In this document: positions 1 to 64,000 of the stretch, piece after piece
Layout of the letters: each line of letters begins with the position of its first letter
Position numbering within the stretch: position 1 is the stretch's first letter
Assembly (NCBI GenBank): GCA_019218315.1
Contig: JAHUUI010000003.1
Span: 206,443 to 270,442 of the forward strand
Length of the DNA stretch: 64,000 nt
Direction: 5' to 3'
DNA from: Cardiobacteriaceae bacterium TAE3-ERU3
Lineage (GTDB): Bacteria; Pseudomonadota; Gammaproteobacteria; Cardiobacteriales; Cardiobacteriaceae
The notes under the pieces: generated by a model
Seen by the model: only the letters and a program-made list of their open reading frames with translations
Databases searched by the model: none
Told to the model about the DNA's origin: nothing
Made by a program: the position numbers and the translations under genes

Positions 1-20
1 GTAAAGCTACGCACCCAACT

Positions 21-48
21 AAAAAGGCCGCTTATAAGCGGCCTTTTT
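21..48. terminator. Bidirectional intrinsic terminator
   Basis: A perfect 28-base palindrome (A-run, GGCCGCTTATAAGCGGCC, T-run) lies 20 bases beyond the pgsA stop. Both strands present a GC-rich stem followed by a T-run, so it can end the minus-strand pgsA operon and any plus-strand gene entering from the left. The first 20 bases of the window hold nothing I can assign. Confidence 0.9.
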
Positions 49-68
49 ATTAGCGGTATTAAGCAAAA

Positions 69-626
69 TTACTTTAAGTACTGCACTGCCGCAGCAGTGT
101 ATTTCCACATTGAAAGCAAAGTGAGCACTGCGGCAATAATCAGCAATACTTGACCGATCTGCCAAATGGGAAAGCCGAAAAAATCATCTTGATAAATCAA
201 AAATCCAAGTGAAAACATCTGCGCTGTTGTTTTCCATTTACCAATGTTTGACACAGCCACAACATTGCGCAAATCAAGTGCGGCCATCCACTCACGCAAT
301 GAAGAGATCCACACTTCACGCCCAATAATAATCAGTGAACACAGCATTAGCCACCACTCTGGCCTACTTTGCAGTACAACAATCAAAACCGCAGCAACCA
401 TCAACTTATCAGCTACCGGATCAAGAAAAGCTCCAAGCGGACTGACTTCTTTATTGATCCGTGCCAAATAACCGTCAAAATAATCAGTGATACACGCTGT
501 AGCGTAAACGATCAATGCCGGCCACTTACCCAAGACTTCGGGGTGAACATAAAACAAAAGAATAAACAGCGGAATCATCCAAATACGTGCTTTGGTCAAT
601 TTCATTGCGAGTCCGGCTGTTTGCAT
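69..626 (-). CDS. pgsA: CDP-diacylglycerol-glycerol-3-phosphate 3-phosphatidyltransferase
   Basis: Makes phosphatidylglycerol phosphate from CDP-diacylglycerol and glycerol-3-phosphate, the committed step to phosphatidylglycerol and cardiolipin, in the inner membrane. The CDP-alcohol phosphotransferase signature is visible early in the protein (TDYFDGYLAR, then GAFLDPVADKL), surrounded by several hydrophobic segments. I chose the ATG at 626, giving 185 residues and a start like the family's. It lies just after the uvrC stop and has GGATAAG upstream; the frame stays open to 695 inside uvrC, but that extension lacks family resemblance. It is the last gene of the rne-ycaR-kdsB-uvrC-pgsA run. A cardiolipin synthase further along the window uses its pathway product. 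Confidence 0.93.
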   Translation of the reverse strand: MQTAGLAMKLTKARIWMIPLFILLFYVHPEVLGKWPALIVYATACITDYFDGYLARINKEVSPLGAFLDPVADKLMVAAVLIVVLQSRPEWWLMLCSLIIIGREVWISSLREWMAALDLRNVVAVSNIGKWKTTAQMFSLGFLIYQDDFFGFPIWQIGQVLLIIAAVLTLLSMWKYTAAAVQYLK

Positions 627-630
627 AAAC

Positions 631-2475
631 TTATCCTTGATCGTGAAGAGTGGCGTAAATATCTCTGGCAAGTGCTTCACTGATGCCCGGCACACGTGTC
701 AGATCATCAATGCTGGCGCGCTCAACCATCGCGAGACCGCCAAAGTATTTTAACAGGGCTTGACGCTTTTTGGCACCAATACCGGGGATTTGTTCGAGAA
801 CCGACTTTTGACTACTTTTTGCACGTGCATTACGGTGCCCCGTGATGGCAAATCGGTGCGCCTCGTCGCGAATCTGCACAATCAGCTGCATGGCCTGACT
901 GTCTGACGGCAAGAAACGTGCAATCGACTCTCCGGGAAACCAGAATTGCTCCAGGCCTGCTTTGCGCCCCTGACCTTTAGCAACTCCGATTAGCTGCATA
1001 TCATCAATGCCCAGCTCGGCAAATACCTCAATCGCCTGGCGCAGCTGCCCCTTACCACCATCGATAAAGACGATATCGGGTCGCTTGCCACTGTGATCTT
1101 CGCTACCCTCATCACGCTGCGCCTGCATCTTACTGTAGCGGCGCATAATCACCTGACGCATCGCTGCATAATCATCACCAGGGGTAATACCTTTGATGTT
1201 ATAGCGACGATAATCACTTTTGACCGCACCACGCTGATCAAAGACAACGCATGATGCAACTGTCTGTTCACCTTGGGTATGGCTGATATCAAAGCACTCC
1301 ATGCGCTCAGGAATTTTTTCCAGCAAAAACGCCTCGGCCAATGCAGCAAAGCGCTTATGCATCGCCATTTTTGCAGCCAGTTTCAGTGCCAAGCTCTGTT
1401 TGGCATTCTCAATCGCCATATCCAGCCATTTACGCCTTGCTTCTCGTGGTTGGCTAGTTATCATAACCTTATGCCCTGACTGCACAGTCAGATAGTCACT
1501 CAGTGCCGCTTTCTCGTCCAAATCAGCATTAACCAATACCTGCTTTGGTGCGCGACGTTGGTTGTAAAACTGGGTAATGAAAGCCGTTAAAATATCACCT
1601 TCGGATGATTCTTCAGGCAACTTTGGGTAATAGGCCTGCGAAGTCACATTATGACCATCGCGATAAAACATCACCTGAACACACGCTTCTCCATAAGCTG
1701 TCGCCACTGCCAATACATCGGCATCAGCCTCACCGGAAACCATATTTTGCTGTGTTGTTACCTTGCGTAACTGAATCAACTGATCACGCAACATCGCCGC
1801 TTGTTCATATGCCTGCTTTTCCGCCGCTTCAGTCATTTTTTGCGACAATTCTTCAAGCAAAGTCTCGCTGCGACCACTTAAAAATTCACGCGTATGCCGT
1901 ACAGTCTCTGCATAGTCTTTTTCGTTGATATAACCTACGCACGGCGCATAGCAACGCTCGATCTGATACTGCAAGCACGGTCGGCTGCGATTGGCGAAGT
2001 AGCTATCCTCACATTGCCGCACACGAAAGACCTTTTGCAAAATATCCATCGCATAACGAGCTGCACCAACGCTTGGATAAGGACCAAAATACTCACCCGA
2101 TTTGCGCGCACCACGGTGAAAAGTAAGCCGTGGAAAAGCATGTTCGGAGAGGTGGATATACGGATAGGATTTATCATCTCGCAGCAGGATGTTGAAGCGT
2201 GGGCGATGTGCTTTAATCAAGTTCCCTTCGAGAATCAACGCCTCGGTTTCACTTTGGGTGATGGTGGTGTCGATATCGACCACCTGCTCCATCAGCGCTG
2301 CTGTTTTACGGGTTAATCCTGTTTTGCGGAAGTAACTCGATAAGCGCTTGCGCAAATTCTTTGCTTTACCCACATACAGCACTTTGCCATCGCCATCACG
2401 CATTTGATAGACGCCCGGCAGCGTCGATACGTGGCTCAGAAAAATGTGATGGTCAAAACGACGCTCAACGCTCAT
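631..2475 (-). CDS. uvrC: Excinuclease ABC subunit C
   Basis: Makes the dual incisions around bulky DNA lesions in nucleotide excision repair after UvrA and UvrB load. At 614 residues it has family length. In order: GIY-YIG nuclease (LPGVYQMRDGDGKVLYVGKAKNL, residues about 19-45), a Cys-containing middle region, a UvrB-binding UVR segment near 200-240, an RNase H-like endonuclease region (FIDGGKGQL near 470) and a C-terminal helix-hairpin-helix (IPGIGAKKRQALLKYFGG). It sits directly upstream of pgsA, a pairing common in gammaproteobacteria, and about 80 bases after kdsB with no visible terminator between them. Confidence 0.97.
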   Translation of the reverse strand: MSVERRFDHHIFLSHVSTLPGVYQMRDGDGKVLYVGKAKNLRKRLSSYFRKTGLTRKTAALMEQVVDIDTTITQSETEALILEGNLIKAHRPRFNILLRDDKSYPYIHLSEHAFPRLTFHRGARKSGEYFGPYPSVGAARYAMDILQKVFRVRQCEDSYFANRSRPCLQYQIERCYAPCVGYINEKDYAETVRHTREFLSGRSETLLEELSQKMTEAAEKQAYEQAAMLRDQLIQLRKVTTQQNMVSGEADADVLAVATAYGEACVQVMFYRDGHNVTSQAYYPKLPEESSEGDILTAFITQFYNQRRAPKQVLVNADLDEKAALSDYLTVQSGHKVMITSQPREARRKWLDMAIENAKQSLALKLAAKMAMHKRFAALAEAFLLEKIPERMECFDISHTQGEQTVASCVVFDQRGAVKSDYRRYNIKGITPGDDYAAMRQVIMRRYSKMQAQRDEGSEDHSGKRPDIVFIDGGKGQLRQAIEVFAELGIDDMQLIGVAKGQGRKAGLEQFWFPGESIARFLPSDSQAMQLIVQIRDEAHRFAITGHRNARAKSSQKSVLEQIPGIGAKKRQALLKYFGGLAMVERASIDDLTRVPGISEALARDIYATLHDQG

Positions 2476-2555
2476 CGCAAAATATAAAAATAGCTGTCAT
2501 GAGAATAATATGGAGGCGGAATAACAGCAAACAAGCTGCAGCAAGTGAGAATGAA

Positions 2556-3305
2556 TTAATTTGTGCCGCGCAGCACTACTTCTACACGAGCAAGATCTTC
2601 TGCACAATCCACGCCTGGTGGTGGTGCTGCATCAATCACGCCAACGGCAATATCAATACCGTGTTCAAGAAAACGCAGCTGTTCCAGCTTTTCTGCCTGC
2701 TCTAATGGCGTGCGGGCAAGCTGGGGATATTGGTGCAACACTGCAACCCGGTAGGCATAAATACCAATGTGACGCAAATATGGGTAGTCACCAGCGACGC
2801 CATCAGCATCGCGAACATAAGGAATTGGTGAACGGCTAAAATAAAGTGCACGACCACGCTGATCACAAACCACTTTTACTGTGGTTGCCGCAGCTGGACT
2901 ATGCATACGGTCAAAAGGAGCAGCTAGCGTCGCCACACCAGCCCACGGTGCATCAGCCAAAGCTTGGGCAACGCTGTTAATCAGTTCGGGCGGCAATAGC
3001 GGCTCATCACCCTGCACATTAACGACGATAACCTCATCATCCCAGCCTTCGCGCGCAGCAACTTCACCAAGCCGCTCAGTACCGTTATCATGGTCTGGGC
3101 GAGTCATGACCACGTTCACATCAAGTCCTTCAAGGGCCACTGCAATGCGCAGATCATCATGAGCCACCCATACCGGCAAACCACTTTTCACAGCCTGCAA
3201 TGCAGTTCGCCGGATCATCGGCATACCGGCAATATTACGCAGCGGCTTACCGGGCAAGCGACTTGCGGCATAACGCGCCGGAATGACGACAACAGCCTGA
3301 CTCAT
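2556..3305 (-). CDS. kdsB: 3-deoxy-manno-octulosonate cytidylyltransferase
   Basis: Activates KDO with CTP to CMP-KDO for the lipopolysaccharide inner core, in the cytoplasm. The 249-residue protein opens with the nucleotidyltransferase motif (VVIPARYAASRLPGKPL), followed by RPDHDNGTER and NVQGDEPL, all hallmarks of KdsB. Its ATG overlaps the stop of the preceding small gene by four bases (3302-3305), which suggests translational coupling. The ycaR-kdsB pairing is well known in enterobacteria. Confidence 0.96.
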   Translation of the reverse strand: MSQAVVVIPARYAASRLPGKPLRNIAGMPMIRRTALQAVKSGLPVWVAHDDLRIAVALEGLDVNVVMTRPDHDNGTERLGEVAAREGWDDEVIVVNVQGDEPLLPPELINSVAQALADAPWAGVATLAAPFDRMHSPAAATTVKVVCDQRGRALYFSRSPIPYVRDADGVAGDYPYLRHIGIYAYRVAVLHQYPQLARTPLEQAEKLEQLRFLEHGIDIAVGVIDAAPPPGVDCAEDLARVEVVLRGTN

Positions 3306-3493
3306 GATTCTGCGTTCGGTAGAGTCGGCTCTGTTTTCTGTGCGTCTTCTGGAAGCAACATGGCAATGCCCCCCTGAACAGGGTAGCGATAGCTGCCGTC
3401 ACTTGTTTGCAAGTATGGCTGCTCGCCATCATGAAAAGTCAGAGGCTGCCCGGTAATCGGGCAGCGTAGTGCTGAAATAACGGCCTTATTCAT
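3302..3493 (-). CDS. ycaR: Trm112/YcaR family small protein (UPF0434)
   Basis: A protein of about 63 residues starting MNKAVISALRCPITGQPLTF, with the family's LRCP..G.L opening and a YPV..GI.ML.PE.A end. The family resembles the small activator subunit Trm112, but its bacterial role is unsettled. I chose the ATG at 3493 because it matches the family start; the longer frame to 3526 adds residues encoded inside the upstream gene. The start lies within the last codons of the RNase E-transaldolase gene (ATGAATAA, 8-base overlap) and its stop overlaps kdsB, so translation is probably coupled along rne-tal, ycaR and kdsB. Confidence 0.88.
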   Translation of the reverse strand: MNKAVISALRCPITGQPLTFHDGEQPYLQTSDGSYRYPVQGGIAMLLPEDAQKTEPTLPNAES

Positions 3494-6400
3494 CGTCAGA
3501 TTGCTCCTCTGAGGCTGAAGAATCACTCTCTGAATCTACAGATTTTGCTTCAGCAGACTCATTAGCAGCTGGTTGTGCCGCTTCACTTTTCTGCTCTGCT
3601 GCACGCAGTGCATCAATCTTCTCTTGCAAAGAATTGAGCAAATCAGCAAATGATGCTTCGAATTGAGCCACACCCTCTTTCTCAAGAGTATCGGTAATCT
3701 CATCAACATTAACCCCTGCATCACGTACAGCCTGAATAACCTCACCTGCTTTATCAATATCACGCATCAACGTAACAGACGCTCTGCCGTGATCTTTGAA
3801 AGCCGCGTAAGTTGCTGGTGGCACAGTGTTAACCGTATCAGCACCGATCAGCTGATCAACGTAGCGTACATCCGAGTAATTAGGGTTTTTAGTGCCCGTA
3901 GATGCCCACAGCAAACGCTGAACTGCAGCGCCCTTTTGCGCCAGCGCAATCCAATCGTCATGGCTGATACGCTCCAAATAATAAGCATAAGCCAACTGCG
4001 CATTTGCTATGGCGGCACGGCCACGTAAATCGGCATGCTCATCACTCAATGCATCGTCAATCTTGCTATCAACACGGCTGACGAAGAAGCTGGCTACTGA
4101 GCGGATCATATCAATCGACTTACCTGCTGCGACACGCTGCTTGAGGCCTTCGATATAGGCTTCAAGAACTTCCTGATAACGCACAACTGAGAACAACAAA
4201 GTAACGTTGATATTCAACCCTTCAGCGGTCAGTTCTGTGATTGCTTTCAAGCCTGCTTTTGTACCCGGCACCTTAATCATCACATTTTCACGGTTGACGC
4301 GCTTATGCAATGACAAAGCTTCTGCGATTGTCTTATCAGCGTCGTGTGCGATATCTGGTGAAACTTCCAAAGAAACCATGCCGTCAGTGCCATCAGTTTG
4401 CTCGTAAACAGGCTTCATTTGATCGCAAGCTTGCTGAATATCTTCGATAGCTAACGCAAAGAAAGCTTCACGAGGATCATTGCCATTTTCCGATAGCCAT
4501 TTGTTCAGGCCTGCATCATAGGCATCGCCATCAGTCATCGCTTTTTGGAAAATTGCCGGATTTGACGTCACACCACGCAGATCGTCTGTTTTGATCATCG
4601 CCGTGAGTTCACCTTCAGCGAGCATACGACGGTGGATGTTATCAAACCAAATACTTTGACCAAGAGCTGGTAACTGATTCAACGGGCTAGTAGCCTGGGG
4701 CTTGGCACTTTCTTCTTCACGCTCAGCCACATCAACTACAGCAGGCTCAGATTTTTTACTGCGCCGCTTAGCTGGTGCTTCAACTGGCTCCTGCTCTACA
4801 GCTGTATCAGCAGTATCTGACTTTGCTTCAGCTGCTGTTTCAGCCTTAGCTGAGTCAGCTTGCTTATCAGCTTTTGCTTCCACTTCAGCAGCATTTTGTG
4901 CTTTCTTGCTCGATGCTTTGCTGCGCTGGGCTTTTGCTTTTTCACGCTCTGGTGCTTGAGCCTGCTCCACCGCTGTATCGTCTTCTTGCTCTGCCAGCAG
5001 TGAAACCATACCTGGTGCATTACTCTGTGCTCCACTTGGCGCTGCAGTGAGTTTTTTACTTTGCTCATCATTCTGCGCTGCTTTGTCATCACGCGGTTCA
5101 TCCTGACGATCTGCAGCTACATCATTTTCTTGAGATGTATCTTGCACACCATCATAACCGCTATCGCCTTGCTCAGCCGCAGGCTGATAGCCAGCCTTGC
5201 CTTGCCCACGCACCGCATGCACATCACGCGGTCGACCTTTGCGTACTTGGCGTCCATCAATTTCACTCGGTGGATTACTCAGTTCTTCAATGCTTTGATT
5301 AACATCATCTTGAACAGGTTTCTGCTTGTTATTGCGCTCATTATCTTTGTGCGCTTTCTGCTCATTGCGCTTTTGATCATCGCGATCACGAGATTGCTCA
5401 CGAGCTTTCTTATCAGCTTGCTGATTGCGCTGCTGATTATCATCGCGAGTTTCCTTGTCATCACGTTGGTTGCGACGGGAATCGTTTTTGTCGTTACGCT
5501 GCTGACGCTGCTCATTGCCATCTTCACGTTGATTATCACGATCATCACGGCGCTTACGATCATTTCTAGCGTTCTTGTCTTTGTTGTTACGATCATTATT
5601 GTTGCGATCGTTGCCATTGTCGTTACGCTCATTGCGCTCACGACGGCGATCATCATTACTTTCACTGCCTTGCTGACGATCGTCATTATTTCTACGGCGG
5701 CGATTGTTCTGACGCTGGTTACGATTACCATTACGACGCTCGGACTGCGCTTCATCATCACTCGAAGGGTTGATGATTGCATCGCGCTTTTCTTTTACTT
5801 CATCTTTAAACAACGCAACCACTTTCGAAAACAGAGAAGACAGCCCACTTTTGCTGGTGGCTGCTTTTTCTTCACGCACTTCTTCTGCACGCTGTGGCAA
5901 TGGTGATTTTGGTACAACGCCCTGCACAGCCGGCTTTTCAATCGAAGCTGGCTCAATGTGCTTTGCATCGACCTCTTCAGCACTTTCAGCAGTAGTCTGT
6001 AAGCGATAGCTTGGTGTTTGGCTACCTTCATCACCAACTTCATCGTCACGCAGACGCTCAATTTGGTAATCAGGTGTATGCAAATTGGCATTCGGCACCA
6101 ATATCACTTCAACCTTATTGCGTTGCTCAATCAGCCGTATTGCCGCACGCTTTTCATTGAGTAAATATGTCGCGATGCTCACAGGCAACTCACCAGTGAT
6201 ACGACTGGTGCGGTCTTTCATCGCCTCTTCTTCAATCAGACGCAACAGCGACAACGCCATTGATTGGATGCCGCGAATACTGCCCTGCCCTTTACAGCGA
6301 GGACACACACGGTGGCTTGCTTCATCAATCGATGGACGCAGGCGCTGGCGCGAAAGCTCAAGTAGACCAAAGCGTGAAATACGCCCAATCTGAACGCGTG

Positions 6401-7517
6401 CACGGTCAATTTGGGTCGCATCGTAGAGACGCTGCTCAACGTCTTTACGGTTGCGTGATGAGCCCATATCGATGAAATCGATAACCAAAAGGCCGCCGAG
6501 GTCACGCAGGCGCATTTGGCGCGCAATTTCATCGGCTGCTTCAAGGTTGGTCTGATATGCAGTTTCTTCGATATCACCGCCCTTAGTTGCCTTTGACGAG
6601 TTGATATCGATCGAAACCAATGCTTCGGTGTAATCGATCACCAACTCACCACCAGATGGCAACTGCACATTGCGCTGGTATGCAGATTCAATCTGCCCTT
6701 CAATCTGATAACGGGTAAAGAGCGGAATATTGTCTTCGTAGAGCTTTAGCTTGCTGACATTGTTTGGCATGACCAAGTTCATGAAATCAGCTGCCTGCTG
6801 ATAAACACGCTCGTCATCAATCAAAATTTGTGTAATATCAGGGCGCAAATAATCGCGCAACGCGCGAACGATAATGTTGCTTTCCTGATAGATCAGGCGC
6901 TGAGGGGTCGCTTTGACGTACTCCTCAGAAATAGCTTCCCAAAGCTGCAACAGAAAATCGAGATCCCACTGTAACTCTTCCTGAGAACGACCAACACCTG
7001 CGGTACGCACGATAACGCCCATATCGCTCGGCGCATTGAGTTCGTCAAGCGTTTCACGTAATTCACGGCGTTCATCACCTTGAATACGGCGTGAAACACC
7101 ACCAGCACGAGGATTATTGGGCATCAAAACCAAAAAACGGCCAGCAAGAGAGATGTAGGTCGTGAGAGCTGCGCCTTTGTTACCGCGCTCTTCCTTATCA
7201 ATCTGTACCAATACTTCCTGCCCTACTTCAATCATGTCCTTGAAGCTAGGCTGATCATTACTGCTGGCGTTGGTCGAGCCGGTCAGGTATTCCTTACTGA
7301 TTTCCTTGAATGGCAAAAAGCCATGGCGCTGCGAACCGTAGTCAACAAATACTGCTTCTAGCGATGGCTCGATCCGAGTAATTTTTCCTTTGTAAATATT
7401 GGCTTTTTTCTGTGCAGAATAAAGGGTTTCGATATCTAGGTCGTAAAGCTGCTGCCCATCGACGAGCGCTACACGCAGCTCTTCCTGCTGTGTAGCATTG
7501 ATTAACATTCTTTTCAT
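3486..7517 (-). CDS. rne: Ribonuclease E fused to transaldolase
   Basis: A 1343-residue open frame without internal stops. Residues 1 to about 510 are the RNase E catalytic half: S1 RNA-binding domain (about 36-120), DNase I-like part with D304 in SIDINSS and the second acidic residue in VIDFIDMG, and the zinc-link CPRCKGQG. Residues 557-576 (SGLSSLFSKVVALFKDEV) are amphipathic like the E. coli membrane-targeting helix. Residues about 585-731 are rich in Arg, Asn, Asp and Gln, then comes an Ala/Glu/Lys-rich linker. From about 945 to 1295 is a complete transaldolase of the mycobacterial type: LGQSIWFDNI, GVTSNPAIFQKA, catalytic Schiff-base K1082 in MIKVPGT, and ASTGTKNP. The tail is acidic. 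No Met separates linker and transaldolase, so an ATG-initiated free enzyme is not expected. RNase E scaffolds the RNA degradosome in E. coli; the role of the fused enzyme is unknown. Confidence 0.95.
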   Translation of the reverse strand: MKRMLINATQQEELRVALVDGQQLYDLDIETLYSAQKKANIYKGKITRIEPSLEAVFVDYGSQRHGFLPFKEISKEYLTGSTNASSNDQPSFKDMIEVGQEVLVQIDKEERGNKGAALTTYISLAGRFLVLMPNNPRAGGVSRRIQGDERRELRETLDELNAPSDMGVIVRTAGVGRSQEELQWDLDFLLQLWEAISEEYVKATPQRLIYQESNIIVRALRDYLRPDITQILIDDERVYQQAADFMNLVMPNNVSKLKLYEDNIPLFTRYQIEGQIESAYQRNVQLPSGGELVIDYTEALVSIDINSSKATKGGDIEETAYQTNLEAADEIARQMRLRDLGGLLVIDFIDMGSSRNRKDVEQRLYDATQIDRARVQIGRISRFGLLELSRQRLRPSIDEASHRVCPRCKGQGSIRGIQSMALSLLRLIEEEAMKDRTSRITGELPVSIATYLLNEKRAAIRLIEQRNKVEVILVPNANLHTPDYQIERLRDDEVGDEGSQTPSYRLQTTAESAEEVDAKHIEPASIEKPAVQGVVPKSPLPQRAEEVREEKAATSKSGLSSLFSKVVALFKDEVKEKRDAIINPSSDDEAQSERRNGNRNQRQNNRRRRNNDDRQQGSESNDDRRRERNERNDNGNDRNNNDRNNKDKNARNDRKRRDDRDNQREDGNEQRQQRNDKNDSRRNQRDDKETRDDNQQRNQQADKKAREQSRDRDDQKRNEQKAHKDNERNNKQKPVQDDVNQSIEELSNPPSEIDGRQVRKGRPRDVHAVRGQGKAGYQPAAEQGDSGYDGVQDTSQENDVAADRQDEPRDDKAAQNDEQSKKLTAAPSGAQSNAPGMVSLLAEQEDDTAVEQAQAPEREKAKAQRSKASSKKAQNAAEVEAKADKQADSAKAETAAEAKSDTADTAVEQEPVEAPAKRRSKKSEPAVVDVAEREEESAKPQATSPLNQLPALGQSIWFDNIHRRMLAEGELTAMIKTDDLRGVTSNPAIFQKAMTDGDAYDAGLNKWLSENGNDPREAFFALAIEDIQQACDQMKPVYEQTDGTDGMVSLEVSPDIAHDADKTIAEALSLHKRVNRENVMIKVPGTKAGLKAITELTAEGLNINVTLLFSVVRYQEVLEAYIEGLKQRVAAGKSIDMIRSVASFFVSRVDSKIDDALSDEHADLRGRAAIANAQLAYAYYLERISHDDWIALAQKGAAVQRLLWASTGTKNPNYSDVRYVDQLIGADTVNTVPPATYAAFKDHGRASVTLMRDIDKAGEVIQAVRDAGVNVDEITDTLEKEGVAQFEASFADLLNSLQEKIDALRAAEQKSEAAQPAANESAEAKSVDSESDSSASEEQSDDE

Positions 7518-7812
7518 TATAAGTCTTTCCTTTACCGGTATTGATCAAAGGCATGAAGGCCATGAAAGACAATCCGGACTGTTGTTGTATACAAAAAATA
7601 AAACCACCGCCTGCCCAGCTCGCAAGCCGGTCAAGCGATAGCAAAAAATTCAGGATGGTAATGCGTTTTAAATACACGTTATGCATCTTGGCTCTAGGCC
7701 TTATATTTGAGGGATGAACTATAGCAATTTGCGCGTCTACTTGCAATGTACGATGACAAGCGCAAGCAATGTAGCTATGCTGTAGCGCCATTATCAGGAA
7801 TCGGAAATTTAC
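7518..7812. promoter_or_regulatory. Divergent rne/zapD intergenic region and rne leader
   Basis: These 295 bases separate the RNase E-transaldolase gene (minus) from zapD (plus) and contain no convincing gene. An AGGAAAG ribosome-binding site precedes the rne ATG and AGGAAT precedes zapD. E. coli rne has a long autoregulatory leader in the same position; the length here leaves room for one, but I did not identify a specific structure. Confidence 0.5.
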
Positions 7813-8583
7813 ATGCTTGCTTTGTCCATTTACGAACAGCCCCTCAATGAAAGAATGCGCCTAATGATGCGCCTGGAGTCGATGTTTAGCCAAATGCGCC
7901 TATTCAATCAGGCCAAAGACTATTATGAAATCCAGCTTTTTCTCGACGCGCTTTTCGATGTATTGGATTTTCTGCACCGTTATGAGATTCGCTCGGAATT
8001 AATCAAAGAATTGCAGCGTTACAAAGCCTTGTTAAACCGTGAAGATAGCGAATACCGTCCGACACCCTGTTCATCTGATACGCTAGAATCGGAGATAGAA
8101 CAGCATTTAGCCTCTATTCACAACATCAATTTCAATTTAATTAGTGCCCTGCGTGAAAATGAATTATTCAACAGCCTCCGCCAACGTAACTTTCACAAAA
8201 GTGGCAACTGCTTATTCGAAGTACCGGCTTATCAGTTCTGGCTAGGCCACCGCAACAGCGAAGGCCGCGCCTTTTTAACTGACTGCTATGAGCGCTTTCT
8301 GCCCATTGAGCATTGCGTCGAGCTAATTTTACATTTGGTACGCACTGGCAATGAAGAAGTACAAACTTCATGTGACGACGCTATATTCGTCAAAACACTA
8401 GATAGCCGCCGCACCAATCAAATGATCCGTATCCACATGCCTGAAGGGGTAGATACATTTCCCCGGGTCAGTGGCGATAAACACCGCTTTGCCATTCGTT
8501 TTATGCGCCAAGATTCTCCTATTGACCGCGCCTATCAAATTAACACACCGGTAACATTCGGCTTGCAGATCTGCGCAGCATAA
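7813..8583 (+). CDS. zapD: Cell division protein ZapD (YacF/DUF1342)
   Basis: A 256-residue cytoplasmic protein matching the ZapD family in length and N-terminal sequence (YEQPLNERMRLMMRLE, FLDALFDVLDFLHRYEIRSELIKEL). ZapD cross-links FtsZ filaments and stabilises the Z-ring at midcell. It is transcribed away from rne and converges on recG, with only nine bases between the two stop codons. E. coli zapD sits elsewhere, near coaE, so this neighbourhood is not the enterobacterial one. Confidence 0.92.
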   Translation: MLALSIYEQPLNERMRLMMRLESMFSQMRLFNQAKDYYEIQLFLDALFDVLDFLHRYEIRSELIKELQRYKALLNREDSEYRPTPCSSDTLESEIEQHLASIHNINFNLISALRENELFNSLRQRNFHKSGNCLFEVPAYQFWLGHRNSEGRAFLTDCYERFLPIEHCVELILHLVRTGNEEVQTSCDDAIFVKTLDSRRTNQMIRIHMPEGVDTFPRVSGDKHRFAIRFMRQDSPIDRAYQINTPVTFGLQICAA

Positions 8584-8592
8584 TCCGCGGAG

Positions 8593-10659
8593 TTAGGCCT
8601 GCAAATACTGCTCCTTGCCAGCTAGCCAACGCGCAGAAAGTGACTCGACAAATTCAGGCTCAGCAACCAACCACGTTTCGCTGAGCCTGTTAACCAGCGG
8701 TAGCAAATCTGCATCGCGCTCCAAATCTGCAACACGCATCATCGCCTCTCCCGTCTGACGTTTACCCAGCAACTCGCCTGCGCCACGGATACGCAAATCT
8801 GCCTCTGCAATCACAAACCCATCATTACTCTCGCGCATAATCGATAGTCGCTCTTTCGCCACTGCTCCCAGCGGCGGCTGATACATCAGCAAACAATAGG
8901 ACTGCAAATCACTGCGCCCGACCCGGCCGCGCAGTTGATGTAATTGCGCCAAGCCAAAGCGCTCCGCATTTTCAATGATCATCAACGTTGCATTGCCAAC
9001 ATCAACGCCCACTTCGATCACAGTTGTCGCCACCAATAGATGCGTCTTTCCAGCGACAAAATCAGCCATCACGGCTTGCCGCTCAGCCGTTGTCATACGT
9101 CCATGCAACAGCGCAACATGGAGATCAGGTAGTTCCTGCTGTAGTTGGGCGGCCGTCGCTTCAGCATTTTCACACTCAATGACTTCGGACTCTTCAATCA
9201 GAGGACACACCCAATACGCCTGGCGTCCCTCTCGACACACCGCACCTACACGCTGCACAACGTCCATACGTTTAGCATTGCTCACCACTGCAGTCTCAAT
9301 TGCTTTACGCCCTGCAGGAAGCACATCAATCACTGAGACATCCAATTCACCATACTGACTCATGGCCAAGGTGCGTGGAATCGGCGTTGCGGTCAATACC
9401 AATTGATGAACAGCCTGACCATCAACGCCTTTTTGTTGTAAAGCCAGCCGCTGATGCACCCCAAAGCGGTGTTGTTCATCAATAACCACCAGACCGAGGC
9501 GATGATAATCTACCTGCTGCTGAAACAACGCATGTGTACCGACGATAATATGCACGTCTCCTTGCGCAATACGCTGTAAAACCTCGCGCTTATTTTTGCT
9601 TGCAAGCTTACTAACCAACATACCTATCTGCACGGGAAGGTCGCCGAGTAGTTTACGCAAGCTGGCTGCATGTTGCTCGGCAAGCAGTTCCGTGGGCGCC
9701 ATTAATACAGCCTGATAACCAGCACTAATGCATTGCAAGCAAGCAAGCAATGCAACCAATGTTTTACCGCTTCCGACATCCCCTTGCACCAAGCGCAACA
9801 TTGGCTCGGCTTGCTGCAGGTCATCGGCAATCTCTTGGCTGACACGCTGTTGCGCCGTCGTTAATGCAAATGGCAATTGCGCCTTAAGTGCCTCGACCAG
9901 CCCAACACCGCCGCCCAATATTGGCGCTGGGGTACTGCGCAAGCGGATACGCGCCTGCTGTATAGACAGCTGATGCGCGCACAACTCTTCAATTTTTAAC
10001 CGTTTAAATGCAGGATGATGACGCTCCCGCAGATCCTGCGCACTGATCTCGGCATCAGGCTGATGGATTGTACGCAGCGCACGAGGCAAGCTCAGCAATC
10101 CTTCTTTGGTTAAAGGGTCTTCAATCGGCAAGAGCTTATCCGCCGCAAGCAGCGCTTTATCCATTAATGCACGCCACCGCGATTGACCAAGGCCTTTAAT
10201 CGTTGGGTAAATGGCACTCAAGCCCTCACTCAGTACAGGCTCCTCACCGGCAGCAAGCCATTGAATCTCAGGATGATGCACTTCATAGCCATAGGCTGAA
10301 TAAACAGCTTTACCATAAAACAGACCACGACATGCTGAAGTAAACTGCCGTTGCTGATTAGGATAGAAGCGGAAAAAACGTAAACTGCACTGCCCTCCTT
10401 GGTCATCACGTACCGTCACAACTAACAAGCGGCTGCGCTTTTGAATCACTTTGACATCAACGACTTCAGCAACAAATTGCACCATCGCACCATCGCGGAA
10501 GTCACTGATCGGAGTTAATTGCGCTCGGTTTTCATAGCGCAATGGCAAATAAAACCATGCCTGCCCCAGAGTCTCAACCCCGGCACGGGCAAAGGCAGCT
10601 GCCGCCTTATCGCTGATACCCAGCGTCTTTTCTAACGGTTGATCAGCTGCCGAAGACAC
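8593..10659 (-). CDS. recG: ATP-dependent DNA helicase RecG
   Basis: Branch-migrates and reverses stalled replication forks and Holliday junctions. The 688-residue protein has the N-terminal wedge/OB domain (LPLRYENRAQLTPI), Walker A (GDVGSGKT), the DEQH box (VVIDEQHRFGVHQR), TATPIPRTLAMS, and the C-terminal QLRGRVGRS helicase motif. It is the last gene of the rpoZ-spoT-ridA-recG block, as in many gammaproteobacteria, and begins one base from the ridA stop. Confidence 0.97.
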   Translation of the reverse strand: MSSAADQPLEKTLGISDKAAAAFARAGVETLGQAWFYLPLRYENRAQLTPISDFRDGAMVQFVAEVVDVKVIQKRSRLLVVTVRDDQGGQCSLRFFRFYPNQQRQFTSACRGLFYGKAVYSAYGYEVHHPEIQWLAAGEEPVLSEGLSAIYPTIKGLGQSRWRALMDKALLAADKLLPIEDPLTKEGLLSLPRALRTIHQPDAEISAQDLRERHHPAFKRLKIEELCAHQLSIQQARIRLRSTPAPILGGGVGLVEALKAQLPFALTTAQQRVSQEIADDLQQAEPMLRLVQGDVGSGKTLVALLACLQCISAGYQAVLMAPTELLAEQHAASLRKLLGDLPVQIGMLVSKLASKNKREVLQRIAQGDVHIIVGTHALFQQQVDYHRLGLVVIDEQHRFGVHQRLALQQKGVDGQAVHQLVLTATPIPRTLAMSQYGELDVSVIDVLPAGRKAIETAVVSNAKRMDVVQRVGAVCREGRQAYWVCPLIEESEVIECENAEATAAQLQQELPDLHVALLHGRMTTAERQAVMADFVAGKTHLLVATTVIEVGVDVGNATLMIIENAERFGLAQLHQLRGRVGRSDLQSYCLLMYQPPLGAVAKERLSIMRESNDGFVIAEADLRIRGAGELLGKRQTGEAMMRVADLERDADLLPLVNRLSETWLVAEPEFVESLSARWLAGKEQYLQA

Positions 10660-10660
10660 A

Positions 10661-11041
10661 TCAATCCAACGAAAGAACGGCTTCCATCTCTACCAATGCC
10701 CCTTTAGGCAATGCCGAAACCTCTATCGCTGCACGTGCCGGATACGGCTCAGCAAAGCGTGCGCTCATGATTTCATTGAGTACGTCAAACTGACCAAGAT
10801 CAGTAAGATAAATATTGAGTTTGGCAATATTGGATAAAGCACCACCAGCAGCAACGCAAACTGCTTCAAGGTTATCAAAGACCTGACGCACTTGCGCTTC
10901 AACCCCCTCAACCAACTCCATCGTCTCTGGGTTGAGCGGAATCTGCCCGGAAAGGAAGACTAAATTACCGCAGCGTACAGCTTGCGAATATGGGCCGATA
11001 GCTTGAGGTGCTTGGTCAGTATGAATAACAGAACGGGTCAT
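10661..11041 (-). CDS. ridA: RidA family reactive-intermediate deaminase
   Basis: A 126-residue YjgF/YER057c/UK114 protein that hydrolyses reactive enamine/imine intermediates released by PLP enzymes, protecting PLP enzymes in the cytoplasm. Seen: the start [21 protein letters not shown], the middle [26 protein letters not shown] with the family's conserved region, and the end [19 protein letters not shown] containing the key Arg. It lies between spoT and recG; in E. coli that interval is occupied by trmH. Confidence 0.94.
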
Positions 11042-11098
11042 GATTTTTCCTTTCAGCTAAAAATAGAATCGTCAGTACATATACCGACGGCAAAAATA

Positions 11099-13288
11099 CT
11101 ACAGACGCTTGATCTCGACGACACCACGCTGACTCCGCAATTGACGGACGATTTCAGCCAGGTGATCGCGATCATGCACTTGGAAATAACAGCGCAGAAT
11201 GCGCATACTCTTGTTGTGATCGGCCGGCTCAATATCCATGCCTGTAATATTGGCATTTGCATCGCCAATAACACTGGTCAAATCAGCCATCATACGGCGA
11301 CGATCCTCAACCAGAATACTCAACGCAGCATCAAAGAAGCCTTGGGTTTTCTTCGCCCATTCGACCCGGACCCAATCACGCGTATCGGAATTCTGCGCAC
11401 GCACACAATCCCGGCGGTGAATTTTGACTCCAAGCCGCGGCTTCATATGGCCCAAAATAGGCTCATATGGCAAAGGATAACAGCACTCACCAAAATGTAT
11501 GGCGCTATCGAGTGCACTACTAACCTCAAGCACTTCTTCCCTATCGTCAACCACCTGTTGACCAATCAAGCTTGAAGCAATCAATAGCGGCTGACGCTTA
11601 TCGTGGCCAATTTCTGCGAACAACGCATCGCGGCTCAGGTCATGCTCATTTAAATACTTATCAAACGCTTCATCATCAATGCTTTCAAGGCTGCCACCAA
11701 GGCGGCGCAGCGCTACATCAAGCAACCGCTTGCCCAGCATAATAGCTTCTTGATCAGCCATATTGCGGATATGGTGGCGAATTGCAGCACGTGCTCGCGC
11801 TGTCACGACAAAACGCAACCAGCCGGCTTGCGGCTTACTCTTGCTGTTGCGGATAATCTCCACTGTCTGCCCCGGACCAAGCGGCTGATAAAGTGGCCAT
11901 TTTTCACCATTAACGCGTGCCGCAACACACTCATCACCAATTTTCGTGTGCAAGGCATACGCAAAATCAACTGGCGTCGCGCCACGTGGCAAATCAATAA
12001 CCTTACCCTGCGGGGTGTAGGCATGAATATCACCCTGAGCAAGCTCTTTTTTGACCGCATCGTAGAACTCAAGCGGATCATGGGTTATGTTCTGCACATC
12101 TTTCAGGCGCAGTAACCAATCACGCATATACTTTTCTGCTTGTAGCGTATGGGCTTGTTTGGTAACGCTACGGTCTTTAATATGCTGATGCCAGACGGCA
12201 ATAATGCCGGTTTCAGCAAGACTATGCATTTCTTTGGTACGGATCTGAACGTTAAGCACTTCGCTGTTATCGAGCAACACACTCGTGTGCAATGAGCGAT
12301 AGCCATTACTTTTCGGCGCAGCAATAAAATCTTCAAATTTTCTTGAAACCGGGCGGTATTTACTGTGCAAACAACCGAGAACCCGATAACAGTCGTCCTC
12401 AGTCTCAGTAATAATTCTGATCGGAATCGTATGGCACGCAGCAGCAAAATTATTGTGCTTGCGCTTCATGCGCTGATACAAACCCCATAAATGGCGCTGA
12501 CGTTTATTGATTGACGCTTTAATACCCAACTCTTTGAGTAGCGGATTCAGGTCACTGCGAACACGCTCAAGAATTTCATTGTGAACAAAACGTTCCATAT
12601 AGCGCTTCTTGAGCACTGCATAACGCCAAGGATAAAGGTGGGAAAAAGCGAGATCTTCAAGCTGAATACGAAAATAAAACAGCCCCAACTTACCAGCAAT
12701 TGAGGAATAGACATCCAGCGTTTCTTTGGCTTTACGAATACGCTTATCAGGGCGCAATGCGCCAAGTGTCTGCATATTATGTAAGCGATCGGCAAGCTTA
12801 ATGATAATAACGCGCGGATCATCAGTCGTGGCGACAAACATTTTTTTGAAGCTCTCGGCTTGAACTTCCATCACGCCTTGATCACCAAGCCGCTCAAGCT
12901 TACTTACGCCGTCAACCATTGCTGTAACGGCTTTACCAAAAACGGCCTCCATTTCAGCATTGGTTACCGCAGTATCTTCCAATACATCATGCAAAAGTGC
13001 GCCTTGCAAAACAGGCAAATCAAAGCGCTGCAATGCCAAAATTCGGCAAACTTCTATCGGGTGCGTGAAGTACGGACCACCAGATTGACGCATTTGGCCT
13101 TCATGCGCCCGCGCACCATAAGTTGCGGTCTCACAAAGTACCTTCTGCTCATCTTCATTTAAGTACGCATCTGTGACCTGCCGCAGACGGTCAAAGCTTT
13201 CATAAAGCGCCTTTTCGCCAGTCAAGCCCGAGAAATCAAGGCCCTCAGATAAAGCCGAACTGGTAGCTGACTCCGACCCCGTACCCAT
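11099..13288 (-). CDS. spoT: Bifunctional (p)ppGpp synthetase/hydrolase SpoT
   Basis: A 729-residue RSH protein that makes and degrades (p)ppGpp, the stringent-response alarmone. Domains in order: HD hydrolase (YFTHPIEVCRIL, then LLHDVLEDT, with metal-binding His and Asp intact), synthetase (FEDFIAAPKSNGYRSLHTSV, NVQIRTKEMH), TGS (AYTPQGKVIDLPRGATPVDFA) and a C-terminal ACT domain (GMDIEPADHNKS). Because the HD motif is intact, SpoT/Rel is a better name than RelA. The gene follows rpoZ by ten bases, the usual gammaproteobacterial arrangement. Confidence 0.96.
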   Translation of the reverse strand: MGTGSESATSSALSEGLDFSGLTGEKALYESFDRLRQVTDAYLNEDEQKVLCETATYGARAHEGQMRQSGGPYFTHPIEVCRILALQRFDLPVLQGALLHDVLEDTAVTNAEMEAVFGKAVTAMVDGVSKLERLGDQGVMEVQAESFKKMFVATTDDPRVIIIKLADRLHNMQTLGALRPDKRIRKAKETLDVYSSIAGKLGLFYFRIQLEDLAFSHLYPWRYAVLKKRYMERFVHNEILERVRSDLNPLLKELGIKASINKRQRHLWGLYQRMKRKHNNFAAACHTIPIRIITETEDDCYRVLGCLHSKYRPVSRKFEDFIAAPKSNGYRSLHTSVLLDNSEVLNVQIRTKEMHSLAETGIIAVWHQHIKDRSVTKQAHTLQAEKYMRDWLLRLKDVQNITHDPLEFYDAVKKELAQGDIHAYTPQGKVIDLPRGATPVDFAYALHTKIGDECVAARVNGEKWPLYQPLGPGQTVEIIRNSKSKPQAGWLRFVVTARARAAIRHHIRNMADQEAIMLGKRLLDVALRRLGGSLESIDDEAFDKYLNEHDLSRDALFAEIGHDKRQPLLIASSLIGQQVVDDREEVLEVSSALDSAIHFGECCYPLPYEPILGHMKPRLGVKIHRRDCVRAQNSDTRDWVRVEWAKKTQGFFDAALSILVEDRRRMMADLTSVIGDANANITGMDIEPADHNKSMRILRCYFQVHDRDHLAEIVRQLRSQRGVVEIKRL

Positions 13289-13298
13289 GTTTTATGCC

Positions 13299-13520
13299 TT
13301 ATTCGCTAATACTGTCGCTGTCGCTAGAAAGGATATGACCAATACTGGTCTTCCCGTCTTCAATCTCACGCAATGCAATTACGGTTGGCTTGTCATTTTC
13401 CTCGCTGACCATTGGCTGATGCCCCAAGCTGATCTGGCGCGCACGTTTAGAAGCCGCAAGTACTAAGCGAAATCGGTTATTTTCTGTTTTAAGACAATCT
13501 TCTACAGTAACTCTTGCCAT
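13299..13520 (-). CDS. rpoZ: RNA polymerase omega subunit
   Basis: A 73-residue omega subunit that helps assemble RNA polymerase by folding beta-prime. The start [29 protein letters not shown] is typical, including the NRF.LV..A..RA.Q core. It is slightly shorter than the E. coli protein (91). It is the first gene of the minus-strand block; a perfect inverted repeat sits just upstream. Confidence 0.96.
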
Positions 13521-13538
13521 GATAATTTCCTATTAAAA

Positions 13539-13556
13539 ACACTAAACTATTAGTGT
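13539..13556 (-). promoter_or_regulatory. Perfect inverted repeat upstream of rpoZ
   Basis: ACACTAAACTATTAGTGT has two 7-base arms around a 4-base centre, 18 bases before the rpoZ start codon. It could be an operator for a dimeric repressor or a small hairpin in the rpoZ leader. No regulator with this target is identifiable in the window. Confidence 0.45.
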
Positions 13557-13688
13557 ATCAAAATGCAGCAGTACCAGTGCGGCTTTTTTACCCAATGGAA
13601 ATAAATTTGTTGTCAGCGGCCATCAAGCTGAATAATTCTGAAAACCACTCAGAGATACCAACAAAGCCCTTATCCTAGAGCCCTCACA

Positions 13689-14090
13689 CTATTTTTTGCC
13701 AAAAATCCCACCAAAGTTCACATGAAGATTACCCTCATCTTCTTGTGTGATTGCACGACAATTATTGAGCAATACGTTTTCACCATCACTAAGTGAGAAC
13801 ATTACGCCATCTATGCTTGCCCAGCGCAGTGGTGCTAATGTAGCAACAACCCCCTCACTGCCTCGCTCAACCACATCAAGCACTTGCTTGCCGTCTTCCG
13901 TCTCAACCGTTGCTGTATAGCGGCCAGCACGATTAGCGTATTCGACCGCGACTTTACCCACCTCACAGTGATAGAGCCAGCGCGACTGCGCACCATCAGC
14001 CACCTCAGGAATCCCGCGCAAAGCAACTTGCTGCGCACAGCCAGCAAAAACAAGTACTACGGCGAGCCCCATAGAAATTCTAGTAAACAT
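13689..14090 (-). CDS. Putative lipoprotein, MliC-like
   Basis: Starting at the ATG at 14090 this encodes 133 residues: a short signal sequence (MFTRISMGLAVVLVFAGC) with a plausible lipobox FAGC, then a small beta-rich domain. The pattern W.YHCEVG, repeated V.Y.N and a terminal NNC pair resembles the MliC/PliC lysozyme-inhibitor fold, where two cysteines frame the domain; this assignment is tentative. The open frame continues upstream to 14246 but that stretch lies inside metF. Its start overlaps the metF stop by 11 bases (14080-14090), suggesting coupled translation. Confidence 0.72.
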   Translation of the reverse strand: MFTRISMGLAVVLVFAGCAQQVALRGIPEVADGAQSRWLYHCEVGKVAVEYANRAGRYTATVETEDGKQVLDVVERGSEGVVATLAPLRWASIDGVMFSLSDGENVLLNNCRAITQEDEGNLHVNFGGIFGKK

Positions 14091-14973
14091 TAAACCCTTC
14101 CTTTTTCCACTCAAAACGCCCAGCTTCAACAGCATGAATCCACTCCATAGTACGCGCAAAGCCGCCCAATGGATAAAAATGCAAGCCGGTAATACGGTGC
14201 TGAGGCTCAGCTGCACAAAACCCGGCCAATTGCATGATAATTTCATCCGGCGCTGAGGTAGACATTAAATGCCGTAAGCCTCTATTGTTTTTCAATAAGT
14301 AGGACATCGACGGCCCAATACCACAAGCTTTGGCATGCTTAACAAGCGTTGCCACGGTTGCCAAACCTGCAATACCGACACGCAAAGGAAGTGTAACGTT
14401 GCGCTCAAACAGTTGGTTTTGCCACGCAATGACTGGCTCTACTGCAAAGCAAAATTGCGTGACAAACCAGTATTTTCTCGGATGCTCTGCAGTATAAAGC
14501 TGCTTAAAGATCTCTGCATAGCGCAAATCATCCCTTGCTATATCAGGGCTGCCTTCAGGGTGGCCGGCAAAGCCAATGCCAGTAAAATCATACTCTTCGA
14601 GCAAGCCGTCTTGAAGCATTTTTTGCACAGAATAGTAAGGCCCCTTGGACTGACTCAGAGCACCCGCAATCAATAAAATATCCTTTATTTCCAGATCATT
14701 GAGCCTACCAAGCACTTTACGCAATTGTGCCTCGCTCTCAATACTGCGCAAAGCCAAATGCGGCACGGGCCGCATTCCCTGCTGTTTTAAAACAGATGCC
14801 GTTTCGATCGTATCTTCCACGGAAGATCCGGGTAAAAAGGTCACATAAACTTGCGTAGCGGGTTTCAACCAGCGGTTAAAATCACCAATATCACGTGCGG
14901 CTTTAGGAGTTACTTCTATAGAGTAATCTCGCAATAGCGCCTGAATATCTTCTTTACTTGGGTGGTTATTCAC
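14080..14973 (-). CDS. metF: Methylenetetrahydrofolate reductase family protein
   Basis: A 297-residue FAD-dependent TIM-barrel protein of the MTHFR family, expected to reduce methylenetetrahydrofolate to methyltetrahydrofolate for methionine synthesis. Seen: VYVTFLPGSSVEDTIETA, RPVPHLALRSI, DILLIAG and FTGIGFAGHPEGSPDI, the last being the usual GYPE.HP region in a variant form. The divergence from E. coli MetF means a related folate-linked role is possible. It lies ten bases after pdxH in a hemL-pdxH-metF-lipoprotein run. Confidence 0.83.
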   Translation of the reverse strand: MNNHPSKEDIQALLRDYSIEVTPKAARDIGDFNRWLKPATQVYVTFLPGSSVEDTIETASVLKQQGMRPVPHLALRSIESEAQLRKVLGRLNDLEIKDILLIAGALSQSKGPYYSVQKMLQDGLLEEYDFTGIGFAGHPEGSPDIARDDLRYAEIFKQLYTAEHPRKYWFVTQFCFAVEPVIAWQNQLFERNVTLPLRVGIAGLATVATLVKHAKACGIGPSMSYLLKNNRGLRHLMSTSAPDEIIMQLAGFCAAEPQHRITGLHFYPLGGFARTMEWIHAVEAGRFEWKKEGFNVY

Positions 14974-14983
14974 TTATTCTCCT

Positions 14984-15625
14984 CTAAGGCGCCAGCCGGT
15001 TAATGAACCAGTCTTTTTCTGATGACAGCTGATAAACGAAACGGTCATGGAGTCTATTCGGCTGCCCTTGCCAAAATTCAATGCTATGTGGACGAATTCG
15101 GTATCCTCCCCAAAAGTCCGGTAGCGGAACATCTCCTTCAGCAAATTTTTCTTTCATTTTAGCCCACTGCTGCATCAACAGTGTACGCGAATTAATCACT
15201 TGGCTCTGTGGAGAAGCCCATGCCCCCAATTGACTGTCTTTAGGTCGACTTAAAAAATAGCGTAAGCTTTGCGCTCGGCTGACCTTTTCAGCAACGCCTT
15301 CTATCTTTACCTGTCGCTGCAGTCCAAACCAAGGGAATAACATGGACACTGCCGCATTTTCAGCAATCTCTTTCGCTTTACGGCTGTGGTAATTAGTGTA
15401 AAAAACGAAGCCATCGTGATCAAAATACTTCAGCAGTACCGTACGTTGTGAAGGTCGACCATCGGGGCCGACCGTAGCCAAGACAAACGCATTGGGTTCA
15501 GCCATCGCTGAGCCCAATGCCTCATCAAACCACTTGGCAAATTGCACAATAGGATCGTCCGCAAGCTGCTCGCGCTCGAGCGGCTGATGGTCATTAAAAT
15601 CATGGCGAACGTGCCCGATATCCAT
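14984..15625 (-). CDS. pdxH: Pyridoxamine 5'-phosphate oxidase
   Basis: Oxidises pyridoxine or pyridoxamine phosphate to pyridoxal 5'-phosphate using FMN. The 213-residue protein has the family landmarks: PNAFVLATVGPDGRPSQRTVLLK, FVFYTNYHSRKAKEI, the FMN-site segment VSMLFPWFGLQRQVKIEG, and the C-terminal PDFWGGYRI.PHSIEFWQG. Its ATG overlaps the hemL stop by one base; HemL is itself a PLP enzyme, which makes the pairing logical. Confidence 0.96.
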   Translation of the reverse strand: MDIGHVRHDFNDHQPLEREQLADDPIVQFAKWFDEALGSAMAEPNAFVLATVGPDGRPSQRTVLLKYFDHDGFVFYTNYHSRKAKEIAENAAVSMLFPWFGLQRQVKIEGVAEKVSRAQSLRYFLSRPKDSQLGAWASPQSQVINSRTLLMQQWAKMKEKFAEGDVPLPDFWGGYRIRPHSIEFWQGQPNRLHDRFVYQLSSEKDWFINRLAP

Positions 15626-16905
15626 TATTCGAGGTTGGCTAGGACGTGGTCAAAGGCGCGTAAAGTCGCCTCGATTTCTTCATCACCATGCGCAGAAGAA
15701 ACAAACAGCGTCTCAAAGGCTGATGGCGCAAGATAAATGCCTTCTTCAAGCATAGCGTGAAAAAATGCTGCGTAGCGCTTTGTGTCGCACGCCTGAACAG
15801 CTGCAAAATTATCAACCTTATCCGCATCGGTAAAGAAGAACCCAAGCATACCGCAAACCTGATTAACCACCATCGGCACACCGTGCTTTTCAGCCGCCTT
15901 GCGGATACCGTCAGCCAGTTTTTCCGTAGTCGCATTCAGGCGATCGTAAAAGCCTTGCACATCGGTCAAATTCAAATTAGCGATACCGGCCGCCATAGCG
16001 ACTGGATTACCCGAGAGCGTACCCGCTTGATAAACGCCACCAATAGGCGCGAGCTTATCCATAATATCTGCACGGCCGCCAAAAGCACCAACTGGCATAC
16101 CGCCGCCAATGACTTTACCGAACGTACTCAAATCAGGCTTGATACCAAACAACTCTTGCGCACCGGCCTTAGCCACACGGAAGCCCGTCATTACCTCGTC
16201 AAAAATCAATACCGTACCGTATTCATCGCACAGAATACGCAAGCGCTGTAAAAACTCTTGTGAAGGCGGCACGCAATTCATATTGCCGGCAATTGGCTCA
16301 ACAATCACCGTCGCCAATTTATCGCCATGCTCGGCAAAAGCCTGCTCAAGCGCGTCAATATCATTGAAAGCAGCAGTAATCGTGTGCTTGGCATAAGCCG
16401 TCGGGACGCCCGGTGAATTAGGTACGCCGAGGGTCAATGCGCCAGAACCAGCAGCGACCAGCAACCCATCCGAATGACCATGATAACAGCCAGCAAATTT
16501 CAAAATATCATCTCGGCCAGTGTAAGCGCGCGCCAAACGGATCGCGCTCATGGTTGCTTCTGTGCCTGAGTTACACATCCGCACTTTATCTACCGAAGGT
16601 ACGCGCGCAACAATCATCTCAGCCATCAGTGTTTCAGCTTCTGTCGGCGCACCAAAACTCAAACCATCCTGAGCAGCATTAATCACCGCCTCACGGACTT
16701 TCTCATGGTTATGGCCAGCGATCATTGGGCCAAATGAGCCGACATAGTCAATATAGCGCTTACCATCAATATCAAATATGTATGCACCCTGCGCACGAGC
16801 AATGAAGCGCGGCGAACCGCCGACTGATTGAAAAGCCCGCACAGGCGAATTCACACCACCCGGGATGACTTGACTGGCACGTTCAAAGGCCTGTACTGAT
16901 GACAT
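15625..16905 (-). CDS. hemL: Glutamate-1-semialdehyde 2,1-aminomutase
   Basis: Converts glutamate-1-semialdehyde to 5-aminolevulinate in C5-pathway tetrapyrrole synthesis, with PLP as cofactor. At 426 residues it has family length. Seen: [12 protein letters not shown] near the start, the [16 protein letters not shown] cofactor region, [10 protein letters not shown], and the PLP lysine in [16 protein letters not shown]. It is the promoter-proximal gene of the hemL-pdxH-metF run and is divergent from rpsT. Confidence 0.97.
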
Positions 16906-17002
16906 AAAAAATACACCCTGATCTGAAACTAAAGTTGCTATTTTAATATAAAAAACCTATAAATTTAAGTTTATTATCCAAATGCAGGCATTTCCACCAT
17001 GA

Positions 17003-17031
17003 TTGACATACGCTGATTTTTCAGGCATTAT
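17003..17031 (+). promoter_or_regulatory. Predicted sigma-70 promoter of rpsT
   Basis: A consensus -35 box TTGACA (17003-17008) is followed after 17 bases by CATTAT (17026-17031). The next bases are GC-rich (CGCGCCC), a discriminator of the kind that makes ribosomal promoters sensitive to ppGpp. The start codon lies about 95 bases downstream of the expected start point. Inferred from sequence only. Confidence 0.6.
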
Positions 17032-17133
17032 TCGCGCCCTTAGTGCCCACCAGCATAACCAAAACATCGTCATTAACAACAATATTCTGGCGATTATTTT
17101 TTATTTAACAGATTGTTCTAATAGGAGTTTACA

Positions 17134-17397
17134 TTGGCCAATTCCGTCCAAGCGAAAAAGCGCGTCAAGCAGGCTGAGAAAGCCCACGCACGCAATGCCA
17201 GCCAGCGCTCAAGCATGCGTAGCGCTGTAAAAAAAGTTCTGCGTTCTATCAATGAGAACGACAAAGATGCAGCACAAAAGAATTACACTTATGCTTGCAG
17301 CTTACTTGATCGTGCTGCTGGCAAAGGTCTGATTCACAAGAATAAGGCTTCACGCCTGAAGAGCCGTATCAACGCTAAAGTCAAAGCAATGGCTTAA
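17134..17397 (+). CDS. rpsT: 30S ribosomal protein S20
   Basis: An 87-residue basic primary-binding protein of the 30S body. The sequence begins MANSVQAKKRVKQAEK and includes RSSMRSAVKKV, typical of S20. The start codon is TTG at 17134, preceded by AGGAG; no in-frame ATG lies nearby. E. coli rpsT also starts at UUG, which is part of its translational autoregulation, so the same control may apply. Confidence 0.97.
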   Translation: MANSVQAKKRVKQAEKAHARNASQRSSMRSAVKKVLRSINENDKDAAQKNYTYACSLLDRAAGKGLIHKNKASRLKSRINAKVKAMA

Positions 17398-17416
17398 GCC
17401 TTTCGGCAATAGATAT

Positions 17417-17442
17417 AAAACCCGCTTTAGCGGGTTTTTTTC
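17417..17442 (+). terminator. Intrinsic terminator of rpsT
   Basis: The hairpin AACCCGC-TTTA-GCGGGTT followed by a run of T lies about 20 bases after the rpsT stop codon. Confidence 0.9.
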
Positions 17443-17473
17443 TATCCAACCATATTTTTAATCATAAAAAACA

Positions 17474-17866
17474 ATGGACACCCCAAAGAAACAGGACTAC
17501 GCCTCAACCCTCAAAGGCAAACACGGCATTAAACGCCTGATTAATGCTATAGGCTATTCTCGTGATGGTATCAAAGCCGCCTTTGAAGAAGCCGGATTTC
17601 GAGAGCTACTGCTCCTGCACGCTGTTCTGTTAATTATTCTGTGCTTCGTCCATTTTTCTCTACCCGTCAAAATGATATTGGTCATGGCTTCATTTATGTC
17701 GTTGATTGTTGAGCTATTCAATACCGGCATCGAAGCTTCGGTTGACCACACATCACTTGAAAGACACCCTCTTGCCAAGCGCGCCAAAGACGTGGGCTCA
17801 GCCGCACAATACACCAGCTTAACCATGATCGCCGTATTGTGGATTATGGCGGCTACACTTGGCTAA
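17474..17866 (+). CDS. dgkA: Diacylglycerol kinase
   Basis: Phosphorylates diacylglycerol to phosphatidic acid in the inner membrane, recycling lipid released during envelope glycan synthesis. The 130-residue protein has an N-terminal amphipathic stretch, three hydrophobic segments and the DgkA signature E.FNTGIEASVDHTS...LAKRAKDVGSAA near residues 76-108. It follows the rpsT terminator, so it probably has its own promoter, and converges on hflD. Confidence 0.94.
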   Translation: MDTPKKQDYASTLKGKHGIKRLINAIGYSRDGIKAAFEEAGFRELLLLHAVLLIILCFVHFSLPVKMILVMASFMSLIVELFNTGIEASVDHTSLERHPLAKRAKDVGSAAQYTSLTMIAVLWIMAATLG

Positions 17867-17875
17867 TTGATCTAA

Positions 17876-18487
17876 TTAGAAAGGCTCGGCACAAGCTTGC
17901 TCGATTGCCTGACGTGAGAACATCAGCTGCCATCGACTACCGCCATTTGCGCGCCATAGTGCGACCACGCGCACTGCACACAACAACAGCGCACGCAGCA
18001 TTTCCACCACATATTGTTGCTGCAAATAATCTGGCGAACCATTAATCATGATCTTTGGCGCAGCCTCACTTGCCGTACGCTGATACAGCCCCGCAATATT
18101 GGCAATCACATTTTCATGGGTCAGATTGTAATGCTCATGTTGACGGCGCACATCACCCAGCCCGCGAATCAGAATATCCATCAGCTCGCTATTTTTACTC
18201 AATTTCTTTTCAACGTGCATCAGCTGCACGCTATAGCGTACGTAGTCAGTATCAATATCCTGAGCTAACACTTTGAGCAATAGCTCGCGACCGCGATTAA
18301 GCGGCTCAATCTCACCAAAATAGCCTTCGATCGACGAACAATCATGGCGAACCAGCGTTGGCAGTAAGGTGTTGACCACCCCACCATCGACCTTACCAGT
18401 AGTCGCCAGCTTACGCACCCCATCAATCGCTAGAAATAGTGCAGACAAACACATTGCCTGTGCGCGCAATTCCTCATTCACCACCAT
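17876..18487 (-). CDS. hflD: High frequency lysogenization protein HflD homologue
   Basis: A 203-residue helical protein starting [20 protein letters not shown], the family's usual opening, with [22 protein letters not shown] in the middle. In E. coli HflD is membrane-associated and binds the lambda CII activator; its normal cellular role is unclear. I chose the ATG at 18487 over the extension to 18505. It overlaps the end of mnmA by 14 bases; mnmA-hflD is a conserved pair. Confidence 0.92.
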
Positions 18488-19583
18488 CTTGAAACCTCTC
18501 TTCAATCACGCCACCGCCAAGACAACGTGCGCCGTCATAAATCACCACATACTGCCCCGGTGTCACGGCGCGCTGTGGCTCATCGAACGTCACCATCATC
18601 ACATCGCCATCTATCACAACACGGCAAGCCTGATCCTGCTGACGATAGCGCACTTTTGCCGTATAACTGCGGCCAGCTTCAGGGACTTCGTTGAGCCACG
18701 ACAACTGCCCGGCGCGCAAACGACGGTGATACAGCAATGGATGCTCACCTTGCCCGACGACCAACACATTGCGCGCCAAATCCTTATCCAGTACATACCA
18801 CGGCTCATCGCTGGCACCGGCAACCCCGCCAATACCCAACCCTTGGCGCTGACCAATCGTGTAATACATCAGCCCCATATGCTCGCCAATCCAGATACCT
18901 TCAGCAGTTTCCATTTTGCCCGGTTTGGCTGGCAAATATTGCGCCAAGAACTCACGGAATGGGCGCTCACCAATAAAGCAGATGCCCGTAGAGTCTTTTT
19001 TATCAAAAGTAATCAGCCCGGCCTGTTCGGCAATGCGGCGTACTTCACTTTTTTCCATGCCACCGAGTGGGAACAGCGCCTTGGCAAGCTGTGCAGGCGT
19101 CATTTGATGCAAGAAATAGCTTTGATCTTTACCGGCGTCCACACCTTTAAATAACGCTGCTTGCCCATCGTGCTGCCCACGCCGTGCATAATGCCCGGTC
19201 GCGAGATAATCCGCACCAATTTCTGCCGCATAGTGCGCCAGCTCAGCAAATTTAATCTCACGGTTACACAATACATCCGGATTTGGCGTACGCCCGGCTG
19301 CGTATTCATCGAGAAACAGCTTAAACACACGCTCGTGATATTCCTTGACGAAGTTGACCGTGTGCAACTCAATGCCGAGCGTCTCGCACACATCACGCGC
19401 GTCTTCAATATCTTCCTCCACCGTGCAATAACCGGCGGAAAAAGACTCCTCCCAATTCTTCATAAAGATCCCGACCACGTGATAGCCTGCTTCTTTGAGC
19501 AGATACGCCGTCACCGACGAATCAACTCCGCCGGAAATCCCTACCGCAATTGTTGCCTGCTTGTCAGGTATAAAATCATTCAT
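18474..19583 (-). CDS. mnmA: tRNA-specific 2-thiouridylase MnmA
   Basis: Adds sulfur to position 2 of the wobble uridine in Lys, Glu and Gln tRNAs, using ATP and a sulfur relay. Starting at the ATG at 19583 (GAGG ribosome-binding site five bases upstream) it has 369 residues. Seen: the PP-loop [10 protein letters not shown], catalytic Cys in [12 protein letters not shown] and CFIG, and [14 protein letters not shown] start at 19604 would add seven residues but has weaker support. It is followed by hflD with overlap. Confidence 0.95.
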
Positions 19584-19689
19584 TGTTGCCTCAATGTGAC
19601 GCACAAAACGCGCTATTGTAACGTCATCGAGGATTATTTGGCGATTGCCAAGCTTTTATACGCACACTTTTGCAGCCGTCAGCAGGCAA

Positions 19690-20634
19690 TTAATCGTGTC
19701 GGTACTGCACAAAACAACCATTGGATAAAGGAAGAGGGTTTTCTGTATCAAATTGATAGCAAGTCAGATAACCACCTTCAAGTGCCGCAGAATAATCCAC
19801 ACAGACCACCTGCTCACTCAATATTGCCGGTTCACCATGCGCCCAATAATGGCCGATAAAAACCGGCTTATCTGTTTTTAATTCAAAGTCGACAACAGGC
19901 ACCGGTACATCTTCCGGCACTTGCGCCAGATCTGATGGTGCGGCCATGCTGACTTCGCGCAGCGTTTTATCATGCCGATCCATCCACCACTTCATGCGCA
20001 TGCGGCTACGCGAAATACCATTCTTATCCTTAAAGCGAATACCATCGGGCAGCTGCATTTCAATTCCTTTCAGCACGTTTTCCAGCGCATCGAACGCTGG
20101 CGTACGCTTTTGCCCTGTAGCCTGCAGTGCTTGCGGCGTCAGGCAATGTTTTTTGGTTAACAGCGGCTTGAGCACAGCCATACTGTCGCTATCCCAGCAG
20201 GCATGAACAAAGCACGCTTCTTCTGTTTCAATCCACAGCGGCAGCTCATAAAAACGCTGCAACCAGAATTGATGTAACTCTGAACCAAATGGTGCTTCAC
20301 GCAAAAAAGCCTTATGCTGCTTATGGTTACTCTCTTTGTGCTCGCGCAAATAGCTGCCATCATTTGCCACTTTATCCAGCGTGGCATAAGCCAAAGCATT
20401 GTATTCATGATTGCCCATCACCGCTTGCGCCACACCAGCATCAAGCATTGCAAAGACGATTTGCAACGTTTCCAGTTCCTTGCCGCCACGATCAATAAAA
20501 TCGCCAATAAACAACGCTTGATGATTGGCTGGTGGTACAAAATACTGCCCATTATGGCGGTAGCCAAGCTGTTGCAATAATCCCTTGAGTTTATCCGCCT
20601 GACCGTGAATATCGCCAATAATGTCGTAAATCAT
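19690..20634 (-). CDS. Metallophosphoesterase (serine/threonine phosphatase-like)
   Basis: A 314-residue protein with the calcineurin-like metal-site series near its start: IIGDIHGQ, FIGDFIDRGG and VMGNHEYNA, then a conserved His in the GHYW segment. Such enzymes hydrolyse phosphoproteins or dinucleoside polyphosphates; the exact substrate cannot be read here. It lacks a signal peptide and is probably cytoplasmic. The GNAT gene lies just upstream, five bases away. Confidence 0.86.
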   Translation of the reverse strand: MIYDIIGDIHGQADKLKGLLQQLGYRHNGQYFVPPANHQALFIGDFIDRGGKELETLQIVFAMLDAGVAQAVMGNHEYNALAYATLDKVANDGSYLREHKESNHKQHKAFLREAPFGSELHQFWLQRFYELPLWIETEEACFVHACWDSDSMAVLKPLLTKKHCLTPQALQATGQKRTPAFDALENVLKGIEMQLPDGIRFKDKNGISRSRMRMKWWMDRHDKTLREVSMAAPSDLAQVPEDVPVPVVDFELKTDKPVFIGHYWAHGEPAILSEQVVCVDYSAALEGGYLTCYQFDTENPLPLSNGCFVQYRHD

Positions 20635-20639
20635 CCGTT

Positions 20640-21092
20640 TTACCTCTCAATCGATAATGAATAATGAAACACTCCACTTTCACGCTGATAGCCAAGTGAT
20701 TCGTAGAGCCTTTGTGCAGTGTGGTTATCGGCCGCAGTTTCCAGAACCAAGCGTCGTGCGCCGGTCTGTTTGGCGTATGCTTTAGCGGCATTCATCAATG
20801 CGCGCCCAACACCCTGACCACGCGCAGCTTGCACGACAAATAAATCATTGAGCGTCCATACCCGGCAGGCTGATACTGATGAAAAGTTGGGATAAAGTTG
20901 GGTGAAGCCAAGCGCATTGTTTTCTTCATCCAAAGCGAGCAATAAAACTGACTCGTTATTATCCATGCGCTCGCCGATAAATGCTTTGGCTAACGGCAAA
21001 TCTGTTGCCTGCCCGTAGAATACACGATACTGATTGAATAAATTCGCAATTACGTTGATGTCCGCCAGCTCTGCTTGCTTGATGTGTATCAT
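20640..21092 (-). CDS. GNAT family N-acetyltransferase
   Basis: A 150-residue acetyl-CoA-dependent acyltransferase of the GNAT fold. The acetyl-CoA pyrophosphate-binding loop is visible as ARGQGVGRALM near residue 94, preceded by VWTLNDLFVVQ and followed by LVLETAADNHTAQRLYESLGY. The acceptor is unknown. It appears to be co-transcribed with the phosphatase downstream. Confidence 0.88.
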   Translation of the reverse strand: MIHIKQAELADINVIANLFNQYRVFYGQATDLPLAKAFIGERMDNNESVLLLALDEENNALGFTQLYPNFSSVSACRVWTLNDLFVVQAARGQGVGRALMNAAKAYAKQTGARRLVLETAADNHTAQRLYESLGYQRESGVFHYSLSIER

Positions 21093-21236
21093 ATCCGCCT
21101 CTCATTAAGACATAAACCAGCAGGATATAGTCAAGCAGATTTACATTTCACACAAGCCACCAAGCATCCACTAAAAAATATTGCATCTTTTCAGCAAGCT
21201 GGTGCAACGCAGCATGAAGTTTGCAAGTAAAGAATA

Positions 21237-21268
21237 AAGGCGTATCCAAATAGCTCGGGATACGCCTT
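21237..21268 (-). terminator. Intrinsic terminator after the dcu-type gene
   Basis: AAGGCGTATCC pairs perfectly with GGATACGCCTT across a 10-base loop, ending 15 bases beyond the stop of the transporter gene on the minus strand, with a T-rich run after it. Confidence 0.8.
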
Positions 21269-21283
21269 CAATAGACGGGTTAG

Positions 21284-22873
21284 CTAGCCAATAAATACAT
21301 TAGACAGCATGACGCCAATAATACAGGCCGTTACAACACCAACCAAGCCCGGAGCCATAAAGCTATGGTTAAAGTAATATTTGCCGATTTTAGTTGTACC
21401 GGAAACATCGAAGTTGATGGTTGCGATATCTGACGGATAGTTCGGAATAAAGAAGTATCCGTAGGTTGCTGGCATCAAGCCAATAAGCAATGGCGCAGGT
21501 AACCCAAGCCCAATCCCGACGGGCAATAGCATACGCCCGGTAGCGGCTTGGCTGTTAATCACGACTGATACGGCAAACAATGCAAACGCAAATGCCCATG
21601 GATATTGGCTAACCATCTCCATGACGGCACCTTTAAACTGCGGCATCGCATAGCTGAAATAGGTATCACTCATCCACGCAATACCGAAGATGGCGATAGT
21701 CGCAACCATACCTGACTTGAACACCACACCATTTGGTACTTTCTGCACATTGGTTCTGGTCGCAAGCAAGATGACGCCGCCAAAGCCCAGCATCATCATC
21801 TGAATGATTAGCGTCATGGAAACCGGCTTGTCAGCACCACGAGTTAGGACGACATCAGTCGGCTCAGTTTCGCCTTTTTTGATCAGGCTAACTTGGACGG
21901 TCTCACCCGGCTTGACGCGCTCAGGAACGTTAATCGTAAAGATACCATTTTTTTCTGCCACGCTAGCGCCCTCGCCAGTCACACGGAGCGCCCCCTCTTC
22001 CAGAGCATAAGCAGGCAGGGAAACGCTGGTTTTACCAGCAGCGACAGCTGGCACAACAGCTGCGTCACTTGAAGCCCACGGTCCTTGCTCTGCATTGAGC
22101 GTGCGAATACTCGGTACCATAGCAACGACCACAATAGAAATTAAAGCAAGGATAAACAGCAGCACCGCATTACGCGCTGATGATGGCAGTTTTTCATCAA
22201 GTGTGGTGCTGGTGGTATTCATAATGCGTTCACGCCAGGTAGGATCTTGCAAACGACGCTGATATTCAGGGTCATCTTTCAATTCCTTACCACGGCGCAA
22301 GCTGTAAAGTGACAATGCAATCACGCCACAAAATGTAGCCGGAATAGTGACAGCGACAATATTGAGCAGCGTCACGTTCTCAAATCCCGGCAAACGAATG
22401 ATCTCACCAAGATAGTAAATAACTGCAGCTGAAATTGGGCTACCGGTAATACCAAGCTGTGAGGCAACTGAAGCCGCAGCCATTGGGCGCTCTGGGCGTA
22501 TATCATTTTTCAATGCGATATCGCCAATAATCGGCATCACGGAATAGACTGCATGGCCAGTACCAAGCATCAAAGTCATTAAATAGGTCACAATTGGGCC
22601 GAGAATCGTAATCCGCTTTGGATTGCTACGCAGAATGCGTTCTGCAATTTGCAGCATGTACTTCAAGCCTCCAGCAGCTTCAAGAATAGAAGCACAAGTC
22701 ACAACTGCCAAAATAATCAACATAACGTTAATTGGAGGTGCCGTTGGTGGCATACGCAGAACGAATACCTCGAACAACAAGCCAATGCCCGAGACGACGC
22801 CCAAGCCAATTCCCCCAAAACGGCTACCTGCATACAAGAACAGTAGCAGGAGCATAAACTCAAATATAAGCAT
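21284..22873 (-). CDS. dcuB: Anaerobic C4-dicarboxylate transporter (DcuA/DcuB family) with insert
   Basis: A 529-residue inner-membrane transporter from the ATG at 22873 (GGGGG ribosome-binding site). The N-terminal half (AGSRFGGIGLGVVSGIGLLFEVF, GTGHAVYSVMPIIGDIALKNDIRPERPM) is typical of Dcu carriers that exchange fumarate, malate or aspartate for succinate under anaerobiosis. It is about 90 residues longer than DcuA or DcuB because of a soluble, beta-rich insert at about residues 270-360 (GALRVTGEGASVAEKNGIF to DVVLTRGA). The symbol is a family call; DcuA cannot be excluded. Fumarate/succinate exchange would fit the anaerobic respiration genes elsewhere in the window. Confidence 0.82.
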   Translation of the reverse strand: MLIFEFMLLLLFLYAGSRFGGIGLGVVSGIGLLFEVFVLRMPPTAPPINVMLIILAVVTCASILEAAGGLKYMLQIAERILRSNPKRITILGPIVTYLMTLMLGTGHAVYSVMPIIGDIALKNDIRPERPMAAASVASQLGITGSPISAAVIYYLGEIIRLPGFENVTLLNIVAVTIPATFCGVIALSLYSLRRGKELKDDPEYQRRLQDPTWRERIMNTTSTTLDEKLPSSARNAVLLFILALISIVVVAMVPSIRTLNAEQGPWASSDAAVVPAVAAGKTSVSLPAYALEEGALRVTGEGASVAEKNGIFTINVPERVKPGETVQVSLIKKGETEPTDVVLTRGADKPVSMTLIIQMMMLGFGGVILLATRTNVQKVPNGVVFKSGMVATIAIFGIAWMSDTYFSYAMPQFKGAVMEMVSQYPWAFAFALFAVSVVINSQAATGRMLLPVGIGLGLPAPLLIGLMPATYGYFFIPNYPSDIATINFDVSGTTKIGKYYFNHSFMAPGLVGVVTACIIGVMLSNVFIG

Positions 22874-23347
22874 GGTAACCCCCTGGATTTGATTATCAGA
22901 ATAGCACCATAATATACCTGCAAATTGATACATTCAAAGAAATATTAAATATCAAATTTATGGTAAATAGAATACAATTAGTCCGGATTAAGTCGTTGAT
23001 TGTTATTAATATATGAAAAAACCCGATTATTTATTTTCCAACACCAAATTTTACTTTTAATAAAATGAGTTTTCCAAAAGCGATAATTAATTTATTAAAA
23101 GATCAAACAAACATTTTATAAAAGCAGTATTTCACCCCACTACCTTAGTAACACTATTACACCTCTGAGCTTGTGCTCAACACAAGGATTACAGCAGTAT
23201 CAGAAAGCCGAGTATCGGATTCAATACAGGCACTAGCCTATCCCCTGATTATTGCAAGCATTGATGCACTTGCTCCAGAAGCTCCCCCAGCCCAATAAGT
23301 ACACAGCGCACTGTGCTGAATGTTATGCACAGTCTTCTTGCGCAAGC
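22874..23347. other. Gene-free AT-rich intergenic region
   Basis: About 470 bases between the dcu-type gene and the HTH gene, very AT-rich between 22,920 and 23,120. It presumably contains the dcu promoter, but I could not pick a convincing promoter or FNR site, and no RNA gene is evident. Confidence 0.5.
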
Positions 23348-23830
23348 TTATAGCTTACGGCCAATGCGTTTTTCCACTTCACGGCGTTCCCAATCATCGC
23401 CCAAAATCCGCCAAGGCGTAAACAAGGTCACCCCGCGCAGAACGATAGCCAAGCCCCAGCCCAATGCTGGCCATACCACCCACCAATAATCTGGTGAGAT
23501 CAACCAGTTAACCACCAACAAAAATAACATCACAGCAGCATAGCGCATCAAGCCAATATACCAACCGCGCAAGCGGCGCACCTCTTGTAATGCTCTGGTT
23601 TCTTCCTCTGCTAATCGCGTATTTTCTACTGTCGTATTCATGTCGTTTTCTCCTTGCAGGTCACGAATCGTTGTTTCAAACACCGCAGCAAGGGATTTCC
23701 ACGATTCCAGTCCGGCGCGTTGCCCGTTTTCAATGCGCTGAATGGTGCGCGTACTCAAGCCGGCCATTTCCGCTAGCTGCTCTTGCGACCAGCCGTTGGC
23801 TTCACGCATTGCTTTGACTTTGGACTGCAT
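23348..23830 (-). CDS. XRE-family HTH regulator with 2TM domain
   Basis: A 160-residue protein from the ATG at 23830 (MQSKVKAMREANGWSQEQLA). Residues about 1-60 are a Cro/C1-type helix-turn-helix (WSQEQLAEMAGLSTRTIQRIENG). Then come a short linker and a C-terminal two-helix membrane module (GWYIGLMRYAAVMLFLLVVNWL, and WWVVWPALGWGLAIVL) followed by a basic tail with DWERREVEKRIG, the layout of the 2TM family. It probably works as a membrane-tethered regulator; its target is unknown. Confidence 0.85.
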   Translation of the reverse strand: MQSKVKAMREANGWSQEQLAEMAGLSTRTIQRIENGQRAGLESWKSLAAVFETTIRDLQGENDMNTTVENTRLAEEETRALQEVRRLRGWYIGLMRYAAVMLFLLVVNWLISPDYWWVVWPALGWGLAIVLRGVTLFTPWRILGDDWERREVEKRIGRKL

Positions 23831-23944
23831 GGATTTCCTCCTCAACTACGATGTGGCGCATCATGCCCAAACACAGGGAAAACAAACACGACACCAGCGC
23901 GACGAACACCCGACAGCAAACATAACACACTGCTTTGCAACGAA

Positions 23945-25210
23945 TTATGACAAAGAAAGATAATCAACGCCGCCAATCGCGTCAATAAAATGGCGATCGT
24001 GCGACACCACAACCAGCACACCTTTATAGTCGTGCAATGCTTGCTGCAACAGCTCTTTTGACTCGATATCGAGATGGTTATCCGGTTCATCGAGCAGCAA
24101 CAAAGCTGGTGCCGTCGGCCCACAAAACAAACACGCCAACGCTACTTTTAACTGCTCACCACCACTCAAATAGTGTAACGGTTTGACTGCCGCATCACCG
24201 CGCAAACGCAACTGCGCCAATCGGGTGCGATACGCATCATCTGTCCAACCTGCTGCCAAACGGCGAAAATTCTCCAGCGCTGACTGCTGCTGATCGAGAA
24301 AAGAAAAATGCTGATTCATCAAGCGGTGCGAAGGCGTAACCGATACATCGCCCGACTTCGCCGCCATTTGACCAGTCATCACACGCAGTAAAGTCGATTT
24401 CCCGCAGCCATTATCACCGACCACTGCCAAGCGCTCACCCTTGTTCAAGGTCAGGCTTAACCGCTTGACTGAACCAAAGGGCAATTCCAATGCCGCAAGC
24501 TGCAATAGCGGATTATTTGCCGCTTCCGGTTCGGCCGTAACAATCGCTAATGGCGCAACCCGTTCCAGCAATACGCGATCATGCGTCACCAGCAACGCAC
24601 CGCCAGAAAAGTGACCCAACCAATCAGCAAGCCATTGCCGCCCTGCTGCGTCCTAGTGGTTACTTGGCTCATCAAGAATCAGAAAGCCGCACCCTTGTCG
24701 CTTGAGCGCCAATAATTTAACCCGCGTTTGCTCACCGCCGCTCAATGAAGCCATATCGCGCGTCAAAATATCCGCGGCCAAACCACCTTCAGCGAGCAAA
24801 GCAGCAATATCCGCTTCCCACGTCCATTTATCGGCCATAAAATCCAGATCAGCCGCACTACCCTCACCAGCCAAAATCCGTGCACTCGCTTGCTGGATAG
24901 TGCTCACACCTAACACACCTGCGACACGACCCACCGCGGCATGATCATTTTGCGCCAAATAGCCCACGCTGCAAAAATGCTATACCTTGCCAATACTCGG
25001 CGCTAATTGACCGGCTAATACCGCAGCAAGGCACGACTTGCCTGCACCATTGCGCCCGATCAACGCCTGCACACCAGCGGTGAGGAACATATCAATACCG
25101 CTGAACAGCGGCGTAGATTCGCCAGGAAATTGCACGCCAAGTTGTCGTGCTTCAATCAGATTTGCATTATGTGACCCCGCTTGAGCATAAATCTTACAGC
25201 CTGTAAGCAA
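23945..25210 (-). pseudogene. ABC-F ATPase gene interrupted by two in-frame TAG codons
   Basis: One frame encodes both ATPase domains of an ABC-F protein but is broken by two amber codons. The first follows SIGKV (24980-24982), the second lies between EPSNH and DAAGRQW (24653-24655). Walker A motifs GRNGAGKS and GDNGCGKS, two LSGGEQ signatures and the Walker B LLLLDEPDNHLD are intact. The frame is otherwise uninterrupted and unshifted, so inactivation looks recent, or rare readthrough could make some product. ABC-F proteins act on ribosomes or as energy-dependent regulators. The 5' end is not certain: residues before LIEARQLG do not look like a family start. Confidence 0.85.
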
Positions 25211-25395
25211 ATCTATCGCAATAGATAATACAGCTGGATTGGCAAGTTTTTTAACAGTTTATCGAAATGTCGTTTTCATCCTTATTCGAGAATAAAAGCT
25301 TGTTAAATGGACGATAGATTGGTACTTTTCAGAAGACTAAGCGCAGTTAATTTTGCTTTATTCGAGGTATTCAATATTGTTTGCACGGCAGAAAA

Positions 25396-26220
25396 ATGAA
25401 GTTCGAACTTGAAGAAATCGATGAAAAAGACAAGTGGCCCAATAACCTTCCTGTACGGGATCCCGATTGGTTGTACGAAGAAGGTGGAACTACTGTATCT
25501 GACCTCAGCCAAGAAGAGCTGGCTTTCATACCAACCTTACTCCGCAATCAATCCCTGTGGCATAAGATTGCCAAAAGCCGCCTCAAGCCCATCGATTTAC
25601 GCTACGAACACTATTTTGATGTATATACCAAATTACAAGCCAACCCGCCGCATACAAAATGGATGGAAATATTTGCCCTCCAATATGTATTGCCTGCAAT
25701 GCTCTTGATGTCCCTGGTTGTGATGCTACCAAATGCCTTTTTATCGTTAGAGTTCTTTGCGCAAGTAACTGCTGCTTTTGGCCTCGAAACGGAGCTGGCA
25801 CGTACGCACGGCATCGTCTTCTTTTACTACCTGATCTTTTTCATAATGACCGCTCTCATTTTTATTCGGTATGTCAAAAAAATTGGCTTCATGAGCAAAT
25901 TTGTCAAACCTGAACATCTCTTTTACTTCTATCGTTATCGAATACTTTTCCTGCTGTTACTCATTCCACCCATTTTTTTGACATCTCCACTGGATCCACT
26001 ACCGTCACGAGGCAGGCTTTGGTTTTCAAATAATGTAGAAACAGAACCGACAATATTGGTTACCAAGATGCTTGGTTTAACGTGTATGAGTTCTATACTT
26101 ATCATTACATGGATGGATTTTCCCAAAAAATTGATAACAAAATCCTACATGACAATCATTATGAGAAATGTTTTCTACAAGTCGGAATTAATAGAAGAAG
26201 TGAAACGTCATGCAAAATAA
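25396..26220 (+). CDS. Hypothetical membrane protein, four predicted TM helices
   Basis: A 274-residue protein from the ATG at 25396 with an acidic soluble N-terminus of about 85 residues. It then shows hydrophobic segments near 90-115 (FALQYVLPAMLLMSLVVMLP), 140-162 (IVFFYYLIFFIMTALIFI), 182-200 (ILFLLLLIPPIFL) and 225-245. I do not recognise the family. It stands alone between the broken ABC-F gene (divergent) and the hydrolase (convergent). Confidence 0.7.
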   Translation: MKFELEEIDEKDKWPNNLPVRDPDWLYEEGGTTVSDLSQEELAFIPTLLRNQSLWHKIAKSRLKPIDLRYEHYFDVYTKLQANPPHTKWMEIFALQYVLPAMLLMSLVVMLPNAFLSLEFFAQVTAAFGLETELARTHGIVFFYYLIFFIMTALIFIRYVKKIGFMSKFVKPEHLFYFYRYRILFLLLLIPPIFLTSPLDPLPSRGRLWFSNNVETEPTILVTKMLGLTCMSSILIITWMDFPKKLITKSYMTIIMRNVFYKSELIEEVKRHAK

Positions 26221-26244
26221 ATTTCCTAATAACAAAACTATACA

Positions 26245-27102
26245 TCAGTGTTGCCAAAAATCCTTAATCACAGCAGCGACAGTTTCTGCGTCGTCCATGT
26301 GCACATGATGACCGCCAGCTAGACGCTCGACGCGAATATCGGCGGTGCACTCGTAGCGCCCGGGCATGAAATCCCATTTCGGCAATAGTCCTTCTTCAGC
26401 TTCAATCACCAGCACTGGTGCGCTGATGCGCTCAAGAAAGGTCGTCAGCTGTGCTTCGCTGAGAAGTACAGGTTGTGCGACGGTTAGGCGGCGATCGCTG
26501 ATGAAGCGGAAGCCATCCGGCGTTTCTTCGAGATTGCGGCGCAGCAGTATTTCCGCGGATTCTGGCAACATCTCCCCCGCTTGTCGTCGCGCGCGAATTA
26601 GTGGGCGAATGTCGGGATAAACAGTCTCCGAACGGCTACGCATCACATCGAGTTTGGGCAGGCGCTCGGCAAAGCGCTCGGGCAGCGGATGATCGTCGGA
26701 CACATACGGCACACCATAGCATTCAATAGCCACCAATGAATTGACCTGCTCGGGAAATGAGCCGGCATACAACGTGGCAATCGCTGCTCCCATTGAGTGG
26801 CACACAAAATCAAAGCGCTCGATACCGAATTGCGCCAGTGCGAGATAGACGTCGCGCAGGTAGTCGCTGAAATGGTAACCACTGCCCAGCGGGCGGTGAT
26901 CGCTGTGCCCATGCCCAGCCAAATCAAGCGAGATCAAGCGCGTCTGTTCATCAGCCAGCAACGGCGCAAGTGGCGCAAAGCTCATCGCGTTATCAAGCCA
27001 GCCGTGCAGGCAAACAATCGTGCGCTGAGCATGGTCGGCATCTGCGCCCCATGCCACGCCACGCACGACCATATGCGCCAAATCAATCCGAATTGGTTTC
27101 AT
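26245..27102 (-). CDS. Alpha/beta hydrolase
   Basis: A 285-residue alpha/beta-hydrolase-fold protein. Seen: oxyanion-loop HGWLDNAMSF, SLDLAGHGHSDHRP, the nucleophile elbow CHSMGA (Ser) and the late catalytic His in LAGGHHVHMDD. It is cytoplasmic, with no signal peptide. Sequence style matches the group of esterases related to MEST and epoxide hydrolases; the substrate cannot be assigned. I chose the ATG at 27102 over a TTG one codon upstream. Confidence 0.88.
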   Translation of the reverse strand: MKPIRIDLAHMVVRGVAWGADADHAQRTIVCLHGWLDNAMSFAPLAPLLADEQTRLISLDLAGHGHSDHRPLGSGYHFSDYLRDVYLALAQFGIERFDFVCHSMGAAIATLYAGSFPEQVNSLVAIECYGVPYVSDDHPLPERFAERLPKLDVMRSRSETVYPDIRPLIRARRQAGEMLPESAEILLRRNLEETPDGFRFISDRRLTVAQPVLLSEAQLTTFLERISAPVLVIEAEEGLLPKWDFMPGRYECTADIRVERLAGGHHVHMDDAETVAAVIKDFWQH

Positions 27103-27189
27103 CAAAAGTTCCTGTGATGTCTAACGCACTTTCTCAATATTGATGGCGAGCAGGACGACACCCGCACGCCATCAGCATATACGCCCGAT

Positions 27190-28239
27190 TTATGGACAAG
27201 GATTGCTGATTTCAGCGTGTACCGCATCAATCGCTGCAATGGTGTCATCGCTCAATGTGACCTCTGCGCTGGCAATATTTTCCACCAATTGCTCAATGCT
27301 GGTCGCACCAATGATGTTGCTGGTCAGGAATTGGCGGCTGTTGACGTAAGCAAGCGCGAGATGAGTCAGAGAAATACCGGCATCGTCGGCGATTTTGGCG
27401 TAACGCTCAACTGCTTCTTTGGCTTGTGCGCTGCTGTAGCGCTGGAAACGCTCGAACAAGGTCAGGCGTGCACCTTCCGGTTTGGCGCCGTGGCGATACT
27501 TGCCAGACAATACACCAAATGCCAGCGGCGAATATGCAAGCAAGCCGACTTGTTCACGGATGGACATTTCAGCCAAGCCAACTTCATAGCTTCGGTTGAG
27601 CAGGTTATATGGATTCTGCACGCTGACCACACGAGGCATACCTTGTTGCTCAGCCAAGCGCAGGCACTGCATCACACCCCACGGTGTCTCATTGGACAGC
27701 CCGATATGGCGCACTTTGCCCGCATCGACTAGTTCTTTCAGAGCTGACAGCGTTTCTTCAAAAGCCACGGCTTCGGCGTGATCATTCACTTCACTCAAGC
27801 CCAAACGGCCAAAGAAGTTGGTATCGCGCTCTGGCCAATGTAGTTGATACAAATCCAGATAATCAGTTTGTAGGCGCTCAAGGCTGGCATCACAAGCGGC
27901 AAGGATGTGTTCACGGGTAAAAGTCGAGCCGCCGCGGATATAATCCGTGCCATTATTGCTGCGCCCCGGGCCAGCAATTTTACTCGCCAATACGATATCG
28001 TCACGTTTGCCACGCTTACCCAACCACGAACCGATATACTGCTCTGTTCGCGTATAGGTTTCTTTGGATGGCGGCACCGGATACATCTCTGCCGTATCGA
28101 TGAAGTTCACGCCGTGCTCAAGTGCGTAATCAAGCTGCGCATGCGCCTCTGCTTCGCTGTTTTGCTCGCCCCACGTCATCGTGCCCAAGCAAATTTTACT
28201 CACTTGAACGTCAGTTTGTCCCAGTTGACGAAATTCCAT
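27190..28239 (-). CDS. tas: NADP(H)-dependent aldo-keto reductase, Tas-like
   Basis: A 349-residue aldo/keto reductase starting MEFRQLGQTDVQVSKICLGTMTWGEQN, nearly the signature of E. coli Tas. The catalytic Asp/Tyr appear in NFIDTAEMY, the Lys in VLASKIAG and the His in LYQLHWPERD. Tas suppressed a tyrosine auxotrophy in E. coli; the physiological substrate is not established. The ATG at 28239 matches family starts; the open frame to 28281 would overlap rep, which is transcribed divergently. Confidence 0.91.
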   Translation of the reverse strand: MEFRQLGQTDVQVSKICLGTMTWGEQNSEAEAHAQLDYALEHGVNFIDTAEMYPVPPSKETYTRTEQYIGSWLGKRGKRDDIVLASKIAGPGRSNNGTDYIRGGSTFTREHILAACDASLERLQTDYLDLYQLHWPERDTNFFGRLGLSEVNDHAEAVAFEETLSALKELVDAGKVRHIGLSNETPWGVMQCLRLAEQQGMPRVVSVQNPYNLLNRSYEVGLAEMSIREQVGLLAYSPLAFGVLSGKYRHGAKPEGARLTLFERFQRYSSAQAKEAVERYAKIADDAGISLTHLALAYVNSRQFLTSNIIGATSIEQLVENIASAEVTLSDDTIAAIDAVHAEISNPCP

Positions 28240-28275
28240 AAAATAGCCCTCCAAAAATTCTGAGCCTCTTATACC

Positions 28276-30270
28276 ATGCACCAGCTAAACCCTCAACAGC
28301 GCGAAGCCGTCGCCTATCTCGGCGGTCCCCAACTGGTTATCGCCGGTGCGGGAAGCGGTAAAACTGGTGTCATCACGCAAAAAATTGCTTATTTGGTCAA
28401 TGAAGCCGGTTACCAGCCGCGCAATATCTACGCCGTCACCTTTACCAACAAAGCCGCGCGCGAAATGAAAGAGCGAGCCGGCAAGCTGCTCGGCAAAAAT
28501 GGGCGTGGGCTGCGCATCTCCACCTTCCACCGCCTCGGCCTCGACATGCTGCAGCGCGAATTTGCCGCCGTCGGCCTGCGTAAAGGATTTAGCATTTTCG
28601 ATGCACGCGACACTGGCAGCGTCATTAAAGACATCGCCAAAACCGAAGACGACGCCGACGTGCGCAACCTGCAAGGCATCATCTCCAACTATAAAAATGC
28701 CCACATCACCCCAGCTGATGCTGCGCGACTCGCGACCAACGACCAGCTTATCCTCGCCGCGCATGTTTATCAGCATTACAGCGAACGCCTGCGTGCCTAC
28801 AACGCGGTCGATTTTGACGACCTACTGCTCCTGCCGCTGACCATCCTTAACCAATCGCCGGACATCCGCGCCAAATGGCAAGGCTACGTGCGCTACATGC
28901 TGGTTGATGAGTATCAGGACACCAACACCTGCCAGTACGCCCTCTTGCGCCTGCTTACTGGTGCGGGCGCAGCCTTTACCGCAGTTGGCGACGACGACCA
29001 ATCCATCTACGCATGGCGTGGTGCGCAACCGCAGAACATCGCACAACTGCACGACGACTACCCCAACCTGAAAACGGTCAAGCTCGAGCAAAACTACCGC
29101 TGCGACCAGAAAATTCTCTCGGCCGCCAACGCCCTGATTGCCAACAACCCGCATATCGTCGAAAAGCGCCTGTGGTCCACCATCGACACCGGCGATAAAG
29201 TGCGCGTCATCAGCGCATCCAACGAAGAAGCTGAAGCCGAGCAAATCGTGCACGACCTCTACAGCGCACAAGTGCGACACAACGCCAAGCCCGAAGACTT
29301 TGCCATCCTCTACCGCAGCAACTTTCAAGCGCGCATCCTCGAAGAAAAGCTGCGTGAGCTGAATATTCCGTACAAAATCAGCGGCGGCACCAGCTTCTTT
29401 GCGCATAATGAAATCCGCGACCTACTTTCCTACCTGCGCTTGATTAACAATCCCGAAGATGACGCGGCCTTCCTACGCGTCGTTAACGTACCCAAGCGCG
29501 AAATCGGCTCGACCACCGTCTCAAAGCTCGGCGAATACGCGGGCAAGCGCCAGCAGTGCCTGACCTACTGCGCAGGTGAAATGGCACTCGCACAAAGCCT
29601 CGGGCAAAAAGCCTACGCCAACCTGCAAATGTTCACCCAATGGCTGCACAACCTACGCCGCGAAGCTGAAAGCGCCCTGCCCAGTGAACTGCTTGAAACC
29701 ATCATCCACGACACCGAATACAACGACCATCTGTTTGAACTACACAAACAACCGGCGAAAGTAGAAAAACGCGTCACCCGCGTCGGCCAGCTCAAAGCGT
29801 GGATCAAAAAGCTCGAAGAAGACGAACGCTACCAAACGCTGGACGGACTGATGCAGCACCTCACCCTGCTCGACATCCTTGACCGTCAAGATAGCGAGCA
29901 AAGCGCCGTACAGCTCATGACCTTGCACGCAGCCAAAGGTCTGGAGTTTCCACACGTCTATATTGCTGGCGTCGAAGAAGGACTCTTGCCCCACGCCAAC
30001 AGCTGCGAAACGCCCGAAGGTATCGAAGAAGAACGACGCATCCTCTACGTCGGCATGACCCGCGCGAAATACCGCCTCGTCCTCTCTTATGCCAAAAAGC
30101 GCCGTAAAGGCGGTGAATTACAAGCCACCGAGCCAAGCCGCTTCCTCGATGAACTGCCCGTCGATGAAATTGCCTGGGAAGACGGTCGCACCCCGCTCGA
30201 CCCCAAGCAAGAAGAGCAACAGCGCGACGACATGTTTGCAAGCATGCTCGCCATGCTACGCGGCGACTAA
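28276..30270 (+). CDS. rep: ATP-dependent DNA helicase Rep
   Basis: A 664-residue superfamily 1 3'-5' helicase that clears proteins ahead of forks and helps restart. Seen: QQREAVAYLGGPQLVIAGAGSGKT (Walker A), FTNKAAREMKER, the DEYQDTN box, GDDDQSIYAWRGA, and MTLHAAKGLEFPHVYIAGVEEGLLPH. The start LNPQQREAV and length near 670 fit Rep better than UvrD (about 720). The gene is richer in GC at third positions than the accessory genes further right. Confidence 0.95.
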   Translation: MHQLNPQQREAVAYLGGPQLVIAGAGSGKTGVITQKIAYLVNEAGYQPRNIYAVTFTNKAAREMKERAGKLLGKNGRGLRISTFHRLGLDMLQREFAAVGLRKGFSIFDARDTGSVIKDIAKTEDDADVRNLQGIISNYKNAHITPADAARLATNDQLILAAHVYQHYSERLRAYNAVDFDDLLLLPLTILNQSPDIRAKWQGYVRYMLVDEYQDTNTCQYALLRLLTGAGAAFTAVGDDDQSIYAWRGAQPQNIAQLHDDYPNLKTVKLEQNYRCDQKILSAANALIANNPHIVEKRLWSTIDTGDKVRVISASNEEAEAEQIVHDLYSAQVRHNAKPEDFAILYRSNFQARILEEKLRELNIPYKISGGTSFFAHNEIRDLLSYLRLINNPEDDAAFLRVVNVPKREIGSTTVSKLGEYAGKRQQCLTYCAGEMALAQSLGQKAYANLQMFTQWLHNLRREAESALPSELLETIIHDTEYNDHLFELHKQPAKVEKRVTRVGQLKAWIKKLEEDERYQTLDGLMQHLTLLDILDRQDSEQSAVQLMTLHAAKGLEFPHVYIAGVEEGLLPHANSCETPEGIEEERRILYVGMTRAKYRLVLSYAKKRRKGGELQATEPSRFLDELPVDEIAWEDGRTPLDPKQEEQQRDDMFASMLAMLRGD

Positions 30271-30281
30271 CCTAGGCAAAA

Positions 30282-30761
30282 TCATTCTTTCATCTGGTTT
30301 TCAAATGCTTGCAAGCGCTTCCGGATAGACACAAGCTCGACAATCGTGCTCCAGGAATGGACCAGGAACTGAAATGCACCTTCAACTCGACCGAATGCAC
30401 GAACTACCTGTTGCATAAGCCCCAGCGTAATCGTGCCCGCGATTAAGGTCGGGCCCAGCGCAAGGTAAGGAAATAACACGCTGGCTTGGAGATAAGTCCA
30501 CTTCACCAAATCAAAGTACAAATAATTTATGTATAAGCGAAAATAGTTCTTCTGAACCGCGTCATAAAGGTGACATAATGTCGGAAGCTGCGCTCTATCA
30601 GCAAAGTCTTCCCCATAAACCAATTCCTTACGATACGCCGCCTCAACTTTTTGGTTATTGAACTCCAGCCCGGGCAAGCGTATCCCTGCAATAGCCAATA
30701 ACACCGTTCCCCCAGCCGCCGTAACCAATGCAATCCAAACCAAAGAATGTGGCACTTTAGG
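30282..30761 (-). pseudogene. sbmA: C-terminal fragment of peptide transporter SbmA/BacA
   Basis: About 160 residues match the last part of SbmA: IRLPGLEFNNQKVEAAYRKELVYGEDFADR, then YFRLYINYLYFDL, LIAGTITLGLMQQV and WSTIVELVSIRKRLQAFE. SbmA is a proton-driven inner-membrane importer of about 406 residues for microcins and proline-rich peptides. The first 240 residues are missing; the frame stays open upstream but reads antisense to hpf and lacks resemblance. It is therefore a 5'-truncated remnant, ending next to the rep stop. Confidence 0.85.
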
Positions 30762-30983
30762 ACAGCCCTTATTCCCCAATAGCCACACAGTAATACGCAG
30801 TTGAATGATCGGATTGCCAAGCAGTATTCGTTGCTTTTTTAGAGAGGTGTAGATTTGCAACGCACACGTCACACAATACCCCTTGAACCACATAATCACA
30901 TCTGTTAATGTTTCCCTAGGTGGCATTAGCCGCCAATCGTTGCAGCCACACAGGCTGTATTCGCGATAAACAAGGAGTGAACC

Positions 30984-31280
30984 ATGCAATATAATATAAC
31001 TGGCAAGCATCTCGATATCACCCAGCCTATGCGTGATTATGTAGAGGAGAAGCTCAACCGCATCGAAGGTCATCACGATAAAATCACCAGCGCACAAATC
31101 ACCCTCAAGACAGATAATCACCAAAAGATTGCCGAGGGTACTTTACACGTCACTTCAGGCAAAACCTTCCACGGCGATGCCGCACATGACGACATGTACG
31201 CAGCCATCGACTTACTTGCGGATAAGCTAGACAAGCAGGTTCGCCGCCACAAGCGAAAAATCACCGATCACCGCGAGTAA
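30984..31280 (+). CDS. hpf: Ribosome hibernation promoting factor (short type)
   Basis: A 98-residue HPF/YfiA protein: MQYNITGKHLDITQPMRDYVEEKLNRIE, then TLKTDNHQKIAEGTLHVTSGKTFHGDA and DMYAAIDLLADKLDKQVRRHK. It binds the 30S decoding region and promotes 100S dimers or idle ribosomes in stationary phase. In most gammaproteobacteria hpf follows rpoN; here it stands alone behind the sbmA remnant. Confidence 0.94.
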   Translation: MQYNITGKHLDITQPMRDYVEEKLNRIEGHHDKITSAQITLKTDNHQKIAEGTLHVTSGKTFHGDAAHDDMYAAIDLLADKLDKQVRRHKRKITDHRE

Positions 31281-31294
31281 TCAGAACTTGAACC

Positions 31295-31327
31295 ATAAAA
31301 AAGCCGCTCAAACGAGCGGCTTTTTGC
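31295..31327. terminator. Shared terminator of hpf and trpF
   Basis: AAAAAAGCCGCTCAAACGAGCGGCTTTTT lies between the converging hpf and trpF genes; A-run and T-run flanks allow it to work in both directions. Confidence 0.88.
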
Positions 31328-31342
31328 GTATATATACCAAAT

Positions 31343-31969
31343 CTAGATCACGTGCATCACGGCACGCACAAACTCACGCATTCTACTCGTGCACTTTCTC
31401 CCCGGCGCTGATTCAATGCCTGAGCTGACATCTACCGCATACGGTCGGCATTGTTTTATAAGCTCACCAACGTTGTCGCTATGCAGACCACCAGCAATAA
31501 TCAACGGGCGATCACTTTGCGGCAAGTTCGACCAATCGAAGGTTTTACCACTGCCGCCAGTCTTGCCGCCACCAAACGCATCAAGCAAAAATCCACTGGC
31601 ATAGGGATATTGCGCCATATAGTGCTGCACCGCAGCCACATCGGCCATTTCATTCATCGGCACCGCTTTGGTAAAACGATAGCCAAACTGCGAGCAATAA
31701 TCAGGTGATTCACCGCCGTGAAATTGCAGCTCATCGAGTGCAACTTGCGCACATATTTCGCGCACAAACGCCGCATCAGCATCGACAAACAGCCCAACCA
31801 CACTGACGTAGGCAGGTACAGCTCGGGCAATCTCTGCGGCTTGAGCAATCTCAACTGCGCGCTTGGACGGCGCGTAAAACACCAGCCCAAGCGCATCTGC
31901 TCCAGCATTCACCGCAGCTAGCGCATCAGCCACACTGGTGATGCCACACATTTTGATTCTGGTACGCAT
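31343..31969 (-). CDS. trpF: Phosphoribosylanthranilate isomerase
   Basis: Third step of tryptophan synthesis, an Amadori rearrangement on a TIM barrel. The 208-residue protein begins with the catalytic-Cys motif RIKMCGIT and continues ADALGLVFYAPSKRAV, VGLFVDAD, LQFHGGESPDYC, and the late catalytic Asp region LLDAFGGGKTGGSGKTFDW. Its stop lies before a shared terminator; the lipid A deacylase gene follows it on the same strand two bases upstream. No other trp genes are in the window. Confidence 0.95.
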   Translation of the reverse strand: MRTRIKMCGITSVADALAAVNAGADALGLVFYAPSKRAVEIAQAAEIARAVPAYVSVVGLFVDADAAFVREICAQVALDELQFHGGESPDYCSQFGYRFTKAVPMNEMADVAAVQHYMAQYPYASGFLLDAFGGGKTGGSGKTFDWSNLPQSDRPLIIAGGLHSDNVGELIKQCRPYAVDVSSGIESAPGRKCTSRMREFVRAVMHVI

Positions 31970-31971
31970 GA

Positions 31972-33078
31972 TTAAAAACGATAGCTCAGCGTTAGCGCAC
32001 CAAAAATCTGCGTATGCGCCAAAGGTGATTTAAATTCTTTGCTACGCCAGTTGGCACTGTAGCTGGCGCGCCAATTTTTATAGCTGTATGCCAGACCAAA
32101 AGCCAAGTCGTGGACGAAATAATTTTTATCAACGCTGTGGCTGTCTGTAAAGGTATTGCCATCAAGGAAAATATTGCGCGCCATCAAGCGCGTATCCCAT
32201 CCTGCGTAAACCATCCAGCCGTGATTGCTATCGCTATTTTCAAAGAAGCCACTGCCGGGAATGGCTGGGCGTACGCGCACTGGCTGAGATTGCCAGCGTG
32301 AGGCGGTCGGAGTCAGATCGATGGTCGCACCAACGTTAGCGTAAGTATAAATATTGCCGACCGTCACACCGACATGCGGCGCAATACGGGAAAATAAGCG
32401 GTTATCCCACTCAGCTGTCACATACTCCGGCCAAACGCGCTCCCACGAAAGAATCACACCCGGCTCATCTTTTAACTGGTGTTCCCAACCTTGCGGAATT
32501 GGGCTACCTTTCAGCTTGTGAAAACCGGTCTGGATTTCCTCACCTTGTGCACCTGGGCCTACCCATCCCAACGTCAGCTCAACGTTATCCATATGGCGGT
32601 CCGTCACCGTTGAAACGCCAGCCGAACCATAGGCAAATGCAGCATACGGACGATCACGCGGATCAAATTCTGTTCTCGTGATGTCGCTTGGGGAATAGAG
32701 ATTATGACCAAAGGAGAAATACGAACTGGTGGTTTTATTGGTCTCAAATGCAGGTACTAGCCTGTCAATCCAGTCAACGTAAAATGGCTGATCCGCGCCA
32801 ACGTTAAAGTAGGTAAAACGCAGACCATTAGTGTACTCGCGATCCACTCCACTGCCGAAAAAATCATTCTCGACGTTGATGGTCAGAAAGCGATCATTAC
32901 TGGCAAGAATATGTGGCGGTATTTCTTCCTTAAGCGGTTTATCGCTAACCTCAATATCAAGTTTGTTCAGCGCAGGGACGACTAACGCACCATCTTTCTG
33001 CTTGACTGATAGAGCATCGTCGCCATCTGCCACAGCAGCAGCGGACATTAATAACAAACCCACAGCGATATATTTCAT
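31972..33078 (-). CDS. lpxR: LpxR-like lipid A 3'-O-deacylase (DUF2219)
   Basis: A 368-residue predicted outer-membrane beta-barrel. The ATG at 33078 has GGAG eight bases upstream and gives a signal peptide (MKYIAVGLLLMSAAAVA). LpxR of Salmonella removes the 3' acyl chains of lipid A and depends on Asn/Asp/Thr/Asn/His residues; here ENDFFGSGVDREYTNGLRFTYF, FSFGHNLYSPSD and RDRPYAAF carry the equivalent pattern. The C-terminus ends in Phe (LSYRF), typical of barrels sorted by BAM. Such remodelling often lowers innate immune recognition. Confidence 0.87.
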   Translation of the reverse strand: MKYIAVGLLLMSAAAVADGDDALSVKQKDGALVVPALNKLDIEVSDKPLKEEIPPHILASNDRFLTINVENDFFGSGVDREYTNGLRFTYFNVGADQPFYVDWIDRLVPAFETNKTTSSYFSFGHNLYSPSDITRTEFDPRDRPYAAFAYGSAGVSTVTDRHMDNVELTLGWVGPGAQGEEIQTGFHKLKGSPIPQGWEHQLKDEPGVILSWERVWPEYVTAEWDNRLFSRIAPHVGVTVGNIYTYANVGATIDLTPTASRWQSQPVRVRPAIPGSGFFENSDSNHGWMVYAGWDTRLMARNIFLDGNTFTDSHSVDKNYFVHDLAFGLAYSYKNWRASYSANWRSKEFKSPLAHTQIFGALTLSYRF

Positions 33079-33207
33079 ATATTTCTCCAAATACCGTTCA
33101 TCACACCAACCTCACCTTTATCATCAATATCTGAAAAAGCCACATGACTTATATCTAAATAATAAAAATAAAACAATGTATTATTTCATCTATCCTATCT
33201 ATTTTTC

Positions 33208-34689
33208 TCACAACAGCGGGCTAACCAAGCGCACACAACGCTCAACAAAGTGCTGTACCACATGCCGTTCTTGCCAAGAAGATAAATTAACCGGTTCACT
33301 CGCGGCAAGATAAGACTGCTGCAAGCGCCCAATGTTTGCGACTGTTTCACGATCATAGACCGCCAGCGATAGCTCCATGTTTAAGTAAAAGCTGCGCATA
33401 TCCATGTTCATCGTGCCAAACAGTGCGTATTGGTCATCGATCAGCACCGTCTTGGTATGCAGCAAGCCATCGTTAAACATTGCCAGCGTTACCCCAGCAT
33501 CAAGCAGCGGCTTGTAATACGTCTTAGAGGCTTGGCGCACTAGCCATGAATCTACTTTCCGCGGCATAATCAAGGTGACGTCAACCCCACGCCAAGCCGC
33601 GTGCTCAATTGCTGAGAGCAGTGGTTCGTCAGGCACGAAATAAGGTGTCGTGATCACGACACTGCGCTGCGCATTATAAAGTGCCCCCATTAAGGTATCG
33701 TACATGACCGAAGTTTCGCGATCCGGCGCAGATGGAATAACTTGCAATGCCGCATTGCCTGCGCATTCGGGTAAATACAGCTCATTTAATGATGCGTAGC
33801 CGCGCAGGCGCGCAAGTGTTGCCTGCAAATTATCGTCATTTTCAACAGCCCAATCACCATAAAACACACCGGATAATTCATAGACAACCGGCCCGCGGCA
33901 GCGCACCATCGCATCGCGCCACTCACCAACGCCTGCATCGTGCTTGAAATAAGCCGGGTCAACCAAATTAAAACTACCGGTATAGGCAACGTCGTAATCA
34001 ACCACCAACAGCTTGCGATGATTGCGCAGATCACTGCGCACAAACAAAGTTTTAAACAAGCCGACCGGCAAAGAGCGCGTCACCAACACACCGGCCTCAC
34101 GTAGCTTACCCGGCCAAGCACTACGGAAAAAAGCCTTACTACCCACATCGTCGGCAAGTAATTGACAATTAACCCCACGCCGAGCCGCAGCCATCAATGC
34201 CTCAAGCAGCTCATCAACCATGCCATGTGCATCGATGATATAAAACATAAGCAAGCACGAATGCTTGGCTGCTTTAATATCAATGATCATATTTTCCACG
34301 ATCACACCCGCATCGCTATAAAGCACGCATTGATTGCATTCACTGATCGAAAACCGCCCTTTGCGCTCTGCAAGCTGGCTGAGCAAAGTAAAGCGTTTGC
34401 TGATGTCCGTCTGTGCTTGTGAGTAATCAGCGGGCACAAAATGATGTTGAAAATCATCATAGAATGCTTCCACTTCTGCGGTACGCCGCGCACGGCGATT
34501 ACCGAGGCGTGGCTCGCCAATCAGCAAATAGAGCACCGTTCCCGCCAAAGGCAGAGCAAACAGCATTACCAGCCAGCCCAAAGCCGCACTCGCTGCGCGT
34601 GGTGAATAAATGACGCGTAAAGCAATCACCAGATTCAGCGCAAAATGCAGTATGACCAACAATTCGGTAACGGTTAATCCGGCAAACAT
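33208..34689 (-). CDS. cls: Cardiolipin synthase
   Basis: A 493-residue phospholipase D-superfamily membrane enzyme joining two phosphatidylglycerols. Two N-terminal hydrophobic segments (LTVTELLVILHFALNLVIALRV and LGWLVMLFALPLAGTVLYLLIGE) precede two HKD motifs, HRKLLVVDYD and HTKTVLIDDQ. The sequence and the C-terminal SPLL resemble ClsA. I chose the ATG at 34689; a TTG frame to 34752 exists but family members start at the first hydrophobic segment. It works downstream of pgsA in the phospholipid pathway. Confidence 0.92.
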   Translation of the reverse strand: MFAGLTVTELLVILHFALNLVIALRVIYSPRAASAALGWLVMLFALPLAGTVLYLLIGEPRLGNRRARRTAEVEAFYDDFQHHFVPADYSQAQTDISKRFTLLSQLAERKGRFSISECNQCVLYSDAGVIVENMIIDIKAAKHSCLLMFYIIDAHGMVDELLEALMAAARRGVNCQLLADDVGSKAFFRSAWPGKLREAGVLVTRSLPVGLFKTLFVRSDLRNHRKLLVVDYDVAYTGSFNLVDPAYFKHDAGVGEWRDAMVRCRGPVVYELSGVFYGDWAVENDDNLQATLARLRGYASLNELYLPECAGNAALQVIPSAPDRETSVMYDTLMGALYNAQRSVVITTPYFVPDEPLLSAIEHAAWRGVDVTLIMPRKVDSWLVRQASKTYYKPLLDAGVTLAMFNDGLLHTKTVLIDDQYALFGTMNMDMRSFYLNMELSLAVYDRETVANIGRLQQSYLAASEPVNLSSWQERHVVQHFVERCVRLVSPLL

Positions 34690-34791
34690 AGATAGAGACA
34701 ACGCAAAACGGCACAGTATAATTGCACACTGTAAAGAAAACGAGTTAAACAATCGTTTTACATATAAAAAACCACCGTTGGGAAATCAGAT

Positions 34792-35505
34792 ATGCGCATT
34801 GTCAGTTACAACATCCAAGCCACAATCAACGCATCGAGCTACTTTTCGTACAGTTACCAGTGGCCGCGCCAGTTCCTGCCCTCGCGCGGCAAAGATGCCA
34901 CCCGTGAACGCATCGCTCTTTTTCTCAAGCAATTCGACGTCGCCTGCTTGCAGGAGATTGACCTCGGTGGCCTGCGCAATGGCTTTAAAAGCCACGTCGA
35001 TCAGTTTTCCGAACTGACCGGCTTTAAACACTATTGCGCACAAACCAACCGCAAGCTCGGCAAGCTGTCTTTGCACGGCAATATGATCTTGAGCAAACAA
35101 CCACTCAATCTCGTTTTGGACAGCCCTCTGCCCGGCAAAATCAGCGGCCGCGGCGTGCTTGCTGCTGAAATTGATGGCATCGTCATTGCCAATGTGCACC
35201 TCAGCCTCGGTATTGAAGACCAGCTCAAGCAGCTCGAATTTATTGACAACCAGCTCAAGGATCACCCCAATATCGTCCTCTGCGGCGACTTCAACACCAC
35301 GCCACTCGGCAAGCCTCTACAAGCATTAAAAGAGATGGGCTGGCACTGGTGCCGTGAAGATACACCAACCTTCCCAAGCTGGAAGCCGCAAAAAAACCTC
35401 GACCATATTCTGATTAAAGGCAACATCAGCGCCAAAGCTGAAGTCAGTGATTTTGATCAGTCAGACCATTTACCGGTCATAGCAGACGTCCAAACCCAGC
35501 AATAA
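34792..35505 (+). CDS. Endonuclease/exonuclease/phosphatase family protein
   Basis: A 237-residue protein of the EEP (DNase I-like) fold. Seen: MRIVSYNIQA at the N-terminus, the metal-binding Glu in ACLQEIDLGG, VHLSLG, LCGDFNTTPLG and the terminal SDHLPVIADV. It has no signal peptide. Family members act on DNA or phosphoesters; the YbhP-like group sits next to cardiolipin synthase clsB in E. coli, and this gene is likewise divergent from a cls gene, which hints at a lipid or DNA phosphodiester target. The exact substrate is unknown. Confidence 0.85.
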   Translation: MRIVSYNIQATINASSYFSYSYQWPRQFLPSRGKDATRERIALFLKQFDVACLQEIDLGGLRNGFKSHVDQFSELTGFKHYCAQTNRKLGKLSLHGNMILSKQPLNLVLDSPLPGKISGRGVLAAEIDGIVIANVHLSLGIEDQLKQLEFIDNQLKDHPNIVLCGDFNTTPLGKPLQALKEMGWHWCREDTPTFPSWKPQKNLDHILIKGNISAKAEVSDFDQSDHLPVIADVQTQQ

Positions 35506-35584
35506 TTGGTTACAATGCCTGTGCACGGTTTAAAAGCCGGCATAACATTTGTAACTAACCCTGAGTCATCAAGCGGAATACGCC

Positions 35585-37204
35585 ATGAAAACCCAACACA
35601 TCAGTACTACTCCTTTCACTGACCAACGCCCTGGCACGTCCGGCCTACGCAAGCCGGTGCAGCATTTTCGCCAGCCCAATTACAGCGAAAATTTCTTGCA
35701 AGCCGTATTCGATACCCTAGGGATTCATGGCAAAACTATCGTCATTGGCGGTGACGGACGATTTTTTAACAGCACAGTCATCAAAGCAGCAATTCGCATG
35801 GCTGTTGCCCAAGGCGCGCACAAGCTGATCGTCGCACAAAATGGGCTACTATCGACACCTGCCGCCTCACACCTGATTCGCACGCATCAAGCAGACTACG
35901 GCATCATCCTTTCAGCCAGCCATAACCCCGGTGGTGAAGACGGCGATTTTGGCATCAAGGTCAACCTGCAAAGCGGCGAACCAGCACCGGAATCCATCAC
36001 TGAAGCCATTTACCAAACTGCTTGTAAAACTACTGGCTATACGATTTGCGACAGTGAGATCGCAGATATTGCCGATTGCGGACAATACACCCTTGGCATG
36101 ACTGAAGTATCCATTGTCAGCTCAACCGATGACTACCTCAAGCTGATGCAACAATGCTTCGATTTTCCTGCAATAAAAGCATGGTTAGCGCAGCATGACA
36201 TGGCTTTTGATGCCCTGCACGCAGTCACCGGTCCTTACGCTACAGCGATATTCTGCGATGCTCTTGGCATCAGCCGTGATCACATTCTCAGCGCTGAACC
36301 ACAAACCGACTTTGGCGGTCATCACCCTGATCCGGCACCTGATCGCGTCAGTGATCTGCGTCAGCTGATGAAAAGCAACGACCAAATCGTGCTCGGTGCG
36401 GCCAGTGATGGTGACGGCGACCGCAACCTCATCTGCGGGCAAAAATACATCATCAACCCTTGCGACAGCCTTGCCATCATCGCAGCCAATCATCAGCATA
36501 TTCCTTGCCTGCAAAAGCTCACTGGCGTTGCGCGCAGTATGCCGACCAGCCGCGCCATCGACAAAGTCGCCGAGCACCTCGGCGTCAGCTGCTATGAAAC
36601 CCCAACCGGTTGGAAATTCTTTGCCAGCCTGCTCGACGCAGGGCTCATCCAGCTTTGCGGCGAAGAAAGCTTCGGCACTGGCGGCGCACACATCCGCGAA
36701 AAAGACGGCATTTGGGCGATACTGTGCTGGCTGAATATCCTTGCCGCAACCGACAGCACACCGGATCAGCTGCTCGAAGCACATTGGGCGCAATACGGCC
36801 GTCATCATTTCAATCGCTATGATTACACCGCACTTGATCGCGACGCAGCGCAAGCCATGCTTGCCAAGCTTGAAAAAGACTTACCGAAATACATCGGCCA
36901 GACCCATCACGGCCTGACCATCACTACCGCAGGACAGTTCAATTACACCGACCCAGTAAATGGCGAAAAATCGCCCGGCCAAGGGCTGCAAATCAAGTTT
37001 GGGCAACAGGCGCGCATCATCCTGCGCCTCTCCGGCACCGATACCCGCGGTGTTACGCTGCGCATCTATTGCGAATACTGGCAGCAAGATGCCCACAAAA
37101 CACCTGCGCTGTTCGGCACGACCGCAACCCTTGCCAGCTTTGCCCAAGGGCTACTCAACCTCTCGCACTTCTGCGACCGTACCCAGCCTGACCACATTAT
37201 CTAG
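35585..37204 (+). CDS. pgm: Phosphoglucomutase (alpha-D-glucose phosphate-specific)
   Basis: Interconverts glucose-1-phosphate and glucose-6-phosphate. The 539-residue protein has the start PGTSGLRKPVQHF, the phosphoserine loop ILSASHNPGG, the metal loop ASDGDGDRN, the sugar-binding CGEESFGTGG and C-terminal phosphate loop RLSGTDTRG. The form with SASHNPGG is the eukaryote-like type. It lies directly before pgi, giving a glucose-phosphate pair. Confidence 0.95.
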   Translation: MKTQHISTTPFTDQRPGTSGLRKPVQHFRQPNYSENFLQAVFDTLGIHGKTIVIGGDGRFFNSTVIKAAIRMAVAQGAHKLIVAQNGLLSTPAASHLIRTHQADYGIILSASHNPGGEDGDFGIKVNLQSGEPAPESITEAIYQTACKTTGYTICDSEIADIADCGQYTLGMTEVSIVSSTDDYLKLMQQCFDFPAIKAWLAQHDMAFDALHAVTGPYATAIFCDALGISRDHILSAEPQTDFGGHHPDPAPDRVSDLRQLMKSNDQIVLGAASDGDGDRNLICGQKYIINPCDSLAIIAANHQHIPCLQKLTGVARSMPTSRAIDKVAEHLGVSCYETPTGWKFFASLLDAGLIQLCGEESFGTGGAHIREKDGIWAILCWLNILAATDSTPDQLLEAHWAQYGRHHFNRYDYTALDRDAAQAMLAKLEKDLPKYIGQTHHGLTITTAGQFNYTDPVNGEKSPGQGLQIKFGQQARIILRLSGTDTRGVTLRIYCEYWQQDAHKTPALFGTTATLASFAQGLLNLSHFCDRTQPDHII

Positions 37205-37239
37205 CCCAAAATATTTTAAGCACCGACACGGAAGACAAC

Positions 37240-38817
37240 ATGAGCACTATCAACGAACAACTTCAAGACAACGCAGCCAAGCTACAGCACACGCCACTAA
37301 CTGCACTCTTTGCAGCAGATCCTGAGCGCGTCAACAAGCACACCACGCACGCGGCTGGCCTGTATGTGGACTTCAGCAAGAACCCACTTGACGACCATAC
37401 CCTGACCTTATGGCAACGCTGGCTGGACGCTCAAAACGTCGAGCAATCACTCGACGCACAATGGCGCGGCGAGCACGTCAACACCGGCGAAGACCGCCCA
37501 GCTCTGCACCACCGCTTACGCGCACCAACCGATCAAGCATTTAACGTTGATGGGCAAAACATCAGTGCCGATATCGCAGCCGCTCGCGACAAAATGCGCA
37601 AACTGAGCGATGCCGTGCGCAATGGTGAATGGCGTGGCTACAATGATGAAGCGATCACCGACGTCATCCACATCGGCATTGGCGGCTCGGAGCTTGGTCC
37701 ACGTTTGCTCTGCCAAGCCTTTGACCATCTCGCTGATGGTCCACGCATCCACTTTCTCGCAACGCCTGACCCGATCCGCATTCAGACCTTGCGCCAGCGC
37801 CTCAACCCGGCAACGACGCTACTGATCATTGCCTCAAAAACCTTCACAACCGAAGAGACCCTGACCAATGCCAACCTGATGCGCGACTGGCTACGCGAAC
37901 ACGGTGGCGAGAAAGCCGACCAGCAAATGATCGCCGTCAGTGCCAACCTCGAACGCACCGCCGCATTTGGCATCGATAGCGAGCGCGTCCTGCCCTTCTG
38001 GGATTGGGTCGGCGGGCGCTTCTCGCTGTGGTCAGCAATCGCCATGCCATTCATCCTGCAAAATGGCTATGAAGCCTACGCGGCACTACTCGACGGCGCA
38101 CATGCCATGGATAACCACTTCCGCGAAGCCGACACCGCGCACAATATCCCCAAGCGCCTTGCACTGCTCGATGTGTGGTTCAACCACTATTGGCACATAA
38201 ACAACCGCGCCGTCATTACCTACGCTAACCCACTTGAGCCATTCCCTTCATACCTGCAACAGCTCGACATGGAAAGCCTCGGCAAGCGCAGCCAAGCAAA
38301 CGGCAAACCACTAACTAAACCTACCGGCATGATCATCTGGGGCGGCACCGGCACGGAATCACAGCACGCCTTTTTCCAGCTGATTCACCAAGGGCAGCGC
38401 CAAATTCCACTCGATTTCATCACCATCAAAACCACACCTAAAGGTCTCGAAGAAGCACAACGCATCATCCACGGCCACTGCCTCGCGCAAAGTGAAGCCT
38501 TGATGCGCGGTCGTGATGAAAGCGACCTAGGCGATCTGCCAAAAAATGAGCGCTACCAGCGCACTAGCCCTGGCAATCGCCCATCGACTACCGTCATTCT
38601 CGACGATCTCACCCCGCAATGCCTCGGCGCTCTGATTGCCGCTTATGAGCATAAAATTACCGTCAGTGCCCTACTCTACGGCATCAACGCCTACGACCAG
38701 TGGGGCGTTGAGCTTGGCAAAGTGCTGGCTAAAGGCACAGAATCAAGCTTACGCGGTGAAAATGGCCAGCAGCACGACGCATCAACCACTGCTTTAATAC
38801 AGCACTTAAGAAAGTAA
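37240..38817 (+). CDS. pgi: Glucose-6-phosphate isomerase
   Basis: A 525-residue glycolytic enzyme interconverting glucose-6-phosphate and fructose-6-phosphate. Seen: IGIGGSELGPRLL, ASKTFTTEET, VGGRFSLWSAIAMP, MESLGKRSQANG, and YDQWGVELGK with catalytic Lys region; the Glu and His acid-base residues appear in QLDMESLGK and GTESQHAFFQLIHQG. It follows pgm by 35 bases and ends at a strong hairpin. Its product feeds the same pentose-phosphate network as the two transaldolases in this window. Confidence 0.96.
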   Translation: MSTINEQLQDNAAKLQHTPLTALFAADPERVNKHTTHAAGLYVDFSKNPLDDHTLTLWQRWLDAQNVEQSLDAQWRGEHVNTGEDRPALHHRLRAPTDQAFNVDGQNISADIAAARDKMRKLSDAVRNGEWRGYNDEAITDVIHIGIGGSELGPRLLCQAFDHLADGPRIHFLATPDPIRIQTLRQRLNPATTLLIIASKTFTTEETLTNANLMRDWLREHGGEKADQQMIAVSANLERTAAFGIDSERVLPFWDWVGGRFSLWSAIAMPFILQNGYEAYAALLDGAHAMDNHFREADTAHNIPKRLALLDVWFNHYWHINNRAVITYANPLEPFPSYLQQLDMESLGKRSQANGKPLTKPTGMIIWGGTGTESQHAFFQLIHQGQRQIPLDFITIKTTPKGLEEAQRIIHGHCLAQSEALMRGRDESDLGDLPKNERYQRTSPGNRPSTTVILDDLTPQCLGALIAAYEHKITVSALLYGINAYDQWGVELGKVLAKGTESSLRGENGQQHDASTTALIQHLRK

Positions 38818-38852
38818 CCAAAAAACAACAACACTGATAATAAATAATACTT

Positions 38853-38887
38853 AATCGCATGACGACCTGTTCGTCATGCGATTTTCT
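38853..38887 (+). terminator. Intrinsic terminator of pgm-pgi
   Basis: AATCGCATGACGA and TCGTCATGCGATT form a perfect 13-base stem around CCTGT, followed by T residues, 35 bases after the pgi stop. Confidence 0.88.
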
Positions 38888-38926
38888 GTATATTAGTGTG
38901 CTTTGAAACCACTTGGAGAGAACTCG

Positions 38927-39226
38927 ATGAAGAAATATATTCTCACTGCAATCGCTGCTGCATTCACTATCTCAGCTGCACATGCTAATGACTATCCGCA
39001 AGAATGCATCGACCTCGAAGCACTTGGCACCGAACTCGCCGAGCTGGTACCTGAAATGAAAGCAGAGATCGAAGCAACCGGCACCACGCAAGAAGAACGT
39101 GTTGCTGCGGCAAGCGAAGAATGGGCGAAGCTGAGCGATGCTGAAAAAGATCAAGCACGCGCCAGCTGTGAAGCTGCGCTGCCACAGGTCAAAGAAATGA
39201 TCGAAGCAATCAAAGCACAGCAATAA
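38927..39226 (+). CDS. Small secreted/periplasmic hypothetical protein
   Basis: A 99-residue protein from the ATG at 38927, with GGAGAG eight bases upstream. It has a classical signal peptide (MKKYILTAIAAAFTISAAHA) with cleavage expected after AHA. The mature part is about 79 residues, acidic and helical, with two cysteines (ECIDLEAL and ASCEAAL) that could form a disulfide. I do not recognise the family. It has its own terminator about 120 bases downstream. Confidence 0.78.
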   Translation: MKKYILTAIAAAFTISAAHANDYPQECIDLEALGTELAELVPEMKAEIEATGTTQEERVAAASEEWAKLSDAEKDQARASCEAALPQVKEMIEAIKAQQ

Positions 39227-39347
39227 TCGCTGATTAAGCATGTATTATTTGCTTGCTTAGCAAAACCATCGTTGACTAATCAAGCAAAGATTAATGTTTC
39301 AAATCCCAAATAACAGGGATATGTAAGCTAATCAAAAAATATCATCC

Positions 39348-39378
39348 ACGGCAAAGATTCGCGTCTTTGCCGTTTTTT
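39348..39378 (+). terminator. Intrinsic terminator
   Basis: ACGGCAAAGA and TCTTTGCCGT pair perfectly around TTCGCG and are followed by a T-run. It serves the small periplasmic protein gene. Confidence 0.88.
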
Positions 39379-39391
39379 ATATGGCTGAGCA

Positions 39392-39443
39392 ATTTTAAAT
39401 GTCATACGAGGCCGGAACGTTCGACAAAATACTGGTGTATTTT
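39392..39443 (+). repeat. Dispersed repeat, copy A
   Basis: This 52-base element aligns with 47346-47399: both begin ATTTTAAAT, share TCATAC, and contain CGACAAAATAC..GTGTATTTT, whose core AAAATAC/GTATTTT is an inverted repeat. The two copies bracket the accessory MFS and tor region. The remaining bases up to 39,768 hold nothing else I can assign. Confidence 0.6.
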
Positions 39444-39768
39444 CATGGATAGTTGCATTGGCGCAAGCCGTACGGCTAGTGCGATGGTCTCACTAAAAAG
39501 CCCGTCGCATCGGAAAAATGCCAGCTATAAGACTTTTCTAAAGCCTAAGATGAAGATAGTCAATTAGAAATTTTGAGGTGTGATCCATTCAATACGCCAC
39601 CCTAAGACGTCTTCTTTCATTCCATATGCCGCAACTAACGATTTGATTTACCTATACATGCTTCCGCGTTTTGACCTAACGCGGTCAATCGATGTTTCTC
39701 GTGCTACTATTTGCAGCATAATGAAGAAAATATATTTGAGGGTATGTAAAAACTATATAGGGGGAAAG

Positions 39769-39939
39769 ATGAACATTAATGACATTTACGAACATAACAA
39801 ACGCATGGATAACTTGGTAAAGACCGAGGTGCAAAATCTAGCCAAATCAGTAAACAGCATGAGTACAGGTAGAATGGCATTAGCCATGTTTGCCCTTGGA
39901 TGCCTAACAGTTGCGCTTGCGACTTGGGTGTTTTTATAA
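39769..39939 (+). CDS. Hypothetical 56-residue single-pass membrane protein
   Basis: The ATG at 39769 has GGGGAAAG directly upstream, giving MNINDIYEHNKRMDNLVKTE, then a polar helix, and one C-terminal hydrophobic helix (MALAMFALGCLTVALATWVFL). The frame is open from 39580, but those codons lack a ribosome-binding site. I do not recognise it; phage-type and mobile-region small proteins often look like this. Moderate support. Confidence 0.5.
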   Translation: MNINDIYEHNKRMDNLVKTEVQNLAKSVNSMSTGRMALAMFALGCLTVALATWVFL

Positions 39940-40438
39940 GCGGTCAGAGATCAGCATACACGCAGCAAAATTGATTGATCCACTACGTTATGAGTTTGGG
40001 AGAATTCACTGACTACGCTTCTAGTTCAGGGCGAAGGTTCAGGCAACGCTAGGCAGTATCACCCCAACAATCCCGTATGATGAAGCCGTCGCAAGCAGCC
40101 AGTGGCATTACTACCATCATTGAATACATAGCCGCCAGCCATTGTGAAGTGCAAATAACAGCGCCCCCTTTCAAATAACCCAAAAACCAATACCTTTGGG
40201 GCTAGTGGCACAAATAGTGCGCCGCGTACCATGCTCCATGGCTAAGATGATATGGATTATTGGGCAGTAGAGAAGGAATTCGATGCGCTATCCTTGTTCC
40301 ACAGTGTGGATATTAACCTTTGACGAAGAGCCTAATAATGATGGCAGCACTAATAGAATAAACCTTAATGAAGGCAGGGAAAATGTTGCCGAATTCAGAA
40401 TGACAAAAAAGGCCTTTTTAAATTCATAAAGTTGATTA
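39940..40438. other. Gene-free decayed stretch
   Basis: About 500 bases without a usable reading frame. Short frames occur but each is quickly stopped and none is recognised. It looks like eroded accessory DNA leading into the AT-rich transporter gene. Confidence 0.45.
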
Positions 40439-41638
40439 ATGATGAAACAATCATTTTTTACCCTTCAAAACAAGAATATTTCTTATATATGGCTTTTTAG
40501 TATTTGCCTCTATACGGGAATGTGGCTATCAAAGTATTTCCACCCGCTTTTATTTAATGCTCATGATGCATTAAAAAACTTCGGAATAAGCTACTCAGTC
40601 ATGGCTATGACAGGAGCCTTTTCTTTTTTCTACGGAAAAATTATTGCAAAGCATTCACTTCAAAAAGGGTTGTTTGTAGGCTGTATTCTTTATTCTATTG
40701 GCATGTTTCTAAGGATATACACTGACTTAACAGCTTCAATTTTTTCAGGAATGATAGCTGGAATGGGTGCGTCAATATCCCTAATATGCTTATCATCATG
40801 GCCATTTTCAGAAACAGCAGAGAATGCGCGAAATAAACTTTTTGAGCATTCACTGCATGCTGCAAATATGGCAAGAGGCCTCATAGTAACTATTGTTGGG
40901 GTTATCTTTATCAGCCTTACCGAGCTGATTGATGTAAAGAAAATAATGATCATGGCATCATTATTACCTATTACAGGATTTATTTTGTGCAGAAGCCACA
41001 TTCCCAACCATCTTCCCAAGAAAATACAGCAAAAAACAGCCAGCATTGATGCTATCAAAAAGACTGGAGTTCTACATTTATGTATTTATTCCGTGATATC
41101 GGGTTTTTGTACAAGCTTCATCATTCCTTACTTACCTATACTATTAGAAGAACAGGCCATTTCAGGCGGTCAAATTTTGATAGTACTGGGGGTTAGCTCC
41201 CTCATAACTGCTACAACGCAGCCTTATATTGTAAAGCAGATATCCAATAGAAAAATCACCCATTTTTTTCTTATAAGTACGATATTTTTGGGCACTTCCA
41301 CATTTCTTTTAGTTATCTCTAATTCGGGAATACTACCTTTAGCAATGATAATTACTCTTCGCTTTATTTCAGCTAATGCTGTCTTTTATACGCAGAGAGT
41401 TATTGAAATGCGATTAGTTGATAATGATAGAGCGAGCGAAAGAATGGGGCTTATTCAAAGCGCGTTCTTAATTGGAGATATGTTTGGAGGAGGCATAGCA
41501 GGAATATTTTGGAGCACGGGGCAAATAAAGTTTATTATCATGGCTATAGGGATATTTATAATAATAAATGGAATTTATTTGCTAAAAGTTTACAAACATT
41601 ACAAGAAGCATGAAATAAAAGAAGCAACTAGCATTTAA
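40439..41638 (+). CDS. MFS family transporter
   Basis: A 399-residue protein with about twelve hydrophobic segments and MFS-type loop features (YGKIIAKHSLQKG between helices 2 and 3; an internal break near residue 190). It is strikingly AT-rich, with many Ile, Lys and Asn, compared with flanking pgi and torC, which suggests acquisition from an AT-rich genome. The substrate is not recognisable; drug or metabolite efflux is possible. It stands alone between decayed sequence and insertion-sequence remnants. Confidence 0.78.
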   Translation: MMKQSFFTLQNKNISYIWLFSICLYTGMWLSKYFHPLLFNAHDALKNFGISYSVMAMTGAFSFFYGKIIAKHSLQKGLFVGCILYSIGMFLRIYTDLTASIFSGMIAGMGASISLICLSSWPFSETAENARNKLFEHSLHAANMARGLIVTIVGVIFISLTELIDVKKIMIMASLLPITGFILCRSHIPNHLPKKIQQKTASIDAIKKTGVLHLCIYSVISGFCTSFIIPYLPILLEEQAISGGQILIVLGVSSLITATTQPYIVKQISNRKITHFFLISTIFLGTSTFLLVISNSGILPLAMIITLRFISANAVFYTQRVIEMRLVDNDRASERMGLIQSAFLIGDMFGGGIAGIFWSTGQIKFIIMAIGIFIIINGIYLLKVYKHYKKHEIKEATSI

Positions 41639-41685
41639 AAAATTTTAGTTTGGATTCCAAAATCAGGTTGAGCTTATCCTACAAA

Positions 41686-41883
41686 CTATTCAATAATTAA
41701 TTTAATGTCTGTACTGAAATTATCCACAAGAGCACTCCTTGTAGTTAAACCAATCAACCTCCTGTGGCTGACTTTACACCAGCAGTTCTGCTTGCCATAA
41801 ATTCTCCAGCCATTGCTTTTTACACTCTGCACGCTTTCTATGTGCTTTATAAACGACACATATATCAAATCCAATTTGACCAC
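41686..41883 (-). pseudogene. IS1-like transposase zinc-ribbon remnant
   Basis: The minus strand reads VKSNGWRIYGKQNCWCK.SHRRLIG, resembling the InsA-type start of IS1 elements in which a zinc ribbon contains NG...YGKQNY.CK.C.RQFI. The flanking cysteines are partly lost and there is no remaining catalytic part. It directly follows the IS3-type remnant, so this patch has received more than one element. Confidence 0.45.
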
Positions 41884-41889
41884 CTCTTT

Positions 41890-42070
41890 ACAGCATACCT
41901 TTTGAAAAACACCACCCTCACATTCGGGTTCTTTGGGCTTTTGAGTGCCGAGGCATCCAGTCCTCCGTATTTTGATTTTCAGCTATAGTAAGTTGTGTTT
42001 GCGGCAAATATCTTCACCAGCGCCATTCCAAATAGCGATAATTTGTGCCTCGCTGAACCGTGATATCTCA
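41890..42070 (-). pseudogene. IS3-family OrfA remnant
   Basis: The minus strand reads RFSEAQIIAIWNGAGEDICRKHNL, then in a shifted frame YS(stop)KSKYGGLDASALK. This is the helix-turn-helix OrfA of IS3 elements (RFSE.QII...G....LCRKHGIS..TFY.WK.KYGG), with a short deletion and frame damage. No OrfB catalytic part remains. Confidence 0.7.
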
Positions 42071-42326
42071 ATACTTCTTCCCCAAATAACCAAAATCTGG
42101 TTTACTCAAGTTCGGTTTAGGAATCTCACATGTCTTTCTCAGCTTCATTTATCCAGTCACTATCTATTTATTTGCATAGCTTACGAAGCCTAAAAGCACT
42201 TGCTTTTGTTTGCAAGGAGCTCTAATTTCAGAGGAACGGTCGTAAAGCAATCCAAAAATAAACACAAGAACAATGCCTTGTTTTCTACGCTAGAACCATT
42301 TTTCTGGAATCCTGTAATAAAAAGTA
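42071..42326. other. Unassigned stretch before the tor promoter
   Basis: About 250 bases between the IS3 remnant and the palindrome/FNR site. No gene, RNA or intact element is evident. Confidence 0.4.
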
Positions 42327-42340
42327 TCGTATAGATACGA
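42327..42340. promoter_or_regulatory. Palindrome abutting the FNR site
   Basis: TCGTATAGATACGA is a perfect inverted repeat (TCGTAT / ATACGA) ending one base before the FNR-type site. It could be a second operator. It does not match the TorR, NarL or CRP consensus as I know them. Confidence 0.45.
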
Positions 42341-42354
42341 TTGATAAACATCAA
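42341..42354 (+). promoter_or_regulatory. FNR-type anaerobic activator site
   Basis: TTGATAAACATCAA matches the FNR consensus TTGATnnnnATCAA exactly, 92 bases before the torE start. TATTAT/TATAAA sequences at about 42396-42407 could be the -10 box, which would place the site near -60, a class I position. This predicts oxygen-limited expression of torECAD. Confidence 0.7.
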
Positions 42355-42446
42355 TTAGGGGCAATCATCTTAAATCCTCCTTGCACTGCACTTACTATTA
42401 TTATAAATTGTTTATAAATAATTTTAATGATTCTGGGGAGTTTTTC

Positions 42447-42593
42447 ATGCAACAACCACCTGTTAAGCGCCAGTGGCTCAGTGCACTGGTCATGTCTTTT
42501 CTTGCGCTGCCGATTATTTGCGTACTCTTTATCTGCGCCTATGGCTTCATCTTGTGGTTTGGGCAAATGTTGTTTTGGGGCCCGCCAAAATAA
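42447..42593 (+). CDS. torE: TorE/NapE-like small membrane protein
   Basis: A 48-residue single-span protein from the ATG at 42447, preceded by GGGGAG. After a short polar start (MQQPPVKRQWLSAL) a long hydrophobic helix runs to GFILWFGQML, ending FWGPPK. Size, topology and position directly before torC match TorE/NapE proteins, whose function is not settled. It is the first gene of the tor operon. Confidence 0.72.
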   Translation: MQQPPVKRQWLSALVMSFLALPIICVLFICAYGFILWFGQMLFWGPPK

Positions 42594-42767
42594 TTTAGAT
42601 CACAACTAGCGACATCTCATTGCACCACGACTATGCGCTATTAAGAATAGTGCAAGTCGGTTACATATACATATCGCCGTAAAAATATAAGAAGCGTTGT
42701 ATCCACCTCTACGCCACCCAACTAAACGGATACAACAAAAAATAACAAGCAAAAAGGAAATATCATC

Positions 42768-44003
42768 ATGAACGCAATCAAGCGCCTGTTCAGCTGGCTC
42801 GGTCGGCTATTATTCAAACCATCGACCCAAATCGGCCTCGGCATCCTGATTATTATCGGCTTTGCCGGTGGTGTGTGGTTCTGGTGGGGCTTTAATACTG
42901 CACTCGAAGCGACCAACAAGGAAGAGTTCTGCCTCTCCTGCCACACCATGCACGACAACCTCCTCCCTGAATTACAGAAAACCGTTCACTGGAAAAACCG
43001 TACAGGCGTACGCGCGCGTTGCCCGGACTGCCACGTACCGCACGATTTCAGCGACAAGATTGCACGCAAAATGCAGGCGTCACGCGAAGTGTGGGGGCAA
43101 ATTGTCGGCACGATTGATAACCGCGAGCTGTTCAAGGAACACCGCCTGACACTGGCGCAGCGTGAATGGGCGCGCTTCAAAGCGAACAATTCCAAAGAGT
43201 GCCGCAACTGCCACGATTACAACAGCATGGATTTCAGCAAGATGCGCGTCACCTCGCAGATGATCATGCGCAGCGCCGCCGAGCGTAACGCTAGCTGTGT
43301 TGATTGCCATAAAGGTATCGCGCACCAGTTGCCGGATCTGAGTGGTGCACATAACCCAGCGTTTGATTCCCTGCTTTCTGAAGCAGCAAGCAGCACCATC
43401 AGCGTAGGCGAAACCTATTACAACGTCGTACCACAAGATTTGTTCACCGGCGCTGACAAACAAACCAAAGCCGGTAGCATCGAAGTGGCAACACCAGTCA
43501 AAGTGCTCGCCCACGAAGACGGCGCAACCCAGATCGAGCTCGAAATGTGGCGCAAGAACAAAGGCTTTGGCCGCGTGTGGTACGGACATTTCGGCCTCAA
43601 TATTGTTGATGTGGTTATCGAGAAAGACCTCGCCCGCGACGACAGCATCGTCGAAGTATTGGAAAGTCAGGAAGATCCGCTTACCGGCCTTGAGTGGCAA
43701 AGAGTGCGCGGCCAGTTCTGGGTTGCCGATGGCGGCCTGATGCCAAGCATCGAACCAGCATGGGATATTGCCCGCCAAAGCTACAGCGACAGTTGCAGCG
43801 TCTGTCACCGCCAGCCAAACCCTGCTGGACATGATGCCAACCAGTGGCCGGGCTTGTTCGCAGGCATGGTCGGCTTCACTAACCTCGATAGCGATAGCGC
43901 CAACCTCGTCCTCAAGTACCTACAGCTGCATTCGTCCGACTTCACCAGCGGCGAACACGGTGGTGGCTCACCAGAAAATGCCATCCAGGGCGCAAGACCA
44001 TAA
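42768..44003 (+). CDS. torC: Pentahaem c-type cytochrome TorC
   Basis: A 411-residue NapC/NirT-family quinol dehydrogenase, anchored by one N-terminal helix (QIGLGILIIIGFAGGVWFWW, residues 21-40), with the rest in the periplasm. Five CxxCH haem sites are visible: CLSCH (55), CPDCH (85), CRNCH (145), CVDCH (177) and, in the C-terminal part, CSVCH (343). Four plus one distal haem is the TorC layout. It takes electrons from menaquinol and passes them to the terminal reductase encoded next. Confidence 0.93.
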   Translation: MNAIKRLFSWLGRLLFKPSTQIGLGILIIIGFAGGVWFWWGFNTALEATNKEEFCLSCHTMHDNLLPELQKTVHWKNRTGVRARCPDCHVPHDFSDKIARKMQASREVWGQIVGTIDNRELFKEHRLTLAQREWARFKANNSKECRNCHDYNSMDFSKMRVTSQMIMRSAAERNASCVDCHKGIAHQLPDLSGAHNPAFDSLLSEAASSTISVGETYYNVVPQDLFTGADKQTKAGSIEVATPVKVLAHEDGATQIELEMWRKNKGFGRVWYGHFGLNIVDVVIEKDLARDDSIVEVLESQEDPLTGLEWQRVRGQFWVADGGLMPSIEPAWDIARQSYSDSCSVCHRQPNPAGHDANQWPGLFAGMVGFTNLDSDSANLVLKYLQLHSSDFTSGEHGGGSPENAIQGARP

Positions 44004-44021
44004 TTAAAAAGAGAGATAACC

Positions 44022-46535
44022 ATGAATAGCATTAAACGCAGAAACTTCCTCAAATCCCTTGCGGCACTGTCCGGTTCGGCATTACTACCCAAGCCACTAT
44101 TGGCAGCTGACGCCGTGGTCACCGCTGCTAATGGCGGCCGCCCTGATACCAGCGGATGGAAAGTATCCGGCGCACACTGGGGCGCATTCCGCGCCAAAAT
44201 CGAGGGCGACAAACTGGTTGAAGTACAGCCGTTTGAGTTCGACCAATATCCGAGTGATGTGCTGCAAGCCGTACCGGGAGTGCTCTACAGCTCATCGCGG
44301 GTACGCTATCCGATGGTACGCCTCGACTGGTACAGAAACCGTAAGGACAGCGACACCAGCCAGCGCGGCGACAACCGCTTTGTCCGCGTCAGTTGGGATA
44401 CCGCGCTCGATATGGTCTATGACGAACTAGAGCGCATCCAGAACGACTACGGCCCGTGGGCATTGCACACCTCACTGGTCGGCTGGCGCTCGGTCGGGCA
44501 AATCCACAGCTGCGGCAATCACATGCTGCGTGCTGTTGCCATGCACGGGCGCAGCGTCGGCACCGCCGGAGACTACTCGACCGGCGCAGGGCAAATGATT
44601 TTGCCGTATGTCCTCGGCTCAACGGAAGTTTATTCACAAGGCACATCATGGCCGCTGATTCTCGATAACTCGAAGGTCATCATTTTCTGGTCAAACGACC
44701 CGATTAAAAACCTGCAAATGGGCTGGAACACCGAAACCCATGAATCTTACGAATACTTTGAAAAGCTGCGCGACAAAGTGCGCAATGGCGAGATTGAAGT
44801 CATCAGTATTGACCCAGTAAAAAGCAAGACGCAAAACTACCTCGGCTGCAAACAGCAATACATCAACCCGCTGACTGACGTCGCCTTCCAGCTCGCACTG
44901 GCGCATACCCTCTACACCGAAGAACTTTACGACAAAGACTTCATCAAGACCTACACCCTCGGCTTCGATGAATTTACCCCGTACCTGATGGGTAAAACCG
45001 AGGACATGGTCGAGAAAACCCCGGAATGGGCGGCGCCAATCTGCGGCATCGAGCCAGAGCGTATCCGCGAACTCGCGCGCCTGATGGCAAATAACCGTAC
45101 CCAGCTGATCTTTGGCTGGGCGATCCAGCGTCAGCAACACGGCGAACAGCCTTACTGGATGGGCGCAATTCTCGCCGCCATGCTTGGTCAGATTGGTCTG
45201 CCCGGTGGCGGCATCAGCTACTCGCACCACTACAGCTCGGTTGGCGTACCGGCATCGGGTGCATCCATGCCCGGCGCATTCCCGCTCAACCTCGATACCG
45301 GCCGCAAGCCTAAATACGACAATGAAGACTTCAACGGCTACAGCTCGGTCATCCCTGTCGCGCGCGCGGTTGATTGCCTGCTCGAACCCGGCAAAGTCAT
45401 CAACTTCAATGGCCACGAAGTCACCCTGCCGCCGTATAAAATGGTCGTCTTTTCCGGCTGTAACCAGTGGCACCGCCAGCAGCAAAAGAACCGCATGAAA
45501 GAAGCCTACCGCAACGTCGAAACCGTCGTCGCTGTGGACTACAACTGGACGGCAACTTGCCGCTTTGCCGACATCGTCCTGCCTGCCTGTACCCCGTACG
45601 AACGCAACGACCTCGACGCTTACGGCTCGTACAGCAACCGTGGCGTAATCGCCATGCACAAACTGGTTGACCCGCTCTATCACTCGAAGCCCGACTTCGA
45701 CATCTGGTACGAATTCTGCAAACGCATGAACCGCGAACAGGAATACAGCCGCGCCATGACCGAAATGCAGTGGTTAGAGCAAATCTATGAAGACTGCCGC
45801 GCTGAGAACCTCAAAAAAGACTACTTCATGCCGCCATTTGCCGAATTCTGGAAAAAAGGCTACGTTATCTTCCCAGAGGGCGAACTGTGGACGCGCCACG
45901 CGGCATTCCGCGAAGACCCCGAAGTCAACGCACTCGGCACACCATCGGGCTTCATCGAAATCAGCAGCCGCAAAATTGCCAACTACGGCTACCCTGACTG
46001 CAAAGGCCATCCGATTTGGATGGAAAAAACCGAACGCTCGCATGGTGGCCCTGGCTCGGACAAATTCCCACTGTGGCTACAATCCGTCCACCCCGACAAA
46101 CGACTGCACTCGCAAACCTGCGAAGCTGAAGAATGGCGCTCGACCTACACCGTGCAGGGGCGCGAACCCTGCTTCATTAGCCCCGAAGACGCAGCTGCAC
46201 GCGGCATTGCCGACGGTGACCTGATTCGCGTCTTTAACGACCGCGGGCAAGTATTGGTTGGTGCTGTCATCTCGGACAACTTCCCGCCCGGTGTCGTACG
46301 TATTCAGGAAGGTGCATGGTACGCCCCGACCGGTGCAGAAATTGGCGCACTCGATACCTACGGTGACCCCAACACACTCACCATCGACATCGGTACATCG
46401 AGCCTCGCGCAAGGCCCAAGCCCCAACACTTGCATCGTGCAAATGGAAAAATGGGTTGGTGAAGCACCGGCAGTCACCGCCTTTGGCGGCCCAACATTCG
46501 TCAACCCAGACGGAAGCCCGGCTGAAAAAATCTAA
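44022..46535 (+). CDS. torA: Periplasmic TMAO/DMSO-type molybdoenzyme TorA
   Basis: An 837-residue molybdopterin-guanine-dinucleotide reductase of the DMSO reductase family. A Tat signal ([14 protein letters not shown]) leads the protein to the periplasm. The molybdenum ligand Ser is in GDYSTGAGQ (S186); there is no N-terminal iron-sulfur Cys motif, consistent with TorA, TorZ or DorA. Cofactor-binding segments include [15 protein letters not shown] and the C-terminal [11 protein letters not shown]. The preceding pentahaem TorC and following TorD favour trimethylamine N-oxide as substrate; biotin sulfoxide or DMSO cannot be excluded. Confidence 0.92.
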
Positions 46536-46545
46536 CCACTAAAAA

Positions 46546-46588
46546 TAGGCGGCATTGGTTGTGCTCATGGCACAGCCAATGCCGCCTA
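46546..46588 (+). promoter_or_regulatory. Long hairpin between torA and torD
   Basis: TAGGCGGCATTGGTTGTGC and GCACAGCCAATGCCGCCTA form a 19-base stem with one G-U pair and a 5-base loop, 11 bases after the torA stop. No T-run follows on the plus strand. It may protect the torECA transcript end or reduce read-through into torD. Confidence 0.65.
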
Positions 46589-46662
46589 ATCCATAGCGTG
46601 ATTTGTCACCTTTAGCAAACCATGCCACGATACCCATGAAGAAATACAATTCCCAAAATACC

Positions 46663-47325
46663 ATGAACACAAATGAACAATGGCAAGCAGCCAACACCGC
46701 CCGCGCCGCACTCTATCGCTGGTTTGCTGAACTCTTTGCCCACGAACTCACGCCTGCTACTCTCGATCAGTGGCAACACGGCAACGCCTACACCAGCATT
46801 CACGAGGCATTTAGCAGCCTAGGATTAGAAGAAGAAAGCCAGCGCGTGCAGAACGCAATTAATGATCTTGAGCAACTGCCCGAAAGTGAGCGCGCGCTCG
46901 AACTCGCCGCCGACTTTGCCCAGCTCTTCTTACTCAGCGGCCGAGACAGTGCACCTCCCTACGCCTCGTACTACCTTGAAGATGATCAGCGCCTCTACGG
47001 CAAACCGGCCGACGACATGCGCCGCTTCCTTGACCAACATCAGCTCACTCTGCACCCCAACTTCCGTGAGCCAGACGACCACATCAGCGTCTATCTCATT
47101 GTCATGAGCCTGTGGATTGGTAATAAGGAACAGGATGCAGCTACCAATGTCCACGAACAAGCTGAATTTCTCGACAACGCCCTACTACCGTGGCTTGCCG
47201 ACTTCAGCGACCGCTGCCAGACCATCCGCAGCCAAAACGACTTCTACCCCGCCATCACCAGCCTCGCCACGCAGTTCATCCGCTGCGATCGCGCGATTCT
47301 TGATGATATTTCGGTATCTGGCTAA
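46663..47325 (+). CDS. torD: Molybdoenzyme chaperone TorD
   Basis: A cytoplasmic all-helical chaperone of about 220 residues that binds the TorA signal and apo-enzyme until the cofactor is inserted. The sequence RAALYRWFAELFAHELTPATLDQW, then DFAQLFLLSGRDSAPPYASYYL, matches the TorD family. I chose the ATG at 46663 (MNTNEQWQ) because the family starts there; an ATG at 46636 is possible. No strong ribosome-binding site is evident for either. Confidence 0.9.
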   Translation: MNTNEQWQAANTARAALYRWFAELFAHELTPATLDQWQHGNAYTSIHEAFSSLGLEEESQRVQNAINDLEQLPESERALELAADFAQLFLLSGRDSAPPYASYYLEDDQRLYGKPADDMRRFLDQHQLTLHPNFREPDDHISVYLIVMSLWIGNKEQDAATNVHEQAEFLDNALLPWLADFSDRCQTIRSQNDFYPAITSLATQFIRCDRAILDDISVSG

Positions 47326-47345
47326 CTACCAAATATAGGTAAACG

Positions 47346-47399
47346 ATTTTAAATTTCATACAAGACGTAGAATCCCGCGACAAAATACCAGTGTATTTT
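47346..47399 (+). repeat. Dispersed repeat, copy B
   Basis: Counterpart of 39392-39443, with a 2-base insertion before the shared CGACAAAATAC..GTGTATTTT core. It lies 20 bases after torD and about 140 bases before the IS1595 remnant. The sequence between (47,400-47,539) contains no gene. Confidence 0.6.
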
Positions 47400-47539
47400 T
47401 CGTAGACTTCCACATCAGTACAGACAGTGCAACACTTTCTGAAGTTGGTAGAGGCCAAGCTTCTTTCCTAATCAAATACAGTTTACAGAAAGCACCAAGA
47501 ATTACTGAGACAAGTTTAACTATCGATTGCATTTATTAA

Positions 47540-48213
47540 GGGGAGGCTCGATAACATAAATTATCTAGGATACTCACATGAGAAAGAGTCGTTTGAGCCA
47601 TTTATAGCAGGTGCAACAGCACGAATAGCAGCCGCTTTAGTTGGTATGAATAAGACGACAGCAGCATATTACGTTCATCGTCTAAGAGAGCTGATCTATC
47701 AGCACATCGAACATATGGAAATGCTTTGTGGTGAAGTTGAAACTAATGAATCTTATTTTGGTGGCAAGCGCAAAGGAAAGCGAGGTAGAGGTGCGGCTGG
47801 AAGGCATCTATATTTGGATTACTTAAGCATGATGCAAGGTTTATACAATTGCTATAGCAAAACTCACACAGCAACACTATTACCTATTATTCGTGAGCAT
47901 GTTAAACCTGACAGCATTGTTTATACTGATACCTACCGAAGTTATGGTATGGCTGATGTGAACGAGTTTTATCACTACCGGATAAAATCACAGCAAACCG
48001 TTTGCCAACAAGCACAATCACATAAATGGTATAGAGAACCTTTGAAATCAGACTAAACGCTATTTACGCAAATTCAACGGTATACCGAAAGAGTATTTCC
48101 AGTACTTTTAAAAGAATGCGAGCGTTGCTTTAATAATAGCGACCTTAAATCCCAACTAACCTTTTTTAAATACTAACTAAAGGGCGTTGAAACTAGTTAT
48201 CTATGACAGCCCC
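47540..48213 (+). mobile_element. Degenerate IS1595-family (ISXO2-like) element
   Basis: The ends are imperfect inverted repeats, GGGGAGGCTCGATAAC on the left and, read inward from the right, GGGGCTGTCATAGATAAC. TTAA lies outside each end; full 8-base target duplications do not match. The right TTAA contains the brxL stop codon, so the element inserted exactly behind the BREX operon. The internal transposase gene is broken. Confidence 0.75.
47578..48176 (+). pseudogene. IS1595-family transposase, broken
   Basis: Pieces in different frames give MRKSRLSHL, then FIAGATARIAAALVGMNKTTAAYYV, the first catalytic part CGEVETNESYFGGKRKGKRGRGAAGR, IVYTDTYRSY, and RYLRKFNGIPKEYF with a final LLKECERCFNN. 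This is the ISXO2-like DDE/DDN transposase order. An early frameshift, an internal deletion or frame change after AAGR, and a stop after QYF or EPLKSD make it inactive. Confidence 0.85.
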
Positions 48214-50262
48214 TTAAGTTTTAATAAATGTGATCTCGAATGCCTTGCATGGGCGATATTGCTGCAGACGATTAGCAAAAGTAAAACTATCCTTCATTTC
48301 ATATTGCTGGAAAACATCAAGACCACGATCAAGGGAAATTTTCCAACCATGATCGGTGACAATATGTCGGGCATGAATTGTACCGGTAGTATCAAATTCC
48401 CAAGTAAAGTCCACACCTGTACTCTTTGCTGACTTTTGTATCTGCTCAAAGTTTTCTTTTTGTTGCTCACCTCTAAAATCATCTTCTACTGTTATCAAGT
48501 GCACAGCTACTTCTTCATCTGGCCCCTTATGCTTCACTATAGTCTCAAGAAATTCCATAAAATTTCGTATCTGATAGAACAGACGGATATAAGGATCCGT
48601 TACAGTGAATTTAGTCGCTCCTTTGATATAAGGGCCTAGTAATGTATCAAAGGAGAGCCCCTTCTGGTTTTCCTGAAAAGTAAGATGTTTTTCTTTGAGA
48701 ACAGGTTCATCTGAAACATTATGCGCAGGAGAACCTGGATGCTGGACTGATTGTTCAACTCCCAGTATTTCACTATCTTCTTCCCCTATAATGGTTTTGT
48801 GGTAGTAGCTAGGATATTCCTCTTCTTCAAGTGTAGTAACAGGCGTTGCTTTGCCATCAAGAGCCTGATAAGAAAAATAAACATCACCATAAGTTGAATC
48901 AATGCGCATTAGTTGATCTTTGACGCGTTTACGGCCTTCAATTGCGAACCGTAAAAGTTCCTCTGTCTCTTCCCTTGTTGCCTCTCCATGCGGGAATAGT
49001 ATTTTCATCAGACCAGAGAAAGTCTTATGAATACCATCGCGATCCCGTGTAGAGATATCGGAAGATAGAGAGAAGTACTGCTTATAGCGATCCGAGTAAT
49101 CGTGATTGCGCAGTGAGCGTAGAATCTCGGCCAAGTAATCAACCACAAAACCATAACCACTGGAGAACATTTCACCCCGAATGATATCTACCTCCCAGCC
49201 TGGTATATAGAAGTGAATACGATCCAAAAATGCTGAATCGTAGAACTTATCAGGCAATTCGCAAAATAGATCAGAATGCTTAAGCATATAAGGGACGGTG
49301 TGCTGTGTGTTCCCCACAAATACCATAGAGGCTTCAGCACCCAAGGTCTCAACGCCTCGGGAGAAAGACTTGTTGGCCATATAGTTTTTCATGATATCAA
49401 CCAAAGCCTTGTCTACTCTTTTTTGCTTTCCGGCAAACTCATCAAAAGCAACACAGTCCCAGTAGCCAACCAAGCCAATCTTTCCGGATGAATTATTCAC
49501 AAACAACTTTGGTACTGTTACTTCGCCACCAGAAATCAAAATCCCGTGAGGTGAGAACTCTGAATAAATATGTGATTTGCCGGTTCCCTTAGGACCAAGT
49601 TCAATCAGGTTGTAGTTGCGTTCGCAAAAAGGGATCAAGCGAATTAACTGGGTAAGCTTGCTGCGTTTGCCGAACATCTCAGGATTAAAGCCGATACTTT
49701 GTATCAGTAAATCAATCCACTCATCAGTAGTAAATTGTTTGCGTGCCTCAACATAAGTATCAAAATCGAAGTGTGAAAGCTGAATTGGCTTGAGAGTTGA
49801 AAGTATCCAAGGGCTAGTACCCTTATCTTCAGTAAACTCATATTCCAGATCCGCAATGCACCATACTCCTCCGACCAAAAGTTTGGGATGCTTTTTTACT
49901 GTTCCGGAATCGACTAGTATTTCTTTAATACCCAAATTAGAAAAATGTGCTTCATAGACGTCTTTCTTATCATTCAGACTAACGCTGATTTTATCGATAA
50001 CCTTATAGCGTCCTTTTTCCTTGATATTGGAGCGAACTAATCCTGCTTCATTGCGGTGTACATAATGCCTGGCAAGGATCTCCTTAACCGTCTCAATACC
50101 TGTCTGAATAGTTGCTTCATCGCTGGTAGCACAGTATTGGCCAAGCAAATATTCCAGAACATAAGAGGGAACGATGGCATTGCCTTTAACGGCCTTGACG
50201 AGGTCTTTGCGTACGACTAGCCCTGGAAAGAGTGAATTTATTTTCTGATCTAGTTTGTTCAT
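48214..50262 (-). CDS. brxL: BREX BrxL AAA+ protein with C-terminal MITD1-like domain
   Basis: A 682-residue BREX protein. Residues 1-455 match BrxL closely: VVRKDLVKAVKGNAIVPSYVLEYLLG, YKVIDK, FSNLGIK, Walker A GPKGTGKS (223-230), Walker B VAFDEFAG (271-278), and EGRKRVKDQL. After a variable linker (455-530) the usual Lon-like domain is absent. Residues 535-682 instead resemble the C-terminal phospholipase-D-like domain of eukaryotic MITD1: GLSFDTLLGPYI, TDPYIR (555-560), HLIT, IHARHIVTDHGWKI and GLDVFQQY, ending RPCKAFEITFIK. BrxL forms DNA-encircling rings needed for type 1 phage defence. This end may change membrane or DNA binding. It is the last BREX gene; the IS1595 remnant touches its stop. 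Confidence 0.92.
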   Translation of the reverse strand: MNKLDQKINSLFPGLVVRKDLVKAVKGNAIVPSYVLEYLLGQYCATSDEATIQTGIETVKEILARHYVHRNEAGLVRSNIKEKGRYKVIDKISVSLNDKKDVYEAHFSNLGIKEILVDSGTVKKHPKLLVGGVWCIADLEYEFTEDKGTSPWILSTLKPIQLSHFDFDTYVEARKQFTTDEWIDLLIQSIGFNPEMFGKRSKLTQLIRLIPFCERNYNLIELGPKGTGKSHIYSEFSPHGILISGGEVTVPKLFVNNSSGKIGLVGYWDCVAFDEFAGKQKRVDKALVDIMKNYMANKSFSRGVETLGAEASMVFVGNTQHTVPYMLKHSDLFCELPDKFYDSAFLDRIHFYIPGWEVDIIRGEMFSSGYGFVVDYLAEILRSLRNHDYSDRYKQYFSLSSDISTRDRDGIHKTFSGLMKILFPHGEATREETEELLRFAIEGRKRVKDQLMRIDSTYGDVYFSYQALDGKATPVTTLEEEEYPSYYHKTIIGEEDSEILGVEQSVQHPGSPAHNVSDEPVLKEKHLTFQENQKGLSFDTLLGPYIKGATKFTVTDPYIRLFYQIRNFMEFLETIVKHKGPDEEVAVHLITVEDDFRGEQQKENFEQIQKSAKSTGVDFTWEFDTTGTIHARHIVTDHGWKISLDRGLDVFQQYEMKDSFTFANRLQQYRPCKAFEITFIKT

Positions 50263-50275
50263 CGTTCCCTATCCT

Positions 50276-52774
50276 TTAAAAATCAAAATCACTGGTAAAC
50301 GAGCGTTGCATCCGATAGCGGAGTGATTTGTATTCTTTATAATGGGATGTTCCGCCATGCTTTTCTTCGAGCCGAAGAATAACCTCTTGACCATTAACTT
50401 CATCAGCTTTGCGCGTTAATACAAATCGAACTTGCAATTCCCGTTCCCGAGCATTGTCCGAACCAAGATCAAAGATTAAATCATGGCTATCAGAGATTAA
50501 ATCACCCGCTTCGGTATAAATACCGGCTCGTAGAACTCTTGGTTGAACCTTATCTGTCACTGGTGAGGACTGATACATTGTCACAGCCAATTGACCGGAT
50601 GTTATCACTGAACTTGACCCGCTCAGAATATCAACATCGACAACTGTCACATCACTCTGACGCTTTTTATTGACTTTAAGTACCGGGATAACAACTTCTT
50701 GTAAAGATGCGCCACCATGAACGAAGCGACTACCTGCGCCCTGCACGCGTAGACGGTTAATTGATTTAGGAATTTGGATCTCAATTTCGCCAGCAAGACC
50801 TATCTGTTCGGCATTGAATTTACGCAGACTTGATACTTCAGCAAGGCCTTCTCCAATAATATAGCGTCTGCTACGAGAAAAGATTTTTTCACCTTGGGGT
50901 GCAACCGTAGAAAAATCACTTTCGTCAATAGGGCGATTCTGGTAAATAAAGCCGTGATCTGCAGTAACAAGAATATTATTGGCATTCGCTGCTGTCAGCT
51001 TTTTAATTAGTTTAACAATATCGTCTAAAGTTTTTTCGGCAGCCTCAAAAGCCTCTACTTCCGAGTGTTTGTCATCTCCTGTATGGTCTATACGATTGTG
51101 ATAGATGTAAACTACATCGTTGGCCTTCAGCAATTCTCGACCTGCATCGCGGTTAAGTGCCATAAAGTTTTCCGCAGAAACCGCTGCACCTCGACCATCC
51201 AATGCCATTTGTAAAATTTTGTTTCGGTTAGCTGTACCTTGAGAACTTTGATCATCAACCAGTACGGAGCCTAAGTCGTTATCAGTAATAGTCAGTGTTT
51301 TATTAGGCAGTAATGCGGCCATGCCAAGCTGAGTGTAGCTGGGCAGCATTGAAAGTACAGACTCCAGCTCAGCACTGTAGCGATCTTCCTTACGTATTAA
51401 GCTGAGCAGCTCATCACCAATTTCATAGCGTAAGGCGTCCGAGATAATCACACAAATCTTGTTATCTCTTTGTAAAAAAGGTTTAACCCAGTGCTCAAAA
51501 AACTCATTTTGTTTACGTACAGGCAAAGCTTCCCACTTGGGTACATTATCTACAAAACTTTGAAAGCGATCTCCCAGTTTTAACAGATAGTTATTAGAAT
51601 AGAAATTATCAATCTGCTCGGTTAAACCACTCATCAATTCTGTCGTATTTGACATCCGTACATGGTAAATAAATTTTCGATAAAATTGATCAAGCTGGTA
51701 CCAGAGGTTGCTATAGCATTGAATGCCTTCTACAAGGCTATTCATTGTTAAATCAACCTCTCCAAGAACATGCATAAACTGTGCTGCATAATCAATTGCT
51801 TCATACGAGTACTTATAATCATGATACCAGCGACTTTGACGCCGCTGACGAACCCAGATTGCCACATCTCCCTTTGATACTGTACGGGCTGCCACCGCAC
51901 GTACAAGATCACTGATTATTTTTAAATCAATCGAGCGGAAATAATCCAACTCCAACAACTCACGAAAATCTCGCTTGATTAAGTCCTGTTCAATATTAAG
52001 TGCTTCAGCATACCGACCTGATAGCAATTCGAAACAGTCTTCAAATTGACGGCTGTCCTTCCAGCGTTTAAGGAAAACCAAGGCATCACCAGTTAATTTT
52101 GCCTGCCGATCAGTACCCATAAAGTAGCAAGACTTGAACAACTCAATCGCAAAATCTTCGATACCCGCCTCATCGGACTTGTAGCCATAGCAGCGATCCA
52201 TCTGATCCCACAAGAAATCATTTAAGCCGCATCTATCTATCAGCTTAATTTTATCTTCACGTTCGTCTGATAACTCTTGCAGCAAATTTTCTACAACTGT
52301 ATCCATGCGCGGCTCACTCCCCGCACAGACAGCCAGCATTTTCAGACGAATTTGTCCAGCCGAGTCATCGGGCTTCAAGAGCTTCTTAAGTGCATCTTTA
52401 CGTTTGTTTGCTTGAAAAAATGCCGTATGTCGAGTGACTATATCTGCAAATTCCAAACCAAGCTCGAGCTCGGATAGCCAAATGGCTGCTTGATCGGTAC
52501 GGAGTTCGGCATGAGCAAGCTGCACGTCCAATAACCAGTTGTCAATATCAGCAGGCTCTGGCCCCTCGCGGTAAAGCAAAAATTTTTGTTCTGGCTGTTT
52601 GCGCAAAATTCTATATTTGATGCCGTATTCATTATTAGCAAGTTCGAGCTTCTCAATGCCTACCAGATCAAGTACCTCAAAAGCATCCCGCAGCTCCCGT
52701 TTCTCGTCGTACCAAAATACAATTCTGTGCCGATTGAAGAGTTTGGTTAATGTATTTGCTATTTGCTGATTCAC
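50276..52774 (-). CDS. pglZ: BREX PglZ alkaline-phosphatase-superfamily protein
   Basis: An 832-residue core BREX protein. The alkaline-phosphatase-like metal-site motifs are ICVIISDALRYEIGDELL (D446) and later ILVTADHGFIYQ; the N-terminus has the family's FWYDEKRELRDAFE. PglZ helps PglX methylate host DNA and is needed for phage restriction; its chemistry is not fully resolved. It starts at GTG, overlapping the stop of the upstream DUF262 gene by four bases, so the two are translationally coupled. Confidence 0.94.
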   Translation of the reverse strand: MNQQIANTLTKLFNRHRIVFWYDEKRELRDAFEVLDLVGIEKLELANNEYGIKYRILRKQPEQKFLLYREGPEPADIDNWLLDVQLAHAELRTDQAAIWLSELELGLEFADIVTRHTAFFQANKRKDALKKLLKPDDSAGQIRLKMLAVCAGSEPRMDTVVENLLQELSDEREDKIKLIDRCGLNDFLWDQMDRCYGYKSDEAGIEDFAIELFKSCYFMGTDRQAKLTGDALVFLKRWKDSRQFEDCFELLSGRYAEALNIEQDLIKRDFRELLELDYFRSIDLKIISDLVRAVAARTVSKGDVAIWVRQRRQSRWYHDYKYSYEAIDYAAQFMHVLGEVDLTMNSLVEGIQCYSNLWYQLDQFYRKFIYHVRMSNTTELMSGLTEQIDNFYSNNYLLKLGDRFQSFVDNVPKWEALPVRKQNEFFEHWVKPFLQRDNKICVIISDALRYEIGDELLSLIRKEDRYSAELESVLSMLPSYTQLGMAALLPNKTLTITDNDLGSVLVDDQSSQGTANRNKILQMALDGRGAAVSAENFMALNRDAGRELLKANDVVYIYHNRIDHTGDDKHSEVEAFEAAEKTLDDIVKLIKKLTAANANNILVTADHGFIYQNRPIDESDFSTVAPQGEKIFSRSRRYIIGEGLAEVSSLRKFNAEQIGLAGEIEIQIPKSINRLRVQGAGSRFVHGGASLQEVVIPVLKVNKKRQSDVTVVDVDILSGSSSVITSGQLAVTMYQSSPVTDKVQPRVLRAGIYTEAGDLISDSHDLIFDLGSDNARERELQVRFVLTRKADEVNGQEVILRLEEKHGGTSHYKEYKSLRYRMQRSFTSDFDF

Positions 52775-54654
52775 AAAATTTCCTCTTCAAATATCTCTTC
52801 ATCAGAATCTTCTGCAGGCGTTTCCTCCAGCATTGATTTAGCAACATACACACGAGAAATTAAACGTTGCTTAAGATTTGCCCGACGGATTTGATAAAAA
52901 TCTTCAAAGTCAGAAAACTCAAAACTGACATCATCCGCCAATAAATCTCCCCTTGTAATATGAATAGATGGATCATTAAACCACTCATTTAGGCTTCTTG
53001 TACCTTTTGACGCATTCTGGGAGTCATTCAATAAATGGAGATTTGCAATCGAATTCCAGTGAGCAGAATCTTTATAGAAATCAAATAATTTTGAATCTAC
53101 TGATAGAAATGAATGCTTCTTCAATGCTTTTTTATCAAATTCAGATTTAGGATGGAGGTGATCAATATGATAGATCCTATTGGGATCCATTTCAGGAAAT
53201 AAAAGATGCAAAAGCGCTCTACAGCGCCTTTCTCCGTACTGGATATTAAGCATACTTTCAATATAATCGTCATCAAACCGAAGGTCTTTATTGGTTGCTT
53301 TGTAGCGTTCAATAATTGCATCTAGAGGAAATTCCGGCTCATTTATATTCGATCTCAGCACCTCTCGCATACTGGTGAGAATACTATCTGCCTGGCCACC
53401 AAAAATACCTTTAAGTAGAACCATATAAAGCCATTGACTAATTTTGGCTCTCTGGTTATCTACTTTTGCAGGATTATTTATTACATTATAAAGTGGTTTT
53501 TCATTAAAAATATGCTTATATAAATAATAGCAAATAGGTATAACTGCATTTTTGGAAGTGAGAGATTGTGGATTAATACCGAAACTTTTAATTAAAATAA
53601 AAGTTGCTTTGATGCATTCTTGAATTGACGACCATTGATCTTGAATAATGGCGACCTGTTCTGACTTAAAATTCTGGACTTTAAATCTCACGTCAGTATC
53701 AGTGAGCATCAGACATGTTTTTAAAATCCAGTCTCTTTCAATATAGAAACCCATATTCACGTTTTGGTGAATATATTTTATCAGACTATCTATTTCTTGC
53801 CGGAAATCACCATCCCAGTTTGCTACTGCTATAGACATTAGCAGATCAGCAAAATCAAGCTTTGTTCCGCCACTATTGGTTCGAATAAAAACATCCAACA
53901 CATGGTCTATCTCTTGGCTGGTTTCTTTAAAATAATGGATAATTTTCTGTATTCTTATGGTGTTATAGACTTTTAGGAGTGTCTTGCGCGCAAAATCATT
54001 ATCGAGTAGGTTTCGTTTTTCAAGCTCAGGCAAGACAATATCCATAAGAATATCATCCGAACTTGATTTCTCAGCCATGTTTAATACGTCATGCATACAA
54101 AACCAATGGTGTGCAGCCGCAGGATCAGATCTCGCCTCCTCATACTGACGCTCTGTTAAAAAGCGGAAGTTATAGTACATTAAGGAGTCATCCTGCTCTC
54201 TATCAACAGGTCGCTTCAGATCAAGGTACAACTTTCTGGGCGGGAGAACCTTATTGTCTTGTGTACTTGGCCACCACACCCTTGGTTGCTTATAGGCATA
54301 GGTACTACAAAGCCCTATGTAAAGTGAGGTAAGTCGCTGCTGTCCATCAATAACAGCATTAAAATCCTTGGAACTTGCATTGGTTATATAGTGGGGATTT
54401 TCCTCTTTGAATCGTTGACAATATGCATTTAAAAACTCGTAAAATTTATATCCTTGTTTGATATGAGAGTTCTTAACTTCCCAAAACATACAGGTATTAA
54501 TCGGGTAGCCTCGCAAAATAGAATCGAATAACACGCAAATCTGACGAGTACTCCAGACAAACTTACGCTGGATTGCAGGAAGTAAAAGTTCTCGACTATT
54601 AATGCTATCGATCGCTTGTTTGATAGTAATGGGTTTTTCGTATTCACCTGCCAT
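52771..54654 (-). CDS. DUF262/HNH protein inside BREX operon (GmrSD/BrxU-like)
   Basis: A 627-residue protein with an N-terminal DUF262 domain (LLLPAIQRKFVWSTRQICVLFDSILRGYPI; DGQQRLTSLYIGL at about residues 103-115, the NTPase-like motif) and a C-terminal HNH-type end (IDHLHPKSEF, then NSIANLHLLN...NASKG). This is the single-chain GmrSD layout, a type IV restriction enzyme family that cuts modified DNA; BrxU is a member encoded inside another BREX locus. The ATG at 54654 follows the pglX stop by two bases. It probably covers phages whose modified DNA escapes BREX. The middle is AT-rich. Confidence 0.88.
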   Translation of the reverse strand: MAGEYEKPITIKQAIDSINSRELLLPAIQRKFVWSTRQICVLFDSILRGYPINTCMFWEVKNSHIKQGYKFYEFLNAYCQRFKEENPHYITNASSKDFNAVIDGQQRLTSLYIGLCSTYAYKQPRVWWPSTQDNKVLPPRKLYLDLKRPVDREQDDSLMYYNFRFLTERQYEEARSDPAAAHHWFCMHDVLNMAEKSSSDDILMDIVLPELEKRNLLDNDFARKTLLKVYNTIRIQKIIHYFKETSQEIDHVLDVFIRTNSGGTKLDFADLLMSIAVANWDGDFRQEIDSLIKYIHQNVNMGFYIERDWILKTCLMLTDTDVRFKVQNFKSEQVAIIQDQWSSIQECIKATFILIKSFGINPQSLTSKNAVIPICYYLYKHIFNEKPLYNVINNPAKVDNQRAKISQWLYMVLLKGIFGGQADSILTSMREVLRSNINEPEFPLDAIIERYKATNKDLRFDDDYIESMLNIQYGERRCRALLHLLFPEMDPNRIYHIDHLHPKSEFDKKALKKHSFLSVDSKLFDFYKDSAHWNSIANLHLLNDSQNASKGTRSLNEWFNDPSIHITRGDLLADDVSFEFSDFEDFYQIRRANLKQRLISRVYVAKSMLEETPAEDSDEEIFEEEIL

Positions 54655-54656
54655 GA

Positions 54657-57600
54657 TCAATCCTCTTTTGCTTCAAGACCCACAATTTTCTTCAACGCTG
54701 TGCCAAATTTAGGGTAGTTTACTTTCACGCCATCATCGAGATCGATCGCTACTTGTTCAGTCGCTAGTGGGTAGAGTACCTCATGTTCGTATTCTTCCAT
54801 CTCGGTAATCACCTTGCTGATTTTTTCGATCTCTTTGAGCGCCTTGGTTTTTTCGCTCTTACTGCTATTGGTGTTAATGCTGACCGCTTCGAGATGGCGT
54901 TTATGCGATATGAGTTTGCTGTGGAATTCACGTAAATAATTATTGAGCACGACACTAACAGTATCCGGCTGATAACGGTGCATATAAATCAATGCATTGA
55001 AATTTCCTTTCGGGCTGGAAAACAGCCAATAAATCGGACGCTTTTTATAGCGCTTGACGTGATCATTGTAAAAATCCTTCTGGAAGTATTTGCGAATATC
55101 CTTGCCCAAAGCATTTTCAATAAACGCCAGATTATCAACGTAATGTTCCTCGCCGAAAGTTGTTCGTAAAAATTGACGGAAACGTTCAACGATATCATCA
55201 GTAAACCAGTCATTGTCGAGAATTGGGATAACATTATCCTTATCCGGCATAAAGCTTGGCTCTGCATTCTGTGCCAAATAATCCTCTATGCTCTCACCTT
55301 GATTGGCCAGTATCAGTCCCGGCTGATCAAGGCTGTAGCGACCGAACATACAACCGACAGCATAGGAAATCAATTCACGTATGGTATCGGCAAGTAACAG
55401 TGCTTCTAGTTCCTCGTCTGTTTTATTACCGCCATAACGGTAGTGCGGATTGCAGGTCAAAGTAATCTCATTCAGCGGAACATCTGGCGTCAGTTCATCC
55501 TGCAAGCCATAAGCATCAATAAAGATTCGGTTATTCTCTTCTTCTAGACGCAGCATCTCTTGTGTCATTTCATGCCAATGTTGACGCAATGTGTTATATG
55601 TTTCTTGTAGGGTATCTTGGCGGTATTCAGGATTAAGCAGTGGTAGTGCGGTGAAATCCCATGAGGCTTCGTAGGCATCCCAGTCTTTAGATGATAGCTT
55701 GATAAGGGCTTCTATTATGTTTAAATTTTTTATTTCTTCTTTAAAAGGTAACTTTGAAATGGTTCCTTGTTCAAAATTTAGTGTTTGACTAAGCAAAGAT
55801 AAAAAAAATGAACATACCTTAGAATTTAAATATTGAGTTACTTTGAGTGTATCAATACGATTATCAGTAGGAACTTTCGATCCTGCATCACTAAAAATAA
55901 ATCCACTATCAGTATAACGACATGAAAAATTAGAAGATGTAATTTTTCCCCATGTGACACCTGGTTTAAAATAATAGAATGTATTTTTTGCTACGAATTC
56001 TGGATTTCCATTTAAATAGGGATATTTTAATACAATAGTATTTTTTATATCTTCTCCATTACATTCCCAGTTAACAATAGATGTATTATTTCCGTACCAT
56101 TTTCTAAATCCCCCTCCTTTATCCATAGGAAACCACTTCATTTTTGATTCAAGAGCCATTTCACAAGTTTCCATACCAAATCCAATCTTTCTGATTGGAA
56201 CTTCGAACCAATTTCTAACAAATTTATTATTATCTGTAGTAGTTAATCCCTGTCTTGGCATATATCTTTGAGACAAAGAAATAGTATTTTCAAATGAAAT
56301 AAAAGCATTTGAGTGAATCCAATATACAACAGGACTTCCAGGAATCTTTTTAAAGTCCGCTGCAGAAGCACGGTAGAACCAGCCACAGTCTGTATTTTGG
56401 ATTGCCTCAAGTGCGCGTGGAGCCTGATTTTCAGCACCACGGAAATCAGATAAGCGTACGTATCCCCCTTTATATTCTTCGCGATGAGCATTTTCTAAAG
56501 TAAAGGTGCAAATTGGTACTGTTGCCCCATCAAATCCTGAATACTCCAGTTGAATAAGTGAAGTAATTGTTTTTTTGTCAATAATAAAGTGGCGCAACTT
56601 CTCATAGGAGGAAATAAACATCCATACAAAAGGTGTCATAAATCCTAGTTGCCCTTTGGCCAGAGCTAATTCGCTATTGCGCACAACAAATGCAGCAAAT
56701 AAATCCGACTTCATATCCTGATAGTGATCTTTTAACCACTTTGCCAATCTCGGATTCATACCTTTCCCCCCCATATACGGTGGGTTAGCAACAACCACAT
56801 GATATTTAGGGCTTAGGTAATCAACCTGATGCAGGACTTGCAGCACTTTTTTATGTGTATTGCTTAAAAATAGTTGTCCGGAAATATCTTTTGCCCGGAG
56901 CATATTGAGTGCTTCATTGACTTCGGTCACTTGCGGGCGAATTAGAGCACCAAAGTTATCGGCCTCTTCGAATTGACTCAGTGTTTTTCTCAGTGGCAAA
57001 GTGAGCAAATCTCGCCCAACAAACTCCATATAGGCATCTAACTCGTTATCAGCAAAATGGACGTTTTCCAGTACACAGATGTTGGGTTTGATTTTTTTAG
57101 TGAAGAAACGTCGCTGTTTGGCACGTGCTTTCATGGTCAGGGCAAAAGCAGCGAGCTCTCCGGCACGCTCGTCAATCTCGATACCGTACAAGTTATGGGT
57201 GAGGATTTTTTCCGGTATGTCACGAGCATCGTAGCCTTCTTCTTCGTAAATGGCGTAGAGCAAGTCAAAGGCATAGGTCAGCATATGACCGGAACCGCAT
57301 GCGGGATCACAAATTTTGATTTCTTCCGGTTTGGTGATGCGCAAGAAATCATCCTCAGCCTGCTCGGGTTTGATGTAGTAATCCATCTGTTCTGCCAACT
57401 TTGAGTTGGGACGATTGAGCAGCCACAAGCGACCAAGAGAGTTTTCAACCAGATAGCGAACAATCCAGTGCGGCGTAAATAATTGGGTTGCAGCGGGAAT
57501 ATTTTCCGGTGTGATTTTTTTATTTTTTTTCAGCCCATCAAATACTTCGTCTTTTTTTTCAGAAATGTAGAACTGGTAGAGCCAGCCGATCACCTCAACA

Positions 57601-58178
57601 TCTTCACAGGCATCACGTGTCATGGCTTCCCGTGTGTTGGCAAGAATGGAGTTGTCCGAAAGTAGATTATCAGGCATCAATAATTCGGTGTAATCATCGA
57701 TACGCTGGAACAGGAATGGCATAGCTGCGTTCAAGTAGTTACAAACAGCAACTACCAGTAAGCGGTATGCTTCTCCTTGTGGATCGCGGCTGGGTGCTTT
57801 ACCGCTGAGCAAATCGGTGACATATTGCCGGACATCATCACGAACCATTGTTTCATCTATGTGTCCCATTTTGGCTTCAGCGAGAATTTCTGGCTGGGTT
57901 TGCCCTTCAGTCGGCGATACCACACCAATACGGGTATAGTGGTTCACGTCCATAAAACGTAGCGCACAAAATCGGTTGAACCAAATGTATGCTACGCGTT
58001 CAATAATTTGTTCCTTGCTGTGCTCTTGAATTGCTTCTTCGAGTTTTTTTACGGCTTCCGCATTTTCGCGTCGGGCGGCACTGTCTTTGATCAGTACCTG
58101 TTCCAGTTTGCCCGAAACCTGTTCCAGTAGGCGGCGGCGAGCCGACTGAGCAAATTTTTTAAGTTTAGCTGTTTCCAT
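54657..58178 (-). CDS. pglX: BREX adenine-specific DNA methyltransferase PglX
   Basis: A 1173-residue type 1 BREX methyltransferase that marks host DNA at a non-palindromic adenine site and is required for exclusion of phage. The SAM motif DPACGSGHML begins at D291 and catalytic NPPY at residues 465-468 (VVANPPYMGGKGMNP). The region after about residue 650, where target recognition resides in the family, is much more AT-rich than the N-terminal half, in line with recombination of specificity segments. It follows brxC by about 175 bases. Confidence 0.95.
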   Translation of the reverse strand: METAKLKKFAQSARRRLLEQVSGKLEQVLIKDSAARRENAEAVKKLEEAIQEHSKEQIIERVAYIWFNRFCALRFMDVNHYTRIGVVSPTEGQTQPEILAEAKMGHIDETMVRDDVRQYVTDLLSGKAPSRDPQGEAYRLLVVAVCNYLNAAMPFLFQRIDDYTELLMPDNLLSDNSILANTREAMTRDACEDVEVIGWLYQFYISEKKDEVFDGLKKNKKITPENIPAATQLFTPHWIVRYLVENSLGRLWLLNRPNSKLAEQMDYYIKPEQAEDDFLRITKPEEIKICDPACGSGHMLTYAFDLLYAIYEEEGYDARDIPEKILTHNLYGIEIDERAGELAAFALTMKARAKQRRFFTKKIKPNICVLENVHFADNELDAYMEFVGRDLLTLPLRKTLSQFEEADNFGALIRPQVTEVNEALNMLRAKDISGQLFLSNTHKKVLQVLHQVDYLSPKYHVVVANPPYMGGKGMNPRLAKWLKDHYQDMKSDLFAAFVVRNSELALAKGQLGFMTPFVWMFISSYEKLRHFIIDKKTITSLIQLEYSGFDGATVPICTFTLENAHREEYKGGYVRLSDFRGAENQAPRALEAIQNTDCGWFYRASAADFKKIPGSPVVYWIHSNAFISFENTISLSQRYMPRQGLTTTDNNKFVRNWFEVPIRKIGFGMETCEMALESKMKWFPMDKGGGFRKWYGNNTSIVNWECNGEDIKNTIVLKYPYLNGNPEFVAKNTFYYFKPGVTWGKITSSNFSCRYTDSGFIFSDAGSKVPTDNRIDTLKVTQYLNSKVCSFFLSLLSQTLNFEQGTISKLPFKEEIKNLNIIEALIKLSSKDWDAYEASWDFTALPLLNPEYRQDTLQETYNTLRQHWHEMTQEMLRLEEENNRIFIDAYGLQDELTPDVPLNEITLTCNPHYRYGGNKTDEELEALLLADTIRELISYAVGCMFGRYSLDQPGLILANQGESIEDYLAQNAEPSFMPDKDNVIPILDNDWFTDDIVERFRQFLRTTFGEEHYVDNLAFIENALGKDIRKYFQKDFYNDHVKRYKKRPIYWLFSSPKGNFNALIYMHRYQPDTVSVVLNNYLREFHSKLISHKRHLEAVSINTNSSKSEKTKALKEIEKISKVITEMEEYEHEVLYPLATEQVAIDLDDGVKVNYPKFGTALKKIVGLEAKED

Positions 58179-58353
58179 TATTCATCCTTTGACTCAGGTG
58201 CGCGTCAGTTATCAACTTTCTCTGCAATTACCTGTTATTAACTCGAAGCATTGATACAATCCAGCAATCTAGTCCGATTTAGTTCTTCAGAGTCCATCAT
58301 TGTAATCGAGCTATTTTCTCTATTTACAATTTAAGTTCTGCCAGAGCAAGCAC

Positions 58354-61300
58354 TTAAATTTGAATGCGTTTTCCTTTGCGGATTTCTTCCAACAATGTTT
58401 CACGCATGGCATTAAGGTATTGCTCTACGTCTGCTTCATCACTCAACAAAGCTTTACCGAAAGAAACGCTCACATTACGGGCATGCACAATCTCGGTGCT
58501 GGCTTTTTGATCCAGACTTTTATCTGCTCTATCGGTTTGGCTGGATTCCGGTACTGTTTCTGATTTTGTCCAAGACTCCATCTTAATAAGCAACTGCCGA
58601 TATGTGTTTTCTTCAAATCGATTGTGGTTATCACGAATAACTGCAATTAATTTCTCTCCCTCAATAGCTTTATTGAATTCATCAAAGGCATGCATAAGTT
58701 GTGCTTGCTGTTCATCTTCCAATGCTTTGAATTCAGGCATACCGCAGAGTCGACTGTTAAGTACGGAAATTGCTTCTTTGGCCTTGTCAATTTCAATCTT
58801 AATTTGGTCATCGACCTTCGCCTGTAAAATTTCAACCTGTGCTTTCATCTGCTGTATATGACTGGCTTTGAAGCACTCAGGATCACTCAAGCTATTTTCC
58901 AGTTCTTTGCTCTCGTCACTATTAATATAAGGGAAGTTGGATTTTTGCGTTGCAATAAACTCACGAGTACTATCATAGATAGCTTTTTGAGATCCATTCA
59001 TGAATTTGAGGATGGGATCAATGATGTTTTCCTTCATCTCAAACAGCTCGTCTTCCTCATGGAGAAACTCGCCTAGATACCACGTATAACTTTTTCCGGT
59101 CAGCTTATTAAGCTTTTCAAGTACCGGCTTCAGCGTATACAAAAATGGATAGCGGCCTGTTTGTGTTGTGAGCGTATCAAGATGACTTACAAGCTCTTTG
59201 AGTTCGGAAGCCGTTTCTTGCCCCAGTGGTTTCGCCTCACTGGATTGAGGAGGCTTGTCAAAAAAGTCCTCGAAAAACGCTTTAAGGGTACGGATCTGTG
59301 ACGCAGTAAATTCGATTTGCGGCTCGAGTATTATGTTGCTGTGTTCGTTGTTATTGCGTAACGCCTTCTCTAGCTTCTCGTCTTCTAACAGATTGCCGTC
59401 AGAGCGAACTTCCACTTTACCTAGCATACATAGCTTTGCCAGTGTACAAAGCACTGCTGCATAGCTCCAACCATAAGGTTTTCGCTCAAATTGCTCTAGT
59501 AGTTTCTTAAGTGTTGTACGTTCACCCTTATTCTGATTTCTTTGGATAAACGCCAATATCTCTTGTTCCGGTTCTGGCAAAGCAGAAATGGTATCTTCTC
59601 CAAGCAGTTCTCCTTGTGAAGACTTAAGGAGTTTGGCAATGTCACTTTCACTGTAAGCCACGTTACGAAGCATGCGAAGGTTGGGGTAGGCGCTGGCGAT
59701 CAATCCATTAAATCCACGTACTATTCGCGTTTGCGCATCCCCGGGATTCATATCTATATCACTGCCCTCAACGAATAATTTCGCTTTACCTAGTAAATTC
59801 TGAATGCGTTCTTTCAGTTCGGCATGGCGTTGCTGATTTTGTGTACCCTTGTCAGAAAGGATACGTTTTATTGCTTCTTGCTGCGTGATTGAAAAATTCT
59901 GGCGAATATATTTATCTGCTCGTTTATACATAAGCAGGTCACTGACGAGTCGATCATCTGCGGGCATAAGAACAAAGAGTTCATCGGCTTTATAGCTGGA
60001 ATTTATCTTAATTAGTTTCTCGTTATCCGCATGCTCATGGTATGGACTAATAATATGGATAGCCAATTCATATCCACGTCCATACAGTTTTTCATCAATT
60101 TTTCTGGAAAATGGATAATCTTGTCCATTTTCGTCATAACGGATCTTTCGAGGCCTGATAACTTGCTCAAAAATGATTTTTTCAAGTTCAGCAATGACAT
60201 CTGATGTCTCAACGTCCGTATTTTTAATTTCCTGTTCGATGTCTTTCTCTTCATCAGTCAGATATTCGTAGGTTTCACCATTACGCTGAATATATGTCTG
60301 TTGCTCGAGAAGATTGAGCGCATCTTCAACTTGTTTGCGTAGTGCTGGCAAATCTTGCTTAAAACTATCCAACATGAGGACGCACAGATTGCGAATAGTT
60401 GACTTGAACTCCTTCACGTATTTGACCAGAAACAATGCTTTGAGCAAGCGAATCGCAAAGGGAGCATCGAGATGATTTTCTGCTTGAATGATCGCGCGCT
60501 GGATATTTGATTTTAATGTGGTCCGAATACCCTCGAACATCAAGTCAAAAGTAGCCAATTGTCCGATTTGATGCCCTCCAATCTGAATGGCAACTTGCTG
60601 AAATACGCCAAGCATTGAGCGCTCACCCACCGAACTGTGCTTTCCTTCGAAAGCATTATGTTCCGACAAGCTCTGAATGGCTGATTGAAATAATGCAAAC
60701 TGGTAGGGAATAAATGGGTAACTAAGAGTGAAACTATCCAGATCCTGATAGTTACGATAAGTTTGCGAGCCATCCGCAAAATCAAATAGAGTCTTGAAGT
60801 TATTGCGCTGCTCATCATAAATACCCGACAGAATCTCTTCACCCTGTTCTGTTTTCATTAACAGGCGCTTTTGAATCACTTCTGATACATCGGCACTGGT
60901 TAACTTCATGCGATTGGCGAATCGTGCCTGGATCTTGGAAAAATCGTTACTTTGTTGCTTACCCATTTCACCAACGACCGTATTCATATCTTCTTGAGCC
61001 GTCACGATAACCCAGGCACGCCCCCGACATTTTGTTGCTAAGCTCTCGGCAATGGTCTGCAAGTTGGTCATGAGTTTGACATTTTCAGCAATATATTGAC
61101 CAACTTCATCGACAAAGAAGTTCAAACGGAAGTTAGCTGGTTGTTTCTCGATATAGGCATGCACCTGTTCAGCAAAATCTTCGATTGATACATGATACTG
61201 ACTGCGGTATTTGTCGAGTATACCCATAGCAGATGTTTCATCATCACCAGTAACCTGAGCATAAGCTTTGGCAATATTTTTTGCTTCAAGCAAAGCTTGT

Positions 61301-61881
61301 TCACGCCCTTTCTGCCATGTTCTGCCGGCAATGGACTCATAAGCCAACTTAAATTCTTCATACAATCCACGGCTATCAAGTTCGCGCTCAAACTGGGCAA
61401 TATGCCCTTGTTTACCGTAATAACCACACATCTCATCAAAAACTTTGACGAAAACGGCGAGGAGAGCATCGACCTGTGTCTTGCTAATCACATCAGCTTT
61501 TTGATCGATGTTAAAGAGTATGCTTTTTGATGGGAGAGCAACAGCCCGCTTGAGACTAGCACTAAGAAGTGCATTGCCATCACATTTGGGTAGGAAAAGA
61601 TCAAGTGCAGATGCACCGTCAATTTGCCTGTTTTCCAACAGTAGTGCCAACATTTTCAATAAATGAGATTTACCTGATCCAAAGAATCCCGATACCCACA
61701 CGCCATTAGCGCCTTCATAGTTGTTATAGGCATCAAGAAAAGACTCCAGCCGTTTTTCAACCTCGTTAGTAAGGACGTACTCTTCAATCTCAAGTCGTAG
61801 GCTGGCTTCATCATCGGCTTTAATCACACCTTCGATCGGGCGATTAACTTCTTTTAAAAAAATCTCATTAAGAATCATCAT
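58354..61881 (-). CDS. brxC: BREX ATPase BrxC
   Basis: A 1175-residue P-loop protein matching BrxC/PglY. It starts MMILNEIFLKEVNRPIEGVIKAD and has Walker A GFFGSGKSH (65-73), with LNFFVDEVGQYI as a likely Walker B region and VIVTAQEDMNTVVGEMG as sensor. A helical C-terminal half follows. BrxC is essential for BREX exclusion and is proposed to regulate or assemble the complex. It begins 12 bases after brxB. Confidence 0.95.
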   Translation of the reverse strand: MMILNEIFLKEVNRPIEGVIKADDEASLRLEIEEYVLTNEVEKRLESFLDAYNNYEGANGVWVSGFFGSGKSHLLKMLALLLENRQIDGASALDLFLPKCDGNALLSASLKRAVALPSKSILFNIDQKADVISKTQVDALLAVFVKVFDEMCGYYGKQGHIAQFERELDSRGLYEEFKLAYESIAGRTWQKGREQALLEAKNIAKAYAQVTGDDETSAMGILDKYRSQYHVSIEDFAEQVHAYIEKQPANFRLNFFVDEVGQYIAENVKLMTNLQTIAESLATKCRGRAWVIVTAQEDMNTVVGEMGKQQSNDFSKIQARFANRMKLTSADVSEVIQKRLLMKTEQGEEILSGIYDEQRNNFKTLFDFADGSQTYRNYQDLDSFTLSYPFIPYQFALFQSAIQSLSEHNAFEGKHSSVGERSMLGVFQQVAIQIGGHQIGQLATFDLMFEGIRTTLKSNIQRAIIQAENHLDAPFAIRLLKALFLVKYVKEFKSTIRNLCVLMLDSFKQDLPALRKQVEDALNLLEQQTYIQRNGETYEYLTDEEKDIEQEIKNTDVETSDVIAELEKIIFEQVIRPRKIRYDENGQDYPFSRKIDEKLYGRGYELAIHIISPYHEHADNEKLIKINSSYKADELFVLMPADDRLVSDLLMYKRADKYIRQNFSITQQEAIKRILSDKGTQNQQRHAELKERIQNLLGKAKLFVEGSDIDMNPGDAQTRIVRGFNGLIASAYPNLRMLRNVAYSESDIAKLLKSSQGELLGEDTISALPEPEQEILAFIQRNQNKGERTTLKKLLEQFERKPYGWSYAAVLCTLAKLCMLGKVEVRSDGNLLEDEKLEKALRNNNEHSNIILEPQIEFTASQIRTLKAFFEDFFDKPPQSSEAKPLGQETASELKELVSHLDTLTTQTGRYPFLYTLKPVLEKLNKLTGKSYTWYLGEFLHEEDELFEMKENIIDPILKFMNGSQKAIYDSTREFIATQKSNFPYINSDESKELENSLSDPECFKASHIQQMKAQVEILQAKVDDQIKIEIDKAKEAISVLNSRLCGMPEFKALEDEQQAQLMHAFDEFNKAIEGEKLIAVIRDNHNRFEENTYRQLLIKMESWTKSETVPESSQTDRADKSLDQKASTEIVHARNVSVSFGKALLSDEADVEQYLNAMRETLLEEIRKGKRIQI

Positions 61882-61892
61882 GCTTTCCTTGT

Positions 61893-62504
61893 CTATGCTT
61901 CACAGTGAAAGATATTAAATGCTCGATAGTATTTGTCATCATGCAGTCTTCCAAAGAGATCGAGCGATGCTCCGGAGTCTGGAGAATGCGTATATTCTCC
62001 AGGAAAAAACATGACAGTCGGTTTTTCCTTTGCAGTACTTTGCAGATTATTCAGGACATTGTGTGAACGTATATAGGGGAAAACTTCTCCAACACCAGAA
62101 AGGAAAAGCACCTCGAAATCGCTGTTTGCCAGCTTGGTGGCAATTGCCGGAACCAAATGAGCCTCAGGATCGAGTACGCCTTGTAATAGCTCTTTGAGTT
62201 CTTCTTTAGAAACAGAAGATTCCATTTCCAGTATCTGATCCCAGATGTCACGATCTCTAAGAATTTCTATTGAAAGATCATATAAATTAATTATCAGGGT
62301 TTGGATCCCATTCTGCTCAAGGCGATTGGAAAGTTGACGCTGAAGTCGCTCTATTTCAACGGACTCCTTCGGTTGATAAGGGCAAATAAAGAACGGAACT
62401 TCGTTACCAAGACCTTGTTTTTTTAGAAAACGCTGACCTGATATGACGCTATAGAGATGTTCCATTCTCTCCGAAATCGGAGCTTTCGCTAAATCGGCAG
62501 ACAC
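61893..62504 (-). CDS. brxB: BREX protein BrxB (DUF1788)
   Basis: A 203-residue protein of the DUF1788 family: ISERMEHLYSVISGQRFLKKQGLGNEVPFFICPYQP near the start, then LFLSGVGEVFPYIRSHNVLNNLQ and VMFFPGEY. BrxB is needed for BREX defence, but its biochemical role is not established. Its first 16 bases overlap brxA. Compact, single-operon placement fits type 1 BREX. Confidence 0.94.
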   Translation of the reverse strand: MSADLAKAPISERMEHLYSVISGQRFLKKQGLGNEVPFFICPYQPKESVEIERLQRQLSNRLEQNGIQTLIINLYDLSIEILRDRDIWDQILEMESSVSKEELKELLQGVLDPEAHLVPAIATKLANSDFEVLFLSGVGEVFPYIRSHNVLNNLQSTAKEKPTVMFFPGEYTHSPDSGASLDLFGRLHDDKYYRAFNIFHCEA

Positions 62505-63115
62505 TTTTTCATCTCCTTTACATCAGATTCAAACACAGGGAAAAACAAAATATCACTTTGCCTTATTTGGTTAATCATATCCAGCATTCTTGGGCTTAAT
62601 AAAGCTGTTTGTATCAAATTATCAGAAGTCAAAAGATCCGTTTCACGTAATATTTTGAAGAGAACTTGCCGAAGTTTAGCTCTGGTTGCAGGAGTAATCT
62701 TATCCAGTTCTGGATGCCATTCAGACTTTCGGTTAAAAAAAGCGTCAAAATCTTCGTGGGTTAGGGTGCCCTTTAATGTGATATGACGCTCTCGAAGTAC
62801 TTCAATAGCGAAATCAGCGACAAATCTATATCTGCGACAAATCGCAAGCCAAAGTATGTAAGACTGCTCTTGATAGCTACAACTAGCTAGGAATTCTATT
62901 TCTGTTAACGTCAAGGTCTGCAACCGAGAGCTGGCTTCTCGGTAGATTCTTTGCAGGGTACTTAATGTTCTCGTCTGTAAGGTGTTTTCTACAATAACCT
63001 GCGTTCGAACAGAATCCCAGTTGCCAAGGTCAAGATACAATAAAGCTAACTCAACCGACTCACGGTGCAAAATTCCCCCCGTAGTAAATGACATACTGTA
63101 TCTATCGTTATTCAT
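62489..63115 (-). CDS. brxA: BREX protein BrxA (DUF1819)
   Basis: A 208-residue DUF1819 protein, the first gene of the operon. Seen: YSMSFTTGGILHRESVELALLYLDLGNWDSVR and LTEIEFLASCSYQEQSYILWLAICR. The family's structure resembles NusB and it binds DNA, but its contribution to defence differs between systems. No WYL-type BrxR regulator gene is present upstream. Confidence 0.94.
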   Translation of the reverse strand: MNNDRYSMSFTTGGILHRESVELALLYLDLGNWDSVRTQVIVENTLQTRTLSTLQRIYREASSRLQTLTLTEIEFLASCSYQEQSYILWLAICRRYRFVADFAIEVLRERHITLKGTLTHEDFDAFFNRKSEWHPELDKITPATRAKLRQVLFKILRETDLLTSDNLIQTALLSPRMLDMINQIRQSDILFFPVFESDVKEMKKCLPI

Positions 63116-63415
63116 TTAGATCCAAGTCCCATTAGGTTATCCATGCAAAATCATAGGATTCTACCATTCGTTTTAGATCTCAGATCATCTGGTTATCAAA
63201 ATTATATTTTTTAAGTCAAGTATGCGGAATCCTAGTAAAGCAAAGCTAGATCAGTTTAAAAGTTAATATCAAAATACCCTTCAATTCATTTTTACTGCCC
63301 CAAAAGTCCTTGTCAGCTCCATTTTTATAAATCAATCATAAAAAATGGTATCTATCACCATACATCAAGTAATTTCTAAACTGTATAGATTTTAAGGCAG
63401 TAAAATCTGGCTTTG
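63116..63415 (-). promoter_or_regulatory. Region upstream of the BREX operon
   Basis: These 300 bases separate brxA from the transaldolase gene on the same strand. They are AT-rich and gene-free, and must contain the BREX promoter if the operon is not read from tal. No palindrome convincing enough to call was found. Confidence 0.4.
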
Positions 63416-64000
63416 TTATCCGATCTTTTCCGCCAACAATGCTTCCAGTTTTTCCTGATCAACGGCAAATTTGCGGATGCCTTCGGCGAGTTTTTCAACT
63501 GCCATTGGGTCGCTGTTGTGTTCCCACAGGAATTCGGCTTCACTCATTGGCTGAGGCTTATCGATCGAAGCGGTTTCCGCATTGAGCTTGCGTGGTAGAG
63601 CTTCGTCACTTGCTTGCAGCTGTTCGAGCAATGCCGGTGCGATGGTCAGGCGGTCGCAGCCTGCAAGTTCGGTGATTTCACCGGTATTGCGGAAGCTTGC
63701 GCCCATGACGATGGTGTCGTAGCCGTGCTGCTTGTAGTACTGATAAATCTTGCTCACCGACAATACGCCGGGGTCTTCTGCCGCTGCGTACTCGCTTTGC
63801 CCGCTGTTGGCTTTGTACCAGTCGAGTATCCGCCCGACGAATGGTGAAATGAGATACACGCCTGCTTCAGCGCACGCACGCGCCTGTGCTTGCGAGAAGA
63901 GCAAGGTCAGGTTGCAGTTGATGCCTTCTTTTTCGAGCTGCTCGGCGGCGCGGATACCCTGCCAGGTCGAGGCAATTTTGATCAGGATACGGTCATTTTC
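63416..64000 (-). CDS. tal: Transaldolase (classical TalB type), 5' end outside window
   Basis: The last 195 codons of a transaldolase that moves dihydroxyacetone units between sugar phosphates in the pentose phosphate pathway. The frame runs off the right edge. The visible part includes [12 protein letters not shown], with the Schiff-base Lys in the first codons, [35 protein letters not shown], and the [18 protein letters not shown] segment. It differs in type from the transaldolase fused to RNase E, so the organism encodes at least two. It lies upstream of the BREX operon on the same strand. Confidence 0.94.

Follow-up and report, generated by a model that had tools for sequence, protein, structure and literature searches.

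In the 64,000-nt window, by which we mean the whole stretch of DNA analyzed, an operon for TMAO respiration is preceded by a perfect FNR/DNR-type box. On balance we favor the reading that a DNR-like protein, the only Crp/Fnr-type regulator detected in the genome, would activate torECAD through this box, that torECAD has such a box in common with the molybdenum-cofactor operon, and that a second palindrome abutting the box is accidental.

The box TTGATAAACATCAA lies at 42341–42354 (no strand assigned) and is a perfect TTGATN4ATCAA, an inverted repeat apart from the spacer. It is the sole perfect copy in the window, with its center ~100 bp upstream of torE, in agreement with an earlier sequence-only reading that had placed an exact FNR site here. 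Family models give the order torE-torC-torA-torD downstream of the box, all on the plus strand. The first gene, torE (42447–42593), encodes a NapE/TorE-type small membrane protein of 48 aa (PF06796, 36 bits against a cut-off of 25), torC (42768–44003) a pentahaem cytochrome scoring above cut-off with TIGR02162, and torA (44022–46535) the TMAO reductase, which exceeds the cut-off of NF011682 and falls just short of that of TIGR02164 (1453.5 against 1465 bits). The torD chaperone gene (46603–47325, above cut-off with NF003442) is given as the frame was listed, and its true start may lie further in. Directly downstream of torD is an IS1595-type transposase frame (47646–48056), lying between the tor operon and a BREX phage-defense cluster on the minus strand (48214–63115 of the window) in which Pfam recognizes BrxL, PglZ, BrxB and BrxA. 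Within that cluster a GmrSD-type restriction gene (52771–54660) sits between PglZ and a large frame (54657–58178).

Perfect copies of TTGATN4ATCAA number 13 in the genome (2.41 Mb in 11 contigs), compared with one for the reversed pattern taken as a control. Eleven of these are within long open frames and just two are intergenic, one upstream of torECAD and the other upstream of the molybdenum-cofactor operon (C4:105453), where it heads moeA, followed by moaA, moaB, moaC and a MoeB/ThiF-like gene. There a TACAAT hexamer lies at class II spacing, placing the box at −40.5. TorA requires the molybdenum cofactor, and a PF00384 search of the genome revealed no nitrate reductase and, besides TorA, a single protein, which is an FdhF/YdeP-type oxidoreductase. 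The torE box is thus both perfect and intergenic, as looked for in an FNR/DNR-type operator, and from its sequence and setting TTGATAAACATCAA is a credible, well-placed putative operator before the TMAO respiration genes.

No −10 element was found for the torE box at the class II offset of 21–22, which would have placed the box near −41.5. The most plausible torE −10 is a candidate TATTAT on the plus strand at 42396–42401, matching at five of six positions and at an offset of 41 from the box; the box would then be centered near −60.5, in a class I-like position. Class I positions are permitted for Crp/Fnr-type operators. Alternative hexamers are TACTAT at offset 38 and TATTAT at offset 44. A leftward promoter from the box was rejected, with no minus-strand −10 at offset 21–22, as was a structured RNA leader, with no Rfam match up to E 0.5 between 41600 and 42800. 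ModE-like half sites were also set aside, by comparison with the consensus alone.

Similar boxes are found upstream of tor genes in other bacteria. From 30 related torC loci we examined 27, leaving out L028, L049 and L050, which either had no upstream sequence or matched weakly and in part. In 14 of the 27, the 900 bp upstream of torC contain a box with one mismatch or none, and in four (L034, L035, L038 and L045) the box is perfect. Its center is 97–144 bp upstream of torE in the Oceanimonas-Zobellella-Oceanisphaera group and 111 bp upstream in Neisseria iguanae, and a −10-like hexamer at offset 21–22 (−40.5 to −41.5) is present in seven of nine related loci scanned, L037 and L045 being without. 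In the other 13 loci no box occurs within one mismatch; among them is the locus of Psychrobacter lutiphocae, the closest TorC relative with 76% identity. Upstream of torE in P. lutiphocae (L046, 4320–4344) there are two CTGTTCATA repeats 16 bp apart, which resemble the E. coli TorR box. Such a TorR-type repeat was rejected for the tor promoter of the window, where CTGTTCATA is absent from 41639–42446. Given the position of the box, the scarcity of perfect intergenic sites and its recurrence before tor in other lineages, the assignment of a putative Crp/Fnr-type site governing torECAD is well supported.

What protein might act at this site? A domain search identified one protein with the PF00027 sensor domain in a genome rated 100% complete, located at ~717 kb on contig C1. 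In a search with PF13545 the same protein alone exceeds the cut-off; four weaker matches fall short of it, one of which, inspected by eye, has a GntR-like look. The C1 regulator has a single cysteine, where four would be needed for a [4Fe-4S] cluster, and scores 34 bits with the Fnr model NF008365, for which the cut-off is 228. No curated model names it. Its best match in the PDB is Pseudomonas DNR (3dkw; 76 bits, E 3.8e-20), followed by two uncharacterized cyclic-nucleotide-binding proteins at 74 bits each, whereas a crystallized FNR-type regulator scores below 32 bits. The recognition helix reads RPETLSR compared with QPETFSR in DNR. The closest relative is therefore DNR, with a matching recognition helix, if narrowly (76 against 74 and 74 bits).

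The genes around the C1 regulator include an NO reductase fused to a cytochrome c-like domain and a di-haem peroxidase, together with an SCO-like protein named by eye, and the gene of a copper nitrite reductase lies a few genes further on in the cluster. The NO reductase gene is preceded by the box TTGACAATTATCAA, which has one mismatch and, at offset 22, a −10-like hexamer; the copper nitrite reductase gene is preceded by TTGACTTAGGTCAA, with two mismatches. Among 12 genomes of the family nine have a PF00027 match, and the eight readable Crp/Fnr-type regulators, that of this genome included, have one to three cysteines each. An NO reductase gene lies within ~1.5 kb of the regulator at just one of the nine family loci, in this genome, and this weakens the functional argument for a DNR-like role. 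The factor acting at the torE box is nevertheless probably not FNR, because the sole Crp/Fnr protein detected has one cysteine and falls at 34 of 228 bits, is closest to DNR and has NO- and nitrite-reductase neighbors. Judged from its sequences, the bacterium seems to have no oxygen-sensing FNR, and one DNR-resembling relative only. Of the FNR site that had been read from the DNA, the Crp/Fnr-type box is thus real and well placed, and it is the name that lacks support, the only detected regulator being DNR-like and without the FNR cysteines.

We infer binding and activation by this cysteine-poor regulator at TTGATAAACATCAA, which would act on torECAD from the class I-like position. Through the matching box it would also act, from a class II position, on the operon supplying TorA with its cofactor, and the effector may be NO or a linked redox signal. 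Against this mechanism stand the lack of a class II −10 at torE, the near-tie in the structural matches, the fact that no curated model names the protein, the linkage to NO reductase at one in nine loci, and the 13 of 27 tor loci without a box.

These features may be compared with known systems. DNR is reported to recognize the FNR-like motif TTGATnnnnATCAA (PMC1274295), and as in the denitrifier DNR regulons described there, a DNR-like regulator is found here near NO and nitrite reductase genes, with TTGAT/TTGAC-type boxes; the difference is that the perfect boxes here head TMAO reductase and cofactor genes, and that an oxygen-sensing FNR/ANR was not found. In Dinoroseobacter shibae an oxygen-sensing FnrL exists beside three Dnr proteins (PMC5398030), whereas here we found no FNR-type partner and one DNR-like protein. 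In Vibrionaceae, Fnr is predicted to control torCAD (PMC1805755), with an FNR-type box likewise standing before a TMAO reductase operon; here we have a DNR-like, cysteine-poor protein as the only regulator detected, a torECAD operon and a box whose position is probably class I-like. The enzyme system is also common to E. coli, in which TorR activates and NarL represses torCAD (PMC1805755), and where FNR binds moeAB but not the promoter of torCAD (PMC10845959); the window differs from E. coli in having no TorR-type repeat at its tor promoter. Our literature search found no paper on torECAD with FNR, nor on Dnr with TMAO reductase, denitrification and regulon, and on Fnr in Cardiobacterium, Suttonella and Dichelobacter there was nothing on point among the matches listed. 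This hints, faintly, that the DNR-like/torECAD arrangement is not in print.

Adjacent to the box is the second palindrome. As had been read earlier, TCGTATAGATACGA at 42327–42340 ends at the base before the box, and its two arms form a perfect inverted repeat. It extends by one further pair to the 16-bp ATCGTAT-AG-ATACGAT at 42326–42341 (no strand assigned; arms of 7, spacer of 2), and therefore one base is common to palindrome and box. When the box was held fixed and its flanks were dinucleotide-shuffled, a palindrome with arms of at least 7 fell within 2 bp of the box in 278 of 20,000 trials (1.4%), and one with arms of at least 6 abutted it in 968 of 20,000 (4.8%), in a test that was framed after the palindrome had been seen. 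Counting arms of 7 or more with a spacer of up to 8, there are 49 palindromes in the window, so it is only a mild surprise that one of them should adjoin a notable motif. The juxtaposition is mildly unusual, and was picked post hoc.

The 16-bp palindrome has one exact copy in the genome and one copy with a single mismatch, inside a gene, and it was rejected as a regulon motif on this count. At up to three mismatches there are 97 matches in the genome and 76 for the control. In the window alone we find seven matches at up to two mismatches where 1.8 are expected, a number reached in none of 100 shuffles; the other six all have two mismatches and are scattered, with that at 55847 lying inside the frame 54657–58178. 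The context was checked for 11 near matches, all within two mismatches (eight in this genome and three in relatives), and only C5:112577, with two mismatches, is intergenic. Four of the 12 family genomes, this one included, have the palindrome within one mismatch, and the three matches in relatives all lie inside open frames, on which ground a family-wide site was rejected. Neither the 27 related tor upstream regions nor the loci of the regulator, the response regulator and the cofactor operon (L070–L072) contain it, allowing up to two mismatches. Palindrome and box combined occur in seven of 369 genomes of the class, including this one; the six foreign sites have two to three mismatches, the control gave two matches, and the combination is not conserved.

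The suggestion that a second factor acts through the palindrome has therefore no support beyond the palindrome itself, there being no second copy, no conservation and a chance rate of 1–5%; the search for it elsewhere in the genome, which had been proposed as a check, gave no second exact copy, and the single one-mismatch match falls within a gene. Two dimers would be unlikely to bind box and palindrome at the same time, because their centers are 14 bp apart and one base is shared. Such a factor had been said to compete or cooperate with FNR, and should anything bind the palindrome, competition would be likelier than cooperation. In favor of a functional palindrome are its 7-2-7 form, the 1.4% shuffle rate and the excess of two-mismatch matches in the window. 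Most likely ATCGTAT-AG-ATACGAT is accidental, without detectable regulatory role, and there is perhaps a slim chance that it is a private operator. A better candidate for a second operator lies in other genomes: a palindrome like TTAGGGTNAACCCTAG, matching at 9–11 of 12 arm positions, is found upstream of torE in five Oligella-type loci (L025, L026, L027, L029 and L030). For L030, 22 of 100 shuffles score as well; for each of the other four loci, 0–2 of 100 do. A TTAGGG-N4-CCCTAA element of the Oligella-type tor upstream regions was considered for the window and rejected, being absent from it.

Alternatively, a second dimeric regulator could bind the palindrome in competition with the Crp/Fnr protein; an example would be the genome's single NarL/LuxR-type response regulator (at ~35.6 kb on contig C6) with its neighboring sensor kinase. 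The operators of NarL and NarP are inverted heptamers with a two-base spacer, as is the palindrome, and have the heptamer consensus TACYYMT; the arm ATCGTAT is not of this type. The perfect arms, the 7-2-7 geometry and the low shuffle rate are in keeping with a composite operator, as is the presence of one GerE-domain response regulator in the genome adjoining a histidine-kinase gene, and in E. coli NarL represses torCAD (PMC1805755). This response regulator, however, scores 104.5 bits against a NarL cut-off of 250 and 95.3 against a NarP cut-off of 343, reaching no cut-off among the 25 NCBIfam models listed, and its locus has no copy of the palindrome within two mismatches. As the palindrome occurs exactly once in the genome, has no further intergenic match within one mismatch and is missing from the 27 tor upstream regions, we regard a composite operator as distinctly improbable. 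At L070 (7723–10241), this only GerE-domain response regulator lies near hemN, and the adjoining histidine-kinase gene has a weak 7TM-DISM match. Less probable still, to the point of being very unlikely, is a fuller scheme in which the family lacks an oxygen-sensing FNR and has a DNR-like protein of haem/NO type as its sole Crp/Fnr regulator, TMAO respiration and cofactor synthesis answer to NO or nitrite and not to oxygen or TMAO, and the lone two-component regulator competes at torE through the 7-2-7 palindrome.

Two other explanations were considered. The box could work as a classical FNR site, as the earlier reading had it, if an oxygen-sensing FNR had been missed through an assembly gap or as a divergent protein. 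The box is an exact FNR consensus, it is common to lineages that may have FNR, and Fnr control of torCAD is predicted for Vibrionaceae (PMC1805755); but two domain searches give one Crp/Fnr protein in a genome rated complete, the eight readable family regulators have one to three cysteines, and we consider a missed FNR rather unlikely. Slightly less unlikely, if still doubtful, is a leftover of rearrangement, in which the palindrome is debris at a junction, formed when a repeat and a low-GC stretch were inserted next to the tor promoter or decayed there. A decayed, MITE-like copy of a ~100-bp repeat lies on the plus strand at 42220–42319, ending 6 bp before the palindrome, which points to an insertion history for this stretch. 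The repeat, with inverted ends CCAGAAAAACGGT ... ACCGTTTTTCTGG, occurs eight times in the genome; the copy in the window is the most decayed, and the seven others (L089–L095) are ~75–80% alike. The 11 other genomes of the family gave no match to it, and its ends CTATA/TATAC bring Neisseria Correia elements to mind. The low-GC stretch at 40300–42450 comprises an MFS gene of 35% GC and an intergenic region of 37%, where the neighbors including the tor genes have ~56%, and looks acquired or decayed; a plasmid origin was rejected, with no plasmid match. Yet none of the seven other repeat copies has the palindrome at its edge.

If the DNR-like protein does run torECAD, then an 'FNR site' here would not mean oxygen control, and annotation of an FNR regulon from the box alone would mislead across the family. 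The abutting palindrome would be of little import unless shown to bind something. With the DNR-like protein in that role, a single regulator would cover NO reduction, TMAO respiration and the supply of cofactor, which would make for a simple system.

Follow-up and report, generated by a model that had tools for sequence, protein, structure and literature searches.

The window analysed here, a stretch of 64,000 nucleotides from Cardiobacteriaceae bacterium TAE3-ERU3 (contig JAHUUI010000003.1, positions 206,443 to 270,442), carries a BREX operon whose BrxL does not end in the expected Lon-like domain. What has taken the place of this domain, and what could it do in phage defence? The initial annotation, made by a model from the sequence alone, had recognized the N-terminal part as BrxL, had likened the C-terminus to that of human MITD1, and had proposed that the effector could either be directed to membranes or use a PLD-like fold on DNA.

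A BrxL with a MITD1-type C-terminus

The operon (48214-63115, minus strand) is a complete type 1 BREX operon, with brxA, brxB, brxC, pglX and pglZ, and brxL is its last gene (Table 1). It also includes a GmrSD-like gene; in the description of a recent survey (PMC12839542), genes of this family provide type 1 BREX with auxiliary nucleases. A short IS1595-type transposase ORF (136 aa, 47646-48056), with a partial domain match, adjoins the operon. The transaldolase gene that is seemingly cut at the right edge of the window is whole in the genome (325 aa); a close transaldolase, sought for an empty-site comparison, was absent from the only other genome of the genus.

Table 1. Genes of the BREX operon and regions of brxL, in window coordinates.
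Feature	Position	Strand	Basis
brxA	62489..63115	-	
brxB	61893..62504	-	
brxC	58354..61881	-	
pglX (brxX), N6-adenine methyltransferase	54657..58178	-	
GmrSD-like / HEC-05 gene, between pglX and pglZ	52771..54660	-	GmrSD_N; PADLOC HEC-05
pglZ, type A	50276..52774	-	
brxL, 682 aa, BrxL with MIT_C (PLD-like) C-terminus	48214..50262	-	real reading frame
BrxL_N domain, residues 11-141	49840..50232	-	Pfam, E 2.1e-50
BrxL_ATPase AAA+ domain, residues 153-463	48874..49806	-	Pfam, E 1.3e-133
Predicted disordered linker, residues 485-520	48703..48810	-	pLDDT under 50
MIT_C / PLD-like domain, residues 535-681	48220..48660	-	Pfam, E 1e-44; predicted structure
Putative active-site segment, H630-x-R632-x4-D637 ... 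R646-G-L-D649	48316..48375	-	profile alignment; conservation

Both its domains and its operon context identify the protein as BrxL, and the Walker A (GPKGTGKS) and Walker B (VAFDE) motifs are intact in the translation. The match to the BrxL structures 8emc and 8emh was limited to residues 3-467 (phmmer, PDB sequences). The Lon/RadA-like C-terminal domain that defines Lon-type BrxL was not found in residues 524-682; we rejected a Lon/S16 identity for residues 530-682, which gave no such match by Pfam, phmmer against PDB sequences, Foldseek or VIA-align. The C-terminal domain of the protein is MIT_C. The Pfam model PF16565 scored 152.4 bits against a curated cut-off of 25 and was covered in its entirety (1-142 of 142), residues 524-673 matched human MITD1 (4a5z/2ymb) with an E value of 9e-18 by phmmer against PDB sequences, and a profile built from 37 diverse bacterial MIT_C domains reached MITD1 at 1.7e-44.

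Structure prediction gave a concordant picture. The AlphaFold2 model of the tail, computed with 57 aligned domains as input, had a pLDDT of 94.1, and the predicted structure of residues 524-682 superimposed on MITD1 with a Z of 22.3 (1.7 A over 151 residues, VIA-align). Only the linker and the tail were used from the full-length model, in which the ATPase was poor (pLDDT under 50 over 242-325; shallow alignment). A Foldseek search with the predicted tail returned MITD1 first (4e-17) and PLD enzymes next, the best of these being Zucchini and phosphatidylserine synthase. By VIA-align, the matches following MITD1 were SauUSI (Z 9.4), phosphatidylserine synthase (9.2), NgoAVII (8.7), NucT (8.3), Nuc (8.1) and BfiI (7.0); the predicted fold thus matches solved PLD enzymes, and SauUSI, NgoAVII and BfiI are restriction nucleases. 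SauUSI leads the PLD enzymes here, but since the PLD Z values lie near one another its rank is no more than suggestive.

Given the Pfam, phmmer and structure matches, the likeness of the tail to MIT_C is far beyond chance and a Lon-like end is absent; judged by sequence and predicted fold together, the C-terminus is a real PLD-family domain of the MITD1 type. The initial reading of the domain architecture was therefore borne out by both the profile and the structural comparison. It erred in one detail, the single Arg/Gly change that it had seen in the GRGLD block: the motif reads GWKISLDRGLDVF, and the change relative to MITD1 is Gly to Asp (residue 645).

Distribution and history of the tail

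The architecture had been taken as a possible new mode of action for type 1 BREX, a view that gives way before the published record. According to a survey by Rakesh and Krishnan (2026, NAR; PMC12839542), Lon is replaced by an HKD-endoDNase domain, with a lysine to arginine change and an HRD motif, in 1,030 of the 2,913 type 1 taxa with BrxL, and the survey names Li et al. 2025 (the Menshen paper) as the first to report BrxL-HKD. The HRD motif and the frequency lead us to infer that the HKD domain of the survey is Pfam MIT_C. MITD1 is not mentioned in the text of the survey, and our literature search for text linking MITD1 and BREX returned one irrelevant match.

Our own searches agree that the variant is common. 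Among 378 genomes of the window's phylum, 16 have a BrxL above the cut-off; six of these carry an MIT_C tail and the other ten have Lon-type ends. At least 18 plasmid records match the protein end to end, including records from Methylomonas, Sphingobium, rhizobia, Rhodococcus, Hymenobacter and Tenacibaculum, and a genome scan found 326 encoded relatives; many phyla are represented among the best 80. We thus rejected the idea that the architecture is peculiar to the window: a BrxL with a PLD-like tail is already known, widespread and published, and ordinary for the field by 2026. Variations on the arrangement were seen as well. The KSB1 genome G406 has two MIT_C-tailed BrxL (L106 and L038), one per tail subtype, and at three loci (L022, L177 and L006) brxL is broken between the ATPase and the tail, or degraded, so that MIT_C lies in a frame of its own.

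In a tree of the N-terminal and ATPase regions, the MIT_C-tailed BrxL form two groups split by Lon-type BrxL, an arrangement that needs two tail changes and has moderate support (86%). Since the two groups are separated in this way, BrxL may have exchanged its tail on more than one occasion. Trees of the tail itself place MITD1 with the second MIT_C group (Thioflavicoccus, Hymenobacter and relatives), with bootstrap values of 99-100 in three taxon sets. Both annotated loci of this group encode BrxE, and their tails (L004:15945-18044 and L005:15983-18061; HDREIR...GRGLDFYQKP) are nearer human MITD1 than the window's tail is. When the BrxL tails were held together without MITD1, the constrained topology was rejected in one taxon set (p 0.031) and not rejected in another (p 0.157), in tests that used sets named after the first tree had been viewed and a single eukaryotic sequence. 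We tentatively suggest, with somewhat less than even confidence, that the tail of a BREX effector in bacteria may be the ancestor of the membrane-binding domain of MITD1, in which case a PLD domain of DNA defence would have been captured and turned into a partner of ESCRT-III. Should MITD1 still group with one BrxL subtype when more eukaryotic sequences are included, a human cytokinesis protein would be tied to bacterial phage defence. A search of a phage collection with the Thioflavicoccus tail gave no match.

MIT_C is not confined to BrxL; it recurs in a number of architectures, and defence-type loci are among their settings. Two genes (L103:7640-10483 and L176:7353-10193) encode a dynamin-like GTPase (Dynamin_N 65-293) with a C-terminal MIT_C; they come from plasmid pTs485 of Ca. 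Thiodictyon syntrophicum and from another genome, and the protein at L176 has a weak match to PADLOC LeoA. A protein of 1065 aa (L174:8113-11310) has MIT_C followed by Sel1 repeats (17 matches), and its locus includes genes for a DpdE-like helicase, a DrmMI-like methylase and an Mrr-type nuclease. IF2_N is joined to MIT_C in a protein of 349 aa on the Paenarthrobacter plasmid pYJN5-1 (L104:9440-10489), and standalone distant relatives with HDRYL motifs are encoded on the minus strand at L178:7778-8704 and L180:3154-4113. MIT_C-like matches on ABC transporter ATPases and on odd frames (L013-L016) were weak (about 20 bits) and were rejected.

The HRD site and the function of the tail

We aligned the 37 bacterial MIT_C domains with PLDc_2 proteins from related genomes using hhalign. 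This set H630-A-R632-HIVT-D637 on the H-A-K-TSVF-D of the PLD enzymes (IHARHIVTD on IHAKTSVFD) with an E value of 1.7e-4, against 0.15 for a reversed control and 0.019 for the best of 60 column-shuffled controls. The tail therefore has HxRxxxxD in place of the HxKxxxxD of catalytic PLD/HKD enzymes, with the His and Asp present and Lys changed to Arg. Conservation was assessed in 141 BrxL rows with an MIT_C-type tail, a redundant set picked by Walker A in which Walker B is present throughout. Y558, R560, Q564, T591, W640, G647, L648, D649 and R670 are invariant in all 141; the His is kept in 139 (Gln replaces H630 in L126 and L090), the Arg in 140 (Cys in L003) and the Asp in 126, its position otherwise being occupied by Asn (10), Ser (3) or Gly (2). 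Human MITD1 has every one of these conserved positions except for an Asn at that of D637. As far as the alignments go, the pocket is under strong constraint, yet the Asp needed by the published nuclease reading varies.

The best explanation of these data, in our view, is a BrxL variant already known, whose tail would act as a tethered DNA nuclease of PLD fold on an AAA+ DNA-loading ring; we hold this nuclease reading at about one half, mainly because that Asp is not fixed. In the variant, the inactive Lon-like C-terminus of BrxL has given way to a PLD-superfamily domain, which belongs to the MIT_C family. BrxL of the Lon type assembles into rings, which load on DNA with ATP and are paired tail to tail via the C-terminal domain (PMC10164562), and the N-terminal and AAA+ parts of the variant would load in the same manner. 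The tail, on its flexible linker, would pair with a second copy, and the paired tails would supply two H-R-D half-sites for one active site. Where PLD enzymes have only one motif per chain, an active site takes two copies. The paired tails would then cut through the phosphodiester backbone of phage DNA that is unmethylated and held by the ring, and the tail would act as a second nuclease beside PglZ.

The predicted MITD1/PLD fold with its structural matches to restriction nucleases, the placement of H-x-R-x4-D on the HKD position within a near-invariant pocket, the completeness of the type 1 operon, and the occurrence of MIT_C both in NsnC-like proteins and at a locus that has DpdE-like, DrmMI-like and Mrr-type genes all argue for a nuclease. 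Against it stands the Arg that replaces the HKD lysine in nearly every copy, and we know of no proven PLD nuclease with this change. Strict catalytic selection is not evident either, with the Asp lost in 15 and the His in 2 of the 141 otherwise intact-looking BrxL. MITD1, which is described as membrane-binding, keeps all the listed positions bar the Asp, and the slight acidity of the tail (net -4) gives no hint that its surface could by itself bind DNA strongly. Our literature search found no reported activity for this tail domain.

The chief alternative, which we think less probable, is that the tail is non-catalytic and either joins two rings at their tails or uses the conserved pocket to bind partner proteins or DNA phosphates. 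An equivalent structural role would be the simplest replacement for a Lon-like C-terminus that has no protease motif and mediates ring-ring dimerisation (PMC10164562). The variation at the Asp alongside the constancy of the fold and pocket residues Y558, Q564, T591 and R670 would fit such a role, and so would PglZ, cited in PMC12839542 as a reported type 1 BREX nuclease, so that a second one is not required. Against this reading, the nearly invariant H-x-R and GRGLD residues occupy PLD catalytic positions, and MIT_C recurs in unrelated defence-type architectures without need for ring docking. That the tail cleaves RNA, a nucleotide signal, a phospholipid or some further non-DNA substrate, leading to an abortive response, appears improbable: the PLD superfamily spans lipids, RNA and DNA, and Zucchini and phosphatidylserine synthase head its Foldseek matches, but the tail is fused to a DNA-loading ring within operons for DNA modification and restriction.

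We regard it as very unlikely that the tail, by analogy with MITD1, targets BrxL to the inner membrane via anionic lipids and places restriction at the site of DNA entry. The strong homology and near-identical predicted fold to MITD1, whose PLD domain binds membranes (PMC6015221), speak for this, as does the dynamin-like GTPase with MIT_C in one bacterial architecture. The conservation common to BrxL and MITD1 nevertheless includes the PLD pocket, for which no membrane is needed, and other contexts of MIT_C are DNA-targeting defence loci. Phosphoinositides, moreover, are generally not made by bacteria. Of the two uses proposed in the initial annotation, then, a PLD fold acting on DNA is the better supported, because of the HxKxxxxD alignment, the defence-type contexts of MIT_C and the HKD-type DNase reading given in PMC12839542, while nothing that we found spoke for membrane targeting beyond the analogy with MITD1 itself. 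The residues named here bear on whether about one third of BrxL proteins are nucleases; roughly a tenth of the BrxL with this tail have lost the proposed catalytic Asp.

Comparison with known systems

The closest known system is the BrxL-HKD variant of type 1 BREX, which has the architecture seen here (BrxL N-terminus and AAA+, with the Lon end replaced by PLD/HKD with Lys changed to Arg); compared with the description in PMC12839542, we found nothing that sets the window's BrxL apart. The PADLOC model PDLC02508 likewise covers residues 1-682 (model positions 1-695 of 698) with no evident difference; the library of 2023 already contained this architecture. Canonical BrxL of Acinetobacter (8emc/8emh) aligns end to end over the shared region (E 2e-149), with Walker A and B intact, and differs in its C-terminus, which is Lon/RadA-like there and PLD-like here. 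NsnC of Menshen, whose PADLOC model matches the standalone proteins at L178 (E 2e-9) and L180 (8e-8), is a protein of about 310 aa that is related to the BrxL tail only distantly. The C-terminal domain of human MITD1 is of the same family and fold as the tail and keeps the His, the Arg and the other highly conserved pocket residues; it differs in having Asn where BrxL has D637, and it is attached to an ESCRT-III-binding MIT domain in place of the BrxL ATPase.
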